The position numbers were made by a program, and so were the translations under genes. Under the pieces are notes generated by a model. The model was given only the letters and a program-made list of their open reading frames with translations. It was not told the DNA's origin and ran no database searches. A stretch of DNA of 55,716 bases from a virus. Position 1 is the stretch's first letter, and each line of letters starts with the position of its first letter. Positions 1 through 55,716 of this stretch are shown here, one piece after another. The stretch lies in IMG/VR virus record IMGVR_UViG_3300025127_000047, positions 1 through 55,716 of that record; one strand, written 5' to 3'.

Positions 1-198
1 CTAACAGACTTTAATGATTTAACATTTAGTACAGCTACAATTACTGCAAGAGGTGCTTTAATTTATAACGAAGCTGCATCAAGCGACCCTTCAGTCTGTG
101 TGTTAGATTTTGGTGGAGATAAAACTTCAACAGCAGGTGATTTCACTATTCAATTCCCAACAGCAGATGCATCAAACGCTATTATAAGAATAGCTTAA
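1..198 (+). CDS. Phage structural protein, C-terminal end (partial)
   Basis: This is the 3' end of a gene that starts outside the window: 65 codons in frame 1, then TAA. The visible part includes TFSTATITARGALIY and ends ASNAIIRIA, a beta-rich, low-charge composition. From memory it resembles the end of small structural proteins (about 150-200 aa) common in marine tailed-phage contigs. The next tail gene starts 4 nt after the stop, so it belongs to the same tail operon. Exact role (neck, tail or decoration) is unknown. Confidence 0.6.
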   Translation, partial: LTDFNDLTFSTATITARGALIYNEAASSDPSVCVLDFGGDKTSTAGDFTIQFPTADASNAIIRIA

Positions 199-202
199 AC
201 AA

Positions 203-961
203 ATGTCTGTCGGCTGGGGTCGTGGCTCTTGGGGTTCTGATGTATGGGGCGGAACTTCTGTATCCATATCAGTAACAGGACTTAGTGCCACATCTGGTCT
301 TGGCAATGAAACTGTAGTAGCTAAAGCTATAGTAGCTGTTACAGGTCTTGCAGGTACATCATCATTAGGAAATGAAACAGTAATAGCAAAAGCTTTAGTT
401 AGTGTAACTGGAGTAAATGCTACATCATCACTAGGAAATGAATCTGTAATAGCTAAAGCTAATGTTTCTGCAACAGGTAATGTTGGTACATCAACACTAG
501 GAAACGAAACTGTTTCAGCTGATGCAAATACAACAACAACAGGATTAGCAGGTACTTCAGCATTAGGTAACGCTATAACAGCAGGTGCTGCAGTAACAGG
601 TGTATCTGGTTCTGCTTCAGTAGGAACGCTTGGTGATGAATCAGTTTCTGCAGGAGCAACAGTATCTCCAACAGGTTTATCTGCAACTAGCGGATTAGGA
701 AGTATAAGTTTAGTTACTAATAATATACTTTCAGTAACAGGACTAAAAGGAACAACAAGTTTAGGTTCTGTAACTACAATAGCAAAAGCTATTATATTAC
801 CAACAGGTGTAAGTGCTATAGGACAAACACAAACAGTTAATATTTGGAGTTTAGTAAATGATAGTCAGACACCTAATTGGGCAAACATAGATGATACACA
901 AACACCAAATTATAGTAATATAAATACTACTCAAACCCCAGATTGGGAAGAAGTAGCTTAA
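203..961 (+). CDS. Repetitive tail-associated protein
   Basis: A 252-aa protein without a signal peptide. Residues about 20-205 hold imperfect repeats of about 22 aa around the pattern VTGLxxTSxLGNETVxAKA. The C-terminus carries three short repeats around D(T/S)QTPNW, ending in acidic DWEEVA. Repeats of this kind are common in marine phage tail or fibre-associated proteins, where they probably form extended beta structures. It lies between a structural gene and the large fibre gene and is co-directional with both. The ATG is 4 nt after the previous stop. No catalytic motif is visible. The virion role is inferred from composition and position. Confidence 0.65.
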   Translation: MSVGWGRGSWGSDVWGGTSVSISVTGLSATSGLGNETVVAKAIVAVTGLAGTSSLGNETVIAKALVSVTGVNATSSLGNESVIAKANVSATGNVGTSTLGNETVSADANTTTTGLAGTSALGNAITAGAAVTGVSGSASVGTLGDESVSAGATVSPTGLSATSGLGSISLVTNNILSVTGLKGTTSLGSVTTIAKAIILPTGVSAIGQTQTVNIWSLVNDSQTPNWANIDDTQTPNYSNINTTQTPDWEEVA

Positions 962-975
962 TATAGGAATAAAAT

Positions 976-3909
976 ATGGCAACATATGTAAATGATTTAA
1001 GATTAAAAGAAATAGCAACTGGTGATGAGTCAGGTACTTGGGGTACTTCCACAAATACTAACTTAGAATTAATTGCAGAAGCATTTAGTTATGCAACTGA
1101 AGCTTCTTTTGGTAGTGATGCAGATGCAACAACTACTATAGCTGATGGTGCTACAGACCCAGCAAGAAGTTTATATTTTAAAGTAACTTCTGGTGCTAGT
1201 TTAACAGCAACTAGAACACTTACTATTGCACCAAATACAGTATCTAAAGTTTGGATTATAGAAAATGCAACTTCAGGTTCACAATCAATTAACATATCCC
1301 AAGGTAGTGGTGCTAATGTAACTATACCTAATGGTGATGTAAAAGTAGTTTATTCAGATGGAGCAGGTTCAGGAGCAGCAGTTGTTGATGCTTTTACTGA
1401 TATAAATTTATCAAGTGTTTCAAATATAAATGGCGTATCTATTCTTGCTGATACTACAAACTTTACTAATAGTATTTTAATAAAACAAGATACAACTACA
1501 GGTACTTTATCAAGTGCTAGTAGCAATACAGGTCTAGGTGATAGCGTATTCTTAAATCTTACTTCTGGTACTAATAACACAGGAGTTGGTACTGATGCTT
1601 TATTAGCTGTTACTACAGGTACAGAAAATACTGTAATGGGTAAAGGTGCTGGTGATGCAATCACAACTGGTGGCTATAACACAGCTGTAGGAACAGATGC
1701 ATTAGGAGCTAACACAACAGCAACTTTTAACACAGCCATAGGCAGAAATGCTTTATTAGTTAATACAACAGGTGGTTCTAATGTCGCTGTTGGTGGTCAA
1801 GCACTAGATGCTAATACAACAGCTTCAAACAACACCGCAGTTGGAACTTCTGCTTTAAGTGCGAATACCACAGGTGCAGGTAACGTGGCTGTTGGTGGTA
1901 GTGCTTTAGCAGCTAACACTACTTCTGATAACAATGTTTCAGTTGGATATGATGCTCTTGCATCTAATACTACAGGTGGACCAAATACTGCAGTTGGTAA
2001 AGGGTCTTTAAATGCAAACACAACTGGAGATAATAATACTGGTTTAGGTAGAGCAGCTTTAGGTAATAATACTACAGGCGGTAATAACACAGCAGTCGGT
2101 CATTTTGCTTTATTAACAAACACTACAGGTTCTGAATTAGTTGCTGTTGGTAAAGGTGCTTTAGATGCTAATACCACTGGTGCTAATATGGTAGCTGTTG
2201 GTAATAATGCTCTTGGTGCTAATACAACAGGTGTTCAACAAGTAGCTGTTGGTGATGGTGCATTAGCTGCAAATACTACAGGTAATTATAACCACGCTAT
2301 AGGTCAAGGTGTTTTAGATGCTACAACAACAGGAAGTAACAATACAGGTTTAGGTGCTTATGCACTTTCAGCTAATACTACAGCAGATAACAATACTGCT
2401 GTTGGTTATCACGCATTGCTTGACAATACTACAGGCACAGATAATGTGGCTATGGGTGTTTTGGCACTTGAAAATAATACGACAGGAACCAATAATGTTG
2501 GTTTGGGTAGAGAAGCTCTAGGGGCAAATACCACATCCAGTAACAATACAGCAGTTGGTTATCAGGCTTTATTAGTAAATACTGGTACTGATGGTAGAAA
2601 TAATACATCAGTAGGTACTTCATCAATGGATGCTAATACATCTGGTAAAAATAATGTAGCAGTTGGACATGATGCTTTAGGTGCCAATACCACCGCAGAT
2701 AATAATACAGCAGTAGGTAAAGATGCCTTATTAGCAAACACTACAGGAACACCAAACACAGCAGTTGGTCAAAATGCTTTAGCAGCAAATACAACAGGTG
2801 GTTCAAATATTGCTATGGGTAAAGGTGCATTAGATGCTAATACAACTGGCGGTAGTAATACAGCTATAGGTACTGATGCATTAACAGCTTGTACTACAGG
2901 CTCTAGTAACGTAGCTGTGGGTAAAGGAGCTTTAGTAACTTCAACTACACAAGGTACAAACGTAGCAGTTGGATTCCAAGCAGCACAAGATGTAGTTACA
3001 ACTGGAATTACAGCTATCGGTTATCAATCTTGCTTAAATACCACAACAGGTTACGATAATTCTTGCGTTGGTACTAATACTATGTTTTCAAATACTACAG
3101 GACATAGTAACGTAGCTGTTGGTTATCATGCTATGTATTCTAATTCTACAGGACTTTATAATATTGGTATCGGTGCTGCTGCTTTAGATGCCGCAACTAC
3201 CGCAAATAATAACGTAGCTGTCGGCTATACCGCACTTACAGACTGTACTACAGGTACAGGTAATGTTGCTATTAGTATTGCCGCACCAAATATTACTACA
3301 GGAAGCGATAATGTTGCTATAGGTTCTGAAGCTATGGAAGATGCAACAACGGCTTCTGATAATACTTGTGTAGGCAGATTAGCAGGACAAAGTTTAACTT
3401 CTGCTACTAACAACTTATTGCTTGGACACCATGCAGGTAGGTCAGATTCACCAGGAGGTAATTTTACTACACATAGTAATAGAATTAATCTTGGCGACAA
3501 CAGTATTATTGAAGCAGCAATTAAAGTTTCTTGGACAGTTACATCAGATAAAAGAGATAAAGCAGATGTTGAGCCATTAAAAATGGGATTAGATTTTGTA
3601 AATAAATTAGAACCTGTTACTTATAGATGGGATATGAGGTCAGATTATAGTCTTGATTTAGATATAACTCCTGATGGAACTCATAAAAAAGCAAAACTAC
3701 ATGGTGGTTTATTAGCACAAGATGTGGAAGAACTTGAAAGAGATTATGGGTATAAAGTAGAAAATGAAACTTCTATTGTTACAAGTAAAAATGCAGATGG
3801 TAATTATGGATTACAATATGAAAAATTTGTACCTATACTCATAAATGCAGTAAAAGAACTTTCATCACAAGTAGATGAATTAAAAGCTAAATTAAACGAA
3901 GGAGAATAA
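976..3909 (+). CDS. Tail fibre/spike with YadA-like repeats and S74 intramolecular chaperone domain
   Basis: A 977-aa fibre protein. Residues 1-180 form an N-terminal domain probably used for virion attachment. Residues about 185-830 are dozens of 15-17 aa repeats of the type ANTTGxNNTAVGxxAL, like the trimeric left-handed beta-roll head repeats of YadA/Hep_Hag adhesins. The C-terminus (about 850-977) matches the Peptidase_S74 / endosialidase chaperone: a SDKRDK start after VTS, then LxPVTYRW, LLAQDVEEL, and a final coiled coil. In that family the chaperone trimerises the fibre and cuts itself off at the conserved Ser. Likely the host receptor-binding fibre. Receptor unknown. Confidence 0.85.
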   Translation: MATYVNDLRLKEIATGDESGTWGTSTNTNLELIAEAFSYATEASFGSDADATTTIADGATDPARSLYFKVTSGASLTATRTLTIAPNTVSKVWIIENATSGSQSINISQGSGANVTIPNGDVKVVYSDGAGSGAAVVDAFTDINLSSVSNINGVSILADTTNFTNSILIKQDTTTGTLSSASSNTGLGDSVFLNLTSGTNNTGVGTDALLAVTTGTENTVMGKGAGDAITTGGYNTAVGTDALGANTTATFNTAIGRNALLVNTTGGSNVAVGGQALDANTTASNNTAVGTSALSANTTGAGNVAVGGSALAANTTSDNNVSVGYDALASNTTGGPNTAVGKGSLNANTTGDNNTGLGRAALGNNTTGGNNTAVGHFALLTNTTGSELVAVGKGALDANTTGANMVAVGNNALGANTTGVQQVAVGDGALAANTTGNYNHAIGQGVLDATTTGSNNTGLGAYALSANTTADNNTAVGYHALLDNTTGTDNVAMGVLALENNTTGTNNVGLGREALGANTTSSNNTAVGYQALLVNTGTDGRNNTSVGTSSMDANTSGKNNVAVGHDALGANTTADNNTAVGKDALLANTTGTPNTAVGQNALAANTTGGSNIAMGKGALDANTTGGSNTAIGTDALTACTTGSSNVAVGKGALVTSTTQGTNVAVGFQAAQDVVTTGITAIGYQSCLNTTTGYDNSCVGTNTMFSNTTGHSNVAVGYHAMYSNSTGLYNIGIGAAALDAATTANNNVAVGYTALTDCTTGTGNVAISIAAPNITTGSDNVAIGSEAMEDATTASDNTCVGRLAGQSLTSATNNLLLGHHAGRSDSPGGNFTTHSNRINLGDNSIIEAAIKVSWTVTSDKRDKADVEPLKMGLDFVNKLEPVTYRWDMRSDYSLDLDITPDGTHKKAKLHGGLLAQDVEELERDYGYKVENETSIVTSKNADGNYGLQYEKFVPILINAVKELSSQVDELKAKLNEGE
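1520..3435 (+). repeat. Degenerate in-frame 45-51 bp repeats of the fibre shaft
   Basis: About 1.9 kb of imperfect tandem repeats coding for the TGxNNTAVGxxALxANT unit. Codons differ from copy to copy while the peptide pattern holds, so the repeat is selected at protein level. It may still recombine to change shaft length. Confidence 0.8.
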
Positions 3910-3910
3910 T

Positions 3911-4198
3911 ATGGCACAAACAGTAAGCGAAGTCTTAACATCAGCTATGGATAGCGTAACATTAATAAATAATATTAATACCAATGCTTCTGCTGTAGCA
4001 GAACTTGCAGGTTTATCACAATCTGAAATTAATGATGTAGTAAGCAGAAACGTAGAACATTTAGAAACTATTTTAACTTATGCACCTGTTGATTCAGATG
4101 ACCCTAGACCTAATGTAGTAGGTTCATCTAGTAGTAAAAAAACTGATTGTACTAATGCTATTAATACAGGTAAAGCTTATATAGCAGCAAATAGTTAA
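3911..4198 (+). CDS. Hypothetical small phage protein downstream of the fibre
   Basis: A 95-aa protein whose ATG follows the fibre stop by 1 nt. The first two-thirds look helical (SEVLTSAMDSVTLINNINTN). The last third is polar and includes a lone Cys in KKTDCTNAI. No signal peptide or membrane segment. Similar small proteins occur next to S74 fibres in marine phages, from memory, but no function is known. A role in fibre assembly is only a guess from position. Confidence 0.6.
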   Translation: MAQTVSEVLTSAMDSVTLINNINTNASAVAELAGLSQSEINDVVSRNVEHLETILTYAPVDSDDPRPNVVGSSSSKKTDCTNAINTGKAYIAANS

Positions 4199-4200
4199 TC

Positions 4201-4416
4201 ATGGCAAATAAAAAAGAAACTGTTGAAATTGAATTAACACCTCAACAGCAAAACATACAGTTACACATCAATAGTTTAACTAAAAAAATATCACAACATC
4301 AGTTTGAAATTGATGAGCTTATGCCTAGTTTAAATATGTATCAAGAAGCTTTGGCAGAAAGCATGAAAGAGCAAGTTAATAATAATCCAAAGGAGGATAA
4401 AAATGACAACAATTAA
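4201..4416 (+). CDS. Small coiled-coil protein
   Basis: A 71-aa, highly charged protein predicted to be mostly coiled coil (residues about 12-60, QQQNIQLHINSLTKKISQH). The tail is Asn/Lys/Asp-rich. It starts 2 nt after the previous stop and overlaps the next small membrane gene by 14 nt. No catalytic features. Function unknown. Confidence 0.6.
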   Translation: MANKKETVEIELTPQQQNIQLHINSLTKKISQHQFEIDELMPSLNMYQEALAESMKEQVNNNPKEDKNDNN

Positions 4417-4564
4417 TGTATTAATGTGGGTAACTGCAATTATATCTATAGCTTCTGTTATAGCAGCAATAACACCAACTCCAAAAGATGACCATTGGTT
4501 TAGTTACTTGTATAAAGTAATTGACTGGTGTGCATTAAATGTACTTAAAGCAAAGGACAAATAA
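4403..4564 (+). CDS. Small single-pass membrane protein
   Basis: A 53-aa ORF with a strong Shine-Dalgarno (AAAGGAGG, ending 7 nt before the ATG). Residues about 5-24 (VLMWVTAIISIASVIAAI) form one transmembrane helix, followed by a PTPKDD turn and an amphipathic tail. It overlaps the previous gene by 14 nt and shares one base with the next ATG (TAATG). Marine phages often carry such small membrane proteins. Role unknown. Confidence 0.6.
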   Translation: MTTINVLMWVTAIISIASVIAAITPTPKDDHWFSYLYKVIDWCALNVLKAKDK

Positions 4565-4740
4565 TGAGTTGGTTAGAAAAAATGTGGAGCAAAGTTACTG
4601 GAACTGAAAAAGTAAAAGTAAGAGCTAGAAATAAAAAAGGACATTATGTAGCTGATGATAAATCAACACCAAATGTAGATGAAGCTTGGACTACTAAAAG
4701 AGTAAAGAAAAAGAAAAACTTTACTGATAATAGTGGCTAA
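4564..4740 (+). CDS. Small basic hypothetical protein
   Basis: A 58-aa, Lys-rich protein (MSWLEKMWSKVTGTEK..., then KRVKKKKN near the end). The ATG overlaps the previous stop codon and the 3' end overlaps the nuclease gene by 8 nt. This tight packing supports translation. No recognised domain. Confidence 0.5.
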   Translation: MSWLEKMWSKVTGTEKVKVRARNKKGHYVADDKSTPNVDEAWTTKRVKKKKNFTDNSG

Positions 4741-5113
4741 ATCTCCTGATGCGTTTGTTTATAACGCTACATTAGAACGAATTGTAGATGGAGACACATT
4801 TGATTGTTGTCTTGATTTAGGCTTTGATGTAAGGCTACATAAACAGCGTGTTAGACTTGCAGGTATTGATACACCTGAAAGTAGGACTAGAGATTTAGCA
4901 GAAAAAAAATTAGGTCTTGCTGCAAAAGAAAGACTTAAAGAACTTTGTACAGGAAAAATAAAAGTTAAATCTTTAGGCAAAGGAAAGTATGGTCGTATAT
5001 TAGGCATACCTTATACAGAAGATGGCAAAGATATTTGTAAATTATTAATTAAAGAAGGTCATGCTGTTGAATATCATGGAGGAAAAAAAGTTAAAGTTTG
5101 GGGTGATTATTAA
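4733..5113 (+). CDS. Staphylococcal nuclease-like (SNase/TNase) protein
   Basis: A 126-aa thermonuclease-family protein (SNase fold, OB barrel). Visible motifs are RIVDGDTF near residues 12-19, RLAGIDTPE near 41-49 with the catalytic Arg and Asp region, and GKYGRILG near 84-91 with the second catalytic Arg. Family members cut DNA and RNA with Ca2+. No signal peptide is seen, so it probably acts in the cytoplasm unless exported another way. The chosen start is GTG at 4733, overlapping the previous gene; no strong Shine-Dalgarno is visible, so the exact start is uncertain. It opens the curli-type gene cluster, and its stop shares a base with the next ATG (TAATGG). Confidence 0.85.
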   Translation: MAKSPDAFVYNATLERIVDGDTFDCCLDLGFDVRLHKQRVRLAGIDTPESRTRDLAEKKLGLAAKERLKELCTGKIKVKSLGKGKYGRILGIPYTEDGKDICKLLIKEGHAVEYHGGKKVKVWGDY

Positions 5114-5463
5114 TGGAGTCAGCCGTTACTTTAATTCAAGAAGTTGGATTTCCTATTGCAGCCGCACTTGGTCTTGGTTGGTTTATTTATAAACTTATTA
5201 TGCGTATTGTTGATGGTATGGAAACTAAATTAGATACTGTTGATGAAAAAGTAGAATCACAAATAGCAGCAATAGAAGAACGATTAGGTACAAAACTTGA
5301 TGCACAACACGGCATTTTAGTAGCATTGATAGATAGAGTTCGTAGTTTAGATAACGAAATTATAAGACAAGATACTTTAATAAAAACAATATTAGGAGTA
5401 CCTAATTTAATTGATAGTGGAAAAATAGCAAAGGCAGGTAGAGATGACCAAAGAAAAGACTAA
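5113..5463 (+). CDS. Membrane-anchored coiled-coil protein
   Basis: A 116-aa protein with one N-terminal membrane helix (residues about 12-32, GFPIAAALGLGWFIYKLIM) and then a long coiled coil (about 35-90, METKLDTVDEKVESQIAAIE). The tail ends in RDDQRKD. Its ATG overlaps the nuclease stop, and it overlaps the CsgF-like gene by 20 nt. Topology resembles phage spanin-like or holin-accessory proteins, but no lipobox or Rz signature is visible. Function unknown; probably acts at the inner membrane together with the next genes. Confidence 0.65.
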   Translation: MESAVTLIQEVGFPIAAALGLGWFIYKLIMRIVDGMETKLDTVDEKVESQIAAIEERLGTKLDAQHGILVALIDRVRSLDNEIIRQDTLIKTILGVPNLIDSGKIAKAGRDDQRKD

Positions 5464-5926
5464 TATTTGGATATATAGAATAGCATTTGGCTTACTTGTT
5501 TTATTTGGATTGCTTATATTAACTAATCCTTTATGGGCAGACCAAATAGTACACAAGTTTAAATCTCCTAGCTTTAGTGGCATTGGAACATCAAGTCATT
5601 ACCTTACAATAGAAAATCAACAATATACTAGAAAGCTTACAATTAAAGAAGAAATAAAAGCTTTGCAAGAAGAAATAGAAAGAGAAAAAGAAAATTCAAC
5701 TCTCGCAAGATTTTTGCGTAATTTAGAGTCTAGGGTATATGCAGAATTATCAAGACAACTTGTAAATAATCTTTTTGGCGAAACACCATCTGACTCTGGA
5801 ACTATAACATTAGAAGGAAACACCATTGAATATACAAGTGATGGTGTAACATTAACATTAAAAATAACGGAAGCCGATGGAACAGTTACTGAAATTACGA
5901 TACCTATTGGTACTTTTTTGTTCTAG
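5444..5926 (+). CDS. csgF: CsgF-like curli assembly protein
   Basis: A 160-aa exported protein. Residues about 11-32 form a signal sequence (IYRIAFGLLVLFGLLILTNPLWA) with probable cleavage after LWA. The mature start reads FKSPSFSGIGTSSHYL, matching the CsgF N-terminal pattern (FxNPxFGG) that inserts into the CsgG pore in E. coli. A helical part follows (about 60-105, with LESRVYAELSRQLVNNLFG), then a C-terminal beta part (EGNTIEYTSDGVTLTLKI..., ending VPIG-like). This order matches CsgF. In bacteria CsgF sits outside the outer membrane on CsgG and guides curlin nucleation. It overlaps csgG by 50 nt, which strengthens the call. Confidence 0.85.
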   Translation: MTKEKTNIWIYRIAFGLLVLFGLLILTNPLWADQIVHKFKSPSFSGIGTSSHYLTIENQQYTRKLTIKEEIKALQEEIEREKENSTLARFLRNLESRVYAELSRQLVNNLFGETPSDSGTITLEGNTIEYTSDGVTLTLKITEADGTVTEITIPIGTFLF

Positions 5927-6749
5927 CTGTTCTATATTTAATCAGATTGAAGATACTTATGAACATAGGTTTCAAAAACATAATGTAGTTAATATATCTG
6001 AATTACAATCACAAGAACTTGCTAATGTACCAAAACCAAAAATAAAACCAGTTGTAGCTGTATATCCTACAGCTTTTACAGACCAAACAGGTCAGCGTAA
6101 AAGTAATAGTGAGTTTGCTTTATTTAGCACAGCTATAACACAACAACCTAACGCATTACTTATACGAGCTTTAAAACACGCAGGTAATGGTGATTTTTTT
6201 ACAGTAGTTGAAAGAGTAGGTTTAGATAATTTAACAAAAGAAAGACAGTTAATAAGGTCAGCTAGAGAACAATCTGTATCAGATGAAGAAAAGAAAAAAC
6301 AATTAAGACCTTTATTATTTGCAGGAGTTTTAATCGAAGGTGCTGTTATTGCCTATGAAAGCAATCTTTCTACAGGAGGTGTTGGGGCTAGATATTTAGG
6401 TATTGGCTCTAGTATTCAATATAGAGAAGATAGCGTTACAGTAACCTTACGCATGGTATCAGTAGCCACAGGTGAAATACTTATAGAAGTAATGACTGAA
6501 AAAACTATATTTAGTTATGGTAAATCAGAAGATGTATTTCGTTTTATTGAAATGGGCACAGAGCTTGTTGAAATTGAATTGGGTAATTCAAGGAACGAGT
6601 CAACAACATTAGCACTTATGAAAGCTATAGAAAGTGCTGTGTTGGAAATAATTAATGTCGGATACGACAGGAGTTTTTGGAAATATGAAGAAAATAAAAT
6701 TAATAAGCCTGATTGTGATGATGAGTGCATTGCCAACATACGGGGCTGA
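5877..6749 (+). CDS. csgG: CsgG-like curli secretion channel
   Basis: A 290-aa homologue of CsgG, the nonameric outer-membrane lipoprotein pore that secretes curlin. A short signal sequence ends in a lipobox-like LFCSSC (lipidated Cys probably 18). Family landmarks in order are VAVYPTAFTDQTGQ (60-73), FSTAITQQPNALLIRALK (83-100), VVERVGLDNLTKERQLIR, LLFAGVLIEGAVIAYESN, GGVGARYLGIG (167-177), VTLRMVSVATGEIL, TIFSYG and VFRFIE, ending NVGYDRSFW. These track E. coli CsgG closely and at full length. At the constriction the eyelet Phe appears kept (F83), while the E. coli Asn beside it is Leu here. It overlaps csgF upstream and the curlin-like gene downstream. A phage-encoded CsgG is unusual. Confidence 0.93.
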   Translation: MEQLLKLRYLLVLFCSSCSIFNQIEDTYEHRFQKHNVVNISELQSQELANVPKPKIKPVVAVYPTAFTDQTGQRKSNSEFALFSTAITQQPNALLIRALKHAGNGDFFTVVERVGLDNLTKERQLIRSAREQSVSDEEKKKQLRPLLFAGVLIEGAVIAYESNLSTGGVGARYLGIGSSIQYREDSVTVTLRMVSVATGEILIEVMTEKTIFSYGKSEDVFRFIEMGTELVEIELGNSRNESTTLALMKAIESAVLEIINVGYDRSFWKYEENKINKPDCDDECIANIRG

Positions 6750-7416
6750 TAATGAAATTTATGTAGACCAATCTGGTACTGGTGCTAATATAGACCTAGA
6801 ACAACTAGGTATATCTAATATTATAGGAGGTTTAAATTCTACAGCAGGTAGTCTTAATCCTTTTGATTTAGATGGTAATAGTATGACACTAGATATTAAT
6901 ATGATTGGTGCAACTAATAAGTTTCTTGGTGATATATATGCTGATAACTTTACAGGATTTTATCAATTTACCGGTGGTACAAATTCTTTTACAATTCAAG
7001 TAGACCCTACAGATTCATACAGTTCAGATGGCTCTAATCAAAATGTAGCTGTTACTGGTAGCGGTAATACTTTTACATTAAATCAAGGAACATCAGCTAT
7101 AGCTGCATCACTAGATTTAGATTGGATAATACAAGGCTCTAATAACACAGTTACTTCAAATATAAATATTGATGGTGCAACTAACTATATGGATATAGAT
7201 GGTTCTGATAATACAGTTACTTATACAGGTACTGGAGTCAATGCATCAGCAGGTGGATATTTTTGGTTAGACCATACTGGAGGTTCAAGAACATTTAATA
7301 TTTCACAATTAAGTACCCAAGATAATGACTGGCTTAAAATCATATCCGTTTCTGGCACTTCTGCTTCTACTGTTTGCGTCATTCAAAACGACCAAGGTAC
7401 AAGCACAAGCTGCTAA
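6685..7416 (+). CDS. Secreted curlin-like repeat protein
   Basis: I start this at the ATG giving a clear signal peptide (MKKIKLISLIVMMSALPTYG, cleavage near YGA-D), which makes 243 aa; an ATG 30 nt upstream would hide it. The mature N-terminus has a curlin-type repeat, N-x5-Q-x-G-x2-N-x5-Q-x-G-x2-N (NEIYVDQSG, then IDLEQLGISN). Later segments show looser GSxNTxT turns typical of beta-solenoids, for example near residues 120-190. Two Cys lie near the C-terminus. Placed directly after csgG, it is the likely substrate of the pore. Bacterial CsgA/CsgB are shorter with five clean repeats, so this is a diverged relative at best. The gene overlaps csgG by 65 nt. Confidence 0.7.
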   Translation: MKKIKLISLIVMMSALPTYGADNEIYVDQSGTGANIDLEQLGISNIIGGLNSTAGSLNPFDLDGNSMTLDINMIGATNKFLGDIYADNFTGFYQFTGGTNSFTIQVDPTDSYSSDGSNQNVAVTGSGNTFTLNQGTSAIAASLDLDWIIQGSNNTVTSNINIDGATNYMDIDGSDNTVTYTGTGVNASAGGYFWLDHTGGSRTFNISQLSTQDNDWLKIISVSGTSASTVCVIQNDQGTSTSC

Positions 7417-8443
7417 TATTGGAGATATATCAGAACTTAATGGTGTAGCTCAAATAGTAAGAGATAAGCCTTATGAAGCTAATTTAAAATTTGCTATACA
7501 AAGTAATGATGAAGCTATTACTACGAATGGTAGAATGGCTATTACTTTTTTAGATGACTCTGTTGTAAAACTTACAGAACATTCACAATTATTAATTGAT
7601 GAATATATTTATGACCCAGACCCAAGTAAATCTAAAATGGCTATTACTTTTGGTTTGGGCACAGCTAGGTTTATAACTGGTAACTTAAACCGCATAGATA
7701 AACAAAACATATCTCTTAAAACACCTACAGCAAATATAGCTATTAGAGGTACAGATTTTACAGCTACAGTAGATGAATTAGGTCGTAGCCTTATAATACT
7801 TCTACCAGATGCTCTAGGGCTTTCTAGCGGTGAAATAGAAGTAGTTACTGCTATGGGTACTGTTGTATTAAATAAACCTTATGAAGCGACTACAGTAAGC
7901 GTATTTGAGTCTGCTCCAACTAAACCTGTAATATTAGATTTAACTTTAGATGTAATAGACAATATGCTTATTGTTACACCACCTAAAGAAGAAGTATTAG
8001 TAGAAGAAGAAAGTACATCAACTAAAACAGATAGTGTATTAGATTTTAATGATTTAGATATAGATTATTTAGCAGAAGATTTTTTTGCAGAAGATAATTT
8101 AGAATATACAGAACTTGATATAAATTATTTAGATGTAAATTATCTTGAAGATTTATTAAATGTTTTAGATGCTTTAGCTATTAAAGAAGATGAAGATGCT
8201 TTAGCTGAAGCTACAAGTACACAAATAACAGGAACACTATTAGGTAAAGACCCAGATACACAAATAACTACATTAATAACAGGTAATGTTATAAGTTTGC
8301 GTAGAAGTGTTAATGAGTCAGTAAGGTTAGATTTAGATGGAAGTAACGCTTATACAGTAATATTTATACAAGATGGTATATCAAATGTTGTAAAAATTAA
8401 TGGAGGAAGTGATAGCACTATTACTATTACTCAAAGTGATTGA
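7325..8443 (+). CDS. Secreted FecR-domain protein with C-terminal curlin-like repeat
   Basis: A 372-aa exported protein. The signal peptide is residues 1-27 (PFLALLLLLFASFKTTKVQA). Residues about 30-195 form a FecR domain: GVAQIVR, then DDSVVKLTEHSQLLIDEY, LGTARFITG, and KTPTANIAIRGTDF, the classic FecR core. A long acidic linker (about 225-290) follows. The C-terminus (about 330-372) shows IFIQDGISNVVKI and ITITQSD, a Q-x-G-x2-N spacing like curlin repeats. FecR domains in periplasmic proteins often sense or bind surface structures. FecR genes next to CHASE2 cyclases are, from memory, a recurring bacterial pair, and that pairing is seen here. Overlaps the curlin-like gene by 92 nt and the cyclase by 4 nt. 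Confidence 0.8.
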   Translation: MTGLKSYPFLALLLLLFASFKTTKVQAQAANIGDISELNGVAQIVRDKPYEANLKFAIQSNDEAITTNGRMAITFLDDSVVKLTEHSQLLIDEYIYDPDPSKSKMAITFGLGTARFITGNLNRIDKQNISLKTPTANIAIRGTDFTATVDELGRSLIILLPDALGLSSGEIEVVTAMGTVVLNKPYEATTVSVFESAPTKPVILDLTLDVIDNMLIVTPPKEEVLVEEESTSTKTDSVLDFNDLDIDYLAEDFFAEDNLEYTELDINYLDVNYLEDLLNVLDALAIKEDEDALAEATSTQITGTLLGKDPDTQITTLITGNVISLRRSVNESVRLDLDGSNAYTVIFIQDGISNVVKINGGSDSTITITQSD

Positions 8444-10200
8444 TGAAAAAATTAATAATACCAATACTTATAATATTAAGTTTGCCTATTTTATTTCAAT
8501 CAACTCCAACAGAAATAATAAAATTAAAAACATTTGATGCTTTAATAAAAACACCAGAGCCATCAGGTAATTTTGTGATACTTAATATTACAGAAGAAGA
8601 TGTAGAACAAGAGGGTGGTTATCCATTACCAAGACAAAGACTTGCTGAAATACAAATGGAGCTTATAAGCAAAGGAGCTTTAGGTGTAGGCTGGGTTATA
8701 TCATTTCCTCAACCAGATAGAATGGGTGGAGATGAAACTTTTGCAAGGTCTTTAGGATATGCACCATCTGTAATAGCTATGTTTGAAGATAATAAAGGTA
8801 GTTATCCAAAAGCAACAGGCACAGTTATACTTGGAAAAAATAATGGTGGTATAATTAGTTTGGGAGTGAAGGAAAACCTATCAACATTATCCTCTCACAC
8901 ACTACAAGGGTTAGCCATTGCTCCCACTGATGTAGACCAGCTTGTAAGAAGAATACCTCTTTTAGTTAAAACACCTGATAATGAATGGATACCTAGTTTT
9001 GGTACACAAATATATAAAGCTTTATTTAATGTAAAAACTTACATTATAAAAACTAATGATAATGGTATATCAGAAATATCAATAAGAGGAATACCACCAG
9101 TTAAAACAGATAGTCTTGGTCGCAAGTGGATTAGTTGGATAAATACAGAACAAACCACTTTAAAAGAAATGAATGTAAATGGTAAGTTTGTATTTGTAGG
9201 TGTAACAGCTAACGGAGTAATGCCACAAATAGCAACACCAGTTGGATTATTAGAGCCACATAAAATACAAACAGCATTAGCAGAAAGTATATTAATACAA
9301 GATAGTCCTTATATACCTGACTGGGCAATAAGTATTAACTTGTTAATATTTATATTAAGTGTTGTTATTGTTTGGTTTGTATTATTTTATTTTGGCATAA
9401 CATGGGGAATAGTATTAAGTTTATTATCTATGTTTACTACAGCTAGTATAGGTTATTACTTTATACAAAAAGGTTTATTAATTGATGTTACTTGGAGTTT
9501 AATATCTCAATTTGTAACAGGAGCTATAGCTTTTTATCTTAGATTTAGAGAGCAATATAAACTTAGACAACAAATTAAAAAACAATTTGAACATTACCTT
9601 GACCCAAGACAAGTTAAACAACTTCAAGATAATCCAGAATTACTTAAATTAGGTGGAGAAAGAAAGTATTGTACTTTTCTTTTTACAGATGTAAGAGGTT
9701 TTACTAGCTTGTCAGAAAAATTAGAACCAGAAGAAGTAACAGAAATTATGAATAAAGCTTTAACCATACAAGCTAATGCTGTTAAAAAATATGGTGGTAT
9801 GGTAGATAAGTATATTGGTGATGCAATGATGGCTATATTTAATGCACCTATAAATATAGATATGCATGAAGATAGAGCTATACTTACAGCTATAGAAATA
9901 AAAAAACAAATGCAAGAAGCTAATCTTAATATTAAAATAGGTATAGGTATAAATAGTGGAGATGCTGTTATTGGAAATATGGGCTCTGAAACTAGATTTG
10001 ATTATACAGCTATAGGAGATGCAGTAAATTTAGCAGCAAGAATGGAAAGCAGTTGTAAAGAAGTAGGAGAAGATATAGTAATAGCAAAAAATACTGCAAT
10101 ACAAACAGATATAAAATTAGAAAAATTAAAACCTATTAAAGTAAAAGGAAAAGAAAAAGCAATAGAAATTTATACTATACAAGGAAACGAACATGGATAG
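8440..10200 (+). CDS. CHASE2-domain membrane adenylate cyclase (class IIIb)
   Basis: A 586-aa cyclase. An N-terminal helix (about 3-20) precedes an extracytoplasmic CHASE2 sensor domain (about 25-280), then three membrane helices (about 287-365), then a cytoplasmic class III cyclase domain (about 400-580). Catalytic residues are visible: metal-binding D417 (FTDVRGF) and D461 (DKYIGD), purine-binding K457, and transition-state N530 and R534 (AVNLAAR). The second purine-binding position is T523 rather than Asp, the mark of subclass IIIb, whose members include bicarbonate-responsive enzymes. All key residues are present, so it should make cAMP. ATG overlaps the FecR-gene stop by 4 nt. A full-length sensor cyclase is very unusual in a phage. 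Confidence 0.92.
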   Translation: MMKKLIIPILIILSLPILFQSTPTEIIKLKTFDALIKTPEPSGNFVILNITEEDVEQEGGYPLPRQRLAEIQMELISKGALGVGWVISFPQPDRMGGDETFARSLGYAPSVIAMFEDNKGSYPKATGTVILGKNNGGIISLGVKENLSTLSSHTLQGLAIAPTDVDQLVRRIPLLVKTPDNEWIPSFGTQIYKALFNVKTYIIKTNDNGISEISIRGIPPVKTDSLGRKWISWINTEQTTLKEMNVNGKFVFVGVTANGVMPQIATPVGLLEPHKIQTALAESILIQDSPYIPDWAISINLLIFILSVVIVWFVLFYFGITWGIVLSLLSMFTTASIGYYFIQKGLLIDVTWSLISQFVTGAIAFYLRFREQYKLRQQIKKQFEHYLDPRQVKQLQDNPELLKLGGERKYCTFLFTDVRGFTSLSEKLEPEEVTEIMNKALTIQANAVKKYGGMVDKYIGDAMMAIFNAPINIDMHEDRAILTAIEIKKQMQEANLNIKIGIGINSGDAVIGNMGSETRFDYTAIGDAVNLAARMESSCKEVGEDIVIAKNTAIQTDIKLEKLKPIKVKGKEKAIEIYTIQGNEHG

Positions 10201-10405
10201 ATTATTAACTGTAAGAGATGTAGCTGAAGATTTAGCTGTATCAAAAAAAGAAAATGAAGAAAGATGGAAAACAGCTTTTAATGAGTTTTCAGATATTAAA
10301 CAAGAAATAGGTAGTATTAATAACACAATGCGAATGGCAACCTTTGGAGTATTTGGATTTCTTGGTGCTTTAGCTATCGCAGTAGTAACGAGTATGTTGG
10401 TATAA
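10193..10405 (+). CDS. Small tail-anchored coiled-coil protein, likely lysis accessory
   Basis: A 70-aa protein. Residues 1-45 are charged and helical (VRDVAEDLAVSKKENEERW). Residues about 48-70 form one C-terminal membrane helix (ATFGVFGFLGALAIAVV). It overlaps the cyclase gene by 8 nt and precedes the holin by 2 nt. The layout recalls XhlA-type holin partners and other small phage lysis helpers, but similarity is only structural. Probably an inner-membrane partner of the holin. Confidence 0.55.
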   Translation: MDRLLTVRDVAEDLAVSKKENEERWKTAFNEFSDIKQEIGSINNTMRMATFGVFGFLGALAIAVVTSMLV

Positions 10406-10407
10406 AA

Positions 10408-10887
10408 ATGAAAGGATTATTAAAAAATATAGTTGGTGCAGTAGCTCCTACACTTGGAACAGCAATAGCAGGACCAATGGGTAATATGGCTTTAGGCAAA
10501 ATAGCTGAAGTATTAGGTTGTTCAGCAGACCAAAAATCTGTGCAAAAAGCTGTACAAAATGCAACACCAGAACAAATGTTACAGTTAAAAAAAGCTGAAC
10601 AAGAGTTTGAAGTACAAATGAAAGAGCTAGATGTAGATGTTTTTAAACTTGAAGCACAAGAAAAACAACACGCAAGAAGTATGTTTAGTAAAGATTGGAC
10701 TGCTCGTATTATTGGTTTGGTAACTATAGCTGGATTTCTTGGATACATATTTTTAGTAACACTACAACCACCAGAACAAAACTCTGAAGCACTTATAAAT
10801 TTAGTGCTAGGTTATTTAGGAGGATTAGCAAGTGCAATTATTTCGTTCTATTTTGGAGCATCTAATTCCAGTAACAAAGGAGAATAA
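10408..10887 (+). CDS. Holin (3TM phage/GTA type)
   Basis: A 159-aa membrane protein. An N-terminal Gly/Ala-rich hydrophobic segment (about 6-34, IVGAVAPTLGTAIAGPMG) is followed by a charged coiled coil (about 45-88), then two membrane helices: DWTARIIGLVTIAGFLGYI and INLVLGYLGGLASAIISFYFG. This matches the 3TM holin family seen in gene transfer agents and marine phages, from memory. It ends KGE just before the lysozyme gene, and holin plus endolysin adjacency supports the call. It would permeabilise the inner membrane to time lysis. Confidence 0.8.
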   Translation: MKGLLKNIVGAVAPTLGTAIAGPMGNMALGKIAEVLGCSADQKSVQKAVQNATPEQMLQLKKAEQEFEVQMKELDVDVFKLEAQEKQHARSMFSKDWTARIIGLVTIAGFLGYIFLVTLQPPEQNSEALINLVLGYLGGLASAIISFYFGASNSSNKGE

Positions 10888-10888
10888 A

Positions 10889-11332
10889 ATGGAAACATCA
10901 CAAGAAGGATTATCTTTAATTAAAAAGTTTGAAGGTTGTAAACTTGAAGCTTATAAATGTGCTGCCGGTGTTTGGACTATAGGATATGGAAGTACTGATG
11001 GAGTAAACGAAGGTATGAAAATATCCCAAGAAAGAGCAGATATGTTATTGCTTGAAGATGTAGAAGTATTTGAAGAAGCTATAAATAAACTTGTAAAAGT
11101 AAATTTAGAACAAAATCAATTTGATGCTCTTATATCATGGACATTTAATCTTGGAGAAACTAATTTAAAAAACTCTACTTTATTAAAAGTATTAAACAAT
11201 AAAGATTATGAAGGAGTTCCTGCACAAATAAAAAGATGGAATAAAGCAGGTGGTAAAGTATTACAAGGTTTAATAAGAAGACGAGAAGCAGAAGCCTTAC
11301 TATTTGAAGGCAAAGAATGGCATGAGGTATAA
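10889..11332 (+). CDS. Endolysin, GH24 T4-type lysozyme
   Basis: A 147-aa muramidase. I use the ATG at 10889 because an AAGGAG Shine-Dalgarno lies 7 nt upstream; an earlier in-frame ATG sits inside the holin gene. The catalytic pattern E-x8-C-x5-T is seen at E15 (KKFEGC), C24 and T30, followed by IGYGST. GH24 enzymes use E-x8-(D/C)-x5-T; the Cys form is known in phage P1 lysozyme. Later landmarks are QFDALISWTFNLG and the C-terminal RRREAEALLF. No signal or SAR anchor is visible, so it depends on the holin. Cleaves peptidoglycan for release. Confidence 0.93.
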   Translation: METSQEGLSLIKKFEGCKLEAYKCAAGVWTIGYGSTDGVNEGMKISQERADMLLLEDVEVFEEAINKLVKVNLEQNQFDALISWTFNLGETNLKNSTLLKVLNNKDYEGVPAQIKRWNKAGGKVLQGLIRRREAEALLFEGKEWHEV

Positions 11333-11334
11333 CT

Positions 11335-13203
11335 ATGCCGTTTGCAAAGTTTGAATTTAAACCCGGAATAAACAAAGAAGGAACTAATTATTCTAATGAA
11401 AATGGTTGGTTTGATGCTGATAAAATTAGATTTAGAAAAGGCAGACCAGAAAAAATAGGTGGTTGGGAAAAATATACTTCTAATACTTTTATAGGAACTT
11501 GTAGAAAAATTCATGTATATAGTGATATAGAACAAACTAAATATAAAATATTAGGCACACATAAAAAACTTTATGTACTAGAAGGAGATATATATAACGA
11601 CATAACTCCTATCAGAAGTACAACATCTGCAGGAGATGTAACTTTTGCGGCAACTAATGGAAGCTCAACAATTACAGCAACCGATACTTCTCATGGTGCA
11701 GTAGCAGGAGACTTTGTTACATTTAGTGATGCTGCTACTTTAGGTGGCAATATTACAGCAGCAGTTTTAAATCAAGAATATGAAATAGTTTCTATACCTA
11801 GTTCTAATACATTTACATTTATAGCTAAAGATACAAGCGGAACTGAAGTAACTGCAAACAGTAGTGATACTGGTAATGGTGGTAGTTCTACAGTAGGTGC
11901 TTATCAAATTAATGTAGGCTTAGATGTTTTTGTATCATCAACAGGTTGGGGTGTAGATTCATGGGGTGCAGGAACATTTGGTTCATCAACAGCTTTATCT
12001 TTAACTAATCAATTAAGATTATGGACTATAGATAATTTTGGAGATGATGTTATAGCAGCACCTAGAGGTGGACCTTTATATTACTGGGACGAGTCCAGTG
12101 GTTTAGGAACAAGAGCAGTATTAGGTAGTACTAAAAGTGGTGCAAGTGATACGCCAGTAGCAATATCTCAATTATTAATGTCAGATGTTGACCGCCATGT
12201 TATAGCTTTAGGTTGTAATCCAATAGGCTCATCTACGATTGACCCATTATTAGTTAGATTTTCAGATGCAGAAAATGCAGTAGATTGGACACCGACAGCA
12301 ACAAATTCTGCTGGTGGCGTAAGGTTATCTACAGGTAGTTTAATTGTAGGTGGTTTACAAACAAGACAAGAAATACTTATATGGACAGATGTGGGCGTAG
12401 TTTCTATGCGTTTTGTTGGACAACCTTTTATATTTAGTTTTAATGAAGTAGCAACAGGTATGTCTTTAATATCTCCAAATGCTGCAGCTACTGCAGGTGG
12501 AGTAGTTTACTTTATGGACGATGGAGCTTTTTATCAATATGCAGGTTCTGTTCAAAAATTACCATGTACAGTATTAGATTATATATTTAGTGATTTTAAT
12601 AAAGGACAAGCTTATAAAATTTTTGCAGCACCTAATCCTAAATACAATGAAGTAATTTGGTTTTATCCTAGTGCTAGTTCAACAGAAATAGATAGATATG
12701 TAACTTATAATTATTTAGAAAATAGTTGGAGTATAGGAACAACTAATGATGGTTTTGTTAGAACAGCATGGAATCCAGCATATAGTTTAGATTACCCAAT
12801 AGCTGCTAGTAAAAATGATGACTCTGGTTTAAATTATTTATATAACCAAGAGTTTGGTTGTTTAGCAGATGGAAATGGATTTACTGCTTTTATAGAATCA
12901 TCTGATTTTGACTTAGACCCAGCAGGAGAAAAGTTTATGTTTATGTCTAAGTTAATACCAGATTTAGAATTTAGAAAATCATCTGATACAGGTAACACAG
13001 TAGATTTTATAATTAAAGGTAGAGATTATCCTTTACAAGATTTATCTACATTATCCACAACATCTGTTACACCTAGTTCTACTTTTGCAAATATTAGAGG
13101 TAGAAGCAGACAAAGTGCAATAAGAGTTAGCAATACTAATGGTGATTTTGGTTGGCGATTAGGTGATATAAGATTAGAATTAAGACAAGATGGTAAAAGA
13201 TAA
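11335..13203 (+). CDS. Tail/neck structural protein (phage stabilisation-like)
   Basis: A 622-aa protein starting KFEFKPGINKEGTNYSNE, followed by WFDADKIRFRKGRPEKIGGW. This start is typical of a large structural protein found in many marine podovirus contigs. The rest is beta-rich with repeated aromatic WxxD-type strands and an inserted Ser/Thr/Gly-rich part (about 95-190). It is sometimes compared with the P22 gp10 tail-stabilisation protein, but I cannot confirm this from sequence. It begins 2 nt after the lysozyme stop and overlaps the next gene's start, so virion genes are continuous with the lysis operon. Confidence 0.7.
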   Translation: MPFAKFEFKPGINKEGTNYSNENGWFDADKIRFRKGRPEKIGGWEKYTSNTFIGTCRKIHVYSDIEQTKYKILGTHKKLYVLEGDIYNDITPIRSTTSAGDVTFAATNGSSTITATDTSHGAVAGDFVTFSDAATLGGNITAAVLNQEYEIVSIPSSNTFTFIAKDTSGTEVTANSSDTGNGGSSTVGAYQINVGLDVFVSSTGWGVDSWGAGTFGSSTALSLTNQLRLWTIDNFGDDVIAAPRGGPLYYWDESSGLGTRAVLGSTKSGASDTPVAISQLLMSDVDRHVIALGCNPIGSSTIDPLLVRFSDAENAVDWTPTATNSAGGVRLSTGSLIVGGLQTRQEILIWTDVGVVSMRFVGQPFIFSFNEVATGMSLISPNAAATAGGVVYFMDDGAFYQYAGSVQKLPCTVLDYIFSDFNKGQAYKIFAAPNPKYNEVIWFYPSASSTEIDRYVTYNYLENSWSIGTTNDGFVRTAWNPAYSLDYPIAASKNDDSGLNYLYNQEFGCLADGNGFTAFIESSDFDLDPAGEKFMFMSKLIPDLEFRKSSDTGNTVDFIIKGRDYPLQDLSTLSTTSVTPSSTFANIRGRSRQSAIRVSNTNGDFGWRLGDIRLELRQDGKR

Positions 13204-13406
13204 TGGCAGATAAAAGTGCAGTTCCATTACCGATAGCAACTCTTGAATATAATGAGTTAAATGAATCTATAACTAGAAGAACAATAGAACAAACTTTTCA
13301 AGATATAAATTCAGATATAGGTAATGCTAAAAGAAAACAAGATAGTGTAAGTAGTAAAGCTATGCGAAGGCATCAGTTTTTGTTAATGGGAGCAGGTAAT
13401 GGCTGA
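13203..13406 (+). CDS. Small conserved phage protein
   Basis: A 67-aa protein with PLPIATLEYNELNESITRRT near the start and a helical middle. It shares one base with the preceding stop (TAATGG) and overlaps the next gene by 8 nt. Similar short proteins occur between the stabilisation-like and virion genes of marine phages, from memory. Function unknown. Confidence 0.65.
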   Translation: MADKSAVPLPIATLEYNELNESITRRTIEQTFQDINSDIGNAKRKQDSVSSKAMRRHQFLLMGAGNG

Positions 13407-13737
13407 TAGTTTAAAAGTACTAGGACAAGTTGACCCAGCAGCTACTACCACTACAGTTCTTTATACAGTACCAGATAAAACCCAAACAACAGTTAGTTCT
13501 ATAGTAGCTGCAAATAGAACAGGCTCTGCAATAACATTTAGATTAAGTGTTCATGTAGGCGGAGCAAGTGCAGATGATAAACAATATCTTTATTATGATA
13601 AATCTGTAGCAGCAAATGACACTTTAACCATTGTAATAGGTATAACACTAGACCAAACAGATGTTATAAAAGTTTATACCAGTGCAGTAGATATGAGTTT
13701 TAATATATTTGGTTGTGAAACAACCGAGGAAAGATAA
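13399..13737 (+). CDS. Beta-rich small virion protein
   Basis: A 112-aa protein with the pattern LKVLGQVDPAATTTTVLYTV, then FRLSVHVGG and DTLTIVIGITLDQTDVI. This beta-sandwich-like pattern recurs in marine phage contigs next to tail genes, from memory. Probably a small tail or head-decoration protein. No enzymatic motifs. Confidence 0.65.
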   Translation: MADSLKVLGQVDPAATTTTVLYTVPDKTQTTVSSIVAANRTGSAITFRLSVHVGGASADDKQYLYYDKSVAANDTLTIVIGITLDQTDVIKVYTSAVDMSFNIFGCETTEER

Positions 13738-16608
13738 ATGGATATAAGACAACAAACCCAAAATGTAGCAGCACAAGGTCGTTATGGCGACAGTATGTTG
13801 CTTCATGTTAATCCTGCAGAAGTGCAAGGTTTAGCATCTGTAATGCCATTAACAAAGAATCCAGAAACAGGACAGCCTGAAGCTTTTTTACCTTTCTTAG
13901 CACCGCTATTAGGTAGTATGGCTGGTACTGCTTTGTTTACAGGTTTAAGTCCAGCAGTTGCTGGAGCATTAGGTTCTGGTATAGCAACTGCTATTCAAAC
14001 AGGTGATTTAAAAGAAGGAATAATATCAGGTATAACAGGGTTTGGTTTAGGTAAAGCATTTGGTGCTGCTGGTATTGGAGCAGAAGGTAGAGCTCTTGAA
14101 GCAGGTAGTGCTGCAAATGCAGCAGCTGATGCTGCAAATTTAGCTACAGGAGAAGGTGTTAAACAAGCACTAGCTGCTGAAGCAGCTTCAAACACAGCAC
14201 AAACTGCTGCTCAAACAGCTGCTGAACAAACACTTGGTCAAGGAGCTTCAGCTTTTGCAGATGCAATATCTAAACCGGGAGCATACTTACCAATAGTTGC
14301 AGGAGAAGGAACTTTAGAAACTCAAAGACAACAGGAAGCTTTTGAAAAAGCAATGAGAGAATATGAGCTTGGACAAAAACAAAGAGAAGAAGAAATGTAT
14401 GCTATGTATCCAGAGCAAATACCAATGAGTAGTCCATATGCTTATATGGCAGAAGGTGGAGAAATTCCAATGCCTGAAAATGTAAAAGGAGGTATTGGCA
14501 ATGTAAGTTTTTTACCCGGAAAAGGAAGACTAAGAAGACCATTTATGCCACCTAGACAATTAGTAATACCTGACCCTAATAGTTTTGAAGCTGCTATGTC
14601 TGGGCAACTTGATAGAACTTATAAAGAACCTCAACAAATTTCACGACCTGTAACAGCAGAAGCTGTACCTATAACTGACCCAACAACAGGTATGCCTATG
14701 GTATATCCTGAAGGAAGTGAATTTGCAGGACAACCAATACCATCAGGACAATTTAAACCATCTGATAATTACAGACCCGGAATAGACCCAGAGTTTAATT
14801 ATTTACCCGGAGGTAATAGACCTGCTTCATTTTTAGGTAACTATCTTGGACAAACTGGTGCTGATTTAGGAGGAGTTAATCCTTATGTGGCTGGAGATGT
14901 ATTAGAAGCTTATGGATATGGACTTCCCTATGACATGATGAATCCTTATGGAAACCCTTATGGAAATCCTTTTGATATAGGAATAGGTAATCCTTTTGGA
15001 AACCCTTACGGAAATCCTTTTGGAAACCCTTACGGAAATCCTTTTGGAAATCCTTATGATAATCCTTTTGAAAAACCTTATGAAGAATATCCTCCAATGG
15101 ACCCTGTAATTCCTTTTGGAGCTGAAATGGATTTTATGAACTTTAGTAACTTACCAAACTTAGGAGCAAACTTAGGAACTTATACAGGAAATCCATTTGG
15201 ACAAAATGATTTTACAACATCACAATTTATGCGTGATGATTTTATGATGCCACCATTAAGGGATATGGACTTTACTAATATTGGAGATGCTTATGGTTTA
15301 GGAAATTTAACTAATCCAAATTCAGAAGTAACAAACTTTCCAATGCCTAATCCAAATTTAAAAGGCTTACCAGATAATCTTGAAGACCTTGCAAACCAAG
15401 GATATTTTGGAACACCAAAAATAGATAATGACAGAATTAGTGATAATCAACTAACTGATATAAAAGGACCTATGATAAATACTACAGTAGGACCTAATAA
15501 TATTCCACCTGCGGGTAGAGGTGATTATGAACCTATTGATGATTTCAGACCTGTAACAGATATGTTAGCTAGACTGCCTGTAACAGATATGTTAGCTAGA
15601 CCTAAGTTTGATAGACAACCTATAAGAAGACCTGCGATTTCAGGTTTAGAAAATAGAGATTTAATGGACATTGATTCTTTAATAACTCCAATAGAGCAAT
15701 CACAAATACAAGCTTCTTTATTACCAAATGATTTAGCCCGACAAGCAGCTATGGATAATTTAGTAAATGCTGATGACCTTAATGCTAGTATGAGACCTAT
15801 ACTTCAACAACCACAACCTCCTCAAACTGGTGGCATACCAGTAACAGGTGGTGGACCAATAGGTAGTGGAATATTACCTGAAGCTAATTTACCTTCAGGA
15901 CCAACAGCTCCAACTGCACCTGCATCAGGAGCTAGACAAATACCATCAGGACCAGCTATGGGTGGGATAACTGCTATACCAACTCCAATACAAAATCCTT
16001 TTATGCAATTACCAACACCACCTATGCGTGATGATTTTATGTCAATAGATAGATTTAATCCTATTGCTATGCCATTTGGAATGGAAGAAGGAAGACAAAT
16101 ACCTGATGATGCAAAAGGATTACAAGCTTTAGCTAAAACAGAAAAAGGAAAAGATGCTGTAAGGGAAATGGGATATAAATTACAAGCAGGTGGATTAACA
16201 CCTAGCCCAGAAGAACTACAAGAAGTACAAATGGCTATACTGGGACAAATGCCAAATAACCAACAAGTTATTGATATGTTTGTAGAAAAATACGGCAATG
16301 AAATATTTGTAATGATAAGAGAACAAATTCTTAATCCAGAAGGAAACAGACAAACACAAGGCATGATAGAAGGTATGGGCGGTGGAATGGACGACCAAGT
16401 ATTAGGAATGATTGGTAGTCAACAAGCTGTAGCTGTATCTCCGGGTGAGTACATTGTACCAGCAGATGTTGTATCAGGATTAGGAGATGGTTCTTCTGAT
16501 GCAGGTGCAAAAGAACTTGATGGTCTATTAGATAGAGTTAGACAAGAAAGAACTAATACAACTAAACAACCAAAAGAATTAAATAAAGGAAAGGTATTAC
16601 CTAAATGA
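13738..16608 (+). CDS. Large Gly/Pro/Asn-rich virion protein (possible internal virion protein)
   Basis: A 956-aa protein. Residues about 40-185 are Ala/Gly-rich with hydrophobic stretches (FLPFLAPLLGSMAGTALF) that could cross a membrane on DNA injection. Residues about 400-450 contain about a dozen NP(Y/F)GN repeats. A Pro-rich, disordered middle follows. The C-terminus has VSPGEYIVPADVVSGLGD, a motif I recall from many marine podovirus proteins. Composition and position among other injected-type proteins suggest an internal or ejected virion protein, but this is inference. It overlaps the next ORF by 4 nt. Confidence 0.65.
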   Translation: MDIRQQTQNVAAQGRYGDSMLLHVNPAEVQGLASVMPLTKNPETGQPEAFLPFLAPLLGSMAGTALFTGLSPAVAGALGSGIATAIQTGDLKEGIISGITGFGLGKAFGAAGIGAEGRALEAGSAANAAADAANLATGEGVKQALAAEAASNTAQTAAQTAAEQTLGQGASAFADAISKPGAYLPIVAGEGTLETQRQQEAFEKAMREYELGQKQREEEMYAMYPEQIPMSSPYAYMAEGGEIPMPENVKGGIGNVSFLPGKGRLRRPFMPPRQLVIPDPNSFEAAMSGQLDRTYKEPQQISRPVTAEAVPITDPTTGMPMVYPEGSEFAGQPIPSGQFKPSDNYRPGIDPEFNYLPGGNRPASFLGNYLGQTGADLGGVNPYVAGDVLEAYGYGLPYDMMNPYGNPYGNPFDIGIGNPFGNPYGNPFGNPYGNPFGNPYDNPFEKPYEEYPPMDPVIPFGAEMDFMNFSNLPNLGANLGTYTGNPFGQNDFTTSQFMRDDFMMPPLRDMDFTNIGDAYGLGNLTNPNSEVTNFPMPNPNLKGLPDNLEDLANQGYFGTPKIDNDRISDNQLTDIKGPMINTTVGPNNIPPAGRGDYEPIDDFRPVTDMLARLPVTDMLARPKFDRQPIRRPAISGLENRDLMDIDSLITPIEQSQIQASLLPNDLARQAAMDNLVNADDLNASMRPILQQPQPPQTGGIPVTGGGPIGSGILPEANLPSGPTAPTAPASGARQIPSGPAMGGITAIPTPIQNPFMQLPTPPMRDDFMSIDRFNPIAMPFGMEEGRQIPDDAKGLQALAKTEKGKDAVREMGYKLQAGGLTPSPEELQEVQMAILGQMPNNQQVIDMFVEKYGNEIFVMIREQILNPEGNRQTQGMIEGMGGGMDDQVLGMIGSQQAVAVSPGEYIVPADVVSGLGDGSSDAGAKELDGLLDRVRQERTNTTKQPKELNKGKVLPK
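14941..15084 (+). repeat. 12-bp tandem repeats coding NP(Y/F)G
   Basis: A short-period tandem array coding for Asn-Pro-Tyr/Phe-Gly units inside the 956-aa protein. Copies differ at synonymous sites (AAT/AAC, CCT/CCC). It may vary in copy number between related phages. Confidence 0.8.
15550..15600 (+). repeat. Exact 24-bp direct repeat (27-bp period)
   Basis: Two identical 24-nt copies, 15550-15573 and 15577-15600, both coding PVTDMLAR. Perfect identity at nucleotide level suggests a recent slippage duplication. Confidence 0.85.
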
Positions 16609-17090
16609 GTAATGTAGTTAAAATAAAAGAAAACAATAACAACACTTACAAAGTAAATAATAATTATATTGTTACTTTAGTTCCTCATCATTACATGGGA
16701 ACTATTTGGAATGATGTAGAAAAATATTTACAAAAAGCAGTTAAAAGGTCTAAAGGTAGATGGACTATAGACTATTTAAAAAATGCTATTAAAAAAGCAG
16801 AACAAGAACTTTGGGTAATTTTTACAGAAGAAGATAATGAAATAATTGGTGCAGCTACTACTGAATTTGTTTACTATCCAAATAGTAAAAAAGTTGCCGT
16901 GCAATATTTAGGTGGAGAAAATTTACCTGACTGGGCATGGAATTATTTAACAACAGTAGAAGCTTGGGCTAAAGATAATAAATGTGATGGTATAGAGTGT
17001 ACAGCTAGATTTGGTATGTGGAAATGGTTAGGCAAATCTGGTTGGGAAAAATCTTATACAATTTTTGAAAAGAGGTTTAACAATGGGTAA
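16605..17090 (+). CDS. GNAT-like acyltransferase-fold protein
   Basis: A 161-aa protein. The core reads ELWVIFTEEDNEIIGAATTEF, then KVAVQYLGGE, then WAWNYLTTVEAWAKDNKCDGIEC, ending FGMWKWLGKSGWEKSYTIFE. The strand-turn-strand with IIGAA and the late helix plus GxxK pattern resemble a GNAT acetyltransferase fold. Similar proteins sit among virion genes of marine podoviruses and have been compared with T7 gp13-type internal proteins. No clear acetyl-CoA (R/Q)xxGxG/A loop is seen, so enzymatic activity is uncertain. It overlaps its neighbours by 4 and 8 nt. Confidence 0.55.
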   Translation: MSNVVKIKENNNNTYKVNNNYIVTLVPHHYMGTIWNDVEKYLQKAVKRSKGRWTIDYLKNAIKKAEQELWVIFTEEDNEIIGAATTEFVYYPNSKKVAVQYLGGENLPDWAWNYLTTVEAWAKDNKCDGIECTARFGMWKWLGKSGWEKSYTIFEKRFNNG

Positions 17091-17994
17091 AGGAAGAAGC
17101 AGCAGTAGTGCTCCACAACAAACAGAAGTAAAACAAACAACTACTAATTTACCAGAATATGCAGCACCATATTTTACTAGGTTATTAGGCAGAACAGAGT
17201 ATGAGTCTTTAAATCCATATAGAACTTATACAGGTCAAAGACTTGCAGAAAGAAGTCCAATAGCTGAACAAGTACAAGCAAGACAAACTGCTTTAGGATT
17301 AGCAGGTGCTCCAAGAGAAATGGCAGAAGCATCACAATTTGCTAGAGAAAGTGTAGTAAATCCACAAAGATTTAATACTGGTATAGCTAGTATGTATATG
17401 AATCCTTTTCAAAGATTAGTTACCGATATAGAAAAACGAGAAGCAACAAAAGCATCTGATATAACAGGAGAACAAATAGAAGGACGAGCAGCTCAATCTG
17501 GTGGTTTAGGTGGTTATCGTGAAGCTATACTTCAAGCAGAACGACAAAAAAATCTAGGACAACAATTAGGCGATATAGAAGCTAAAGGACAAAGAGATGC
17601 TTTTTCACAAGCACAAGAACAGTTTGAAAGAGATAGAGCCAATCAATTAAATGCTGCAAGACAACGATTAGGAGCAGCACAATTTTTAGGTAGTCAAGCT
17701 CCAATGCAACAACGACTAGCTTTTGATAGATTAAAAGCAGCACAAGAAGCACAAGAAGTAGGCAGAAACTTTAGACAGGCTGGGTTAGATATAGGTTATA
17801 AAGACTTCTTAAACCAAATAGCTTACCCAAGACAACAGTTAGGTTTTTATGGACAAATACTGCAAGGCTTACCAGTAACACCGGGAACACAAGTTTCACA
17901 GTACGCACCTGCTCCTTCAACTACACAGCAGTTATTAGGACTAGGTTTAGGTGGATTAGGTTTATACAGAGCTTTATCAGGTGGACAAGGATAA
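17083..17994 (+). CDS. Helical virion protein
   Basis: A 303-aa protein. I use the ATG at 17083, preceded by AGAGG, which gives MGKGRSSSSAPQQTEVKQTT. The middle is rich in Gln, Ala, Glu and Arg with long helices (about 95-215, IEAKGQRDAFSQAQEQFE). The C-terminus ends in Gly/Leu repeats (LGLGLGGLGLYRALSGG) that could insert in a membrane. This composition is typical of ejected internal proteins in marine podoviruses, but no homologue with known function is recognised. Confidence 0.6.
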   Translation: MGKGRSSSSAPQQTEVKQTTTNLPEYAAPYFTRLLGRTEYESLNPYRTYTGQRLAERSPIAEQVQARQTALGLAGAPREMAEASQFARESVVNPQRFNTGIASMYMNPFQRLVTDIEKREATKASDITGEQIEGRAAQSGGLGGYREAILQAERQKNLGQQLGDIEAKGQRDAFSQAQEQFERDRANQLNAARQRLGAAQFLGSQAPMQQRLAFDRLKAAQEAQEVGRNFRQAGLDIGYKDFLNQIAYPRQQLGFYGQILQGLPVTPGTQVSQYAPAPSTTQQLLGLGLGGLGLYRALSGGQG

Positions 17995-17995
17995 A

Positions 17996-18011
17996 TATTA
18001 AAGGATTAATA
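17996..18011. promoter_or_regulatory. TATTAA-N4-TTAATA palindrome (copy 1)
   Basis: Spacer AGGA, preceded by AAA. It lies just after the 303-aa protein stop and 1 nt before the next ATG, so the spacer also serves as the Shine-Dalgarno. Confidence 0.6.
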
Positions 18012-18012
18012 A

Positions 18013-19290
18013 ATGAATATAATAGAACTAGAAGATAACATTAAAGGCTTACCAGATAATAGTTTACAAAATGAAATGGTTAATCCTACTGGTATGTTTC
18101 CACAATACTTAGTTATGTCTGAATTGCAACGCAGACAAGAAATGCGTAAAGACTATCAAGGTCGTATGGCAGCTGAAGAAAAAACTCCTCCGCTTCCATC
18201 TATTCGTGAACAAATGATGGCAGGTATAACTCAACAACAACCAATAATGCAGGATAGCGGCATAGCAGGACTACTACCAGCTCAACCGCAAGGAGCACCA
18301 ATACCACCAACTATGTCCGCTAGTCCTGATGTAATGCCTATGTATGCTGGTGGAGTTGTGCGTATGAATACAGGTACACAAATACCTGATTTGTATGGTT
18401 TAACCACTGAAGAATTAAAATTAGCTGGTTTATATGATGACCCAAATACAGAAGAAGATGAAAGAATAACAAGTTATGAACAAGACATAATAGATTATTA
18501 TAAAACTTTACAAGAAGAACAACCTAAAAAAATAGCAGAAGAAAAAAGATTTGGAGAAGGTTTAAATTTAATGAAGGCAGGTCTTGCATTAGGTACTGCT
18601 GGTACATTTAAAGAGTTAAGTTCAGGATTAGAAAAAACTATAGATAGTATAGATGCAAGTAATAAAGCTATTTCTAAAAAAGAAGATGATTTGAAAAAAT
18701 CTAAATTAGAAAAAGCAAAAGCTATGGCTTCAATAGAAGCTAAAAGAACAGATAGATTAGCAGATTTATCTAAATTAAAAACTGAAAAACAAGCTAAACA
18801 AGCTTTGGCTGATTATTATAAATCTATGGACCCTAAAACTAAACTTAGTGGTCCGGGACAAATAGCTAAAGAAATATTAGATGGTGTATATGGACCACCA
18901 GAAAGTTTAAATATTTATAGAACAACAGATGCAGAAGGAAATGAACTTCCTAAACCAATTATTGATTCTAATAAATTATTAGAATTAGCAGCATCTAAAG
19001 TACCATCAATAGCTTCAGCAGATATTAGAACACTAGGTAGTAAACAAGAAGAACTAGCTAAATTAGTAACAGACCAAATGAGTAAATTTTCAACAATTCA
19101 AGAAGTAATTAATCTTGCAAAAGAAGAAAATATTAGTGAACAAGATGCATACGATAGAATTAAAATGAAAAAAGAACTTGAATTAAGAAAACAATTAGGT
19201 TTAGGTTCAGGAGCAGGTATGTATTCTGGTGGTGTTGTAGGTAAATCTTCTCAAAGTTTTAATGATGTGGTAAAAACCATCAATGCCTAA
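18013..19290 (+). CDS. Virion protein with Gly-Gly-Val motifs
   Basis: A 425-aa protein. The N-terminal third is Gln/Pro/Met-rich and contains MYAGGVVRMNTG (about 111-122), and the C-terminus has MYSGGVVGKSSQSFNDVV. The middle is charged and helical (about 170-265). The (M)xxGGVV motif is common in internal or injected proteins of marine phages, from memory. It overlaps the giant gene by 8 nt, which suggests coupled translation. Probably an injected virion protein; no enzymatic signature. Confidence 0.6.
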   Translation: MNIIELEDNIKGLPDNSLQNEMVNPTGMFPQYLVMSELQRRQEMRKDYQGRMAAEEKTPPLPSIREQMMAGITQQQPIMQDSGIAGLLPAQPQGAPIPPTMSASPDVMPMYAGGVVRMNTGTQIPDLYGLTTEELKLAGLYDDPNTEEDERITSYEQDIIDYYKTLQEEQPKKIAEEKRFGEGLNLMKAGLALGTAGTFKELSSGLEKTIDSIDASNKAISKKEDDLKKSKLEKAKAMASIEAKRTDRLADLSKLKTEKQAKQALADYYKSMDPKTKLSGPGQIAKEILDGVYGPPESLNIYRTTDAEGNELPKPIIDSNKLLELAASKVPSIASADIRTLGSKQEELAKLVTDQMSKFSTIQEVINLAKEENISEQDAYDRIKMKKELELRKQLGLGSGAGMYSGGVVGKSSQSFNDVVKTINA

Positions 19291-22200
19291 GTTTGTTCAA
19301 ACACCTGATGGAATAACACACCAGTTACCTGACAGTGTAACTGACGAAAACTATTTAGAAGAAAAAGAAAGATTTTTAGCTAACTATAATAAACCCCAAC
19401 TCCAAGAAGATTTCACTTCACAACCCCAACCCCAACCTCAATCTGAAATATCTACAGACTTACCCGGTCCTGCATTAATTGGTGCAAGTCTTTTAAGTAA
19501 TCTTGAAAAAAATGATGGAAGATTTTTTGATAGAAGAAATTATACTGAAGAAGATTTAGATAGAAGTGGTTTGTTATTACAAACAAGAGGTTCTTTTTCA
19601 AAATTATTTAGTGAGCAAGATGCTACTTACAATAGATTTAAAATATTAGAACAAATAGCAGAGTTAGAAAATGAAAGATTACAAATTTTATCTAAAGATG
19701 TTTTAACTGAAAAAGATAAAACTAGATTAGTTGAAATAGATAGATTAATAAATGAGGGAGAAGCACCAAATATTTCTGTAGAAGAAGCAGAAAAACAATC
19801 TATAAAAGAAGTTACAGATGCTATACCTTATATTCCTAATCCTGCTTTAATGGGCGACCCATCAGTTTATCAAGCAACTACTCTTAATCTTGCAGAAATA
19901 GAAAGAAATAAAAAACTTGGATTAAAAGATACATTAGCATACGAAACAGATAGAAGGGATAAATCTATAGAATTTCAATCAGGTATAAGATACTCTAAAA
20001 GTTTTGAAGACTTAGCTAGTGCTTCATCTTTTGATGAATCTATGGAAATATTTTTATCTGACCCATTAAGTTTAATGGGACAAGTGTTAGCTTCAAGTTC
20101 AGCACCAATGTCTGTATCTTTAACTTCTGGTGTTGTTGGAACTCTTTATGGGGGTCCAATAGTAGGTGCAGCAGCAACAGGTATTGCTTCTGGTTCAGTT
20201 GATGCAGTTTATTCTTTTACAGAATATATGCAAAAACAAGGTGTTGATATATACAATAATGATGATGTTGTAAAATTTTTACAAGACCCAGAAAAAGTAG
20301 CAGCTGCTAAAAAGTATGCAAGAACAAGAGCAACATTTATAGGTGCTTTTGATGCATTATCTTTTGGCTTAGGCTCTAAAATAATAGCACCTGCTAGAAT
20401 TGGTGGTGCTCATAGTAGAGCATTATTTAATTCATTAGTAGTTCAACCGCCATTACAAGGAACATTAGGTGGAGCAGGAGAATACTTTGCACAATTAAGT
20501 ACTTTAGAAGAAGGAGAGCAAATACGAGTTGGTGAAGTGTTTATGGAAGCTATAGGTGAATTAGCTTTTGCTCCTGTAGAAACAACACTAGCACAAGCAG
20601 GTACAGGATTTGCAGAATATAAAAGAATACAACAAGAAGCAATTCAAGAACAAAGAAAAAGATTTAAAAATTTTGAAACAAATTATGCAAACCTTACCCC
20701 AGAACAACAAAAAGCTATAGATGAAAAAGGTGCAGAAGTTTTTGAAAGAATACAAAATAATAATCCAGATAAATCTATAGAAGAAATTTTAGATTTAACA
20801 TATCAAGAATTACAAACAACCTTTGAAGCTTTTGAAGCTCGAAAAATTATTCAAGAAAATCCACTTGAAGATATTGCATACAATAAACTTGGAACAAGAA
20901 ATGAAGTTGTTTTTAAAGCAAATGAAGACGGAACTTTTAGTGTAGTAATTATAGATGAAAGACAGCCTAATAATTTAAAAATTCTTGGTACTTATAATGA
21001 AAAAGAAAAAGCAGCAAAAACTACTAGAGATTTAAACCATCAAATTAATACTTATGTAAATAGACAAACATTTCAAGAAGATGCAGTAATGCAAAACTTA
21101 AATCTTGATAATGAATTTGTAGAAGATTTTGCAAATGAAATATTAAATACTACTCTTGATGGTATATCTTTTGTAGATTTAGAAAGATTAGGGGTTGCTC
21201 CAGAAACTATAGCTCTTTTAAAAGACATAGCACAAAACGATTACACTGTACCGCCAAGTGTATTAAAAGCAAATTTATCTAAAAAACAATTTGATAAAGT
21301 AATGCAATCAAAAGCAGAAACTTTAAATGCTAAACCTAAAAAATCTATAGCAGGTACAGCTTTTAATACTTTATTAAAAAATAAAAATATTGAAAGTGAT
21401 ATTAATTCAGATAGTTTTAAAAGATTTGGATTGCATTTTGTTGGAGAACAAGATGTAAACAAAATGAGTGTAGCTCAAAAAAGAGTATTGTTTACTTTAT
21501 TAGATAACATACCAGCTTCTCCAGATAAAATAAATTTACCAGATTTTACTCCTAGAACTTTTAGTGTTGATGATTACAACAAAGCAAAAACAGAAATAGA
21601 AAATCAAGGTAAAGCTACATTAAAAATAATACAAGATGCAACAGGATTAAATAAAGTATCTGCAAAAAGAATAATGGAGTACTTTGTTACTGCTGGTTAT
21701 GTTAATAAAAAAGGTAACAAGTTTGAATTTGTTGGAACAGAAAATCAAATTTATAACTTAGATGGTACTCGTAGATTAACTTCAGATATAAATTTAAACA
21801 AAAGAATAAAGCGTATTGAAAAAATACTTGTTAATAATAATAAAATAAATCCAAATGTTCGTTCAAAAATAGCAACTTTTTTAGATGAACTTACAGACCC
21901 TAATATTAGAACAATAGCAGGTGGTAGTTATAATGCTACATTTAATGAAATACTTTATACAATAGATAGAGCAGACTTAAATTTATTAGATAAAAAATCA
22001 GACCAATATAATCCAAAAGAATTTTTAGCTACATATGCTAGATTACAAGGACACGAAAACTTTCATGCATTAGTAGAAGCAGGATTATTTACACAAGAAG
22101 AAATAAATGCACTTACAAAATTTGCAACTAATAAAAAAATAAGTAAAAAATATCAAGAAGCATTACAAAGAAAATTAAAAACAGAAGAAAAATATTCTGA

Positions 22201-25200
22201 TAAAACATATCTTGAATTTGCAACTGAACAATATACAGGTGTAGAAGGATATGAAAATCCTAATGATATATTAGAAGAAGCATGGGTTCATGCATTTGAA
22301 GACCTTATTACAACTAATGCAAAAATTACTGGCAGACCAAGAACAGCTTTAGAAAAAGTATCTAATTTTGCAAAAGCTGTAGGCAATGCTTTAGTAGGAA
22401 ATGGATTTTTTACAGTAGAAGATATTGTTGATAAAACATTACAAGGAAAAATAGCAGATAGAAATAGAGGTGTATCAAATAAAATTGAAAATACAAATAC
22501 AATATTTAATATACCTGAAGCAGAAGATGTAATTGTATCTGACCAACCAAGTGTTAAATATAGTGTAAACAGAAACTTATATTCTCAACAAAAAGAAGCA
22601 GAGATTATAAGAAACAAAATAAGTAATACACAAATAATATCAAGAAAATCAGATGGTACACCTATTTTAAATTGGGAACCTCAACTAACTTTAAATGTAT
22701 CTACTTTTATAGACAGCATTAAATTTAAAAATAATTCTGATATACGAGGTGCTGTAGGAAATAGTAACTTAAATATAATTTATTCTAAAATAATTAAATT
22801 ATTAAATAGACCTAAAGAAGAATTAATAAGTCAATATAATTTACAAGATAATGTTATTAATAATATATTAAATCCTATTCAATATAGTAGCCAACAAATA
22901 TTTGTTGAAGCAAATGAAATTTTTAGAAATTATTTACGAAATGAAAACATAGGTAATACAAGAACATTTAATCTAATGCCTTATAAAACATTAGAAGATG
23001 GTTATGAAGGTTTTGTTGTTGGTGAAAAAACAACTGATGCTAATAATTTATATTACAATCCTAGAATTTACAGCAGTCAAGCACAAGCAGAAAAAGCGTT
23101 AGAATCAAATGACGCACAATACAATCCTATACCTAATAGTAATATACAAAAAATTAGAAAGGTAAAGTTTTTTCCAAGAAATATAATTTTTAATCCAGCT
23201 TTATTAGGTTCTAAAGATGTTGAAAATAATTATCTTATTAGAAATCATAGTCCTAACAATATAACGGAGCCAACAACACAACTAATATTTAATAAATTTT
23301 TTGGAAACACTTCAGAATTACTTGTTACTAATGAAGTATTTGCTGGTGAGGTAGAAAGTTTTAATTTAGAAACTAATACACCAAAAATTAAATACTCTTT
23401 AAGAGAAACAAATGGTAGATTAATTGATGATGTAAAAGCAAAATTAGAAGAAGATTCTGGAGCTCCAACATTAGAAGGATATTTTGAACAATTATATGGA
23501 ACTGTTGCATCAATACCTCCAGCAGTAAAACAAATGTTAAGAGATGGGAGAGGAGAAGGTTCAGAATATATAGCACCATTAATGTCTTTAGGTCCAGAAG
23601 CTTTTGTAAAAACAAGAGTAGGCAAAAACACAGGTAAAGGAGTATTTTATTATGCCTTTGAATATCCAGAAGATTTAACTGTAAATCAAGCACAACAATT
23701 TTATGATGCTGTAAATTTTGTTACACAAGAATCTGTAAAATTATTTCCTGAAGAAGTGGTTGTTTATAGAGGAAGTCGTATAGATGATAGTTACAGTTTA
23801 ATTCCTACAACAACTAATAAAAGAATAGCAGAAGCTTTTGGAAAAAATTTAGATAGGAGAGATGAAAGAGTAGAAGAACTTTATTACGATAAAATAAGAG
23901 ATGGTGAAATAAGTTCAGACATAACTCTTGATGAGTTTAGAACAAATCTATTTAGTTCAAAAGGTAGCCCAAGAGATATAGCTAGATATGGTTATAATGT
24001 TCAAAGATTCCTTGTTCCTAAAGAAGCTATTGCAGTTAATATGAACGCTTTGTATAGAGGTGAATCTATACTTGGCGATGATGAAAGAAGTTTATTTTAT
24101 GATAGATATAATTATCAAAATGAACAAGAGCTTTTAATACCTACACAATTTTTAATTGATGATTATGGAGACACTAAAGGTACAGAAGTTTTAACTACGC
24201 ATCTTCAAGATGTTGCAAAAGAAAAAAGGGATAGAATTAGAATAGCAGATGATTTTGCAACTATAACATCTGGAAATTTTGCTGTTCCAAAAGACCAAGT
24301 AAAAACTTTAACCAGAACAGAACTATTAGATGCTAGGGGAGATTTAATAATCTTAGCTAATGACCCAAAGTATCAAACAAATTATGTAAGCGTAGAAGAT
24401 ATATATGAATTAGTAAATCACCCAGCTATGTTAGCTGTACAAAATGAGTCTTTAACTATTCCTGATGTTCTTGATAGTTTAACTTCTGAACAAGTAAATA
24501 AAAGAATAGAAGATATGCGACCTGATTTAATTCGTATAGCTGAAGAATATGCAGGTGGTAATTTAAAATTTGATAAACAAGCAATATTAATAATTGGACC
24601 ACCGGGCACAGGTAAGTCAACATTTGCTGAAGATATAGCAGAAAGAAAAGGTTATGCAATAGTTGATGCTGATGATGCTAAAAAACAAATGCCTGAATTT
24701 AAAAATGGTGTAGGTGCTAACGCTACACACCCATTTTCAAAATTAGTTGCTACTCAAATTCAACAAGAATTTATAGAACAAGGTGCAAATATAATAATTC
24801 CAAAAGTTGCTGGTAAGTCAAGTCGAATAACAGGTAAACCAAAAACAACAGGCATTATAGATACAATAATAGATTTACAAGCAAGAGGATATAAAGTAGA
24901 TGTTGTGTATCCAGATGCTAATATAAATCAAGCAATAATAAGAAATGTTACTAGGTATGGTGAAACAGGAAGATTTGTAAACCTTGATTATTTATTATCT
25001 ATTGATAATAAAGTAAGAGATAGTTATAACATAATAAAAGATTATTTTATTAATGAAAATAAAGGTAGGTATCCTGATATTGGTTTTACATATATTAATA
25101 ATAATTATAAATTAGGAGAGCACATTGTCGAAGAAGATACATCACAATTATTTCAAGACGATAGAGTCGTTGATGAAAGCAGAGGAAGAAGCAGAAAAGG

Positions 25201-28132
25201 CAGGGAGGGAACTTTACCCAAAAATGAAATCACAGAGGAACAAAATGCCCTTGTTGAAATTGCTAAAGAGCAAGAACAAAACTCAATAGAAGCAGGTGTA
25301 ACTCCTGTAATAAATACTAATGCTTCCCCTAGTGCTGTAGCCGCAGCAGTAAAAGCACAACAAGAAATTAAAAATAGTTCGTCTGAAAATAATGCAGATG
25401 TAGATTCTATTCTTTCTGATATACCTAATGATACTAAAATTAAATATTCATTTAATAGAAGTAACAAACCTTTAAATAAAAATGCTGAAGATTTAATAGA
25501 AAATTTAACAGTAAGAGATGACACTATTGAAAATAAAACTACCGGTCAACTTATACTAGAAGGTTTTAAACCAGTAGACCCATTAGCATTTAGAGAAGCT
25601 TTCTTAGACCAGTATGCAAGATTAGCTGAAACAGATTATAAAGCAGGTAGAAAAAATAAATACGGAGATAAGATGTTGCTTGGCAGTATGTCTGCAGGTG
25701 CAGCATTATATTTTTCTGATAGGTCAGGAGATATATTTCAACAAGCATTTTTAAGAGGTGTACCTGTATATGATAAAGATAAAGGATATACCTATGTAAC
25801 TAATGTATCTCCTATAGATGGTAAACCTATAGTTCCATTCTTTGATGTATTCAAACCAGCTTATAAAAATCCTAATTTGCTTTGGGCTTTTCAAGCAGTG
25901 CAAAGAGTTAAAAGAGAAACAAGATTTAACAAAGAAGGAAGAAAAGTAAAAGTAACAGCAGTTGATAGAAAAAGAGCTAAACAAGCTTTAAAAGATTATC
26001 CTGAATTACAAACCATGATTGATGAATATAACAGAACTAATGAACATACAGTTCAATTCTTAATTGATACAGGTGTATTAGATGAACAAACAGGTAAAGA
26101 ATGGTTAGCAAATTCAGATTACATTCCTTTTTATAGACCACTTGAAGGAGTTGAAGGATTTAAAGGACCAAAAATATTTCAAGGTTTATCTATAACTCCA
26201 TTTCAAAGAGCAAAAGGTAGTGAAGAAAAAGATATTGTTGACCCAATAACAGGCATTACAAATAATTTAAGAGCAGCTATAAATTTAGGTATGAAAAATA
26301 TAGCAGCTAATAGAGTAATGCGTAACTTTGTAGACATGGATATAGCTAAGAGAGTTAAAGGTAATGTTAAAGGACCAGACATTGTTACGATAAGAGTTAA
26401 TGGTAAAAATGTAAACTATAAAGTAGATGACCCAATGTTATATCAATCTTTTAGTGTTATGAGTCAAGGAGACTTTGCACCACAAGGATTGCTTATGAAT
26501 ATATTAAGAGGAACTAAAGGATTTGTAAGTGATTTAATTACAAGAGTTCCTGACTTTTGGTTTAGACAAATAGTAAGAGACTCTGCGTCTGCTTATGTTT
26601 TAAGTGGTGCTAATTATGTACCAATAATATCTTCTATTAAAGAAAGTATGAGTATAGCTAAAGGAATGATTACCGGTAATCTTCCAGATGAGTTTGTAAA
26701 ATTAAGAAATGCAGGAATAATTACAGGCTATGACAAAGGTGTAAGAGATATAGATAGTACTGAAAAACTTATAAATGGTTTATATAAAAATGCTTTTAAA
26801 AGTGAAAGACCATTAGCACAAAAAGTTTATATGTTTCCTATAGATTTATTAACTACTATATGGGACATAATGGGACAAGGTACAGCTATAACAGATGCTG
26901 CTACTAGAGTTGCTGTATATAAAGACACATTAAAAAGAACAGGCAATGAAGCTGAAGCTATATTCCAAGCATTAGAAGTTTTAAACTTTACAAGGCGTGG
27001 TAATAATCAGATGTTTCAATTATATGCACAGTCAACTATGTTTTTAAATCCAAGACTGCAAGGACTAGATGTTTTTTATAGAGGACTAACAGGAAGATAT
27101 GGTATAGGTAAAGGTTTATCAAGAAGTAAAAGAATGAAAGCTGTAATGATGAGAGTTGCAGCTATGGCTTCTTTATCTGTATTTTATTATTTATTAGCAA
27201 GAGACTCTGAAGAATATGAAGAAGCACCTGAAGAAATAAAGGATGCTTATTTAATTATTCCGGGCAGTAAAAAATTAGTTGGACAACCAATAGCTATACC
27301 TAAACCTTTTGAAGTAGGACTACTAACAATGACTATTCCCGAAAGGCTTACCTCTTATGCTATGGACGATATAGCAGGTAAAGATGTCGCAGATAGTTTA
27401 AAAAGAAATATAACTCATACTCTTGCAATAACACCACCAACAGCAGTTGACCCATTATTAGAAAACTTTTTTAACTATGATTTCTTTACAGGTAGACAAA
27501 TAGTACCTGATTATTTAGAGGGTACAGGAGACTTAGCATACAGACCACAAACAGATACTCTATCTAAAGTTATAGGAGATGAGTTAAACATAAGTCCTTT
27601 GTATGTAGAAAATTTATTTAGAAGTTATACTGGAACATTAGGCTCTTGGATTATGATGGCAACAGATAGTTTAATTAGAGAAGGTTTAACAGATGCAGAA
27701 AGAGTAAAGTTTGGACTCGACAGACTTCCAGTTGTAGGAACTTTTCTTTTACCAGCAGAGGGAAGCAACTATGAAAATCAATTCTATAGTTTAAAAGGAG
27801 ATGTTGATGATTTAGTTGCAACATTTAGACAGATAGAAAGTAATGTTGTTGATAAAGGAGATGGGTACGCTTTAGGAATGATTGATGAGTATAAGATAGA
27901 ATATCAAGATGCGTTAAAAGATTTACAGTCAGAGCTTACAGATACAGCCGACCAACTTAAAGAAATAAGAAACTTAGAATCTCAAATAATTAATAGCACA
28001 ACCCTTTCTTCCGAAGAAAAGAAAAGACAACTAGATAATATAAAGTCTATTAAGAATGATTTATTAAAAGGAATACCAGAACAACGCAAGTTTTATCTGG
28101 AAGAATTTAAAGAAAGAGCTGTAGTAAGATAA
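19283..28132 (+). CDS. Giant polyvalent virion protein (metallopeptidase-, ART- and P-loop-containing; LPD38-like C-terminus)
   Basis: A 2949-aa protein in one uninterrupted frame. Landmarks in order: N-terminal disordered QPQPQ region; hydrophobic Gly/Ala segment near 265-310; a winged-helix-like part (about 740-820); HEXXH metallopeptidase motif HENFH at 924-928; an ART-like domain with R1496 (VYRG), Thr-rich PTTTNK near 1508-1513 and E1614/E1616 (NEQEL), matching the R-S-E triad; P-loop GPPGTGKST at 1772-1780, zeta-toxin-kinase-like; and a C-terminal region with NYDFFTGR near 2731 that resembles the large polyvalent protein domain LPD38. A coiled coil ends the protein. Polyvalent proteins are known to be injected with DNA to counter host defences, which is the likely role. 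Confidence 0.8.
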   Translation: MPKFVQTPDGITHQLPDSVTDENYLEEKERFLANYNKPQLQEDFTSQPQPQPQSEISTDLPGPALIGASLLSNLEKNDGRFFDRRNYTEEDLDRSGLLLQTRGSFSKLFSEQDATYNRFKILEQIAELENERLQILSKDVLTEKDKTRLVEIDRLINEGEAPNISVEEAEKQSIKEVTDAIPYIPNPALMGDPSVYQATTLNLAEIERNKKLGLKDTLAYETDRRDKSIEFQSGIRYSKSFEDLASASSFDESMEIFLSDPLSLMGQVLASSSAPMSVSLTSGVVGTLYGGPIVGAAATGIASGSVDAVYSFTEYMQKQGVDIYNNDDVVKFLQDPEKVAAAKKYARTRATFIGAFDALSFGLGSKIIAPARIGGAHSRALFNSLVVQPPLQGTLGGAGEYFAQLSTLEEGEQIRVGEVFMEAIGELAFAPVETTLAQAGTGFAEYKRIQQEAIQEQRKRFKNFETNYANLTPEQQKAIDEKGAEVFERIQNNNPDKSIEEILDLTYQELQTTFEAFEARKIIQENPLEDIAYNKLGTRNEVVFKANEDGTFSVVIIDERQPNNLKILGTYNEKEKAAKTTRDLNHQINTYVNRQTFQEDAVMQNLNLDNEFVEDFANEILNTTLDGISFVDLERLGVAPETIALLKDIAQNDYTVPPSVLKANLSKKQFDKVMQSKAETLNAKPKKSIAGTAFNTLLKNKNIESDINSDSFKRFGLHFVGEQDVNKMSVAQKRVLFTLLDNIPASPDKINLPDFTPRTFSVDDYNKAKTEIENQGKATLKIIQDATGLNKVSAKRIMEYFVTAGYVNKKGNKFEFVGTENQIYNLDGTRRLTSDINLNKRIKRIEKILVNNNKINPNVRSKIATFLDELTDPNIRTIAGGSYNATFNEILYTIDRADLNLLDKKSDQYNPKEFLATYARLQGHENFHALVEAGLFTQEEINALTKFATNKKISKKYQEALQRKLKTEEKYSDKTYLEFATEQYTGVEGYENPNDILEEAWVHAFEDLITTNAKITGRPRTALEKVSNFAKAVGNALVGNGFFTVEDIVDKTLQGKIADRNRGVSNKIENTNTIFNIPEAEDVIVSDQPSVKYSVNRNLYSQQKEAEIIRNKISNTQIISRKSDGTPILNWEPQLTLNVSTFIDSIKFKNNSDIRGAVGNSNLNIIYSKIIKLLNRPKEELISQYNLQDNVINNILNPIQYSSQQIFVEANEIFRNYLRNENIGNTRTFNLMPYKTLEDGYEGFVVGEKTTDANNLYYNPRIYSSQAQAEKALESNDAQYNPIPNSNIQKIRKVKFFPRNIIFNPALLGSKDVENNYLIRNHSPNNITEPTTQLIFNKFFGNTSELLVTNEVFAGEVESFNLETNTPKIKYSLRETNGRLIDDVKAKLEEDSGAPTLEGYFEQLYGTVASIPPAVKQMLRDGRGEGSEYIAPLMSLGPEAFVKTRVGKNTGKGVFYYAFEYPEDLTVNQAQQFYDAVNFVTQESVKLFPEEVVVYRGSRIDDSYSLIPTTTNKRIAEAFGKNLDRRDERVEELYYDKIRDGEISSDITLDEFRTNLFSSKGSPRDIARYGYNVQRFLVPKEAIAVNMNALYRGESILGDDERSLFYDRYNYQNEQELLIPTQFLIDDYGDTKGTEVLTTHLQDVAKEKRDRIRIADDFATITSGNFAVPKDQVKTLTRTELLDARGDLIILANDPKYQTNYVSVEDIYELVNHPAMLAVQNESLTIPDVLDSLTSEQVNKRIEDMRPDLIRIAEEYAGGNLKFDKQAILIIGPPGTGKSTFAEDIAERKGYAIVDADDAKKQMPEFKNGVGANATHPFSKLVATQIQQEFIEQGANIIIPKVAGKSSRITGKPKTTGIIDTIIDLQARGYKVDVVYPDANINQAIIRNVTRYGETGRFVNLDYLLSIDNKVRDSYNIIKDYFINENKGRYPDIGFTYINNNYKLGEHIVEEDTSQLFQDDRVVDESRGRSRKGREGTLPKNEITEEQNALVEIAKEQEQNSIEAGVTPVINTNASPSAVAAAVKAQQEIKNSSSENNADVDSILSDIPNDTKIKYSFNRSNKPLNKNAEDLIENLTVRDDTIENKTTGQLILEGFKPVDPLAFREAFLDQYARLAETDYKAGRKNKYGDKMLLGSMSAGAALYFSDRSGDIFQQAFLRGVPVYDKDKGYTYVTNVSPIDGKPIVPFFDVFKPAYKNPNLLWAFQAVQRVKRETRFNKEGRKVKVTAVDRKRAKQALKDYPELQTMIDEYNRTNEHTVQFLIDTGVLDEQTGKEWLANSDYIPFYRPLEGVEGFKGPKIFQGLSITPFQRAKGSEEKDIVDPITGITNNLRAAINLGMKNIAANRVMRNFVDMDIAKRVKGNVKGPDIVTIRVNGKNVNYKVDDPMLYQSFSVMSQGDFAPQGLLMNILRGTKGFVSDLITRVPDFWFRQIVRDSASAYVLSGANYVPIISSIKESMSIAKGMITGNLPDEFVKLRNAGIITGYDKGVRDIDSTEKLINGLYKNAFKSERPLAQKVYMFPIDLLTTIWDIMGQGTAITDAATRVAVYKDTLKRTGNEAEAIFQALEVLNFTRRGNNQMFQLYAQSTMFLNPRLQGLDVFYRGLTGRYGIGKGLSRSKRMKAVMMRVAAMASLSVFYYLLARDSEEYEEAPEEIKDAYLIIPGSKKLVGQPIAIPKPFEVGLLTMTIPERLTSYAMDDIAGKDVADSLKRNITHTLAITPPTAVDPLLENFFNYDFFTGRQIVPDYLEGTGDLAYRPQTDTLSKVIGDELNISPLYVENLFRSYTGTLGSWIMMATDSLIREGLTDAERVKFGLDRLPVVGTFLLPAEGSNYENQFYSLKGDVDDLVATFRQIESNVVDKGDGYALGMIDEYKIEYQDALKDLQSELTDTADQLKEIRNLESQIINSTTLSSEEKKRQLDNIKSIKNDLLKGIPEQRKFYLEEFKERAVVR

Positions 28133-28133
28133 A

Positions 28134-28149
28134 TATTAAAGCGTTAATA
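28134..28149. promoter_or_regulatory. TATTAA-N4-TTAATA palindrome (copy 2)
   Basis: Spacer AGCG. It starts immediately after the stop codon of the giant gene, upstream of the convergent terminator. Confidence 0.55.
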
Positions 28150-28197
28150 TTTGTTTGAGCTATAAGGATTAAGAATTTTTTTTATCACCTAGCCTAC

Positions 28198-28225
28198 AAC
28201 CCTTTGTTTAAAGGGTTTTGTTTTT
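28198..28225 (+). terminator. Rho-independent terminator between convergent operons
   Basis: Stem AACCCTTT / AAAGGGTT with a GTTT loop, then TTTTGTTTTT. It ends rightward transcription of the virion operon. It overlaps the last codons of the converging RusA-like gene. Confidence 0.8.
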
Positions 28226-28630
28226 CTGTTTGTTAGTCTGGTTAGGACGCTGCGAAAACGCTGCGATTTTCAAAACACATCTAGGATTAACTTTATCAAT
28301 CCCACCAAATTTATAAATGACTTCTTTGATTTGCTCAAAGCTATCATCTTCTAATACTTCTGCTTTTACCAAAGCATCACAAGTAAACTTATCAATAATA
28401 GAACAAGGATTACTAACATCTAATCTCCTTTTACTCTTAGCGTAATATGTATAGGTTAAACGAACAGGGGTTTTATATTTAGGATAACTAATCCTAGAAA
28501 CTAAATCTTCTGCGTATATCTTTTTGGCACTCGCTAATGTTCTGTAATGAGCATTGCGGTAGTTATTAAGATTAAGAATGAACTTCTTATTCTTTGAGTA
28601 ATAAACCTCTAATGGTAAATCAATTTTCAC
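28208..28630 (-). CDS. RusA-like Holliday junction resolvase
   Basis: A 140-aa protein of the RusA endonuclease family, which resolves four-way DNA junctions as a dimer with Mg2+. Visible features are the N-terminal KNKKFILNLNNYRNAHYRT, then KRRLDVSNPCSIIDKFTCDALVKAEVLEDDSF. The aspartates in RRLDVSN, IIDKF and LEDDSF match the conserved acidic triad region. The C-terminus is basic. It closes the leftward recombination operon and probably trims recombination intermediates before packaging. Confidence 0.85.
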   Translation of the reverse strand: MKIDLPLEVYYSKNKKFILNLNNYRNAHYRTLASAKKIYAEDLVSRISYPKYKTPVRLTYTYYAKSKRRLDVSNPCSIIDKFTCDALVKAEVLEDDSFEQIKEVIYKFGGIDKVNPRCVLKIAAFSQRPNQTNKQKNKTL

Positions 28631-28634
28631 TATT

Positions 28635-28931
28635 TTATTTTTCTTCTTTTAAAGGTCTTATTCTAAAAAAATTTGCGTGTTTTGGATAGGTGTGAATAAA
28701 GTATCTTGCGTAGTAGCAGATAAAGTCGTTGGATATTTTAAAGCAATCGCCTTTAGTATTGACATCTGTTTCCCATCTAATGCGTTGCATGACAGCCCAG
28801 TGAGAGTAATGTTTCCTACCTGAACGAATAGCTTCAAAGGTAAACTTTTGAAACAGTACCCACACTTTAGGATTTTTTTTATGCCAAGCCCACCATCTTT
28901 CTTTGTTAGTAAGCTTCTCCTCTACACCCAT
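28635..28931 (-). CDS. Conserved phage protein, RIRWET motif
   Basis: A 98-aa protein with many Trp (ERWWAWHKKNPKVW) and the motif SHWAVMQRIRWETDV, then FKISNDFICYYARYF. This pattern is common in phage replication/recombination operons, from memory, but has no assigned function. It overlaps the next upstream gene by 10 nt. Possibly a nucleic-acid-binding protein, given its basic aromatic make-up. Confidence 0.65.
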   Translation of the reverse strand: MGVEEKLTNKERWWAWHKKNPKVWVLFQKFTFEAIRSGRKHYSHWAVMQRIRWETDVNTKGDCFKISNDFICYYARYFIHTYPKHANFFRIRPLKEEK

Positions 28932-29392
28932 TCGCTGAATTGGTCTATAAGTTCACGAAGCTTTTCTCTAGCTTCCTTGTTATCCATTAATTCTTTTCTA
29001 CTTTCAATCCCAATATAATCTCTTACATACACTGCTGTTTCTTTTTCTCCAAATTCTTTTTCAACTCTGTAAAAAGCATCTTCACTTTTTTCCATTTGAT
29101 ATTTTTCTGCACAAAAATTTTGGAAGTCAGTATCTTTACACATTAAACCTGCTCTCGCTATTGCTCTCTCTCCCTCTGTTTTTTCTTTTGGAACTACTGG
29201 CTGTTCGTTATCATCTAATTGCACCATAGCCACTTGATACCTAGAGCCAACCCAATCCCTAAATAAACTTTCAGGAACTTCGTCAGGGTGTACTGATAGC
29301 GTTAATATAAATCCATGCTTGTCTTGTCGCATGGTAAGTTTGATAGCTTCAAAATTAATCGTTGCTCTTTTCATTTGATTTTCATAATCCAT
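28922..29392 (-). CDS. Conserved phage recombination-operon protein of unknown function
   Basis: A 156-aa protein. Its start has ATINFEAIKLTMRQDKHGFILTL-type strands, then HPDEVPESLFRDWVG and RYQVAMVQLDD, and the C-terminal half is helical. The beta-rich N-terminus with conserved VPESL appears in many phage genomes beside recombination genes, from memory. No catalytic residues can be named. The start could also be the internal Met 7 codons later (MKRATI). Confidence 0.6.
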   Translation of the reverse strand: MDYENQMKRATINFEAIKLTMRQDKHGFILTLSVHPDEVPESLFRDWVGSRYQVAMVQLDDNEQPVVPKEKTEGERAIARAGLMCKDTDFQNFCAEKYQMEKSEDAFYRVEKEFGEKETAVYVRDYIGIESRKELMDNKEAREKLRELIDQFSEWV

Positions 29393-29394
29393 AA

Positions 29395-29493
29395 TTACCT
29401 CTTGTCTATTTCATCTTTAATAATTAAGTACATCATTGTTGCCACAATATATATACTACCCACAAATAATAATCCCAATAAAATATCAATCAT
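29395..29493 (-). CDS. Tiny single-pass membrane protein
   Basis: A 32-aa ORF, MIDILLGLLFVGSIYIV followed by a short charged tail IIKDEIDKR. It is almost entirely one membrane helix. It fills the gap between two genes, overlapping the upstream one by 8 nt and ending 2 nt before the next start. Such tiling supports a real gene. Confidence 0.5.
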   Translation of the reverse strand: MIDILLGLLFVGSIYIVATMMYLIIKDEIDKR

Positions 29494-29638
29494 TATCTTT
29501 ATTTTTTTTAGATACTATTTCGTAATGATTAACTAAATCTTTTTCATATTTTTCTTTAAACATTTTTTTTAATTCAGGATATGTTTTATCTATTACATTT
29601 TCTTCAGTATAAATAACAGCTTTAATTGTGTTGCTCAT
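29486..29638 (-). CDS. Small hypothetical protein
   Basis: A 50-aa protein from the Met at 29638 (MSNTIKAVIYTEENVIDKTY), ending in KKNKDND. An upstream Met adds 10 residues but lies inside the HNH gene; the inner start follows a better ribosome site (AGGATAAAG). Charged, no known motif. Confidence 0.5.
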   Translation of the reverse strand: MSNTIKAVIYTEENVIDKTYPELKKMFKEKYEKDLVNHYEIVSKKNKDND

Positions 29639-29936
29639 CTTTATCCTCTTGACTTGTGTATTCTCCATATACCATGTAATTCATTTTCGCCCATTCAATA
29701 GCATCTATTCCATGCAAAGCCCACCATCTAGCTTCCTTACCAGTTCTATGACAATCCATGTGATGTTCTCTGCATAAAGGCACTGCCCACTGGTCGCCAT
29801 TTTTTAAACCCCAACCTCTATGCTGTGCGTGTCTTAGGTGGTGTGCATCAACATCTTTTCTGCCACAAACCAAACAACCACTACCGCTTTTCCTTACATA
29901 AGCTAAATACTTTTTATCTCTTATTCTTTCTGTCAT
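29622..29936 (-). CDS. HNH-type nuclease-like zinc protein
   Basis: A 104-aa protein from the Met at 29936. The core is CLVCGRKDVDAHHLRHAQ, then GDQWAVPLCREHHMDCHRTG. Two CxxC/CxxH metal sites flank a His-His, as in small phage HNH nucleases related to DUF968/NinG-type proteins. The His in DAHH and the final HH/H residues fit the beta-beta-alpha-metal fold. It probably nicks or cuts DNA during recombination or packaging. An ORF extension of 31 codons upstream is covered by another gene in a different frame, so I reject it. Confidence 0.75.
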   Translation of the reverse strand: MTERIRDKKYLAYVRKSGSGCLVCGRKDVDAHHLRHAQHRGWGLKNGDQWAVPLCREHHMDCHRTGKEARWWALHGIDAIEWAKMNYMVYGEYTSQEDKDEQHN

Positions 29937-30042
29937 TTTTTTTCTTTTTCTTTTTACCAAATATTGCTTCAAAGTTTTTATCAAACTTATCTTTATCGTA
30001 GGGCTTTTGCATACTGCCTTTGCCCCCATGCCATTTAGTCAT
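29914..30042 (-). CDS. Small basic phage protein, KWHGGKGS type
   Basis: A 42-aa ORF reading MTKWHGGKGSMQKPYDKDKF then a Lys-rich tail. The start motif KWxGGKGS with a PxDxxKF block is one I recall from small proteins in phage recombination operons. It overlaps neighbours by 23 and 8 nt. Function unknown; may bind nucleic acid. Confidence 0.55.
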   Translation of the reverse strand: MTKWHGGKGSMQKPYDKDKFDKNFEAIFGKKKKKKNDRKNKR

Positions 30043-30193
30043 TGTCTTTTCTTGACTGCGTGTAATTGCTCATATTCAACCAATCAATATCATCTTCCTC
30101 TTTTCTACTATCAAAGTAATAGATAAAAGATGCGTAGGTATTTCTCCACATCTTATCTATAAAGTTATCAATTTTTTTTAACAGTTTTATCAA
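30035..30193 (-). CDS. Small hypothetical protein, TTG start
   Basis: A 52-aa ORF beginning with TTG fused to the previous stop (TAATTG). It reads IKLLKKIDNFIDKMWRNTYA and continues with an acidic patch KEEDDIDW. An internal ATG would give 38 aa. Tight coupling to both neighbours supports translation. No homologue recognised. Confidence 0.45.
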   Translation of the reverse strand: MIKLLKKIDNFIDKMWRNTYASFIYYFDSRKEEDDIDWLNMSNYTQSRKDND

Positions 30194-30283
30194 TTACATT
30201 CTCCCTCTAAATAAATAGAACAAAGCTTTTAATCTCCATTCAGACAAATATCTAAGGTGTTCAGGTATCTTTCTCTTATCCAT
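30194..30283 (-). CDS. Possible tiny protein
   Basis: A 29-aa ORF (MDKRKIPEHLRYLSEWRLKA, then LFYLFRGRM). It fills the gap between the SSB-like gene and the TTG-start gene. Basic and helical. Coding evidence is only tiling, so confidence is low. Confidence 0.35.
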   Translation of the reverse strand: MDKRKIPEHLRYLSEWRLKALFYLFRGRM

Positions 30284-30284
30284 A

Positions 30285-30638
30285 TTAAAAAGGTATCTCC
30301 TCATCATCTTCAAATTTATAACTGCTTTCAGCATTAACACTATCCATTGCTTGTTGTGATGCCATTTCTTTTTTCATTTGGTAATCATCTATTTCAAGAA
30401 CAGTGTAATAGTATTCAGTTTTCTTTTCGTTGTTTGATATTCTGTTCCACATAGCAACTGAAATATCAACTCCCTTTTCAACCCTACCATCATTCTTAAT
30501 AAAATTTACCATCTGCTGTAAGAAGTCAGGTGTAATCTTTATCGTTGATTTAAAGTCAGGCTGTTTATCGTTGCTCTTAAATCCATTCTTGTAGATGTAG
30601 CAAACTTGTTTTGGTTTATCGTTTTTAAAATCAGACAT
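30285..30638 (-). CDS. SSB-like protein with acidic C-tip
   Basis: A 117-aa protein. Residues 1-95 look like a small beta-rich domain (KQVCYIYKNGFKS, then KSTIKITPDFLQQMV, then EYYYTVLEID). The C-terminus is SYKFEDDEEIPF, very like the DDxIPF tip by which bacterial SSB recruits partner proteins. A full OB-fold is not obvious from sequence. Gene position between a recombinase and nucleases fits a single-strand DNA binding role. It starts 1 nt after the annealing-protein stop. Confidence 0.65.
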   Translation of the reverse strand: MSDFKNDKPKQVCYIYKNGFKSNDKQPDFKSTIKITPDFLQQMVNFIKNDGRVEKGVDISVAMWNRISNNEKKTEYYYTVLEIDDYQMKKEMASQQAMDSVNAESSYKFEDDEEIPF

Positions 30639-30639
30639 T

Positions 30640-31311
30640 TTAGTTCTCCTCGTTTTGTAGTTCTGTTTTTTTAAGTTTAAATTTATTTAATACTTCTTCA
30701 GATATATCTGCATATCTTTCTTTCAAAATATTAAACTGCGGTTTATTGGTGTCGCTAGTGTAAAGACTTTGTAAATCACTAACTGTTTTAGATTTTTTAA
30801 TAAGTAGTTCCATACTTTCAGCAAACAACTTCGCCCAAGCTTCATCATACTTATCTTTTACTTCAGGCTTATTATCTTTTTCTTCAGAGGGTAAATGATT
30901 ATCCCATTGTGCAAAGACACTCATACCTAGTCCAAACATAGCTAAGTTTTTAACAAGACATCTCATGCGGTTATCATTCAACTGTCTTGCATCTATATCT
31001 TTTACAGGATTGTTCTTATAATCCATGATAGGTAGAGCCATTTGTCTTGTATGTTTACCTATAGTTATTTCAGTAATAACTTCAGCACTACCATCAGGTA
31101 GTAATCTGTATGGCAGTCCATCAATATCACAGAACTTATACTTCATCTCATACACATTGGATACAAGCATGACTGCTCTAGCCCAAGATAAATAAGTTAA
31201 GTTCATCTTTTGCTCTGTATATTCAGACACATCAATCGCACTCAATGTATCCCATATTTCTTTAAAGGTTAAATCATTTTCAGACTTAACCACTTCAGCT
31301 TCTTTTTTCAT
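30640..31311 (-). CDS. Single-strand annealing protein, DUF1071/Sak3-like
   Basis: A 223-aa recombinase-like protein. The core reads FKEIWDTLSAIDVSEYTEQK, then NLTYLSWARAVMLV, PYRLLPDGSAEVITEITI, ALPIMDYKNNPV, and NDNRMRCLVKNLAMFGLGM. The YLSWA, LPIMD and RCLVKxLAxxGLG blocks are the hallmarks of DUF1071 (Sak3-type Rad52-like annealing proteins). The C-terminus is helical. It probably anneals single strands made by the nearby exonuclease. Its start overlaps the next upstream gene by 17 nt. Confidence 0.8.
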   Translation of the reverse strand: MKKEAEVVKSENDLTFKEIWDTLSAIDVSEYTEQKMNLTYLSWARAVMLVSNVYEMKYKFCDIDGLPYRLLPDGSAEVITEITIGKHTRQMALPIMDYKNNPVKDIDARQLNDNRMRCLVKNLAMFGLGMSVFAQWDNHLPSEEKDNKPEVKDKYDEAWAKLFAESMELLIKKSKTVSDLQSLYTSDTNKPQFNILKERYADISEEVLNKFKLKKTELQNEEN

Positions 31312-31522
31312 TTTGCATACTCCTTGCTATTTGAATTAAAAGTTTTGTATCAGTAGATACAAATTGGTCAAAACTCATTTGCGTTGTTTTAATAATCGCA
31401 TTTGAATAATCTTGTATTGATACAGTCCTATCATCTTCTATCACAACTTTAATCTGTGATAGGTTTTCTCTTGATAACAACTGCATAAAACCTAAAATCT
31501 TTCTCTCTATTTCATTTACCAT
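31295..31522 (-). CDS. Small hypothetical protein in recombination operon
   Basis: A 75-aa protein from the Met at 31522 (MVNEIERKILGFMQLLSREN). The preferred start is preceded by AAAGGATTAATATTT, where AAAGGA is the ribosome site. An earlier Met in frame would overlap the nuclease gene deeply. Mixed helix and strand; no motif recognised. Confidence 0.55.
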   Translation of the reverse strand: MVNEIERKILGFMQLLSRENLSQIKVVIEDDRTVSIQDYSNAIIKTTQMSFDQFVSTDTKLLIQIARSMQNEKRS

Positions 31523-31525
31523 AAA

Positions 31526-31541
31526 TATTAATCCTTTAATA
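31526..31541. promoter_or_regulatory. TATTAA-N4-TTAATA palindrome (copy 3)
   Basis: On the minus strand the spacer is AGGA, so it doubles as the ribosome site of the 75-aa gene. It overlaps the stop codon of the PD-(D/E)XK nuclease gene. Confidence 0.55.
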
Positions 31542-32409
31542 CTTGTTGATATTGCGGACACCACTCATTAACTTTACAGTAGTTATCCTCACATCTAACT
31601 GACACACCTTGTCTAAATTCTATGTCGTACTCCTCTCCCTTTTTCTTTGCAAACTCTCTAGCTTCTTCTTCGTTTTCAAAAACTTTTAATGCCCTAACAT
31701 TCTTTTTCTTTTTGACAGCGTATGTGTCCTCTCTTTTCCACATCTCATCAAAGCTACACTCAACCATATCTTTTCCATTCATGTAGTCTTGTAAGGCTTC
31801 TTGATGCGTTCTAACCCTATCAGCTACATACTTACTCTGTTCTTCAAAACTCCATAGCTTTATAGGTACAACTACTATCTGTTGTTGTGGATAATTGCTA
31901 TCTCTTTTTGCATTGTTCCTATTCCAATCTCGTAAGAAACAAATAATTTTTAACTCTTTAATTTTTACTTTCTTGTTTGCTTCTACTAGATACGCATAAC
32001 AATTTAATTGTCTCTCCCAATCTAATTTAGGATTCTTTACAGCCCAAACACTCGTAAACTTATAATCCATAATCGTAATAGACCCATCATCTTCTAGCTT
32101 TTGCACATCAATCGCACCTGATATAGTCCAGTCCTCTACATCTACAAACAATCTTTCTTCTACCAAGTGTTCATCATCAGCACCTTTCTCTGTAATGTGA
32201 TGTAATGCACTACCCAAGTTAGCCCAAAAAGTATCAACCACATCTTCAGTGATTCTGTTTTCGTTAATCATTCTTAATACTGATATTTGTGGGGCATCTA
32301 TTAACTGCGTAATACTTCTATGTGAATTGCCCCTAGAATAATCTCTGCTTTCAGCAAGATTAACTAAGGTTTGTGGTAGGTTATATTTGTTTGTTATTGT
32401 GTTCGCCAT
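31528..32409 (-). CDS. PD-(D/E)XK exonuclease (RecB/Cas4-like)
   Basis: A 293-aa nuclease. The core motifs are LGSALHHITEKG (helix with His), then TISGAIDVQKLEDDGSITIMDYKFT, where the GAID Asp and the MDYK Asp/Lys form the PD-(D/E)XK site, then ERQLNCYAYLVEA, the QxxxY helix. A C-terminal Cys pair (CEDNYCKVNEWC) could hold an iron-sulphur cluster as in Cas4/AddB-type nucleases. It probably resects double-stranded ends for the annealing protein beside it. It overlaps the gene upstream by 16 nt. Confidence 0.8.
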   Translation of the reverse strand: MANTITNKYNLPQTLVNLAESRDYSRGNSHRSITQLIDAPQISVLRMINENRITEDVVDTFWANLGSALHHITEKGADDEHLVEERLFVDVEDWTISGAIDVQKLEDDGSITIMDYKFTSVWAVKNPKLDWERQLNCYAYLVEANKKVKIKELKIICFLRDWNRNNAKRDSNYPQQQIVVVPIKLWSFEEQSKYVADRVRTHQEALQDYMNGKDMVECSFDEMWKREDTYAVKKKKNVRALKVFENEEEAREFAKKKGEEYDIEFRQGVSVRCEDNYCKVNEWCPQYQQVLKD

Positions 32410-32645
32410 ACCCTAATACCTAAATCTATTTCTCTTGTAGTAAAAGAAAAACTTTTTGGAAGATGTAGTTTTGTGTAGTTCAATTTGTTTCTAACCTTAT
32501 GAACTTCAGTAGTTCCATCTTCAGGTATAGGGATTACAAAAGACTGTCCAACCTCTAGGCTAGATAATGCAGTAAACAAGGCGTTGTTTCTAGGCTTTCT
32601 AATTATAGGTGGTATAGGAATATTATCTTCTATCTTATAATCCAT
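32394..32645 (-). CDS. Small conserved phage protein
   Basis: An 83-aa protein, first gene of the leftward recombination operon. It contains ALSSLEVGQSFVIPIPED and ends ITREIDLGIRVWRTQ-like (TTREIDLGIRVWRTQ). The GQSFxIP pattern recurs in small phage proteins near recombination genes, from memory. Function unknown. Confidence 0.6.
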   Translation of the reverse strand: MDYKIEDNIPIPPIIRKPRNNALFTALSSLEVGQSFVIPIPEDGTTEVHKVRNKLNYTKLHLPKSFSFTTREIDLGIRVWRTQ

Positions 32646-32735
32646 AGTATTTTTCTCTCTCTATTTTTTACTTACTGCTTGTTATTATATGAATTTTATT
32701 ATTAAATACAATATGAATTTAAAATTATTTTTTTT
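32646..32735. promoter_or_regulatory. Divergent promoter region
   Basis: A 90-nt AT-rich gap between divergent genes. On the minus strand TTGTAT and TATAAT are 16 nt apart, a plausible sigma70 promoter for the recombination operon. A plus-strand promoter for the next gene must also lie here, but no convincing hexamer pair is seen. Confidence 0.5.
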
Positions 32736-33005
32736 ATGAGTAAGCTAAAAGAAATTTATTTATCAGTAATTATCCAAGCCATTAGAGATATAGCTAGTAG
32801 CGATAAGAAAAAATATAAAGATGGTATTGACTGGATAGTATCAAAAGAATTTATTGATGTTTGTGGTATCGTAGGTATTCAACCTCATGCCATTAGACAA
32901 TCTTTGTTAGGGTTATTAAACACTTCAAACAAAAAGAAATTATCTGAAGATATTATCTCATCAATATCAGCGACAGTTTGGCAAAGGGAAAATATAACTG
33001 ATTAG
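32736..33005 (+). CDS. Small helical hypothetical protein
   Basis: An 89-aa protein (MSKLKEIYLSVIIQAIRDIA...). The middle, WIVSKEFIDVCGIVGIQPHAI, and the charged helices resemble small phage DNA-associated proteins that precede replication genes. Alone between the divergent promoter and the primase-helicase leader. No domain recognised with certainty; a DNA-binding role is possible but unproven. Confidence 0.55.
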   Translation: MSKLKEIYLSVIIQAIRDIASSDKKKYKDGIDWIVSKEFIDVCGIVGIQPHAIRQSLLGLLNTSNKKKLSEDIISSISATVWQRENITD

Positions 33006-33009
33006 TGTA

Positions 33010-33032
33010 TTACTAGATTAGTAATATACTAT
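33010..33032. promoter_or_regulatory. Operator-like palindrome upstream of primase-helicase
   Basis: ATTACTA-GAT-TAGTAAT followed by ATACTA. An almost identical element lies at 44933-44956 before the terminase gene. The rest of the leader (to 33088) is AT-rich with a strong AAAGGAG ribosome site before ATG 33089. Confidence 0.55.
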
Positions 33033-33088
33033 ATATTTAATATTAGTTATTCACTAGAATAAATAGTATAAACCTAAAAGGAGTAAGT

Positions 33089-34849
33089 ATGCAAATCCAA
33101 GAACATTATATTAATGATGAGTACCTAGATGATGGACAAAATAAAAGAATAACTTGTCCATCTTGTAGTCATTTGCGAAAAAAGAAACACGAAAAGACCC
33201 TCTCTCTTACAAGAGATGGGGATAAAATTTTATATCAATGTTGGCATTGCCAACTATCAGGGGCAGTAAACATGAACAAGCAACCATATAAACCAACAAC
33301 AAAAAAGACAACACCTATTGCTGTATTAAAGACTTCAGAATACGAAAACACAGCAGTAGCTACCAGTAAATTATCTGCAACTGAAAAAAAATTCCTTAAA
33401 TCTAGGGGCATATCAGAGGATACAGCAAAAAAATATGGAATATTATTTGATGAAAGAGGTTTCAATGGCGTTGGTAAAAAACAAGCAATAGGATTTCCAT
33501 ATCATGTAAACGACAAACTTCAAGCAGTGAAATGGAGAAGCATAGATGGAAAAAGTTTTACCCAAGATGGGGCTTCAAGAAGTTTATTTGGTTTTGATAA
33601 ATTAAATATTAACGACTTAATAGTTATTTGTGAAGGGGAGTTAGATGCACTTGCACTTTATGAAGCGGGTATAGATTGTGCTGTATCAGTTCCTAATGGG
33701 GCTGTGATGAAAGTGTCAAATAATAAAATATCTCCTGAAGAAGATAAGAAGTTTAGTTATATATGGGAAGTAGCAGAAAAGCTAGACGCTATTAAAAAAA
33801 TTGTTTTATGTTGTGATAATGATGAAAGCGGTAAAGCTTTAACAGAAGAATTAGCTAGACGAATTGGAAAAAATAAAGTGTTCCTAGCTGAAATGCCTAA
33901 TGGATACAAAGATGCTAATGAATGTTTGTTATCAGGGGGGAAAGAGATACTGCAAAAAGTTATCAATGATGCCAAGCCATATCCTTTATCCTCTTTGTAT
34001 AAGAGTAGTCATTATGAGAACAGTGTTGTTGAATTGTATGACAAGGGTTTTATGACTGGTATTTCTACAGGCTTTGATAATGTAGATGAATTATTTAGGA
34101 TTGCTGGTGGACAATTATCTATTATAACAGGCATACCAAGTTCAGGTAAGTCTGAATTTATAGACCAAATGATGATTAACCTAGCAAGAAATGAAGATTG
34201 GAAGTTTGCTATTTGTAGTTTTGAGAATCCACCTGACTTACATATTGCAAAACTTGTGGAAAAGTATGTGGGTAAATCTTTTTTTAGTGGGGCAACTCAA
34301 CGCATGACAGAAGATGAGAGAGATAACGCACTTAGATTCGTTGAAGAACATTTTTTGTTTATTGATTTTACAGGCGGGGAAAATCCTACAATAGATAGTA
34401 TCCTTGAAAAAGGTATAGGGGCTGTAAGACAGATGGGTTGTAGAGGTATAGTGATAGACCCTTACAACTATATTGATATGGACAGAAGCTTTAGTGAGAC
34501 TGATAGCATATCTCGTATGCTTACTAAAGTTTCCCAGTATGCAAAAGCCCATGATGTTCATGTATTTTTTGTAGCACACCCTATGAAACTTTATCCTGAT
34601 AGCAAAGGTAATATACCAATTCCGACTGGCTATAATATAAGTGGCTCTGCTTCGTGGTTTTCTAAAGCTGATGTAGGCATAACAGTTCATAGAGAAGATA
34701 ATGATATGGTCTCTATAAACTGTTGGAAGTGTAGGTTTAAGTGGATAGGTAAACAAGGACAAACCATGCTAGACTATGATGTACCAACAGGAGTTTATTC
34801 TGATATGACACAAATTGATTTTGATGAAAAGTATGACTTCACATTTTAA
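33089..34849 (+). CDS. Primase-helicase (T7 gp4 / Twinkle-like)
   Basis: A 586-aa bifunctional replication protein. The zinc-binding primase domain has C23, C26, C51 and C54 (CPSC, CWHC). The TOPRIM domain shows E181 (CEGELDAL) and D242/D244 (CDNDESGK). The DnaB-type helicase has Walker A GIPSSGKSE at 347-355 with K353, a Walker B-like GIVIDPYNYID, and a late GSASWFSKADVGI motif. All key residues are present. It should unwind DNA and prime lagging strands. No phage DNA polymerase is seen nearby, so it probably works with the host replisome. Strong Shine-Dalgarno before the ATG. Confidence 0.95.
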   Translation: MQIQEHYINDEYLDDGQNKRITCPSCSHLRKKKHEKTLSLTRDGDKILYQCWHCQLSGAVNMNKQPYKPTTKKTTPIAVLKTSEYENTAVATSKLSATEKKFLKSRGISEDTAKKYGILFDERGFNGVGKKQAIGFPYHVNDKLQAVKWRSIDGKSFTQDGASRSLFGFDKLNINDLIVICEGELDALALYEAGIDCAVSVPNGAVMKVSNNKISPEEDKKFSYIWEVAEKLDAIKKIVLCCDNDESGKALTEELARRIGKNKVFLAEMPNGYKDANECLLSGGKEILQKVINDAKPYPLSSLYKSSHYENSVVELYDKGFMTGISTGFDNVDELFRIAGGQLSIITGIPSSGKSEFIDQMMINLARNEDWKFAICSFENPPDLHIAKLVEKYVGKSFFSGATQRMTEDERDNALRFVEEHFLFIDFTGGENPTIDSILEKGIGAVRQMGCRGIVIDPYNYIDMDRSFSETDSISRMLTKVSQYAKAHDVHVFFVAHPMKLYPDSKGNIPIPTGYNISGSASWFSKADVGITVHREDNDMVSINCWKCRFKWIGKQGQTMLDYDVPTGVYSDMTQIDFDEKYDFTF

Positions 34850-35345
34850 ATCTACTGACTTAGGTACTAAGTTCTTACATCAACATAGTGTTTTTGTAAT
34901 AGAAGATTTAGGGAAGAAATATTTTAGATGCAGGAATACTACAGAAAATATAATAGATAAGTTATATATTAACTCGTTAATAGATGATAAAGAATATCAT
35001 GCGGGTCAATTTGTTTTGTATGTTTGTTTGCAGTCAGGATTATTAGGACAAGGTGGGATTAACTTATCCCTTGCGGGTAAGTCAACTGATGAAAAGCAAT
35101 CTTCGTATAGATTACTAAAGTCTATGAGATTAAAACAGATTACCAATATGTTTAATAAAGATAAAAAACATTTGGGTAATTTTGTTATTAAAGTGATTAG
35201 TGATAATAAAGAAATCAACAAGCAATCTGATATGGCTCTCTTTAAAAGGGGGCTACACCAAATATCAAATCGCTTGTATCATTCAAGTTTAAACAACGCA
35301 AAAACTACTTGTCATTACGCTGTTCAATCTGTTGTCGAAGCATAA
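34824..35345 (+). CDS. Hypothetical protein downstream of primase-helicase
   Basis: A 173-aa protein, mixed alpha/beta, with KYFRCRNTTENIIDKLYINS and LAGKSTDEKQSSYRLL. A TTG start 9 nt upstream is possible, but ATG 34824 is preferred. It overlaps the helicase 3' end by 26 nt and runs convergently into the ribbon-helix-helix gene. No motif recognised. It may be a replication-associated accessory. Confidence 0.55.
   Translation: MKSMTSHFKSTDLGTKFLHQHSVFVIEDLGKKYFRCRNTTENIIDKLYINSLIDDKEYHAGQFVLYVCLQSGLLGQGGINLSLAGKSTDEKQSSYRLLKSMRLKQITNMFNKDKKHLGNFVIKVISDNKEINKQSDMALFKRGLHQISNRLYHSSLNNAKTTCHYAVQSVVEA
34967..34982. promoter_or_regulatory. TATTAA-N4-TTAATA palindrome (copy 4, inside a gene)
   Basis: Spacer CTCG, followed by GATGATAA. 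This is the only exact copy I found within a coding region. Confidence 0.4.
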
Positions 35346-35475
35346 AGATTATTTGTGAAGATAAACTTCTACAATTCTTATCTGCTTCTGCTTGTATTTT
35401 TTTTCGCATATCGTCAGGCATACGAATCGTAAAATAATTTTTACTTACTATTGGTTTTTTAAAAGCTGTTGTCAT
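35305..35475 (-). CDS. Arc-family ribbon-helix-helix DNA-binding protein
   Basis: A 56-aa protein too short for simple ORF filters. It reads KNYFTIRMPDDMRKKIQAEA, then DKNCRSLSSQIIFMLRQQIE. The strand FTIRMPDD followed by two helices is the Arc/MetJ ribbon-helix-helix fold, where strand residues contact the operator as a dimer. An AGGAGTAA ribosome site lies upstream. It overlaps the converging gene by 41 nt. A likely phage transcription regulator and a candidate for reading the palindromes in this genome. Confidence 0.8.
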   Translation of the reverse strand: MTTAFKKPIVSKNYFTIRMPDDMRKKIQAEADKNCRSLSSQIIFMLRQQIEQRNDK

Positions 35476-35484
35476 TTTTTACTC

Positions 35485-35655
35485 CTATAATTTATAAGCT
35501 TTATCAATTAATTTATTAGCTTCAAGTCTTAAAAGAAAAACTTCATCTTGCATCTTCTTTAATTTATCTTTAGCCATTCTTAATTTATCTTCTGCTGTTG
35601 CTATATCTGATTGAATTTTATTAATCAGTTCCATTTTTTTTCTATCTTTTATCAT
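35485..35655 (-). CDS. Small coiled-coil protein
   Basis: A 56-aa ORF (MIKDRKKMELINKIQSDIAT, then helix to the end). Almost wholly a charged coiled coil. AAGGAGTAAG ribosome site before the ATG. It lies between the regulator and another small gene in the leftward operon. Function unknown. Confidence 0.6.
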   Translation of the reverse strand: MIKDRKKMELINKIQSDIATAEDKLRMAKDKLKKMQDEVFLLRLEANKLIDKAYKL

Positions 35656-35658
35656 TAC

Positions 35659-35877
35659 TTACTCCTTATTTTTATTTTTAATTCTTAAAATTCTAGTTTT
35701 TTTATCCCAAGTATATTTAAGTTCTTTACCTTTATACATTCGTTTAAAACTATTTTTTTTAAACACATAATTATTTGTGTCTCCAAGTTCTTCTTTAAAG
35801 ATAATTTTTATTTCATCAATATCATCAACAATATTTTTATCTTCTTCTATTAGTTCAAAAAATTCTTCTATTAACAT
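35659..35877 (-). CDS. Small acidic hypothetical protein
   Basis: A 72-aa protein: acidic first half (IEEFFELIEEDKNIVDDIDE) and a basic second half ending RIKNKNKE. AAGGAGTAAG ribosome site. No known motif. Confidence 0.55.
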   Translation of the reverse strand: MLIEEFFELIEEDKNIVDDIDEIKIIFKEELGDTNNYVFKKNSFKRMYKGKELKYTWDKKTRILRIKNKNKE

Positions 35878-35886
35878 TCTTACTCC

Positions 35887-36069
35887 TTAATATTTATGAT
35901 AGATTTCTTCTGCTATGTGAAATAAGATGTCATCTCTGTCATCATCTTCACACAACCCTAATCTTTTGCTTATGTACTGCACTTCTTCTTCAAGCAATCC
36001 TTTGCTGTCATCTTCCTCAACTTGTTGCATTACTTTTTCAAATGCTTGTTCGTTATGTTGATTACTCAT
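35887..36069 (-). CDS. Small acidic hypothetical protein
   Basis: A 60-aa, strongly acidic protein (QQVEEDDSKGLLEEEVQY). It overlaps the upstream 238-aa gene by 4 nt. Acidic helical proteins like this are sometimes inhibitors or DNA mimics, but nothing here proves it. Confidence 0.55.
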   Translation of the reverse strand: MSNQHNEQAFEKVMQQVEEDDSKGLLEEEVQYISKRLGLCEDDDRDDILFHIAEEIYHKY

Positions 36070-36782
36070 TTATTGTTCTCCTCTAAGTAATAATTTAATA
36101 TCTGTTTTGTATCATTCATATCTCTATAAGTTTGGTCGCCATGCCACACCCATTTAGATATTAACCAGTGTGTATTATCTTTAGGTAATAAAGGACTGTA
36201 TGCGGACACACCAAACGCATCTAGGTTTTTTATAATATCGTCTAACCAAATAGATGAAGCACCATATCCATTGTCATAAGTTCTGCTATCGCATGAATAC
36301 CTAGAATACCTATCTTTTAAAAGTTCTAATTTATTTTCAAAAGATGTAGGAATAGTTCTATCAACATACCAGTATCTTTCGCTGTCTTTTTTTAAAAATC
36401 TTTCCATGTTCATACCATTGCCAAAGTTTCTAATAACAAACCAGTCAGGATTTTTTCTGCCTTTATATTTGTAGTCAGTAAGATTAACAAACCAAACAAC
36501 ATCTGATAAACACCACATCATTTCTTTTATAGCAAAAAAATTTTGATGTATGTATCTGTTCTCTTTAGCTTTTCTTGTTGAATTTGGATACATAAAACTA
36601 GATTTAAGTTTTACTGGATTACCAAGCAAATTTTTTAATTCATCATAAGTACAATTTAAGTATCCACTTCTATTAACCTCATTTATTACAGAAAAATAAG
36701 GACTAAATTTATTCATTGTAAAGTCTGATACATCTTTAAATCCCACGCTGTTATGAGTTTCAATAGGGTATTTATATTCCAT
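36066..36782 (-). CDS. Hypothetical protein, aromatic-rich
   Basis: A 238-aa protein rich in Tyr, Trp and Asn (for example NRYIHQNFFAIKEMMWCLSD, later SERYWYVDRTIPTSF). No signal peptide or membrane helix. It overlaps both neighbours by 1-4 nt, so it is cotranslated in the leftward operon. I do not recognise the family. Confidence 0.55.
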   Translation of the reverse strand: MEYKYPIETHNSVGFKDVSDFTMNKFSPYFSVINEVNRSGYLNCTYDELKNLLGNPVKLKSSFMYPNSTRKAKENRYIHQNFFAIKEMMWCLSDVVWFVNLTDYKYKGRKNPDWFVIRNFGNGMNMERFLKKDSERYWYVDRTIPTSFENKLELLKDRYSRYSCDSRTYDNGYGASSIWLDDIIKNLDAFGVSAYSPLLPKDNTHWLISKWVWHGDQTYRDMNDTKQILNYYLEENNK

Positions 36783-37108
36783 TACTTCTCCCAGTTAAAT
36801 TCTTGTTTTAAAGTTTCAACTTCCATCTCTATTATCTCAACGACATCTTCGTTATCTTCTTCTGTCTGCTTGAATACTAGATGTTTAGCTTTAGGTATCT
36901 TCCCGCTTTCATGTCGTTCAGGATATAAAATATCTAAGGCTCTCTGATTAACTTCAACTAAAGTATTAAATGATTTAACTAACATAAAGTCAGCATCACT
37001 TTTTTTCTTTGGTGTTCTATCTATATGCTTATAGATTTCATTACAGGTATTGATATTGGCATCAATCATTTGTCTTAAAAGTTCATTGTTATTATTTACT
37101 AAATACAT
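36782..37108 (-). CDS. Hypothetical helical protein
   Basis: A 108-aa protein with an acidic C-terminal half (TEEDNEDVVEIIEMEVETLK). The AAGGAGTAA ribosome site is clear. It shares the stop/start base with its neighbour. Function unknown. Confidence 0.55.
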   Translation of the reverse strand: MYLVNNNNELLRQMIDANINTCNEIYKHIDRTPKKKSDADFMLVKSFNTLVEVNQRALDILYPERHESGKIPKAKHLVFKQTEEDNEDVVEIIEMEVETLKQEFNWEK

Positions 37109-37110
37109 AA

Positions 37111-37827
37111 TTACTCCTTGTTAAGTATTACTTCGTTAATAGATAAAGGGTTTTCCCACATTAATTTTTTGGATAGCTTTCTATATCTGCTACCCATAAT
37201 TCTATAGTTCATCAAAGTTATTGTTGGGTCAGAATAATCCCAAACTTTGTTAGCATCTAAGACAGAATATCTTTTAATGCTTTCAGGTTTAATCTCTCCA
37301 AGATAACAGGCATTACCTAGATACTCTAAACTGTTAGTATAATCATCTTGAAATTCAGATATATTATCTCTAAAGTATTCAGTTCTAGCTGTCATATCTT
37401 CATGTCCGATAGACATAAAATAATCTTGCCACATAGTATTATTTCTTGTAGCTTGTTCCATAAAATCTTCATCAGGATAAAGATTACAGGCATCAACCTC
37501 TACTTCTAGGACTACAGGCTTTACAAAGCCATCATACATATCATCTTCGCCTATAGAACATATAGCAAAGTAAACTGCATAAGAGTTCGTGAGATACACC
37601 ATATCATTTCTACTGCGTATGGTATGTGTCCAATTACCCTCGCTGTTTCCTCTAGGATATAGCCCATCTTTAAGTATCTTATCCAAGTTATTTGTATTAG
37701 TTCCATGATAAAGAACAACTTTACCTGTGGAATAATCTTCAACTGGATAGTTCAAATCGCAGTCATTTTTTTCTTTCAAAAGATTGTCTGCCATATCTTT
37801 ATATTTTTTTAGTTCTGCTTTGTTCAC
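37111..37827 (-). CDS. ADP-ribosyltransferase-like (PARP/KptA-type fold) protein
   Basis: A 238-aa protein. Residues 37-57 read VVLYHGTNTNNLDKILKDGL, the classic start of the H-Y-E class ART/KptA fold with H41. The second block MVYLTNSYAVYFAI supplies Y78. The third block, near CYLGEIKPESIKRYSV, supplies E178. This order fits ART-superfamily enzymes that transfer ADP-ribose or related groups. Phages such as T4 inject or express ARTs to modify host proteins; DarT-type enzymes modify DNA. The actual target here is unknown. A catalytic role is inferred from three motifs only. Confidence 0.6.
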   Translation of the reverse strand: MNKAELKKYKDMADNLLKEKNDCDLNYPVEDYSTGKVVLYHGTNTNNLDKILKDGLYPRGNSEGNWTHTIRSRNDMVYLTNSYAVYFAICSIGEDDMYDGFVKPVVLEVEVDACNLYPDEDFMEQATRNNTMWQDYFMSIGHEDMTARTEYFRDNISEFQDDYTNSLEYLGNACYLGEIKPESIKRYSVLDANKVWDYSDPTITLMNYRIMGSRYRKLSKKLMWENPLSINEVILNKE

Positions 37828-37913
37828 TTTCTTAACTCCTTTTCGTTTATATAAATTGTTGCTATCAATACTATTGAAAGTATTGTGTAGCTAAGTATTT
37901 CTAGCTTAGTCAT
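37824..37913 (-). CDS. Tiny single-pass membrane protein
   Basis: A 29-aa ORF (MTKLEILSYTILSIVLIATI, then YINEKELRK). One membrane helix with a short charged tail. It overlaps the ART-like gene start by 4 nt. Resembles other tiny membrane peptides in this window (29395-29493). Confidence 0.5.
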   Translation of the reverse strand: MTKLEILSYTILSIVLIATIYINEKELRK

Positions 37914-37915
37914 TC

Positions 37916-38083
37916 TTACTCCTCATCAATAGTAATTATTTTAACTAATACTGCTCTACCACCTTTAAAAAAGTCTTTGTATTTATCTGTATCAAAGTCT
38001 TTTTTTAAGTGTTGCAGTAATTCCATTTCATTATTGCTATCGCTTATAATGTCTTTGTCGCTTATAAGTGCATATTCTTTCAT
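37916..38083 (-). CDS. Small hypothetical protein
   Basis: A 55-aa ORF (MKEYALISDKDIISDSNNEM, ending VLVKIITIDEE). The AAGGAGTAA ribosome site lies 9 nt upstream. A beta strand pair near the C-terminus is suggested. No motif known. Confidence 0.5.
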   Translation of the reverse strand: MKEYALISDKDIISDSNNEMELLQHLKKDFDTDKYKDFFKGGRAVLVKIITIDEE

Positions 38084-38106
38084 AATATTTTTTTACTCCT
38101 TATAAA

Positions 38107-38122
38107 TATTAATCTGTTAATA
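38107..38122. promoter_or_regulatory. TATTAA-N4-TTAATA palindrome (copy 5)
   Basis: Spacer TCTG, followed by AATAGG. It sits between the VWA-metallopeptidase stop and the downstream small gene, immediately before the AAGGAG ribosome site of the latter. Confidence 0.6.
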
Positions 38123-38128
38123 AATAGG

Positions 38129-39325
38129 TTATTCAACATCAACAACCTCTCCAAATTTAAAGTATCTTGATGTTCCAGTAGTAGCCCATATAACAGGATA
38201 GTCAGGCTCACTAAAACTGTCCCAACAATATCCATCAGTGAGATAAACAAGAAAGGCAATGTCATTGTCTAGCTGTTTATCTATATACTTGAATACAGGC
38301 TCATAAGCAGTACCACCACCACAAATATAATCCAACTCAACTTCTTCGCCTTGCGAATAGGTATCATATTTTCTTATACAATCATCACAATAAAGAATTG
38401 TTAGTTCTTCAAAGTTAGCAACAGGGATAATGTTGTTAATCGCATCTTGCATGAAAGCCATATCTTCTTTTGACACACTCCCGCTAATATCAAGAGCAAT
38501 AACACCTTTAGGACTAGGTTTTTTCTCAATAGATGGTAAGTACATATCTTGATATACATATCTTCTATTTGGATTATTAAAGTTATAATCATCACTAGAA
38601 GTTTTATCTAGTATCAAATTGCCTAGCACTTCTTCCCAAGATACTGATTGATGTCTAACCATATCCATAATAGATTTAAAAGCATCTCCGCCTTTACCTA
38701 CGCTTTTGGATACTTGCGTTGCATCAATAACTTTTGCATTTATTTCTTCTTCTAACTTTTGTATTTGTTCTTCGTTAGATACGCCCTCAACTTCTTCAAT
38801 GACTGCATCAATAACTTCTCCAAACATCTTGTCAGCTAAAGATTGTCTATCATCATCTCCGCTATCAGATGTATCATCAGAAGTACTATCTCCGCCATCA
38901 GTGTTAGCATCTTGTTTATCATTTTCTTTATAGACTTCTTTATACACTTTCTCTGTGGTAGAGCCTTTGTATGAGTAGTCAATCAAGCCACCCTCAGGCA
39001 GTGTAAAGCCCTCATCTATTAGAATGTAATTGATTACATAGTCTCCCGCTACATTCCAGTAGAAAGCATCTCTGTCGTTCCTACGCAAATGATGTTTAAA
39101 GACAACATGAAGCACCTCATGGGCTATCACTCCAACTACCTCAAGAAAAGTAATTTTGTGTACAAAATCAGGGTTATAAAATATTCTCTGCCCATCAACC
39201 GCCATAGTGTCAAATTGTTTGCTTTCAACAAACTCTAAATCCATAGCAAGTTTTCCATAGAAAGGATTATTTTTTAACAAGTAAACCCTAGCCTTAGTCA
39301 TTATGTTTTTTGCTTTCTTATCCAT
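38129..39325 (-). CDS. VWA-like metallopeptidase-domain protein (DUF2201 type)
   Basis: A 398-aa protein. The N-terminal domain has VIAHEVLHVVFKHHLRR, an HEXXH zinc motif (H69, E70, H73). A disordered acidic linker (about 134-162, DTSDSGDDD) follows. The C-terminal domain is VWA-like: ALDISGSVS with the MIDAS DxSxS (D279, S281, S283), then CGGGTAYEP and YLTDGYC. This two-domain layout is typical of proteins paired with MoxR ATPases, as here. In such pairs the VWA protein is the effector that binds targets for remodelling. The stop/start base is shared with the next gene. Confidence 0.8.
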   Translation of the reverse strand: MDKKAKNIMTKARVYLLKNNPFYGKLAMDLEFVESKQFDTMAVDGQRIFYNPDFVHKITFLEVVGVIAHEVLHVVFKHHLRRNDRDAFYWNVAGDYVINYILIDEGFTLPEGGLIDYSYKGSTTEKVYKEVYKENDKQDANTDGGDSTSDDTSDSGDDDRQSLADKMFGEVIDAVIEEVEGVSNEEQIQKLEEEINAKVIDATQVSKSVGKGGDAFKSIMDMVRHQSVSWEEVLGNLILDKTSSDDYNFNNPNRRYVYQDMYLPSIEKKPSPKGVIALDISGSVSKEDMAFMQDAINNIIPVANFEELTILYCDDCIRKYDTYSQGEEVELDYICGGGTAYEPVFKYIDKQLDNDIAFLVYLTDGYCWDSFSEPDYPVIWATTGTSRYFKFGEVVDVE

Positions 39326-40206
39326 TAATCAAAGTACCCCACTTTTTTATCTAAATCAGAAACAATATCTTTAGCTGTATCAGATAATTCTTTTGCTAAT
39401 TCTTTATCATCTCTAACTTTATCTGCTGTTAAATCTCTGCTATAGAATGTATCCATAGCTTTTTGATGTACTGCTTGAATACTGGCATCTCCATTGATAT
39501 TCAATGCAGGAAGCACTTCGCAAAGTTCGATAAGCTTTTCAACAGTTTTATCTCTAAATGTTTCTCCGCTATCAATCTTATCTGCAAAGTGTTTGCACAC
39601 ACCTTTAACCTTATCAACAACCGCACCAGTTATCTTTTCAACCTTTGCATCTTCTTCTGCTTTGGCATTAGCTTTCAACTCTGCTATCTCATTAGCAGGT
39701 AAGTTCACTCTAATATCATCACTAGATGGGATAGGTTTCTTGTAAATACTACATTCAAATAAACCCTCTATCTCATCTCTATCAGGGAAGTCAGAAAGAT
39801 TAAATGCAGTACCCAAATCAGTCTTAGCTTCTGCAACAATACTGTCATATTGTTTTACAAAATCTTTTACTAATTTTTCTCTGTCATTTTGATAACCAGT
39901 AAAATCTTTTTCAAACCTATCTTTTAATTCAATAGGTAATAAATAAGTTCCTTGATTATCCCATGCCAAACAATAACCGCTATAACCTGCACCGCTATAG
40001 ATAACATCAGTTCTTATCTTGCCATCAATCTTTTTGATTTCTTTCAAGATAGGACTGTTAGTAAGCTTTTTGTTTACAGTCAGTCTTGTCTCATCAATAG
40101 AATGATTATCAGCTAATTCATCTCTCAATGATTTATCAGTTTTAACACCACTCCACTTTTTTAAATTAAGTTCAATGAGTAATGCTTTATCTCTTAATTG
40201 AGCCAT
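39325..40206 (-). CDS. DUF3150-like helical protein, third member of MoxR-VWA module
   Basis: A 293-aa, mostly helical protein with charged coiled segments (about 175-290). It includes YSGAGYSGYCLAWDNQGTYL and ITGAVVDKVKGVCKHFADKI. Genes of the DUF3150 type sit between MoxR and VWA genes in some phages and plasmids, from memory, but the match here rests mostly on context. It directly abuts the VWA gene. Probably a substrate adaptor or structural partner. Confidence 0.5.
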   Translation of the reverse strand: MAQLRDKALLIELNLKKWSGVKTDKSLRDELADNHSIDETRLTVNKKLTNSPILKEIKKIDGKIRTDVIYSGAGYSGYCLAWDNQGTYLLPIELKDRFEKDFTGYQNDREKLVKDFVKQYDSIVAEAKTDLGTAFNLSDFPDRDEIEGLFECSIYKKPIPSSDDIRVNLPANEIAELKANAKAEEDAKVEKITGAVVDKVKGVCKHFADKIDSGETFRDKTVEKLIELCEVLPALNINGDASIQAVHQKAMDTFYSRDLTADKVRDDKELAKELSDTAKDIVSDLDKKVGYFD

Positions 40207-40220
40207 AAGTTCTCCTTAAA

Positions 40221-40236
40221 TATTAATTGGTTAATA
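40221..40236. promoter_or_regulatory. TATTAA-N4-TTAATA palindrome (copy 6)
   Basis: Spacer TTGG, followed by GATAAGG. It sits between the MoxR gene and the DUF3150-like gene, just before the AAGGAG ribosome site of the latter. Confidence 0.6.
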
Positions 40237-40241
40237 GATAA

Positions 40242-40257
40242 GGGGCTGTTAAGCCCC
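40242..40257 (-). terminator. GC hairpin spanning the MoxR stop codon
   Basis: GGGGCT-GTTA-AGCCCC, a 6-bp GC-rich stem including the TAA of the MoxR gene. No clean T-run follows on the minus strand, so it may be a weak terminator or an RNA-processing/stability hairpin rather than a full stop. Confidence 0.4.
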
Positions 40258-41250
40258 AATATCTTGATATTCAATTTCGTAGTCAATGTACGCTTTTGTT
40301 TTCTTCAAGCCCTCATCTCTAGCAGTAGCCATAGTCATAGCCATAACTAAAAATTCATCTTGAATTTCTTCAGTATCTTTCAAGAAATCATAGTACTTTT
40401 GGATATTGTTCTTGTTCATGTTTTTAGCTAGAACACCAACAATCAGATAAATCACATCAGATTGAAGTTCAATATCTTCAAGCACACTTTCAGGATTTTT
40501 GACTAAGTTATCAACATCAGGTAAGTTTCTGAATCTTCTCACAAATGCTGTAAACTCTGCGGAAATACCCTCTCCAATAGCACCTGCATAAAGTTCTTGC
40601 TCTATGTCGCTATCAGGGTCAGTAGCAAGTAAATTACTTGTATATTCCCATGCTCTAGGCGTTGCATTGACTGAAGCATTTTTATCAAAATGATATAAAT
40701 AATCTTCGCCTTGCCATGAAATAAAAGACAACACTTCTTGTCTTATTCTTCCAGTTTTACCGCCCCACTCAATCCACTCATCATGGCATACATCTAAGTT
40801 CAAATGAACAAATCTGTCTCCAAGAGCAGTATTGACTCTATTTGCACCTGCTTTGTCTTGCACTCTATTACCCGCACTTACAATCACAGTATCTTCAGGC
40901 AATGTGTATTCGCCAAGCTTTCTATCCTTAATCAACTGAAACAATGCGTTTTGCACAGATGGACTGCCTTGCGGAAGTTCATCAAGAAACAACAATGTTT
41001 TAGGCTGTTCATTACTAGGTAAAAATACAGGCGGATTAAAAACAGTTCTTCCATCTTTAACACTAGGTACACCTCTAAGGTCAACAGGGTCAAGTAAGGC
41101 AACCCTTACATCTTCAACCCTGTATCCCAAGTTTTCAGCTACTTTGTGGACAATCTCTGATTTACCCACTCCAACTCCACCCCATATAAAACAGGGCTGT
41201 TTGATAGAGATTAATTTCTCTATCGTTTTTTCTAATTGCTTTGCTTTCAT
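40249..41250 (-). CDS. MoxR-like AAA+ ATPase
   Basis: A 333-aa ATPase. I start at the ATG 41250 with the AGGAGTAAAT leader; an upstream in-frame ATG lacks one. Walker A is GGVGVGKSE at 24-32 (K30), Walker B is LLFLDELPQ (D90, E91), followed by sensor 1 VIVSAGNRVQD. Also seen are DLRGVPS and FQLIKDRKLGEYTLP (pore/pre-sensor loop). MoxR ATPases act with VWA partners as remodelling chaperones, and the VWA and helical partner genes follow directly. It may load or mature a phage complex or disable a host one. Confidence 0.85.
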   Translation of the reverse strand: MKAKQLEKTIEKLISIKQPCFIWGGVGVGKSEIVHKVAENLGYRVEDVRVALLDPVDLRGVPSVKDGRTVFNPPVFLPSNEQPKTLLFLDELPQGSPSVQNALFQLIKDRKLGEYTLPEDTVIVSAGNRVQDKAGANRVNTALGDRFVHLNLDVCHDEWIEWGGKTGRIRQEVLSFISWQGEDYLYHFDKNASVNATPRAWEYTSNLLATDPDSDIEQELYAGAIGEGISAEFTAFVRRFRNLPDVDNLVKNPESVLEDIELQSDVIYLIVGVLAKNMNKNNIQKYYDFLKDTEEIQDEFLVMAMTMATARDEGLKKTKAYIDYEIEYQDIGA

Positions 41251-41258
41251 ATTTACTC

Positions 41259-41402
41259 CTATAAAATTATTAAAGCCACTACAACAAGTACTAAGGCTAT
41301 AGGCTTTAGCACATACCAATTTATTCTAAACAAAAGACTTTCACTGCATTGTTTAGCAAAGTCTTTTTTGAATAGATTCCATTCTTTTTTAAATGTTTCC
41401 AT
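41259..41402 (-). CDS. Tiny C-terminally anchored membrane protein
   Basis: A 47-aa ORF (METFKKEWNLFKKDFAKQCS, then a membrane helix ALVLVVVALIIL to the end). Basic amphipathic N-terminal half. A GGAGTAAG ribosome site precedes it. It lies just upstream of MoxR in the same operon. Function unknown. Confidence 0.5.
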   Translation of the reverse strand: METFKKEWNLFKKDFAKQCSESLLFRINWYVLKPIALVLVVVALIIL

Positions 41403-41468
41403 ACTTACTCCAGTAGAAACTAATTAATTTTTCTAAATAAAAATACTGTTTCGTGGTATCTCATTCAG

Positions 41469-41489
41469 CTACAACTACCAATGTTGTAG
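41469..41489. other. 7-bp inverted repeat
   Basis: CTACAAC / GTTGTAG with a 7-nt loop in the 195-nt gap between two minus-strand genes. It may be an operator or leader hairpin. Confidence 0.4.
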
Positions 41490-41505
41490 GACAGTATAAA
41501 AAAAA

Positions 41506-41519
41506 AGTAAGTACTTACT
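41506..41519. promoter_or_regulatory. Perfect 14-bp palindrome AGTAAGTACTTACT
   Basis: Followed by ATCAGG. Nearly the same block recurs at 44364-44383 (one base different in the palindrome) and a looser version at 43844-43859. TATACT lies just beyond it in the minus-strand reading direction, so it could control a leftward promoter. Confidence 0.5.
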
Positions 41520-41533
41520 ATCAGGAAAGATAA

Positions 41534-41581
41534 GGGGCTACAGCCAATATGAATAATAGCTTTTAGGAAAGCCATAGCCCC
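41534..41581 (-). other. 12-bp hairpin in leftward leader RNA
   Basis: GGGGCTA pairs with TAGCCCC and the stem continues on the minus strand through G-U wobbles and a GC pair; on the plus strand the same positions are C-A mismatches. This orientation bias suggests the hairpin works in the leftward transcript. No T-run follows, so attenuator or RNA-stability function is possible. Confidence 0.45.
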
Positions 41582-41597
41582 ACATCTTTACAAAAGA

Positions 41598-41825
41598 TTA
41601 ATCAAAGTTAGCAACCCAACTTTGCTTTGTTTTGCCACTAGGAAGCTTTACTGCTTCTGCTTCGATAACATAATCCGCTTCAGCCAATATGTGTATCGTA
41701 TCAAACGATAATGTTTTACCGCCTTGTATTTTCAGGAACATTTTTGCAGTATCACAAACTGGATAATACAAAGTTCTTCCATACACCTTTTCAGGTCTTA
41801 CAATTATTTTAGTTTTTGTTTCCAT
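41598..41825 (-). CDS. Small hypothetical protein
   Basis: A 75-aa, beta-rich protein (KTKIIVRPEKVYGRTLYYPV). Clear AGGAGTAAATATG leader. No motif known. Ordinary small early gene of the leftward operon. Confidence 0.6.
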   Translation of the reverse strand: METKTKIIVRPEKVYGRTLYYPVCDTAKMFLKIQGGKTLSFDTIHILAEADYVIEAEAVKLPSGKTKQSWVANFD

Positions 41826-41833
41826 ATTTACTC

Positions 41834-42079
41834 CTATGTAAATTTTTTATCAAGTTGCCATAAATTAAATACTTTCATAGCATCTTCTCTAGTCAATCCT
41901 AGACTTCTTCTATTTAAAAAGAACTCTCTAGGGTCATTTTCGGGTACATCTTCAAGATGTTCGTATGTTGTCATGCCACTAGATAATTCTTCTAATTCTA
42001 GTGTAGACCACGCAATTTGTGATGAACTTGTAATAGTATCATCATTCAGATATTGCTCTGCTGTATATCCATATTTCAT
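41834..42079 (-). CDS. Small hypothetical protein
   Basis: An 81-aa protein with SSQIAWSTLELEELSSGMTT and NDPREFFLNRRSLGLTRED. The AGGAGTAAATATG leader supports the start. It lies 2 nt from the next gene. Function unknown. Confidence 0.6.
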   Translation of the reverse strand: MKYGYTAEQYLNDDTITSSSQIAWSTLELEELSSGMTTYEHLEDVPENDPREFFLNRRSLGLTREDAMKVFNLWQLDKKFT

Positions 42080-42081
42080 AT

Positions 42082-42396
42082 TTACTCCTTATTTATTCTT
42101 CCATAGTTATTAGCTTCAAGGCTTTTGACATACGCTATTGTTTCTGCAACCTCATCTGCTGTTTGATAGCTTTGAACATCATCTCCCTTGTATTTTAAAA
42201 ACTTTCCATTTGGTTTAAATATTGCTGTCTCACAATTATTACAGCTATCTAAACTGTGAAGATTGCTTTTAGCTAGAAATTTATTTGAACAATAGTTTAT
42301 TCTGCCAAATTGAATAGATACCTCATATCCATTTTCAAAAGACATATTTAAGCCTAGATAAAGTCCTTCTTTATCATCTTTTCTTATTTTTAACAT
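42082..42396 (-). CDS. Hypothetical protein with Cys motif
   Basis: A 104-aa protein. It contains INYCSNKFLAKSNLHSLDSC and then NNCETAIF, giving three Cys and a His that could bind zinc. AGGAGTAAGTATG leader. No homologue recognised. Confidence 0.6.
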   Translation of the reverse strand: MLKIRKDDKEGLYLGLNMSFENGYEVSIQFGRINYCSNKFLAKSNLHSLDSCNNCETAIFKPNGKFLKYKGDDVQSYQTADEVAETIAYVKSLEANNYGRINKE

Positions 42397-42422
42397 ACTT
42401 ACTCCTATAAAAATTTACCTAG

Positions 42423-42444
42423 AAAGCGAACAAATGTCCGCTTT
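42423..42444. terminator. Possible intercistronic terminator/attenuator hairpin
   Basis: AAAGCG and CGCTTT are separated by 10 nt. A T5 run follows on the plus strand only, while transcription here is leftward, so function is uncertain. Confidence 0.3.
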
Positions 42445-42480
42445 TTCGCCACCTTTCTGTGTTGCTTATCAATAGGTTTA

Positions 42481-42876
42481 TTAGAAATTTCTATCGTACA
42501 TTTCTTGCGTTTCATATCTATCGTGAACAGGTAGATATTTAGGTATTGGATAACCAACAAATGCTTTTAATTGTTGACAAATATCAAATGGTATTTCAGC
42601 AATTACTCCATTATTCATAGCACCAATTAAATTAGGTCTATCTTCGTTATATGGCTTCAAATGAAAGCCAAATTGTCTTCTATACTCTAATTTATAAAGA
42701 TTTTTATTATTTTTATCTTCTTCAGCAGTAGCACAATATTTGCTAAAAACCAGTTCATCTTTTCTATCTTCATTATTCCAGTCTATTTCTTTTGAAATCA
42801 CTATCTCATCAAGCCCATTGGTATAACCTTTGCTACCATATTTTGATGTAGTGATTGTTGCTGTATTAAAACTCAT
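42481..42876 (-). CDS. Hypothetical protein
   Basis: A 131-aa protein with TATITTSKYGSKGYTNGLDE, FSKYCATAEEDKNN and a late PIPKYLPVHDRYETQ. AGGAGTAAATATG leader. No signal peptide or known domain. Confidence 0.55.
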   Translation of the reverse strand: MSFNTATITTSKYGSKGYTNGLDEIVISKEIDWNNEDRKDELVFSKYCATAEEDKNNKNLYKLEYRRQFGFHLKPYNEDRPNLIGAMNNGVIAEIPFDICQQLKAFVGYPIPKYLPVHDRYETQEMYDRNF

Positions 42877-42909
42877 ATTTACTCCTATAAAAATTAATAT
42901 ATTTACCTA

Positions 42910-43173
42910 TTAAGAAATCCATTTTTGTAAGTTTGGATTATCTTCGCCTTTCATTCCATGATGTTCACAATATAATTTCATTGCACTGTCAATTCTTCTG
43001 TCAACACTACGTTTCAGTTCTTCTCTACTCCAAAAGTGCATTTTCATAGCACCATTCAGCCCCATGTATGAAACACTTTTTACATTACCATTGAATGTTG
43101 TGTCTCTATGCACATTGAAATAAAACCCTCTGTAATTCACAACAAAATCGTTTACTTTAGTTATTTTATTCAT
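42910..43173 (-). CDS. Hypothetical protein, first gene of leftward operon
   Basis: An 87-aa protein from the Met at 43173 (MNKITKVNDFVVNYRGFYFN). The AGGAGTAAATATG leader favours this start over an upstream in-frame Met. It has SYMGLNGAMKMHFWSREELK and a CEHHGMKGEDNPNL tail with possible metal ligands. Function unknown. Confidence 0.6.
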   Translation of the reverse strand: MNKITKVNDFVVNYRGFYFNVHRDTTFNGNVKSVSYMGLNGAMKMHFWSREELKRSVDRRIDSAMKLYCEHHGMKGEDNPNLQKWIS

Positions 43174-43251
43174 ATTTACTCCTAAATAAATTATGTTTCT
43201 TGTACCCTTGCGGATACTCATTCAGCTTGTTAATTCAAGGACATAATCAAA

Positions 43252-43267
43252 TATTAAATCGTTAATA
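43252..43267. promoter_or_regulatory. TATTAA-N4-TTAATA palindrome (copy 7)
   Basis: Spacer ATCG, followed by CATAAG. It lies in the long non-coding block, close to the first gene of the leftward operon. Confidence 0.6.
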
Positions 43268-43273
43268 CATAAG

Positions 43274-43760
43274 AAAAAAAACTCACAACAGCATGGGATT
43301 TTCTGACTACACACAACACCTATTAGCCCCTAGAGATAGACTTTGCTACACCATCAGAATTAGCACTTTTACTGCTACGCCCTGTTCCATGTTCTGTGGG
43401 AACTAAAGCCAACTTTAAAAACTCCATCAAGGGTAGAGTCGCCACACTCTCCGCAAGACAGGTATTGAGCCATCAATAGCAACACTGTCAGGACACTGGG
43501 TAAACGCACAAACTTTTGAAAAGCGGATTTTTCGTGATAGGGATTCCCAGTTTACCCTGTTCTGTTTGCTTCCTTGATACCTTGCATTGCTCTAGGCAAC
43601 CCAAATCGTTAGTCTTTATTGCAAAGCCCAACTTCAAGGAAACTAGATGTCTCACTATGGGTGTTTTGGAAAGGGGAGTTAGCTACTGTTTCTTCGCTTT
43701 TTTGGGTCTCATCAATCCCTCAACGAAACGAACTATAGTTTATTGTGGGGTATCGTGTCA
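43274..43760 (-). ncRNA. Candidate structured non-coding RNA (orientation uncertain)
   Basis: This part of a 724-nt gap between divergent operons is about 40-53% GC per 60-nt line, clearly above nearby genes. No ORF is convincing. Visible pairings on the plus-strand numbering: TAGCA/TGCTA (43361-43377), GTTCC/GGAAC (43384-43403), GG-AGAGT/ACTCT-CC (43432-43452), ACTGGG/CCCAGT (43495-43551) with a GAAAA/TTTTC hairpin inside, and an 8-bp TTCCTTGA/TCAAGGAA (43570-43641). GGGTAAAC/GTTTACCC can pair instead of ACTGGG/CCCAGT, giving a switch-like choice. A T8 run on the minus strand at 43274-43281 favours leftward transcription. I could not match tmRNA, RNase P or intron consensus. It might instead be an origin or packaging region. 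Confidence 0.45.
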
Positions 43761-43787
43761 AGAAAAAAGTGTAATTATTTTCTACAA

Positions 43788-43859
43788 ATGTTCGTGAACA
43801 TATTTGTTGTTGCTTACGAAGTAAGCGTATAATAGACCTACAGTGATAGTAAGCACTAT
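43788..43859 (+). promoter_or_regulatory. Main rightward promoter with stacked operator-like palindromes
   Basis: A sigma70-like promoter: TTGTTG (43804-43809), 18-nt spacer, TATAAT (43828-43833). The spacer contains GCTTAC-GAA-GTAAGC. Upstream lies ATGTTC-GT-GAACAT (43788-43801). Downstream lies GATAGT-AAGC-ACTATC (43844-43859). Three palindromes around one promoter suggest tight repression of the packaging operon. Confidence 0.7.
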
Positions 43860-43874
43860 CAAAATAATTTTAAA

Positions 43875-43890
43875 TATTAAGGAATTAATA
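43875..43890. promoter_or_regulatory. TATTAA-N4-TTAATA palindrome (copy 8)
   Basis: Spacer GGAA, followed by GATAG. It lies 7 nt before the small-terminase ATG and includes the AAGGA ribosome site. Confidence 0.6.
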
Positions 43891-43897
43891 GATAGAT

Positions 43898-44368
43898 ATG
43901 AGCAATAAAGACAGTAATAACAAGGACAATATAACTAACATATCAGGGCTTACTCCAAAGCAAGAGAAGTTCGTTCAAGGTGTCTTATCAGGTATGACAG
44001 CAAGTGAGTCATATCGCAACGCATATAGCACAGAGAACATGAAAGATAGTAGCGTATGGACAGAAGCTTCAAAGCTTATGAGTAGCCCTAAGGTATCCCA
44101 AAGGGTAAAGCAGGGATTGAAGCGAAAGAATGAGTATGCTTCCACTACAGGGCTCTCCCTTAGACAGATGGTACTGGAACAGCTACAAAAGGAAGCACTG
44201 GATACAAATAACAATGAATCATCAAGAATAAGGGCTTTGGAACTACTAGGCAAAGTATCAGAGGTGGCATTATTCACAGAGAGATTAGAAACAACTACAA
44301 GCAATCAATCATCAGATGAGATAAGACTGGAACTAGAACAGAAGATACAGTCAATGTTTAATAAGTAA
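43898..44368 (+). CDS. Terminase small subunit
   Basis: A 156-aa protein. The helix-turn-helix region reads LTPKQEKFVQGVLSGMTASE, then SYRNAYSTENM and EASKLMSSPKVSQRV, a typical phage small terminase start. The C-terminal half is helical and acidic, ending QKIQSMFNK. It recognises the packaging site and feeds DNA to the large subunit. It stands first after the strong promoter at 43828, about 0.7 kb ahead of the large subunit gene. Confidence 0.85.
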   Translation: MSNKDSNNKDNITNISGLTPKQEKFVQGVLSGMTASESYRNAYSTENMKDSSVWTEASKLMSSPKVSQRVKQGLKRKNEYASTTGLSLRQMVLEQLQKEALDTNNNESSRIRALELLGKVSEVALFTERLETTTSNQSSDEIRLELEQKIQSMFNK

Positions 44369-44383
44369 GTACTCACTATCAGG
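44364..44383. promoter_or_regulatory. Second copy of AGTAAGTACTYACT-ATCAGG element
   Basis: Overlaps the small-terminase stop codon. It matches 41506-41525 except for one base (C for T), then shares ATCAGG. Confidence 0.5.
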
Positions 44384-44408
44384 GAAACCCTTTTTGCATA
44401 TGGATTTA

Positions 44409-44430
44409 CCCCACCTACCCCCACCCACCC
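44409..44430 (-). other. Possible G-quadruplex motif
   Basis: The minus strand carries G runs of 3, 3, 5 and 4 with loops of 1, 1 and 5 nt, meeting the G3+ N1-7 pattern. Striking in such an AT-rich genome. It lies between the terminase subunits. Confidence 0.5.
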
Positions 44431-44496
44431 ACATATAAAAAAATTGTGTGTATGGGGTACATACTATTTTGCACATATAATTTCATAATTTTCATA

Positions 44497-44514
44497 GGGG
44501 GGTACCCCTTTTTT
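44497..44514 (+). terminator. Short GC hairpin plus T-run after small terminase
   Basis: GGGG-GGTA-CCCC followed by T6. The stem is only 4 bp but all GC, and its position suggests partial termination after the small terminase gene. Confidence 0.5.
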
Positions 44515-44534
44515 ATTTTCGGCTAACTTGCAGA

Positions 44535-44567
44535 TTGCGTTTTTATAGGAATGTTCGTATAATGTTC
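44535..44567 (+). promoter_or_regulatory. Promoter overlapped by LexA-type box GTTC-N7-GTTC
   Basis: TTGCGT (44535-44540), 17-nt spacer, TATAAT (44558-44563). GTTC-N7-GTTC spans 44553-44567, and the -10 box lies inside its N7. This box form is the SOS operator of alphaproteobacteria. It would repress the next gene while LexA or a LexA-like protein is bound. Confidence 0.65.
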
Positions 44568-44598
44568 TAGGGTCCCATACGAGGGGGGTATATATATT

Positions 44599-44853
44599 AT
44601 GACAAGTAAACAATTAAAACTTTTAGAAACCATAGAAGAATACTGGGACGAGTTTGGTTGCGGTCCTAGTCTTGATGCTTTAGCTGACGCTTTAGGTTTA
44701 TCCTCTAAGAGCACCATACACGCTATGCTACATAGATTAAAAGATGGTGGCTGGGTTACTATGCAACCTAATAGATGGCGTACAGTGATGAGCACTAGAA
44801 ACAGTCCATTTAAAAAAGTTGAAAAAACTATTGACGAATCTGTGAAGGTATGA
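44599..44853 (+). CDS. LexA-like DNA-binding-domain protein (no peptidase domain)
   Basis: An 84-aa protein that matches the LexA N-terminal winged helix: TSKQLKLLETIEEYWDEFGC, then GPSLDALADALGLSSKSTIH and RLKDGGWVTMQPNRWR. The recognition helix region (LSSKSTIHAML) lines up with LexA's. The S24 autoprotease domain is absent, so RecA cannot trigger its self-cleavage. It may act as a non-inducible LexA mimic. A LexA-type box lies over its own promoter, suggesting autoregulation or control by host LexA. It precedes the large terminase. Confidence 0.75.
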   Translation: MTSKQLKLLETIEEYWDEFGCGPSLDALADALGLSSKSTIHAMLHRLKDGGWVTMQPNRWRTVMSTRNSPFKKVEKTIDESVKV

Positions 44854-44857
44854 AACT

Positions 44858-45058
44858 ATGTCCATAATAGGGTATATTGCCCCTAGTGATTTACTAAAGA
44901 GTAATACACTAGATTTTAGTTTATATAGTATTATTACTAGAGCTAGTAATATACTAGGTAGTTTTTGCGGTATCTTTATACTGTTATATTCATTATATTT
45001 ACTCCTCTACTATTTACTTACTCCAGTAGAATTTAAAGGTGCCGCAATTTATGTTTGA
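44858..45058 (+). CDS. Possible small membrane protein
   Basis: A 66-aa ORF with a GAAGG ribosome site and an ATG 4 nt after the LexA-like gene. It holds one or two hydrophobic stretches (ILGSFCGIFILLYSLYLLLY). It overlaps the large-terminase start by 8-20 nt. However, two palindromic elements lie inside it, so this may be a regulatory region that happens to be open. Coding is uncertain. Confidence 0.4.
   Translation: MSIIGYIAPSDLLKSNTLDFSLYSIITRASNILGSFCGIFILLYSLYLLLYYLLTPVEFKGAAIYV
44883..44956. promoter_or_regulatory. Operator-like palindrome cluster before large terminase
   Basis: CTAGTG...CACTAG (44883-44912) with inner TTACT/AGTAA, then the perfect ATTACTAG-AG-CTAGTAAT (44933-44950) followed by ATACTA. 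The second is nearly the same as the element at 33010-33032 upstream of the primase-helicase. Confidence 0.55.
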
Positions 45059-46538
45059 TATTGATAAGTTAAGCACACTGTCCCCTCAACAACAAAAAGA
45101 AGTGTTAGAGATAGTTGCTCGATATGAGTCTGCTAAACGCAGAGAGAACTGCTCTGATGACTTCATTGCTTTTGTGAAAGAAATGTGGGCTGCCTTTATT
45201 GAAGGTTATCACCATAAGATTATGTCTGATGCTTTCAATGATGTTAAAAACGGCAAGTTAAAGCGTTTGATTATAAATATGCCCCCTAGACATACAAAAT
45301 CAGAGTTTGCTTCTTATCTATTACCCGCTTGGTTTTTAGGCTGCTTTCCACAAAAGAAGATAATCCAAGTGGCTCACACTGCAGAACTTGCTGTAGGTTT
45401 TGGTCGTAAGGTTAGAAACCTTGTTGGTTCTGCAGATTTTAAAAAAGTTTTTAGTGATGTGGGTTTGCAATCGGATAGTAAGGCTGCTGGTCGTTGGAAT
45501 ACGAATAAAGGCGGAGAATACTTTGCGATTGGTGTAGGCGGTGCTGTAACTGGTAAAGGTGCGGACTTGCTTATCATAGATGACCCTCATTCAGAACAAG
45601 AGGGACAAAGTAATGACCCTTCTGTGTTTGACAAGGTGTATGAATACTATACATCTGGTCCCCGTCAGCGTCTGCAACCCGGTGGTGCAATCATTATTGT
45701 AATGACAAGATGGCACAAACGGGACCTGACTGGGCAAATACTAAAGTCTTCAGCCCAAAGAGATGGTGCTGATGAATGGAAAGTTATAGAGTTTCCTGCG
45801 ATATTGCCATCAGGTAAAAGTTTATGGCAAGAGTTTTGGGATATAAAAGAACTAGAAAAGTTACGAGCAGAGTTACCTTTATCTAAATGGTCTGCTCAAT
45901 ATCAACAAAACCCTACTGCAGAAGAATCTGCAATTATTAAACGAGAATGGTGGCGTGTCTGGGAGTACGACAATCCCCCACAATGCGATTTTATAATTCA
46001 GTCATGGGATACAGCCTTTTTAAAAACACAGCGTTCTGACTACTCTGCGTGTACGACATGGGGTGTTTTTTACCAACCAGACGATACAGGTGTAACACAG
46101 CCTAATGTAATACTCTTAGATGCGTATAAAGAAAGATTAGAGTTTCCAGAATTAAAAAAGAAAGCTTTTGAAATGTATAAAGATTGGCAACCAGAAGCTT
46201 TTATTGTAGAAGCTAAAGCTGCAGGTATGCCTTTAATCTTTGAACTTAGGCAAATGGGAATACCAGTATCAGAATACACGCCTAGTCGTGGTAATGATAA
46301 AATAGCAAGGGTTAATGCTGTTGCTGATTTATTTGCATCTGGTATTGTATGGGCACCTGAAAGAAAGTTTGCAGAAGAAGTTATAGAAGAATTTGCATCT
46401 TTTCCTGCTGGTGAACATGATGACTTAGTTGACTCATCAACCCAAGCATTAATAAGATTTAGACAAGGTGGGTTTATTCCTTTACACTCTGACGAAGAAG
46501 AAGAAGATTTACCGCCAAGAGAAGCCAATTATTATTAG
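45051..46538 (+). CDS. Terminase large subunit
   Basis: A 495-aa packaging motor (499 if GTG 45039 is used). The ATPase domain has the Walker A-like NMPPRHTKSE (about residues 76-85 from this start) and Walker B LLIIDDPHSE. The nuclease domain has SWDTAF and, near the C-terminus, GEHDDLVDSSTQAL, with acidic residues for metal binding. These features and the length match phage large terminases. It cuts concatemers and pumps DNA into procapsids. An AAAGG ribosome site precedes the ATG. Confidence 0.95.
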   Translation: MFDIDKLSTLSPQQQKEVLEIVARYESAKRRENCSDDFIAFVKEMWAAFIEGYHHKIMSDAFNDVKNGKLKRLIINMPPRHTKSEFASYLLPAWFLGCFPQKKIIQVAHTAELAVGFGRKVRNLVGSADFKKVFSDVGLQSDSKAAGRWNTNKGGEYFAIGVGGAVTGKGADLLIIDDPHSEQEGQSNDPSVFDKVYEYYTSGPRQRLQPGGAIIIVMTRWHKRDLTGQILKSSAQRDGADEWKVIEFPAILPSGKSLWQEFWDIKELEKLRAELPLSKWSAQYQQNPTAEESAIIKREWWRVWEYDNPPQCDFIIQSWDTAFLKTQRSDYSACTTWGVFYQPDDTGVTQPNVILLDAYKERLEFPELKKKAFEMYKDWQPEAFIVEAKAAGMPLIFELRQMGIPVSEYTPSRGNDKIARVNAVADLFASGIVWAPERKFAEEVIEEFASFPAGEHDDLVDSSTQALIRFRQGGFIPLHSDEEEEDLPPREANYY

Positions 46539-46546
46539 GAGATTAA

Positions 46547-48985
46547 ATGGCAGAAAAACCATTACAAACCCCAGAAAAAAAGTACAAAGATTCTCCTGTT
46601 GAAGTTTTAGTAACTAATCCTGATGAAGTTGCAATAGCAACAGAAGATGGTGGTTTAATTATAGATTTTGATGAAGGTGCTGAATTAGGCACACCAAACT
46701 TTGATGATAATATTGCAGAGTTTATGGAAGAAGCTGAACTACAGCTATTATCTAGTGAACTTATAAGTTATTTTAATGCAGACAGAGAATCAAGAAAAGA
46801 CTGGGAAGAAACATATACTAAAGGATTAGACCAACTAGGTTTAAAAATTGAAGATAGAACTCTGCCTTGGCAGGGTGCTTGTGGTGTGTTTCACCCATTA
46901 TTAACAGAATCTGTGGTTCGTTTCCAAGCTGAATGTGTTAGTGAAATATTTCCAGCCAAAGGTCCTGTAGATACTAAGATTGTTGGCGAAATAGATGCAG
47001 AAAAACAAGAACAGTCAGAAAGAGTTAAAGACTACTTAAACTATTTGCTTACAGAAAAGATGAGTGAATACAGAACAGAAACAGAAAAATTATTATTTAA
47101 TTTACCATTAGCAGGTTCTGCGTTTAGAAAAATATATTACGACCCAAGTTTAAACAGACCAGCAAGTATGTTTGTACCTGCTGAAGATTTTGTGGTTAGC
47201 TATGGTGCATCTGATTTAAGCACTTGCGAAAGAGCAACCCATGTAATGAAAAAAGCTACTAATGATATTAGAAAGCTACAGGTTATAGGTTTTTATAGAG
47301 ATGTTGAACTACAAACTCCTAATGATGAGTTAAGCAACATACAGTCTAAGTATAATGAATTAACAGGCTCTAGTCAGAGTTATGAAAACGACCAAAGACA
47401 TACCATACTTGAAATGCAAGTAGAGCTTGATATACAGGGCTTTGAAGATAGAAAAGATGGTAAAGTAACAGGTATAGCCTTACCTTATGTAGTAACTTTA
47501 GATTATCAATCTGGAACTATATTAGCTATTCGTAGGAATTATTTAGAAGATGACCCTATGAAAAAGAAAAGAGAACACTATGTTCACTATCAATATTTAC
47601 CCGGATTAGGTTTTTATGGCTTTGGTTTAATACATTTAATAGGCGGTATATCTAAATCTGCTACAAGTTTATTAAGACAGTTAGTAGATGCTGGTACATT
47701 ATCTAATCTTCCGGGTGGTTTAAAATCCAGAGGATTAAGAATTAAAGGAGATGATACTCCTATTATGCCCGGTGAATTTAGAGATGTAGATGTACCCGGT
47801 GGGGCTATCAAAGATAATATTACATTCTTGCCTTACAAAGAACCATCAGGAACTTTATATACTTTGTTACAAAACTTAGTAGAAGAAGGCAGAAGATTTG
47901 CTTCACTAGCTGATTTAAAAGTATCTGATATGAGCAGTCAGGCTCCTGTAGGTACTACATTAGCTTTACTAGAAAGGTCTTTAAAAGTTATAGGTTCAGT
48001 ACAATCAAGAATACATAACTCTATGAAACATGAGTTAAGAATATTATCAAGAATAATATTTGATTTTGGTCCAACAGAATATCCTTATCAAATACAAGGT
48101 AGAGAACTTTTAAAAGAAGACTTTGATGGCAGAGTAGATGTCGTTCCTGTATCAGACCCTAACGCTTCTACTAAGGCACAAAAAATTATGCAATATCAAG
48201 CAGCTTTGCAGTTATCGCAACAAGCTCCTGAAATGTATAATATGCAAGAGTTACACAGACAAATGTTAGATGTATTAGGTATTCAAGACGCAGATAAGAT
48301 TGTACCTCTTGAAACTGAAATATCACCGACTGACCCTGTATCAGAAAATATGAATATGCTTAATGGTAAACCTGTTAAAGCCTTTATTTATCAAGACCAT
48401 GAAGCACATATTAAAGTTCATATGTCTGCTATGGAAGACCCTAAAATGAGAGAAATGGTTGGTCAAAGTCCTAATGCTAATAGAATTATGGCTGCATTTA
48501 CAGAACACATAACAGAACACATTGCATTTCAATATCGTAAAGAAATTGAAAAACAACTTGGTGCTCCACTACCACCGCCTGATGAACCGCTACCAGAAGA
48601 TATTGAATTGCGTTTATCAGAACTGGTATCAGCAGCAGCTGAAAGAGTATTAGCTTCTAGTCAAGCAGAAGAAAGAGCACAAGAAATAAATGAAAAACTA
48701 GAAGACCCTGTAATACAACAAAGAGAAAAAGAGTTAGCTATTAAAGAAGCTGAAGTACAAAGAAAAATGAAAGCAGATGCTGAACGAATAGCACTTGATT
48801 TAGAAAGAACAAAAGCAAATCAAGAGATAGAAAAAGAAAGAATAGCATCACAAGAAAGAATAGCTGGTGCTAAAATTGGATATGATGCTGCATCAGATAA
48901 TGCAAAAATATCTAGTAAAGAACGCATAGAAGGTGCTAAGATAGGCAAAGATATAGCGGAAACTTTATTAGATAAAGAAAACTAA
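46547..48985 (+). CDS. Portal protein
   Basis: An 812-aa portal. The front part reads RTLPWQGACGVFHPLLTESV and FQAECVSEIFPAKGPV, blocks I recall from marine podovirus portals. A central part has FYGFGLIHLIGGISKSATSL. The C-terminal third is a long charged helix (about 680-805, many KEAEVQRKMKADAER), as in the barrel or crown of P22-like portals. It lies directly after the large terminase, the usual portal position. It forms the dodecameric DNA gate. Confidence 0.85.
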   Translation: MAEKPLQTPEKKYKDSPVEVLVTNPDEVAIATEDGGLIIDFDEGAELGTPNFDDNIAEFMEEAELQLLSSELISYFNADRESRKDWEETYTKGLDQLGLKIEDRTLPWQGACGVFHPLLTESVVRFQAECVSEIFPAKGPVDTKIVGEIDAEKQEQSERVKDYLNYLLTEKMSEYRTETEKLLFNLPLAGSAFRKIYYDPSLNRPASMFVPAEDFVVSYGASDLSTCERATHVMKKATNDIRKLQVIGFYRDVELQTPNDELSNIQSKYNELTGSSQSYENDQRHTILEMQVELDIQGFEDRKDGKVTGIALPYVVTLDYQSGTILAIRRNYLEDDPMKKKREHYVHYQYLPGLGFYGFGLIHLIGGISKSATSLLRQLVDAGTLSNLPGGLKSRGLRIKGDDTPIMPGEFRDVDVPGGAIKDNITFLPYKEPSGTLYTLLQNLVEEGRRFASLADLKVSDMSSQAPVGTTLALLERSLKVIGSVQSRIHNSMKHELRILSRIIFDFGPTEYPYQIQGRELLKEDFDGRVDVVPVSDPNASTKAQKIMQYQAALQLSQQAPEMYNMQELHRQMLDVLGIQDADKIVPLETEISPTDPVSENMNMLNGKPVKAFIYQDHEAHIKVHMSAMEDPKMREMVGQSPNANRIMAAFTEHITEHIAFQYRKEIEKQLGAPLPPPDEPLPEDIELRLSELVSAAAERVLASSQAEERAQEINEKLEDPVIQQREKELAIKEAEVQRKMKADAERIALDLERTKANQEIEKERIASQERIAGAKIGYDAASDNAKISSKERIEGAKIGKDIAETLLDKEN

Positions 48986-49185
48986 TGGCTGCATCAGACG
49001 CAAATATAATAGATGCTCTAAGAAAAAAAATTAGAGAGCATATGAACGAACACGCTGACCATCTTTCAGGAGGTGGCTGTAAAAATTTTGAGGAGTACAG
49101 ACATTTAACAGGTGTAATTGCTGGACTCGCTATAGTAGAAAGAGATATACTCGACCTACAGGAAATAGCAAATCGTCAACAATGA
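48985..49185 (+). CDS. Small helical protein between portal and co-chaperonin
   Basis: A 66-aa protein with IIDALRKKIREHMNEHADHL, then SGGGCKNFEEYRHLTGVIAG. Its ATG shares one base with the portal stop. Similar small proteins follow portals in marine phages, from memory. It may help portal or scaffold assembly; function unknown. Confidence 0.6.
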   Translation: MAASDANIIDALRKKIREHMNEHADHLSGGGCKNFEEYRHLTGVIAGLAIVERDILDLQEIANRQQ

Positions 49186-49225
49186 CGCAAGGACCTAGAC
49201 CTTAATCTAGTGCAAGGAGAAAAAA

Positions 49226-49615
49226 ATGAGTGAACCTGCAAAGGCTGTAAAAAAAACTGAAACAGTTGAAGAAAAAACAGCAAAACAATTACCAATACCA
49301 AAAGGTTATAAAATCTTAATAGCTCTACCCGAGCCCGAAGAACAAACAAAAGGTGGAATAATAAAAGCTTCACAAACAATGCAAGTTGAAGAAGTTGGTT
49401 CTATCTGTGGTTTTATTCTGGATATGGGAGAAGACTGCTATCAAGATAAAAAAAGATTTCCAAATGGTCCTTATTGTAAAAAAGGCGATTGGATTATTAT
49501 GCGTTCTTATTCAGGTACAAGATTTAAAGTACATGGAAAAGAATTTCGTTTAATTAATGATGACAGTGTAGAAGCTGTTGTTGAAGACCCAAGAGGTATC
49601 GTAAAGGTAATTTAA
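49226..49615 (+). CDS. GroES-like co-chaperonin
   Basis: A 129-aa Cpn10-type protein. Residues about 24-100 show the GroES beta-barrel pattern: IPKGYKILIALPEPEEQTKG, then the mobile-loop position GGIIKASQTMQVEEVG, DWIIMRSYSGTRF, and EFRLINDDSVEAVV. Phage T4 gp31 is a known example that replaces host GroES so that GroEL can fold the capsid protein. It sits between portal and scaffold, consistent with capsid folding. The N-terminal 20 residues are a charged extension. Confidence 0.8.
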   Translation: MSEPAKAVKKTETVEEKTAKQLPIPKGYKILIALPEPEEQTKGGIIKASQTMQVEEVGSICGFILDMGEDCYQDKKRFPNGPYCKKGDWIIMRSYSGTRFKVHGKEFRLINDDSVEAVVEDPRGIVKVI

Positions 49616-49616
49616 T

Positions 49617-50675
49617 ATGAGTGAAAATACTACAGCAAATCAAGAAGTTACGGAACAAATACCGCAACATTCTAAAGAAGAAAAATTCTTTGGTGTTAAA
49701 ACCACCTTTGAAAAAGAACCTAAAACAGAGTCAACAGATGAACTTCAAGTTGAAGTTATAGATGATAGACCTGCAGAAGATAGAAGACCACCTAAAGTAA
49801 AAACTGCTAATAATGCAGTTGAAGAAGAAATAGATGGTATTAGTGAAAAAGTCCAAAAAAGAATTGATAAAATTAAATACGACTATCACGAAGAAAGACG
49901 AGCAAAAGAAGCTTCAGAAAAACTAAGAGATGAAGCAGTTGGTTATGCTCAAAAAATCCAAGATGAAAATAAAAGATTATCTGCTTTAATTAATAAAGGA
50001 GAAGAAGCTTTACTTGGACAAATATCAGCTAAAGCCACAGCAGAGTTAGAACAAGGCAAAGCTGAATTTAAAGAAGCCTATGAAGCTGGTGATACGGATA
50101 AAATGTTAGCTGCTAACGAAAAGATTTTATCTGCACAAGTAGATGCAAAAAGTGCTAATGAAAAACTTAACTACTATCAAAAGCAAACAGAAGCTAGGCA
50201 ACAACAAATGCAACAACAACAAAATGTTGCACAACCACAACCACAACAAGTACCACCGCAACATACACCGCCTGACCCAAAAGCGGTAGATTGGTTGCAA
50301 AAAAATACTTGGTTTGGTAATAAAGAACATAAAGACATGACTGGTTATGCTTATGGGTTACATGAAACTCTTATACAAGATGAAGGCATATATCCTACTA
50401 CTGACCAGTATTATCAGGAAGTTGATAAGCGTATGCGACAAAGATTTCCTGAGTTTTTTGGAGAAGAAGAAGCCCCTGTCGACAACGAAGAACAAGTTGT
50501 TGAAACTGTGATTTCCAAAAAACCTTCCGCTGTCGTAGCACCAGCAACAAGAAATAATGGTGCTATGCCTCGCAAAGTACAGTTGACAGGAACCCAAGTT
50601 GCTCTCGCAAGGCGTTTGGGTTTAACACCAGAACAATATGCCAAACAACTCGCCAAGGAGGTGCAGAATGGCTGA
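49617..50675 (+). CDS. Capsid scaffold-like protein
   Basis: A 352-aa, strongly charged protein dominated by coiled coil (about 75-195), then a Gln-rich stretch (TEARQQQMQQQQNVAQPQPQ) and a folded C-terminal part. Such composition and the place just before the capsid gene are typical of phage scaffolding proteins. It begins 1 nt after the co-chaperonin stop and ends in an overlap with the next gene. Confidence 0.75.
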   Translation: MSENTTANQEVTEQIPQHSKEEKFFGVKTTFEKEPKTESTDELQVEVIDDRPAEDRRPPKVKTANNAVEEEIDGISEKVQKRIDKIKYDYHEERRAKEASEKLRDEAVGYAQKIQDENKRLSALINKGEEALLGQISAKATAELEQGKAEFKEAYEAGDTDKMLAANEKILSAQVDAKSANEKLNYYQKQTEARQQQMQQQQNVAQPQPQQVPPQHTPPDPKAVDWLQKNTWFGNKEHKDMTGYAYGLHETLIQDEGIYPTTDQYYQEVDKRMRQRFPEFFGEEEAPVDNEEQVVETVISKKPSAVVAPATRNNGAMPRKVQLTGTQVALARRLGLTPEQYAKQLAKEVQNG

Positions 50676-51147
50676 TAATGAAAATGTAACCGAAGAAGTT
50701 ACAAGAGCTGCAAGAGAAACGGAAACCAGAGAGGTCAAACAAAGACCACAATCTTGGGAACCACAATCCAAACTACCTAGTCCAACACCGCAAGATGGTT
50801 GGGTTTTTAGGTGGATAGCTACATCAATATTAGGGCAACCTAATAATGTTAATGTTAGTTCTAAATTTAGAGAAGGTTGGGAACCTGTGAGAGCAGAAGA
50901 CCACCCTGAATTACATTTAGTTTGTGATGTGGACTCCGAGTGGGCGGACAAAGGTAACATGGAAGTAGGCGGTTTATTGCTTTGTAAAGCTCCTAGAGAG
51001 TTAATGGAACAAAGAGATGAATACTACAGAAAAGTTGCTAGAGACCAAATGGAAGCCGTTGATAATAATTACTTAAAAGAAAATGACCCTCGTATGCCGC
51101 TGTTACAACCAGACCGCAAAACGAGGACTACATTTGGCGGCAAATAA
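50668..51147 (+). CDS. Hypothetical head-region protein
   Basis: A 159-aa protein from the ATG at 50668 (MADNENVTEEVTRAARETET), preceded by AAGGAGG. An in-frame codon 30 nt upstream is less likely. The core has DGWVFRWIATSILGQPNNVN and WEPVRAEDHPELHLV. This block occurs beside capsid genes in marine phages, from memory. Possibly a head assembly or minor head protein. Confidence 0.6.
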   Translation: MADNENVTEEVTRAARETETREVKQRPQSWEPQSKLPSPTPQDGWVFRWIATSILGQPNNVNVSSKFREGWEPVRAEDHPELHLVCDVDSEWADKGNMEVGGLLLCKAPRELMEQRDEYYRKVARDQMEAVDNNYLKENDPRMPLLQPDRKTRTTFGGK

Positions 51148-51202
51148 CTAAATAATAATTTAGCTAGAAGCCGACTTTTAAACTTAAACTTAGGAGAATA
51201 AT

Positions 51203-51781
51203 ATGGCTGCTTCAGCTACCCCAATGGGTGCCGAGCCTGTAGGTTGTCTTAGTTCTAATGGTTCCTTTACAGGAAAAGTTAGACATTACAAGATAGCTTC
51301 TAACTATGGTACCGCTATATTCTACGGAGATTTTGTAAAGCTTGTTAGTTCTGGCACTGTTGAAAAAGACACAGGAACTACAGCTTGTACTCCAGTAGGA
51401 GTATTTGTAGGTGTGTCATACACTGACCCAAATACAAATCAAAAAACATTCTCACAATATTACCCAGCTTCAACAGTTGCTAGTGATATTAGTGCGTATG
51501 TTGTTGACGACCCTTTTGTTGAAATGAAAATGCAAGGTGATGCTTCACTTGCACAAACAGCATTAGGAAACAATGCTGCTGTTGTTCAAACAGCAGGTAG
51601 TACAAGTATAGGTCGTAGTAAAAATGCTGTGGATAGCAGTACGATTGCTACAACAAATACTTTGCCAGTTAAAATTATTGAGTTCGTAGACGGACCTGAT
51701 AGTGCAGTTGGCGACTCATTTACAGATGTTATTGTTGTCTTTAACGCAGGACATCAATTAACTAATACAACAGGCGTTTAA
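51203..51781 (+). CDS. Probable head decoration/minor capsid protein
   Basis: A 192-aa beta-rich protein (AEPVGCLSSNGSFTGKVRHY, then YPASTVASDISAYVVDDPFV). Ribosome site GGAG before the ATG. It sits between the scaffold and major capsid genes, the usual place of decoration proteins. No enzymatic motif. Inference from position and fold-like pattern. Confidence 0.65.
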   Translation: MAASATPMGAEPVGCLSSNGSFTGKVRHYKIASNYGTAIFYGDFVKLVSSGTVEKDTGTTACTPVGVFVGVSYTDPNTNQKTFSQYYPASTVASDISAYVVDDPFVEMKMQGDASLAQTALGNNAAVVQTAGSTSIGRSKNAVDSSTIATTNTLPVKIIEFVDGPDSAVGDSFTDVIVVFNAGHQLTNTTGV

Positions 51782-51797
51782 TATAGGAGAATAAAAT

Positions 51798-52736
51798 ATG
51801 GCTATTTCAAGAGCACAAATGTTAAAAGAACTCCTACCCGGACTAAACGCATTGTTTGGATTGGAGTACGAAAAGTACGAAGATGAGCACACCATGATTT
51901 ACGAAACTGAAAATTCTGATAGAAGTTTTGAAGAAGAAGTTCAGTTAAGTGGATTTGGTCAAGCAGTTGTTAAAGATGAAGGTGCAGCAATCACTTATGA
52001 TTCAGCACAAGAAAGCTTTACAGCTAGATACAACCATGAAACCATTGCTTTAGGTTTTGCGATTACAGAAGAAGCTATAGAGGATAACCTTTATGACTCA
52101 CTTTCTGCTCGTTACACCAAAGCATTAGCAAGAGCTATGGCTTACACTAAGCAAGTCAAAGCTGCTTTCCCACTCAATAATGGGTTTACAAACTCTTTCC
52201 AATCAGGAGATGGAGTAAACTTATTTACTGCAGATGGTGATGGTGTTACTGGTGGGGACGGACACCCATTAGTAGATGGTAGTAAAAACTCTAATAGACC
52301 TGCTACTGCAGCAGACCTTAATGAAACATCTTTAGAAGATGCTGTTATTAATATCGGCAACTTTAAAGACCAAAGAGGTTTGAAGATAGCAGCTAGACCT
52401 AAAAGATTAATTGTTCCTTCTGCTCTGCAGTTTACGGCAACTAGACTTTTAGAGTCTCAATTTAGAGTTGGTACATCTGATAATGATATTAATGCTATAT
52501 CCTCTAATGGTGCTATACCAGAAGGATATATGATTAACCATTATCTTACTGATACTAATGCTTTCTTCATCATTACTGATGTTCCAAACGGCATGAAACA
52601 TTTCAATAGAACCGGAATGGAAACATCTATGGACGGAGATTTTGACACCGGAAATGTCAGATACAAAGCTAGAGAAAGATACTCATTTGGAGTATCAGAC
52701 CCGCTTGGTATTTACGGCTCACCGGGTTCAAGCTAA
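51798..52736 (+). CDS. Major capsid protein
   Basis: A 312-aa protein reading MLKELLPGLNALFGLEYEKY, then EDEHTMIYETENSDRSFEEE (elongated E-loop-like part), AITEEAIEDNLYDSLSARY, RPKRLIVPSALQFTATRL and FFIITDVPNGMKHFNRTG. Length and the helix/beta order are right for an HK97-fold capsid of marine phages. Strong AGGAG site upstream and a strong terminator downstream fit a highly expressed gene. Confidence 0.85.
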   Translation: MAISRAQMLKELLPGLNALFGLEYEKYEDEHTMIYETENSDRSFEEEVQLSGFGQAVVKDEGAAITYDSAQESFTARYNHETIALGFAITEEAIEDNLYDSLSARYTKALARAMAYTKQVKAAFPLNNGFTNSFQSGDGVNLFTADGDGVTGGDGHPLVDGSKNSNRPATAADLNETSLEDAVINIGNFKDQRGLKIAARPKRLIVPSALQFTATRLLESQFRVGTSDNDINAISSNGAIPEGYMINHYLTDTNAFFIITDVPNGMKHFNRTGMETSMDGDFDTGNVRYKARERYSFGVSDPLGIYGSPGSS

Positions 52737-52743
52737 ACTTTAT

Positions 52744-52768
52744 GGGGAGCCTTGTGCTCCCCTTTTTT
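52744..52768 (+). terminator. Strong rho-independent terminator after the capsid gene
   Basis: GGGGAGC-CTTGT-GCTCCCC followed by T6. The 7-bp GC-rich stem and T-run are textbook. It marks the end of the packaging/head transcript, about 8 nt after the capsid stop. The rest of the 115-nt gap has a CTAGGG/CCCTAG inverted repeat and an AGGAG ribosome site for the next gene, but no clear promoter. Confidence 0.9.
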
Positions 52769-52852
52769 CGTAACTAGGGATTTATTAATTGTCTATCAAC
52801 TGCCCTAGCAGACTTTGCCAAGATGATAGATATTTTCTTTTAGGAGAAATAT

Positions 52853-53377
52853 ATGGCTAATTCAACCTTTAATGGACCAGTTAGGTCCGAGAACGGCTTT
52901 CAGGTCGTATCTAAAAATTCAACTACAGGTGCTATAACTACCGAGTTCACTTTAAATGGTGATGGTATGCAAGTTACTCCTGTAGCTTTAGCTGACACTA
53001 CAGCTATTTCTTTAACAGCAACTGCTCATGGCGGTAGAGTTTCTGTTGTTCCTGCATTGTCTGCGAACTGCACATTAACATTACCTTCTCCATCAGCAGG
53101 GGTTTACTTTAAATTAATTTATGGTGGTGCTGCAGAAGAAACAGAAAACTTAATTATTAGCACAGGGTCTAATACTAACTTCTACATAGGTGGTATAGTA
53201 CATTTAGATTCTAACGCAGATAATGTTTCTGTATATTCAGATGGTAACTCTAACTCTATATTAACTCTTACAGACTTTGGTTTGTTTGAAATTAATATCT
53301 TAGCTAAAGATAGTACTAATTGGTACATCTGGGGTAACCAAGAAGGTGCAGATGCTCCAGCTTTCTCTGACGCATAG
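52853..53377 (+). CDS. Beta-rich virion protein
   Basis: A 174-aa protein (STFNGPVRSENGFQVVSKNS, then TITEFTLN-like and LTLPSPSAGVYFKLIYGG). The NGPVRSENGF start is frequent in marine phage head/tail genes, from memory. Probably a decoration or neck protein. Strong ribosome site AGGAG before the ATG. Confidence 0.6.
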   Translation: MANSTFNGPVRSENGFQVVSKNSTTGAITTEFTLNGDGMQVTPVALADTTAISLTATAHGGRVSVVPALSANCTLTLPSPSAGVYFKLIYGGAAEETENLIISTGSNTNFYIGGIVHLDSNADNVSVYSDGNSNSILTLTDFGLFEINILAKDSTNWYIWGNQEGADAPAFSDA

Positions 53378-53386
53378 GAGTAAGTA

Positions 53387-53791
53387 ATGGCTGATACAGT
53401 AACAACACAAACTATACAAGATGGCGACAAAATCGCTATTATGAAGTTTACTAATGTTAGTGATGGCACTGGTGAATCAGCAGTAAAAAAAGTTGATGTG
53501 TCTGCCTTAAACTCAAATAGTTTAGGGCAGTCATGCACTTCAGTTTCAGTAGCAAGAATATATTGGGCTTGTAGAGGTATGGGCGTAAACATAGAGTTTG
53601 ACGCTAGTACCAATGTTTTAATTACAGGTTTGCCTACTGATAGCACTGGAGATGAATACTATGATTTATTTTCTGGTATTCCTAATAATGCAGGGTCAGG
53701 TAAAACTGGCGATATTGACTTTACTACTGTTAGTCATTCAGACGGTGATACATATTCTATAATATTAGTATTAAATAAAATTTACGAGTAG
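53387..53791 (+). CDS. Hypothetical virion-region protein
   Basis: A 134-aa beta-rich protein (TQTIQDGDKIAIMKFTNVSD, later VARIYWACRGMGVNIEFDAS). Likely a partner of the previous gene in the virion. It follows it by 9 nt. No known motif. Confidence 0.6.
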   Translation: MADTVTTQTIQDGDKIAIMKFTNVSDGTGESAVKKVDVSALNSNSLGQSCTSVSVARIYWACRGMGVNIEFDASTNVLITGLPTDSTGDEYYDLFSGIPNNAGSGKTGDIDFTTVSHSDGDTYSIILVLNKIYE

Positions 53792-53799
53792 GTGAAACT

Positions 53800-53988
53800 A
53801 TGGCAATTAAAAAAGAAGAAAACGGGCACTTTGAAAATGGCGACCCAGCTTTTGTTATATGGAATGGCGAAGAATTAGTAGCCGGACCATTAAGAGCAAA
53901 AGAAGCTGACGCTATGCTTAAAGAACTTAAACCAAAAAAGAAACCAGCTGCAAAAAAACCAGCTAAAAAAACTAAGGTGAAGAAATGA
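53800..53988 (+). CDS. Small basic-tailed protein
   Basis: A 62-aa protein with NGDPAFVIWNGEELVAGPLR and then a Lys/Pro-rich tail (KPKKKPAAKKPAKKTKVKK). The tail looks DNA-binding. First of a run of small Lys/Arg-rich genes. May be packed with DNA or help head assembly; unproven. Confidence 0.6.
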   Translation: MAIKKEENGHFENGDPAFVIWNGEELVAGPLRAKEADAMLKELKPKKKPAAKKPAKKTKVKK

Positions 53989-54125
53989 AAAAATCAAAAT
54001 ATAAATCTATGAAAGGTGGCAAGTCCACTAAATACAAATCAATGAGAGGTGGTAGACAAACTAAATCTAGTATGCCACAAACTTTTAATGAGATTGTTAA
54101 AAAGAAAATAGGCGGTAAAGTTTAA
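53985..54125 (+). CDS. Small basic protein with KYKSM(K/R)GG repeats
   Basis: A 46-aa ORF, ATG overlapping the prior stop by 4 nt. It carries two copies of KYKSM(K/R)GG and ends IVKKKIGGKV. Very basic. Tiling and repeat structure support coding. Confidence 0.55.
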   Translation: MKKSKYKSMKGGKSTKYKSMRGGRQTKSSMPQTFNEIVKKKIGGKV

Positions 54126-54131
54126 TTAAAA

Positions 54132-54425
54132 ATGAGCCGTGCTACTAAAGACTCTCGTTTAAAAAGAGCAGGTGTTAGTGGGTACAACAAACCAAAGCGT
54201 ACCCCTAACCACCCTAAGAAATCTCATATAGTTGTTGCAAAAGAAGGCAGCAAAATAAAAACTATTAGGTTTGGCGAGAAAGGTGCTAAAACTGCAGGTA
54301 AACCTAAAAAGGGTGAGTCTCGCAGAATGAAAATGAAAAGAAAATCTTTTAAAGCTAGACACGCTAAAAATATTAGAAAAGGTAAAATGTCAGCTGCATA
54401 CTGGGCAGATAAAGTAAAATGGTAA
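54132..54425 (+). CDS. Basic phage protein, FKARHAKNIxKGKMSAAYWA family
   Basis: A 97-aa, highly basic protein. The middle has NHPKKSHIVVAKEGSKIKTI and FGEKGAKTAGKPKKGESRR, and the end FKARHAKNIRKGKMSAAYWA. I recall this family from many marine phage contigs beside head genes; function not established. Lys/Arg content suggests DNA contact. It shares its stop base with the next ATG. Confidence 0.7.
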   Translation: MSRATKDSRLKRAGVSGYNKPKRTPNHPKKSHIVVAKEGSKIKTIRFGEKGAKTAGKPKKGESRRMKMKRKSFKARHAKNIRKGKMSAAYWADKVKW

Positions 54426-54532
54426 TGTCTAGGACAGCTTTTAAACAAAGCACTTTAAAAGCACCAGCATCTAAAAAAAATAAAGTTTCAAAAAATGCGA
54501 AGCAAAAAAGACCCAAAAGTAGGAACAGGTAA
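54425..54532 (+). CDS. Tiny basic protein
   Basis: A 35-aa ORF (MSRTAFKQSTLKAPASKKNK, then basic tail). Start overlaps the previous stop; the 3' end overlaps the next gene in another frame by 38 nt. Low to moderate support. Confidence 0.4.
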   Translation: MSRTAFKQSTLKAPASKKNKVSKNAKQKRPKSRNR

Positions 54533-54653
54533 AAAACCTAAAGGCTCTGGTCGTAGGTTATACACTGACGAAAATCCAAAAGATACAGTAGGTATTAAGT
54601 TTGCTACACCTGCAGATGCTAGAGCAACTGTAGCTAAAGTAAAAAAAAATTAA
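54495..54653 (+). CDS. Basic phage protein, KVGTGKKPKGSGRRLYTDEN family (possibly shortened)
   Basis: A 52-aa protein: DPKVGTGKKPKGSGRRLYTD, then ENPKDTVGIKF and ATPADARATVAKV. This family is common in marine phage contigs, from memory, and is often about 90 aa. Here a TAA follows an A9 run. The same frame reopens after it with RKIQILTVGEQRSKVMGKKE (see next entry). It may therefore be a disrupted longer gene. Function unknown, probably nucleic-acid binding. Confidence 0.6.
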   Translation: MRSKKDPKVGTGKKPKGSGRRLYTDENPKDTVGIKFATPADARATVAKVKKN

Positions 54654-54791
54654 AAAACCATTTGTCGTAAAATTCAAATACTTACAGTAGGTGAACAAAG
54701 GTCAAAGGTTATGGGTAAAAAAGAAGTAGCAAGTATATTTAAAAAAGGTAAAGAAGCAATAAGGAAGTTACATGGTAAAACAAAGACTTAG
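54654..54791 (+). pseudogene. Probable out-of-frame remnant of the preceding gene's C-terminus
   Basis: Downstream of the TAA at 54651, the same frame encodes RKIQILTVGEQRSKVMGKKE and continues to TAG 54791. In related proteins I recall a junction like KPFARKIQIL. Here an extra A in the A9 run and one base missing near 54664 would explain the loss of KPFA. An internal ATG at 54711 could still express 26 aa. Could be real decay or sequencing error. Confidence 0.4.
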
Positions 54792-55005
54792 AAGCACACT
54801 TGAAAACGGAAGCTATAAAAAAGGTGGCAAAACTAAAAGCAAAGTTAATGAAGCTGGTAATTATACTAAACCTAGTTTGCGTAAAAGAATATTTAATAGA
54901 ATAAAAGCAGGTGGTAAAGGTGGTAAGCCCGGTCAATGGTCTGCTCGTAAAGCACAGATGTTAGCAAAAGCTTATAAAAAAGCAGGTGGAGGATATAAAA
55001 ATTAA
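54772..55005 (+). CDS. Basic phage protein, GKPGQWSARKAQMLAKAYK family
   Basis: A 77-aa basic protein: VKQRLRSTLENGSYKKGGKT, then AGNYTKPSLRKRIFNRIKAG and the C-terminal KPGQWSARKAQMLAKAYKKA. A family that I recall as frequent next to the other small basic genes in marine phages. Function unknown; DNA-binding or head-assembly role possible. It overlaps the preceding remnant by 20 nt and the next ATG by one base. Confidence 0.7.
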   Translation: MVKQRLRSTLENGSYKKGGKTKSKVNEAGNYTKPSLRKRIFNRIKAGGKGGKPGQWSARKAQMLAKAYKKAGGGYKN

Positions 55006-55679
55006 TGTCTTATCTAATCAGCAACATACCACATTTTAAATGTTGGGTTAGAAAAGAATTTACCGCTAATCACGAACAATATCATGGAGAATATTTACAC
55101 GCTATAGCAATAGCAGTAAATACTATTCCTGACAGGTCTTTATCATTTCAAGTAGTATTTACAGGTTGTGATGAAGATGAAAATGTACATGGTGGAGCTA
55201 TGTGGGCTCGTATGCCAATACAAGCTTTAATAGCAGATATACCTTGTGATACTTGGGGCAAACCAATGGAAGACCATTTAGCACAACCTTGGGATTGCGA
55301 ATCAAGAAATCATTCTGTTGTAGTAATAGACAGAGTAAGTTCTAGTCCTTGGTTATGCAAAATAGATAATGAATTTTATCGTGGTAAATATATGTTTACT
55401 GTAGATTATACAGGCAACTCAATAGCTGATTGTCCTGCACAACATAAACAATCTCATGTGTTATATATAACAGAAGATTGTAAATGGAAAGGTAATTTTG
55501 TAGCACTACCTAATAATAGAGTAAGAGCTACAAGTCCTGCATTATGGGTAACAGGAGAAGGACCACCAGATTTTACACCATCACAGTATCTACATTCTGC
55601 AGAAGGACATGAAAGTTATTTAGACCCTGAAATAACATTTAATAATTTATATAGCGAAGGATTAAACGAGGAAGAATAA
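55005..55679 (+). CDS. Conserved marine-phage virion-region protein
   Basis: A 224-aa protein: SYLISNIPHFKCWVRKEFTA, then HEQYHGEYLHAIAIAVNTIP, VHGGAMWARMPIQALIADIP, HLAQPWDCESRNHSVVVIDR and SSPWLCKIDNEFYRGKYMFT. These blocks form a protein found in many marine phage genomes near head/neck genes, from memory. Several Cys and His could hold a metal. Function unestablished; probably structural or assembly-related. It starts on the previous stop. Confidence 0.75.
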   Translation: MSYLISNIPHFKCWVRKEFTANHEQYHGEYLHAIAIAVNTIPDRSLSFQVVFTGCDEDENVHGGAMWARMPIQALIADIPCDTWGKPMEDHLAQPWDCESRNHSVVVIDRVSSSPWLCKIDNEFYRGKYMFTVDYTGNSIADCPAQHKQSHVLYITEDCKWKGNFVALPNNRVRATSPALWVTGEGPPDFTPSQYLHSAEGHESYLDPEITFNNLYSEGLNEEE

Positions 55680-55716
55680 TGCCATTAAAAAAATCACAAA
55701 GGTCTTTAAAAGACTG
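55680..55716 (+). CDS. Small basic phage protein, N-terminal end (partial)
   Basis: ATG right after the previous stop; reads MPLKKSQRSLKDW before the window ends. The start resembles a small Lys/Trp-rich protein family seen in marine phages (MPLKKSxxSLKDWTK...), from memory. Too short for more. Confidence 0.5.

Follow-up and report, generated by a model that had tools for sequence, protein, structure and literature searches.

A curli-type export module with a putative FecR-CHASE2 sensor pair in a marine podophage of the HTVC023P type

The window analyzed here, 55,716 nucleotides of IMG/VR virus record IMGVR_UViG_3300025127_000047, comes from an HTVC023P-type marine podophage. It has the backbone of that group, with a terminase 57% and 55% identical and a coat protein 64% and 65% identical to those of 023Pt_psg01 and HTVC027P. 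Between positions 5113 and 10200 the plus strand encodes a small membrane protein, CsgF, CsgG, a curlin-like protein, a FecR/curlin protein and a CHASE2 class III cyclase, followed by holin-like and lysozyme genes. A first-pass annotation had described the five genes from csgF to the cyclase as overlapping reading frames; the list of open reading frames bears out their positions and overlaps, and profiles, PDB alignments and conserved residues show that the genes were correctly named. The true start of the module is one gene earlier, at a membrane protein of 116 amino acids (5113..5463, plus strand) with one N-terminal membrane segment followed by a coiled coil. A small membrane protein lies 5' of csgF in all 103 loci able to show it, and these small upstream genes come in one or two copies per module. 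In the window this gene occupies the slot that has been published as a "histidine kinase". We found no kinase domain in 16/16 members of the family, including those of HTVC008M and Melnitz, and the label is a problem of the whole family rather than a peculiarity of the window member.

The next two genes are predicted to encode an export pore. CsgF, the adaptor of the CsgG pore (5444..5926, plus strand), matches PF10614 (E=9e-16) and phrog_35372 (E=8e-45); a PDB sequence search with this protein gave no match. Its N-terminal motif F-x-x-P-[SA]-F-x-[GE] is conserved across 62 sequences, all of which have the F, P and F and 61 of which have the G, and corresponds to FRNPNFGG, the segment of E. 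coli CsgF that binds CsgG. CsgG (5877..6749, plus strand), an outer-membrane lipoprotein that forms a nonameric secretion pore in bacteria, matches PF03783 (E=1e-51). Its residues 46-275 align to the solved E. coli CsgG structures 4uv2, 4uv3 and 6si7 (E=7e-49), and the lipobox Cys18 is kept in 61/62 sequences. The first-pass annotation had staked its reading on profile matches to both proteins, and both were found. Two features of type VIII secretion, the CsgG pore lipoprotein and a CsgF with the N-terminal CsgG-binding motif, are therefore present. A profile scan of the module and neighboring proteins gave no match to CsgE or CsgD, which are also missing from published phage modules (PMC9599517); these two proteins define only the gammaproteobacterial type, not type VIII secretion overall.

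Overlapping csgG is a gene for a secreted curlin-like beta-solenoid protein (6655..7416, plus strand; the conserved start is probably at 6685), identified from a signal peptide seen by eye, Curlin_rpt hits among its homologues and a structural model. The window protein has few canonical repeats and matches Curlin_rpt at E=0.07, under the Pfam cut-off, and 5 of 20 homologues match the profile, the best at 9e-6. An AF2 model (pLDDT 80, pTM 0.76) is all-beta and resembles phage "Curlin associated" proteins in Foldseek (probability 1.00, TM up to 0.68, E about 0.002-0.02). A fold search of the PDB with the same model returned nothing significant, with the CsgA fibril at E=3.4 only. This protein is probably a CsgA/B-type subunit, and the sequence data appear to support well the pore and fiber parts of the model proposed below.

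The fifth gene (7325..8443, plus strand) encodes an exported FecR-domain protein (PF04773, E=2e-9; phrog_37870, E=5e-70) with an N-terminal signal peptide visible in the sequence, a middle part that is acidic and rich in Leu, and a C-terminus that is conserved and curlin-like. The curlin-like segment, QDGxSNxxKINGGSDSxITITQ at about residues 340-371, was recognized by conservation in the alignment and not by a significant profile hit. An AF2 model of the protein was too poor (pLDDT 41) to support an interaction and was not used. The two calls of curlin-like repeats made earlier are among the weaker ones: homologue hits and the model speak for the first and the conserved C-terminus for the second, but the window curlin falls below cut-off and the FecR segment lacks a significant profile. 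Adjoining the FecR gene, in the window and in nearly all viral loci, is the gene for a CHASE2 class III adenylate cyclase (8440..10200, plus strand; PF05226, E=1e-25; PF00211, Guanylate_cyc, E=2e-21), with an extracytoplasmic CHASE2 domain, membrane helices and a cytoplasmic catalytic domain whose closest solved structures are 6fht, 3r5g (CyaB) and 2w01. The full class III set is present, namely two metal-binding Asp, a base-selecting Lys and Thr/Ser, and a transition-state Asn and Arg: D417, D461, K457 and R534 occur in 62/62 sequences, and N530 and T/S523 each in 61/62. The enzyme is predicted to make cAMP.

Downstream of the cyclase, a small membrane protein (10193..10405, plus strand) is present as an open reading frame in 38 loci only and is adjacent to, but probably outside, the module. 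It is followed by a holin-like membrane protein (10408..10887, plus strand; phrog_1544, E=1e-25) and a phage lysozyme (10832..11332, plus strand; PF00959, E=9e-51). The first-pass holin call is a weak match, since GTA_holin_3TM is below cut-off (E=0.006) and phrog_1544 is a family of unknown function. Adjacency to the lysozyme suggests late expression and does not prove a role in lysis; in a scan for promoters and terminators, sites in positions 3800-11500 did not clearly outnumber those in shuffled sequences.

Across viral loci with enough flanking sequence to be counted, the module is nearly invariant. We find csgG together with csgF in 104/104 loci, with a curlin gene in 118/118, with fecR in 113/113 and with the cyclase in 104/105; conversely, csgG lies upstream of the cyclase in 85/85. 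A lysozyme gene follows within 3 kb of the cyclase in 72 of the 82 loci with room for it. Median dN/dS is 0.09-0.22 for every module gene, which indicates purifying selection. The first-pass annotation had allowed for an assembly break, and no join was found: two other IMG/VR contigs (L082 and L083) carry identical genes (100%) from the tail fiber through the lysozyme, and diverged viral contigs repeat the gene order. Neither chance nor an assembly error can account for such profiles, motifs and dN/dS together with a gene order kept almost perfectly in about 100 viral contigs.

The first-pass annotation had taken the locus for something other than a standard phage module, and here it was mistaken. 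Modules of csgF and csgG with curlin repeats, FecR and an adenylate cyclase were described between 2020 and 2022 in phages of SAR11 bacteria, both pelagimyophages and podophages of the HTVC023P type (PMC9599517; also PMC7029224, PMC9004378). HTVC023P-type pelagipodophages have the same csgF-csgG-curlin-FecR-cyclase order, with one or two small genes in front; the window lacks their optional second curlin gene. That work labels the first gene as a histidine kinase and assigns iron regulation to FecR (PMC9599517), neither of which is supported here. The pelagimyophage HTVC008M and the methylophage Melnitz (PMC7029224, PMC9004378) carry two small genes upstream of csgF-csgG-curlin-FecR-(second curlin)-cyclase. 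However, these are T4-like myophages, their cyclases are only 35% and 30% identical to that of the window, Ser replaces the transition-state Asn in the Melnitz cyclase, and both modules adjoin baseplate and tail genes, not lysozyme or other lysis genes. Some bacterial records seemed to carry the module (Pelagibacter MED605, Neomarinimicrobiota, Maricaulis and Flavobacteriaceae MAGs; L165, L166, L167, L181); as they have the phage gene order, we take them for phage contigs that were binned into MAGs. The module was thus already known, and our additions are to drop the kinase label, to recast FecR and CHASE2 as a pair, and to survey hosts for cyclase, CsgG and cNMP-binding domains.

Bacterial genomes contain both halves of the module separately. 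In bacterial curli operons (csgBAC/csgDEFG, or the alphaproteobacterial csgF-csgG-curlin), CsgF, CsgG and curlin-repeat genes are adjacent as in the window, but no FecR or cyclase gene lies near the 20 cellular curli loci examined, and their curlin is less degenerate than that of the phage. Bacterial FecR-CHASE2 pairs, in turn, encode an exported FecR protein beside a CHASE2 membrane receptor, as the window does. Among 113 alphaproteobacterial CHASE2 genes, 42 lie no more than 6 kb from a gene with a FecR domain, against roughly 1.3 expected (an approximate chance figure), and 0/113 lie within 20 kb of CsgG. Around the nearest cellular cyclases, a FecR gene is present in the fetched flank at 16 of 28 loci, and no locus has convincing csg genes (0/28). 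The partner is LysM-FecR beside a CHASE2-histidine kinase in the Burkholderia biofilm (BiofilmReg) operon (PMC5192318), whereas at several loci, including alphaproteobacterial FecR adhesins with CHASE2 cyclases, it is a giant adhesin-like protein with Calx-beta, VWA, cadherin/Ig or RTX repeats; the window FecR instead ends in a curlin-like segment and is encoded within a curli operon. One Pelagibacteraceae genome has a CHASE2-SpoIIE gene near FecR, the same pair with another output; the Burkholderia histidine kinase is a further such output. Based on this comparison, FecR and CHASE2 in the phage resemble a bacterial pair of exported protein and receptor that has been grafted onto curli. The bacterial CHASE2 pairing and the adhesin architecture of some partners led us to reject an iron regulator as the leading reading of FecR, a role that is unlikely here.

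We propose, as an even call, that this known pelagiphage module combines a type VIII export pore and its cargo with a FecR-CHASE2 sensor pair, both of bacterial origin. CsgG and CsgF would form an outer-membrane channel, by which the curlin-like protein would leave the infected cell to make surface fibers or a coat. The exported FecR protein with its curlin-like end would be located at the pore or elsewhere in the periplasm and could become part of the fiber or nucleate it, and the extracytoplasmic CHASE2 domain may read the state of FecR and so change cytoplasmic cAMP. Gene identities, the conserved residues for pore binding and catalysis, purifying selection, an almost fixed gene order and bacterial FecR-CHASE2 pairing away from curli can be read from sequence; fiber formation, contact of FecR with the fiber and with CHASE2, cAMP production, timing in infection and the sensing step we infer.

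A tentative alternative, proposed in PMC7029224 and PMC9599517, is that curlin fibers coat or aggregate infected cells, blocking superinfection or capturing siblings, with the cyclase only as an accessory. The pore and fiber gene set fits this, and the idea is compatible with our proposal, from which it differs only in the sensor arm; yet FecR and the cyclase are kept as tightly as csgG and under purifying selection. The lack of clumping in Melnitz infections (PMC9004378) counts against both. It is also conceivable, though unlikely, that the FecR-curlin hybrid acts as a checkpoint, in which the cyclase would signal from the periplasm whether fibers are being exported and, through cAMP and a receiver in a host that has no class III cyclase itself, control a late step of infection, for example the timing of lysis.

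We are more doubtful that a gated CsgG/CsgF pore helps to depolarize the envelope, or to open it, shortly before the lysozyme does its work, as the nearby lysozyme might suggest. An outer-membrane pore does not depolarize the inner membrane, and the invariant curlin and FecR genes would be left unexplained. This role has been proposed for Melnitz (PMC9004378), but there and in HTVC008M the module does not adjoin lysis genes. It is improbable that CsgG, ungated for want of CsgE, admits large nutrients or siderophores with FecR as iron sensor (PMC9599517 and, for uptake, PMC7029224). CsgE was indeed unmatched among the module proteins scanned, but the conserved cargo argues for export, the bacterial FecR pattern is one of CHASE2 pairing, and FecR has csg, curlin and cyclase genes as neighbors, with no ECF sigma factor or TonB receptor beside it, and an N-terminal signal peptide at odds with the inner-membrane anti-sigma topology of the iron-dicitrate sensor.

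Reprogramming of the host, with cyclase-raised cAMP driving a CRP-type regulator, is very improbable. The catalytic residues are intact and cAMP feeds enterobacterial curli control (PMC9599517, discussion), but a cNMP-binding domain was found in only 4 of 79 Pelagibacteraceae genomes, leaving 75 without any, and neither this domain nor a cAMP receptor was found in the window, which disfavors the rewiring of cAMP signaling suggested at first pass. The other first-pass suggestions, namely surface amyloid, gating of the outer membrane and a block to superinfection, are all possible. In the same 79 genomes the cyclase and CsgG occur on two phage-type contigs only; the host of the window phage is itself deduced from its phage relatives. 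Finally, a bacterial curli fragment fused to a phage contig is scarcely credible with identical genes in other contigs, the order kept across many diverged ones and the module present in the isolate genomes of HTVC008M and Melnitz.

Phages of the ocean's most abundant bacteria keep a five- or six-gene cluster for amyloid export and signaling under purifying selection, although the host genomes themselves seem to lack both curli and class III cyclases. With FecR and the cyclase seen as a borrowed sensor pair and the kinase label removed, the quantity of interest would be fiber-dependent cAMP, not iron or CsgD-type control. The module is present in HTVC008M, which was isolated on Pelagibacter HTCC1062, so the model is testable now.

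The curli/cyclase module of the window, six overlapping genes on the + strand (5113-10200) followed by holin-like and lysozyme genes, is a further instance of an already published phage module. In order, the six genes encode a small membrane protein, CsgF, CsgG, a curlin-like protein, a FecR/curlin protein and a CHASE2 cyclase. Pelagimyophages carry csgF-csgG, with sibling capture as the proposed role (PMC7029224), and a csgFG pore with a proposed role in lysis was described in methylophage Melnitz, in a study that saw no clumping (PMC9004378). The full module, HK - csgF - csgG - csgA/B - FecR - (csgA/B) - adenylate cyclase, occurs in HTVC023P-type podophages and in myophages and is widely distributed in GOV2.0 (PMC9599517). 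We confirmed the published module in the genomes of pelagimyophage HTVC008M and Melnitz. Given these reports and genomes, the locus is not novel as a kind, contrary to the first-pass annotation, which was aware of no such standard module in lytic phages. The published module is labeled as leading with a histidine kinase, sometimes two, before csgF (PMC9599517), whereas the product of the gene at this position, ~90-116 aa long, has a single membrane segment plus a coiled coil. Pfam finds no kinase domain in any of 16 members of this family, and we reject the label.

Two scans of viral contigs found 159 loci besides the window. Among those with enough flank to be counted, and at rates that hold for close relatives rather than phages at large because loci were chosen by similarity to the window, every cyclase gene (85/85) has csgG upstream and 104/105 csgG genes have the cyclase downstream; csgG is accompanied by fecR (113/113), curlin (118/118) and csgF (104/104), the small membrane gene precedes csgF in 103/103, and a lysozyme follows the module within 3 kb in 72 of 82. 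Two rearranged loci (L069, L072) have the cyclase gene on the opposite strand to the remaining module. An assembly artefact joining bacterial to phage DNA, named in the first-pass annotation as a possible refutation, is excluded because two further contigs (L082, L083) are 100% identical to the window over the genes from tail fibre through lysozyme.

Clear profile matches bear out the first-pass identities of CsgF (E = 9e-16), CsgG (E = 1e-51), FecR (2e-9) and a protein with CHASE2 (1e-25) and cyclase (2e-21) domains. The solved E. coli CsgG aligns with residues 46-275 of the window protein (E = 7e-49). Across 62 phage sequences, the lipobox Cys of CsgG is present in all but one, and CsgF keeps an N-terminal F-x-x-P-[SA]-F, the counterpart of the E. 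coli CsgF stretch that plugs into CsgG. In the cyclase, metal Asp417 and Asp461, Lys457 and Arg534 are conserved in 62/62 and Asn530 and Thr/Ser523 in 61/62. Since Lys plus Thr/Ser in class III cyclases specifies ATP rather than GTP, this pair points to ATP as the substrate. Median dN/dS of the module and neighboring genes is 0.09-0.22. In three loci (L084 6373-8136, L111 5388-7145, L129 11077-12921) CHASE2 is retained and the catalytic domain has diverged; that of L129 resembles HTVC008M's, which suggests that cyclase domains are swapped between phage groups. The Melnitz cyclase (L162 8917-10968) has Ser at the transition-state Asn position and therefore may be inactive or altered.

The window's curlin-like protein matches Curlin_rpt weakly (E = 0.07), and 5 of 20 homologues match this profile, at best with 9e-6. 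Its AlphaFold model is confident and all-beta (pLDDT 80, pTM 0.76). Foldseek pairs this model with phage proteins named "Curlin associated" (probability 1.00; for two of them, TM 0.59-0.68 at modest E-values of 0.006-0.02), figures that indicate resemblance, not function; a PDB fold search gave no significant match. The FecR protein has a conserved curlin-like stretch at its C-terminus, visible in the alignment; its own model (pLDDT 41) is too poor for use.

The window, a 55.7-kb IMG/VR virus record with no terminal repeats, groups by sequence with 023Pt_psg01 and HTVC027P, marine podophages of the HTVC023P type, based on its terminase (57% and 55% identity), portal-like protein (41-42%) and coat protein (64-65%). 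From this relatedness SAR11 is the likely host, though not proven, because DSL-LC04, a relative with a similar terminase, has a gammaproteobacterial host on record. Elsewhere the window encodes, directly upstream of the module, a tail-fibre-like protein of 977 aa that is rich in repeats and has an S74 chaperone domain at its C-terminus (976-3909, +); a 2949-aa protein that combines an LPD38 polyvalent-protein domain with a zeta-toxin-like kinase domain (residues 1765-1919) and is probably a large protein of the virion or one that is injected (19283-28132, +); a recombination pair of Sak-type single-strand annealing protein and PD-(D/E)XK nuclease (30640-32409, -); and a cluster of three genes for a DUF2201 metallopeptidase/VWA protein, a DUF3150-like protein and an AAA_5 MoxR-like ATPase (38129-41319, -).

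It is difficult to argue that phage cAMP controls a host CRP, because a cNMP-binding domain of any kind occurs in only 4 of 79 Pelagibacteraceae genomes, many possibly incomplete, and is absent from the window. Class III cyclase domains exceed the family cut-off in 2/79, with CsgG on the same two contigs, and a third genome has a sub-threshold match. The two contigs are best read as phage, because the phage cyclase profile matches their cyclases strongly (E = 4e-279 and 7e-139). Curli-module phage contigs in Pelagibacter, Neomarinimicrobiota, Maricaulis and Flavobacteriaceae MAGs (L165, L166, L167, L181) are binning contamination or hints of hosts. OR851715.1, an unannotated 1.5-kb "Salmonella phage" record with a CsgG gene, is probably a host fragment.

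Bacterial genomes, scanned once for the cyclase, yielded 28 cellular loci and four phage-like contigs. A FecR-domain gene lies in the fetched flank of 16 of these cellular loci, and convincing csg genes lie in that of none. Four FecR-containing proteins inspected (~1240-2050 aa, FecR near the N-terminus, with Calx-beta, VWA, cadherin/Ig or RTX repeats) are, by domain content, secreted and adhesin-like. Forty-seven alphaproteobacterial genomes that encode CHASE2 contain 113 such genes. FecR lies no more than 6 kb from 42 of them, where chance at an assumed mean genome size would give ~1.3, a measure of neighbourhood rather than function; CsgG lies within 20 kb of none. Non-phage CHASE2 is present in 8/79 Pelagibacteraceae genomes, and in one (L273 4049-8919) a CHASE2-SpoIIE phosphatase gene lies near a FecR-domain gene. 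In a Burkholderia biofilm operon, a CHASE2 histidine kinase adjoins LysM-FecR (PMC5192318). Based on this pairing, the adhesin-like proteins, the CHASE2-SpoIIE gene and the Burkholderia operon, FecR-CHASE2 looks like a general pair of exported protein and receptor with exchangeable outputs, and FecR is better read as a partner of CHASE2 than, as published, as an iron regulator. Bacterial curli operons were described without FecR or cyclase (PMC9599517), and 20 cellular curli loci have neither gene of the phage type up to ~9 kb either side, whereas the phage module has both; the joining of curli with FecR-cyclase therefore looks phage-specific in the sampled loci.

The module's components, motifs, selection and gene order can be documented from sequence; how it works is inferred, and homology by itself does not show activity. 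We propose that CsgG/CsgF would carry curlin to the surface, that FecR-curlin would join or nucleate the fibre or stay waiting in the periplasm, and that CHASE2 would read its state and set cAMP. We give this model as a whole an even chance of being right, the pore-and-fibre part being firmer than the sensing part. The module may serve as a superinfection coat, in sibling capture or in lysis timing, with the data favoring none over the others.

Follow-up and report, generated by a model that had tools for sequence, protein, structure and literature searches.

What does the marine phage contig analysed here (the window, the whole stretch of 55,716 nt) encode at positions 43274-43760, between a leftward operon whose first gene runs from about 43158 to 42910 on the minus strand and a rightward terminase operon with TerS at 43898-44368 (+)? 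An earlier note, made from the letters alone, had described a GC-raised block without a credible open reading frame between divergent operons and had proposed a novel structured RNA. The description holds in each respect: the GC content of the region is 42.9% compared with 33.4% for the whole window, and only 0.7% of windows of its size are as GC-rich; it is flanked by the two operons just named; and no open reading frame on either strand is conserved across relatives. ARAGORN found no tRNA or tmRNA in the 55.7-kb window.

Several neighbouring features were recorded in their own right. Two palindromes, GTTCGTGAAC and GCTTACGAAGTAAGC, lie at 43790-43833 (+), the latter directly preceding a TATAAT, and they are likely an operator over the rightward terminase promoter; a related locus (L016) has a different sequence, GCTGCTGTAAGCAGC, at this place. 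A GTTCN7GTTC motif, the LexA-box pattern of alphaproteobacteria, is found at 44553-44567 (+), shortly before a gene (44599-44853, +) whose product has a LexA-type DNA-binding domain. Elsewhere in the window, a gene at 8440-10200 (+) encodes a protein that joins a CHASE2 sensor domain to an adenylate/guanylate cyclase catalytic domain; its neighbours are genes for a FecR protein (7325-8443) and a CsgG protein (5877-6749). The stretch 38129-41247 (-) encodes a MoxR/CobS-like ATPase and a companion that PHROGs labels HNH endonuclease; cobS and cobT have been reported in HTVC023P-type pelagiphages (PMC9599517).

To collect homologues, relatives were fetched by TerS and TerL searches of IMG/VR and a nucleotide profile of the region was then run. 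Twenty distinct IMG/VR sequences carry the element; they form four groups with TerL proteins 86-100% identical, and groups 1 and 2 share about 66-68% nucleotide identity. Profile matches were found at loci whose DNA extends this far upstream, always adjoining the terminase genes and always leftward, and nowhere beyond, and the element is single copy in each of the seven longer records searched. At the sensitivity used, neither the phage records nor the bacterial and archaeal genomes scanned gave a match to the region. Pattern matches at four loci (L052-L055) had no profile match and were set aside as chance. The nearest named relatives of the window are phage 023Pt_psg01 and the Pelagibacter phages HTVC027P and HTVC023P, with TerL 53-57% and portal 41-42% identical; a covariance search of other loci, including a sister clade and the HTVC relatives, added no further member.

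Comparison of the homologues demonstrates that the region encodes a conserved, strand-specific RNA structure with compensatory changes beyond both chance and shifted controls; across the related viruses it is the shape that is kept and not the sequence. Specifically, a core of 185 nt was aligned with MAFFT without structural information (alignment A3), and 41 pairs in eight helices were named on it. These pairs are 92.1% paired, and 29 of the 41 show changes on both sides. Double-change cells number 127 compared with 38 +/- 6 after shuffling of partners and at most 32 when the structure was slid by 1-3 columns; cells overcount events because the groups are related, and the slid control retains this relatedness. 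The covariation score is 0.557 versus 0.246 +/- 0.014 for shuffled and no more than 0.149 for slid versions, and the consensus fold of the core has z = -8.8 relative to column shuffles. Naming the structure by eye on these same sequences gives it an advantage over slid versions in cells paired; the two-sided changes carry more weight. Folding of single sequences gave nothing significant on either strand (z of -0.85, +0.32 and +0.65). The earlier note's hairpins and long-range stems therefore exceed chance by covariation and not by single-sequence stability against shuffled controls; with single-sequence z values about 0, hairpins alone would not count as evidence and covariation, one of the checks that the note had suggested, is decisive.

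The earlier note named no strand; the RNA lies on the minus strand and ends at about 43274. Read on the minus strand, the non-Watson-Crick positions of the core comprise 86 G-U and 9 A-C; because an RNA from the plus strand would give the opposite ratio, this identifies the minus strand as the RNA strand, in agreement with the lower RNAalifold energy for minus than for plus. Upstream on this strand lies a sigma70-type promoter (43732..43761) with TTGACA at 43761-43756, an 18-nt spacer and TATAGT at 43737-43732, matching 11 of 12 consensus positions. It is the only promoter-like site within 43100-44000, and hexamers resembling the -35 and -10 elements recur in the homologues, where the spacer sequence between them drifts. 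From this promoter and the structure we infer the transcription and the ends of the RNA: the 5' end would lie at about 43724, as judged from the -10 element, and the 3' end would be a run of eight U at 43281-43274, giving an RNA of ~450 nt (about 451; 43274..43724, minus). The U-run is present in groups 1 and 3 and absent from groups 2 and 4, and no canonical terminator hairpin was found at it. The next gene has its start codon 22-139 nt past the RNA, and in most members of groups 2 and 4 a ribosome-binding site lies ~20-50 nt past it.

The clearest structural element is a pseudoknot formed by ACUGGG (43551-43546) and CCCAGU (43500-43495), which is 100% paired in 18 distinct sequences with all six pairs double-changing; besides ACUGGG/CCCAGU, the versions ACUGGA/UCCAGU, ACUAGG/CCUAGU, ACAGAA/UUCUGU, CCUGAA/UUCAGG, CUUGAA/UUCAAG and CCAAGA/UCUUGG occur. 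It is fed by the loop of hairpin H1 (43555-43558 with 43539-43542; 100% paired, three of four pairs double-changing). On its 5' side, helix A (43637-43640 with 43571-43574, extending inward; 93% paired, three of four pairs double-changing) closes a domain that holds two hairpins. Hairpin B, with loop GCAAY (43628-43632/43608-43612 and 43622-43625/43615-43618), is 84% paired with six two-sided pairs, its register being shifted by one nucleotide in group 1, and the 9-bp hairpin E, with loop CUAGA (43596-43604 with 43582-43590), is 95% paired with six double-changing pairs. Between the two strands of the pseudoknot, a nested stem-loop comprises H2 (43532-43536/43507-43511) and H3 (43520-43523/43513-43516), assessed by the covariation test and invariant columns; this region (43507..43536) contains the near-invariant AAAAUCCG and GCGUUUA. 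The long-range helices G (43489-43494/43379-43384) and M (43481-43485/43389-43393) are kept in all 11 sequences, with replacements of U-A by C-G and of G-C by C-G. Helix F (43353-43359 with 43301-43307) occurs in six sequence versions with 124 of 126 cells paired compared with 84 after shuffling, and helix K (43371-43375 with 43288-43292), two pairs of which are replaced on both sides, pairs the 3' end. A terminal helix P0, GGGAUU (43719-43714) with AAUCCC (43300-43295), is tentative: most groups can form it and L003 and L005 do not. All of these helices are on the minus strand.

The pseudoknot bears directly on a proposed switch between two mutually exclusive pairings that share an arm. Both pairings exist in the window (ACTGGG at 43495-43500 with CCCAGT at 43546-43551, and GGGTAAAC with GTTTACCC), but they are not equally conserved. 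The rival pairing, GGGUAAAC/GUUUACCC, breaks in 6-9 of the 18 distinct sequences (L003-L005 and group 3) and has one two-sided pair, and ACUGGG/CCCAGU is kept in 18 of 18 with compensation in all six pairs. The arrangement is therefore better read as one fixed pseudoknot than as a switch. A dimer contact through a palindromic CUAG loop was also considered and dropped, the loop not being palindromic in group 3; intramolecular pairing of the CUAG loop with UCUAG near the 3' end is a candidate that fits all groups by eye.

Around this core, peripheral arms are gained and lost. Of the five group 2 members in alignment A4, four carry a 24-nt extra arm at columns 131-154 (seen in L008 and L010) and L044 does not; in group 3 a different arm is missing and a separate insert is present. 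The first downstream gene comes from about seven unrelated families across the relatives, even close ones, and thus the RNA is not tied to one gene. As for function, we lean towards a large non-coding RNA with a phage gene of its own, separated from the message and acting as RNA itself. In our working hypothesis, host RNA polymerase would start at the promoter at 43761-43732 and transcribe leftward, and the first ~450 nt would fold into the multi-helix RNA with the pseudoknotted core, a fold established by covariation. Most likely the RNA would be released from the downstream message, either through termination at the U-run in the groups that have one or through a cut between its end and the next ribosome-binding site, and it may then act alone as a scaffold or a host-interacting RNA, on the model of other large phage RNAs. 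The variety of first downstream genes, the U-run of groups 1 and 3, the variable arms around a constant core and the single copy argue for such a stand-alone role. In groups 2 and 4, which lack the U-run and in most members have a ribosome-binding site nearby, transcription probably runs on past the RNA into the leftward operon, in a leader-like manner.

This read-through brings in the main rival, a cis-acting leader of the leftward operon in which the RNA either modifies the polymerase (processive antitermination, like the put RNA of phage HK022) or controls the operon as a whole; we regard it as possible and favour the stand-alone RNA. In its favour, transcription of the long leftward operon begins with this RNA, a convincing second promoter ahead of the first leftward gene is lacking, read-through is likely in two of the groups, and control of the whole operon accords with the RNA not depending on which gene comes first. 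Against it, terminator-like sites are not enriched in the leftward operon (7 versus 6.0 expected, both strands), the U-run is present in two groups, and the antiterminator RNAs known to us are far smaller than the ~450-nt RNA. A riboswitch or another gene-specific 5'-UTR regulator would likewise lie upstream of a ribosome-binding site, as this RNA does, but is highly improbable given that the downstream genes are unrelated between close relatives, that no conserved switch architecture is seen and that the alternative pairing is unsupported.

Two further readings dispense with an RNA. The region adjoins TerS and could in principle be a packaging or replication site beside the terminase genes, with DNA palindromes mimicking RNA helices. 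The strong asymmetry of G-U over A-C between strands, which is expected of RNA only, together with the pseudoknot and the long-range helices and with a promoter and transcription pointing away from terS, makes this very unlikely. To a decayed or overlooked protein gene we assign almost no weight: a 93-aa frame on the plus strand opens with TTG in the window, but it is open in some close relatives and closed in others, and conservation tracks base pairs.

In sister phages (TerL ~79% identical), the RNA of the window is absent by profile and covariance search, and another GC-raised block, promoter-led and ~560 nt long, occupies the same place in the same direction. It encodes an unrelated structured RNA on the minus strand (L116:3514-4246; also L103, L112, L108, L120, L111, L096 and L110), with RNAalifold energies of -143.7 for minus versus -100.2 for plus, 205 G-U and 27 A-C, and 29 two-sided pairs, a count that leans towards the structure because it was made on the predicted one. 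This RNA ends in a ~16-bp hairpin just before a ribosome-binding site and has no Rfam match. In HTVC027P, Rfam's Flavobacterium-1 RNA scores 90.2 bits at L035:2283-2403 (-), in a divergent intergenic region that precedes the TerL gene cluster. It is conceivable, and we put it forward tentatively as a plausible idea, that the lineage as a whole keeps an intergenic slot for a large structured RNA where its leftward operon begins, and that unrelated ones occupy it: the ~450-nt RNA, the ~560-nt RNA and possibly the Flavobacterium-1 RNA of HTVC027P. If so, a function shared by abundant marine phages would be served by several non-homologous RNAs. Pelagibacter phages number among the sea's most abundant viruses, and the ~450-nt RNA adds, in their relatives, a compact pseudoknotted core supported by covariation. 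Two RNAs in one slot also pose a testable question, namely why a big RNA stands at the start of the leftward operon.

How does the ~450-nt RNA compare with known RNAs? The earlier note had recognised no RNA class; consistently, with Rfam 15 neither the window nor any of eight related loci yielded a match at gathering score, and a search of three members at relaxed E-value returned only weak, unrelated matches below gathering score. The literature searched, which left many subscription papers outside it, contained no description of the RNA. Together with the strong covariation and the lack of a protein gene, the points on which the note had said its proposal could fail, this supports a novel structured RNA. 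OLE RNA is also a long structured bacterial RNA and, like GOLLD and ROOL, one that assembles into RNA-only homo-oligomers; unlike it, the present RNA has a phage context and no Rfam match. Flavobacterium-1 RNA (RF02976) is similar in lying in a comparable divergent intergenic region of HTVC027P, also leftward, but its model is 121 nt long and does not match the RNA of the window. The HK022 put antiterminator RNA, of a type that lets polymerase pass downstream terminators in cis, likewise heads a phage operon as a leader, whichever gene follows; it is much smaller than the ~450-nt RNA, and its sequence and activity are not comparable here. The pRNA of phi29 is a phage structured RNA encoded near packaging genes, whereas here a TerS/TerL pair is encoded, the RNA is transcribed away from terS and Rfam gives no match. 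We file the RNA as a new family of the same general kind as GOLLD and ROOL. Few large structured RNAs of phages are known, and these two, the best studied, are likewise elaborately folded non-coding RNAs with pseudoknots and are still without a known function (PMC12286853). The parallel drawn with them in the earlier note is no more than an analogy. Neither model matched: GOLLD was absent at gathering score from the window and the eight related loci, and at E<=5 from the three members, and the ROOL covariance model was unmatched in the same searches. GOLLD and ROOL are also larger, at ~660 and often >800 nt versus ~450 nt here, and often lie near tRNA genes or islands, whereas the RNA described here lies in a window with no tRNA, at the head of a leftward operon beside the terminase genes.
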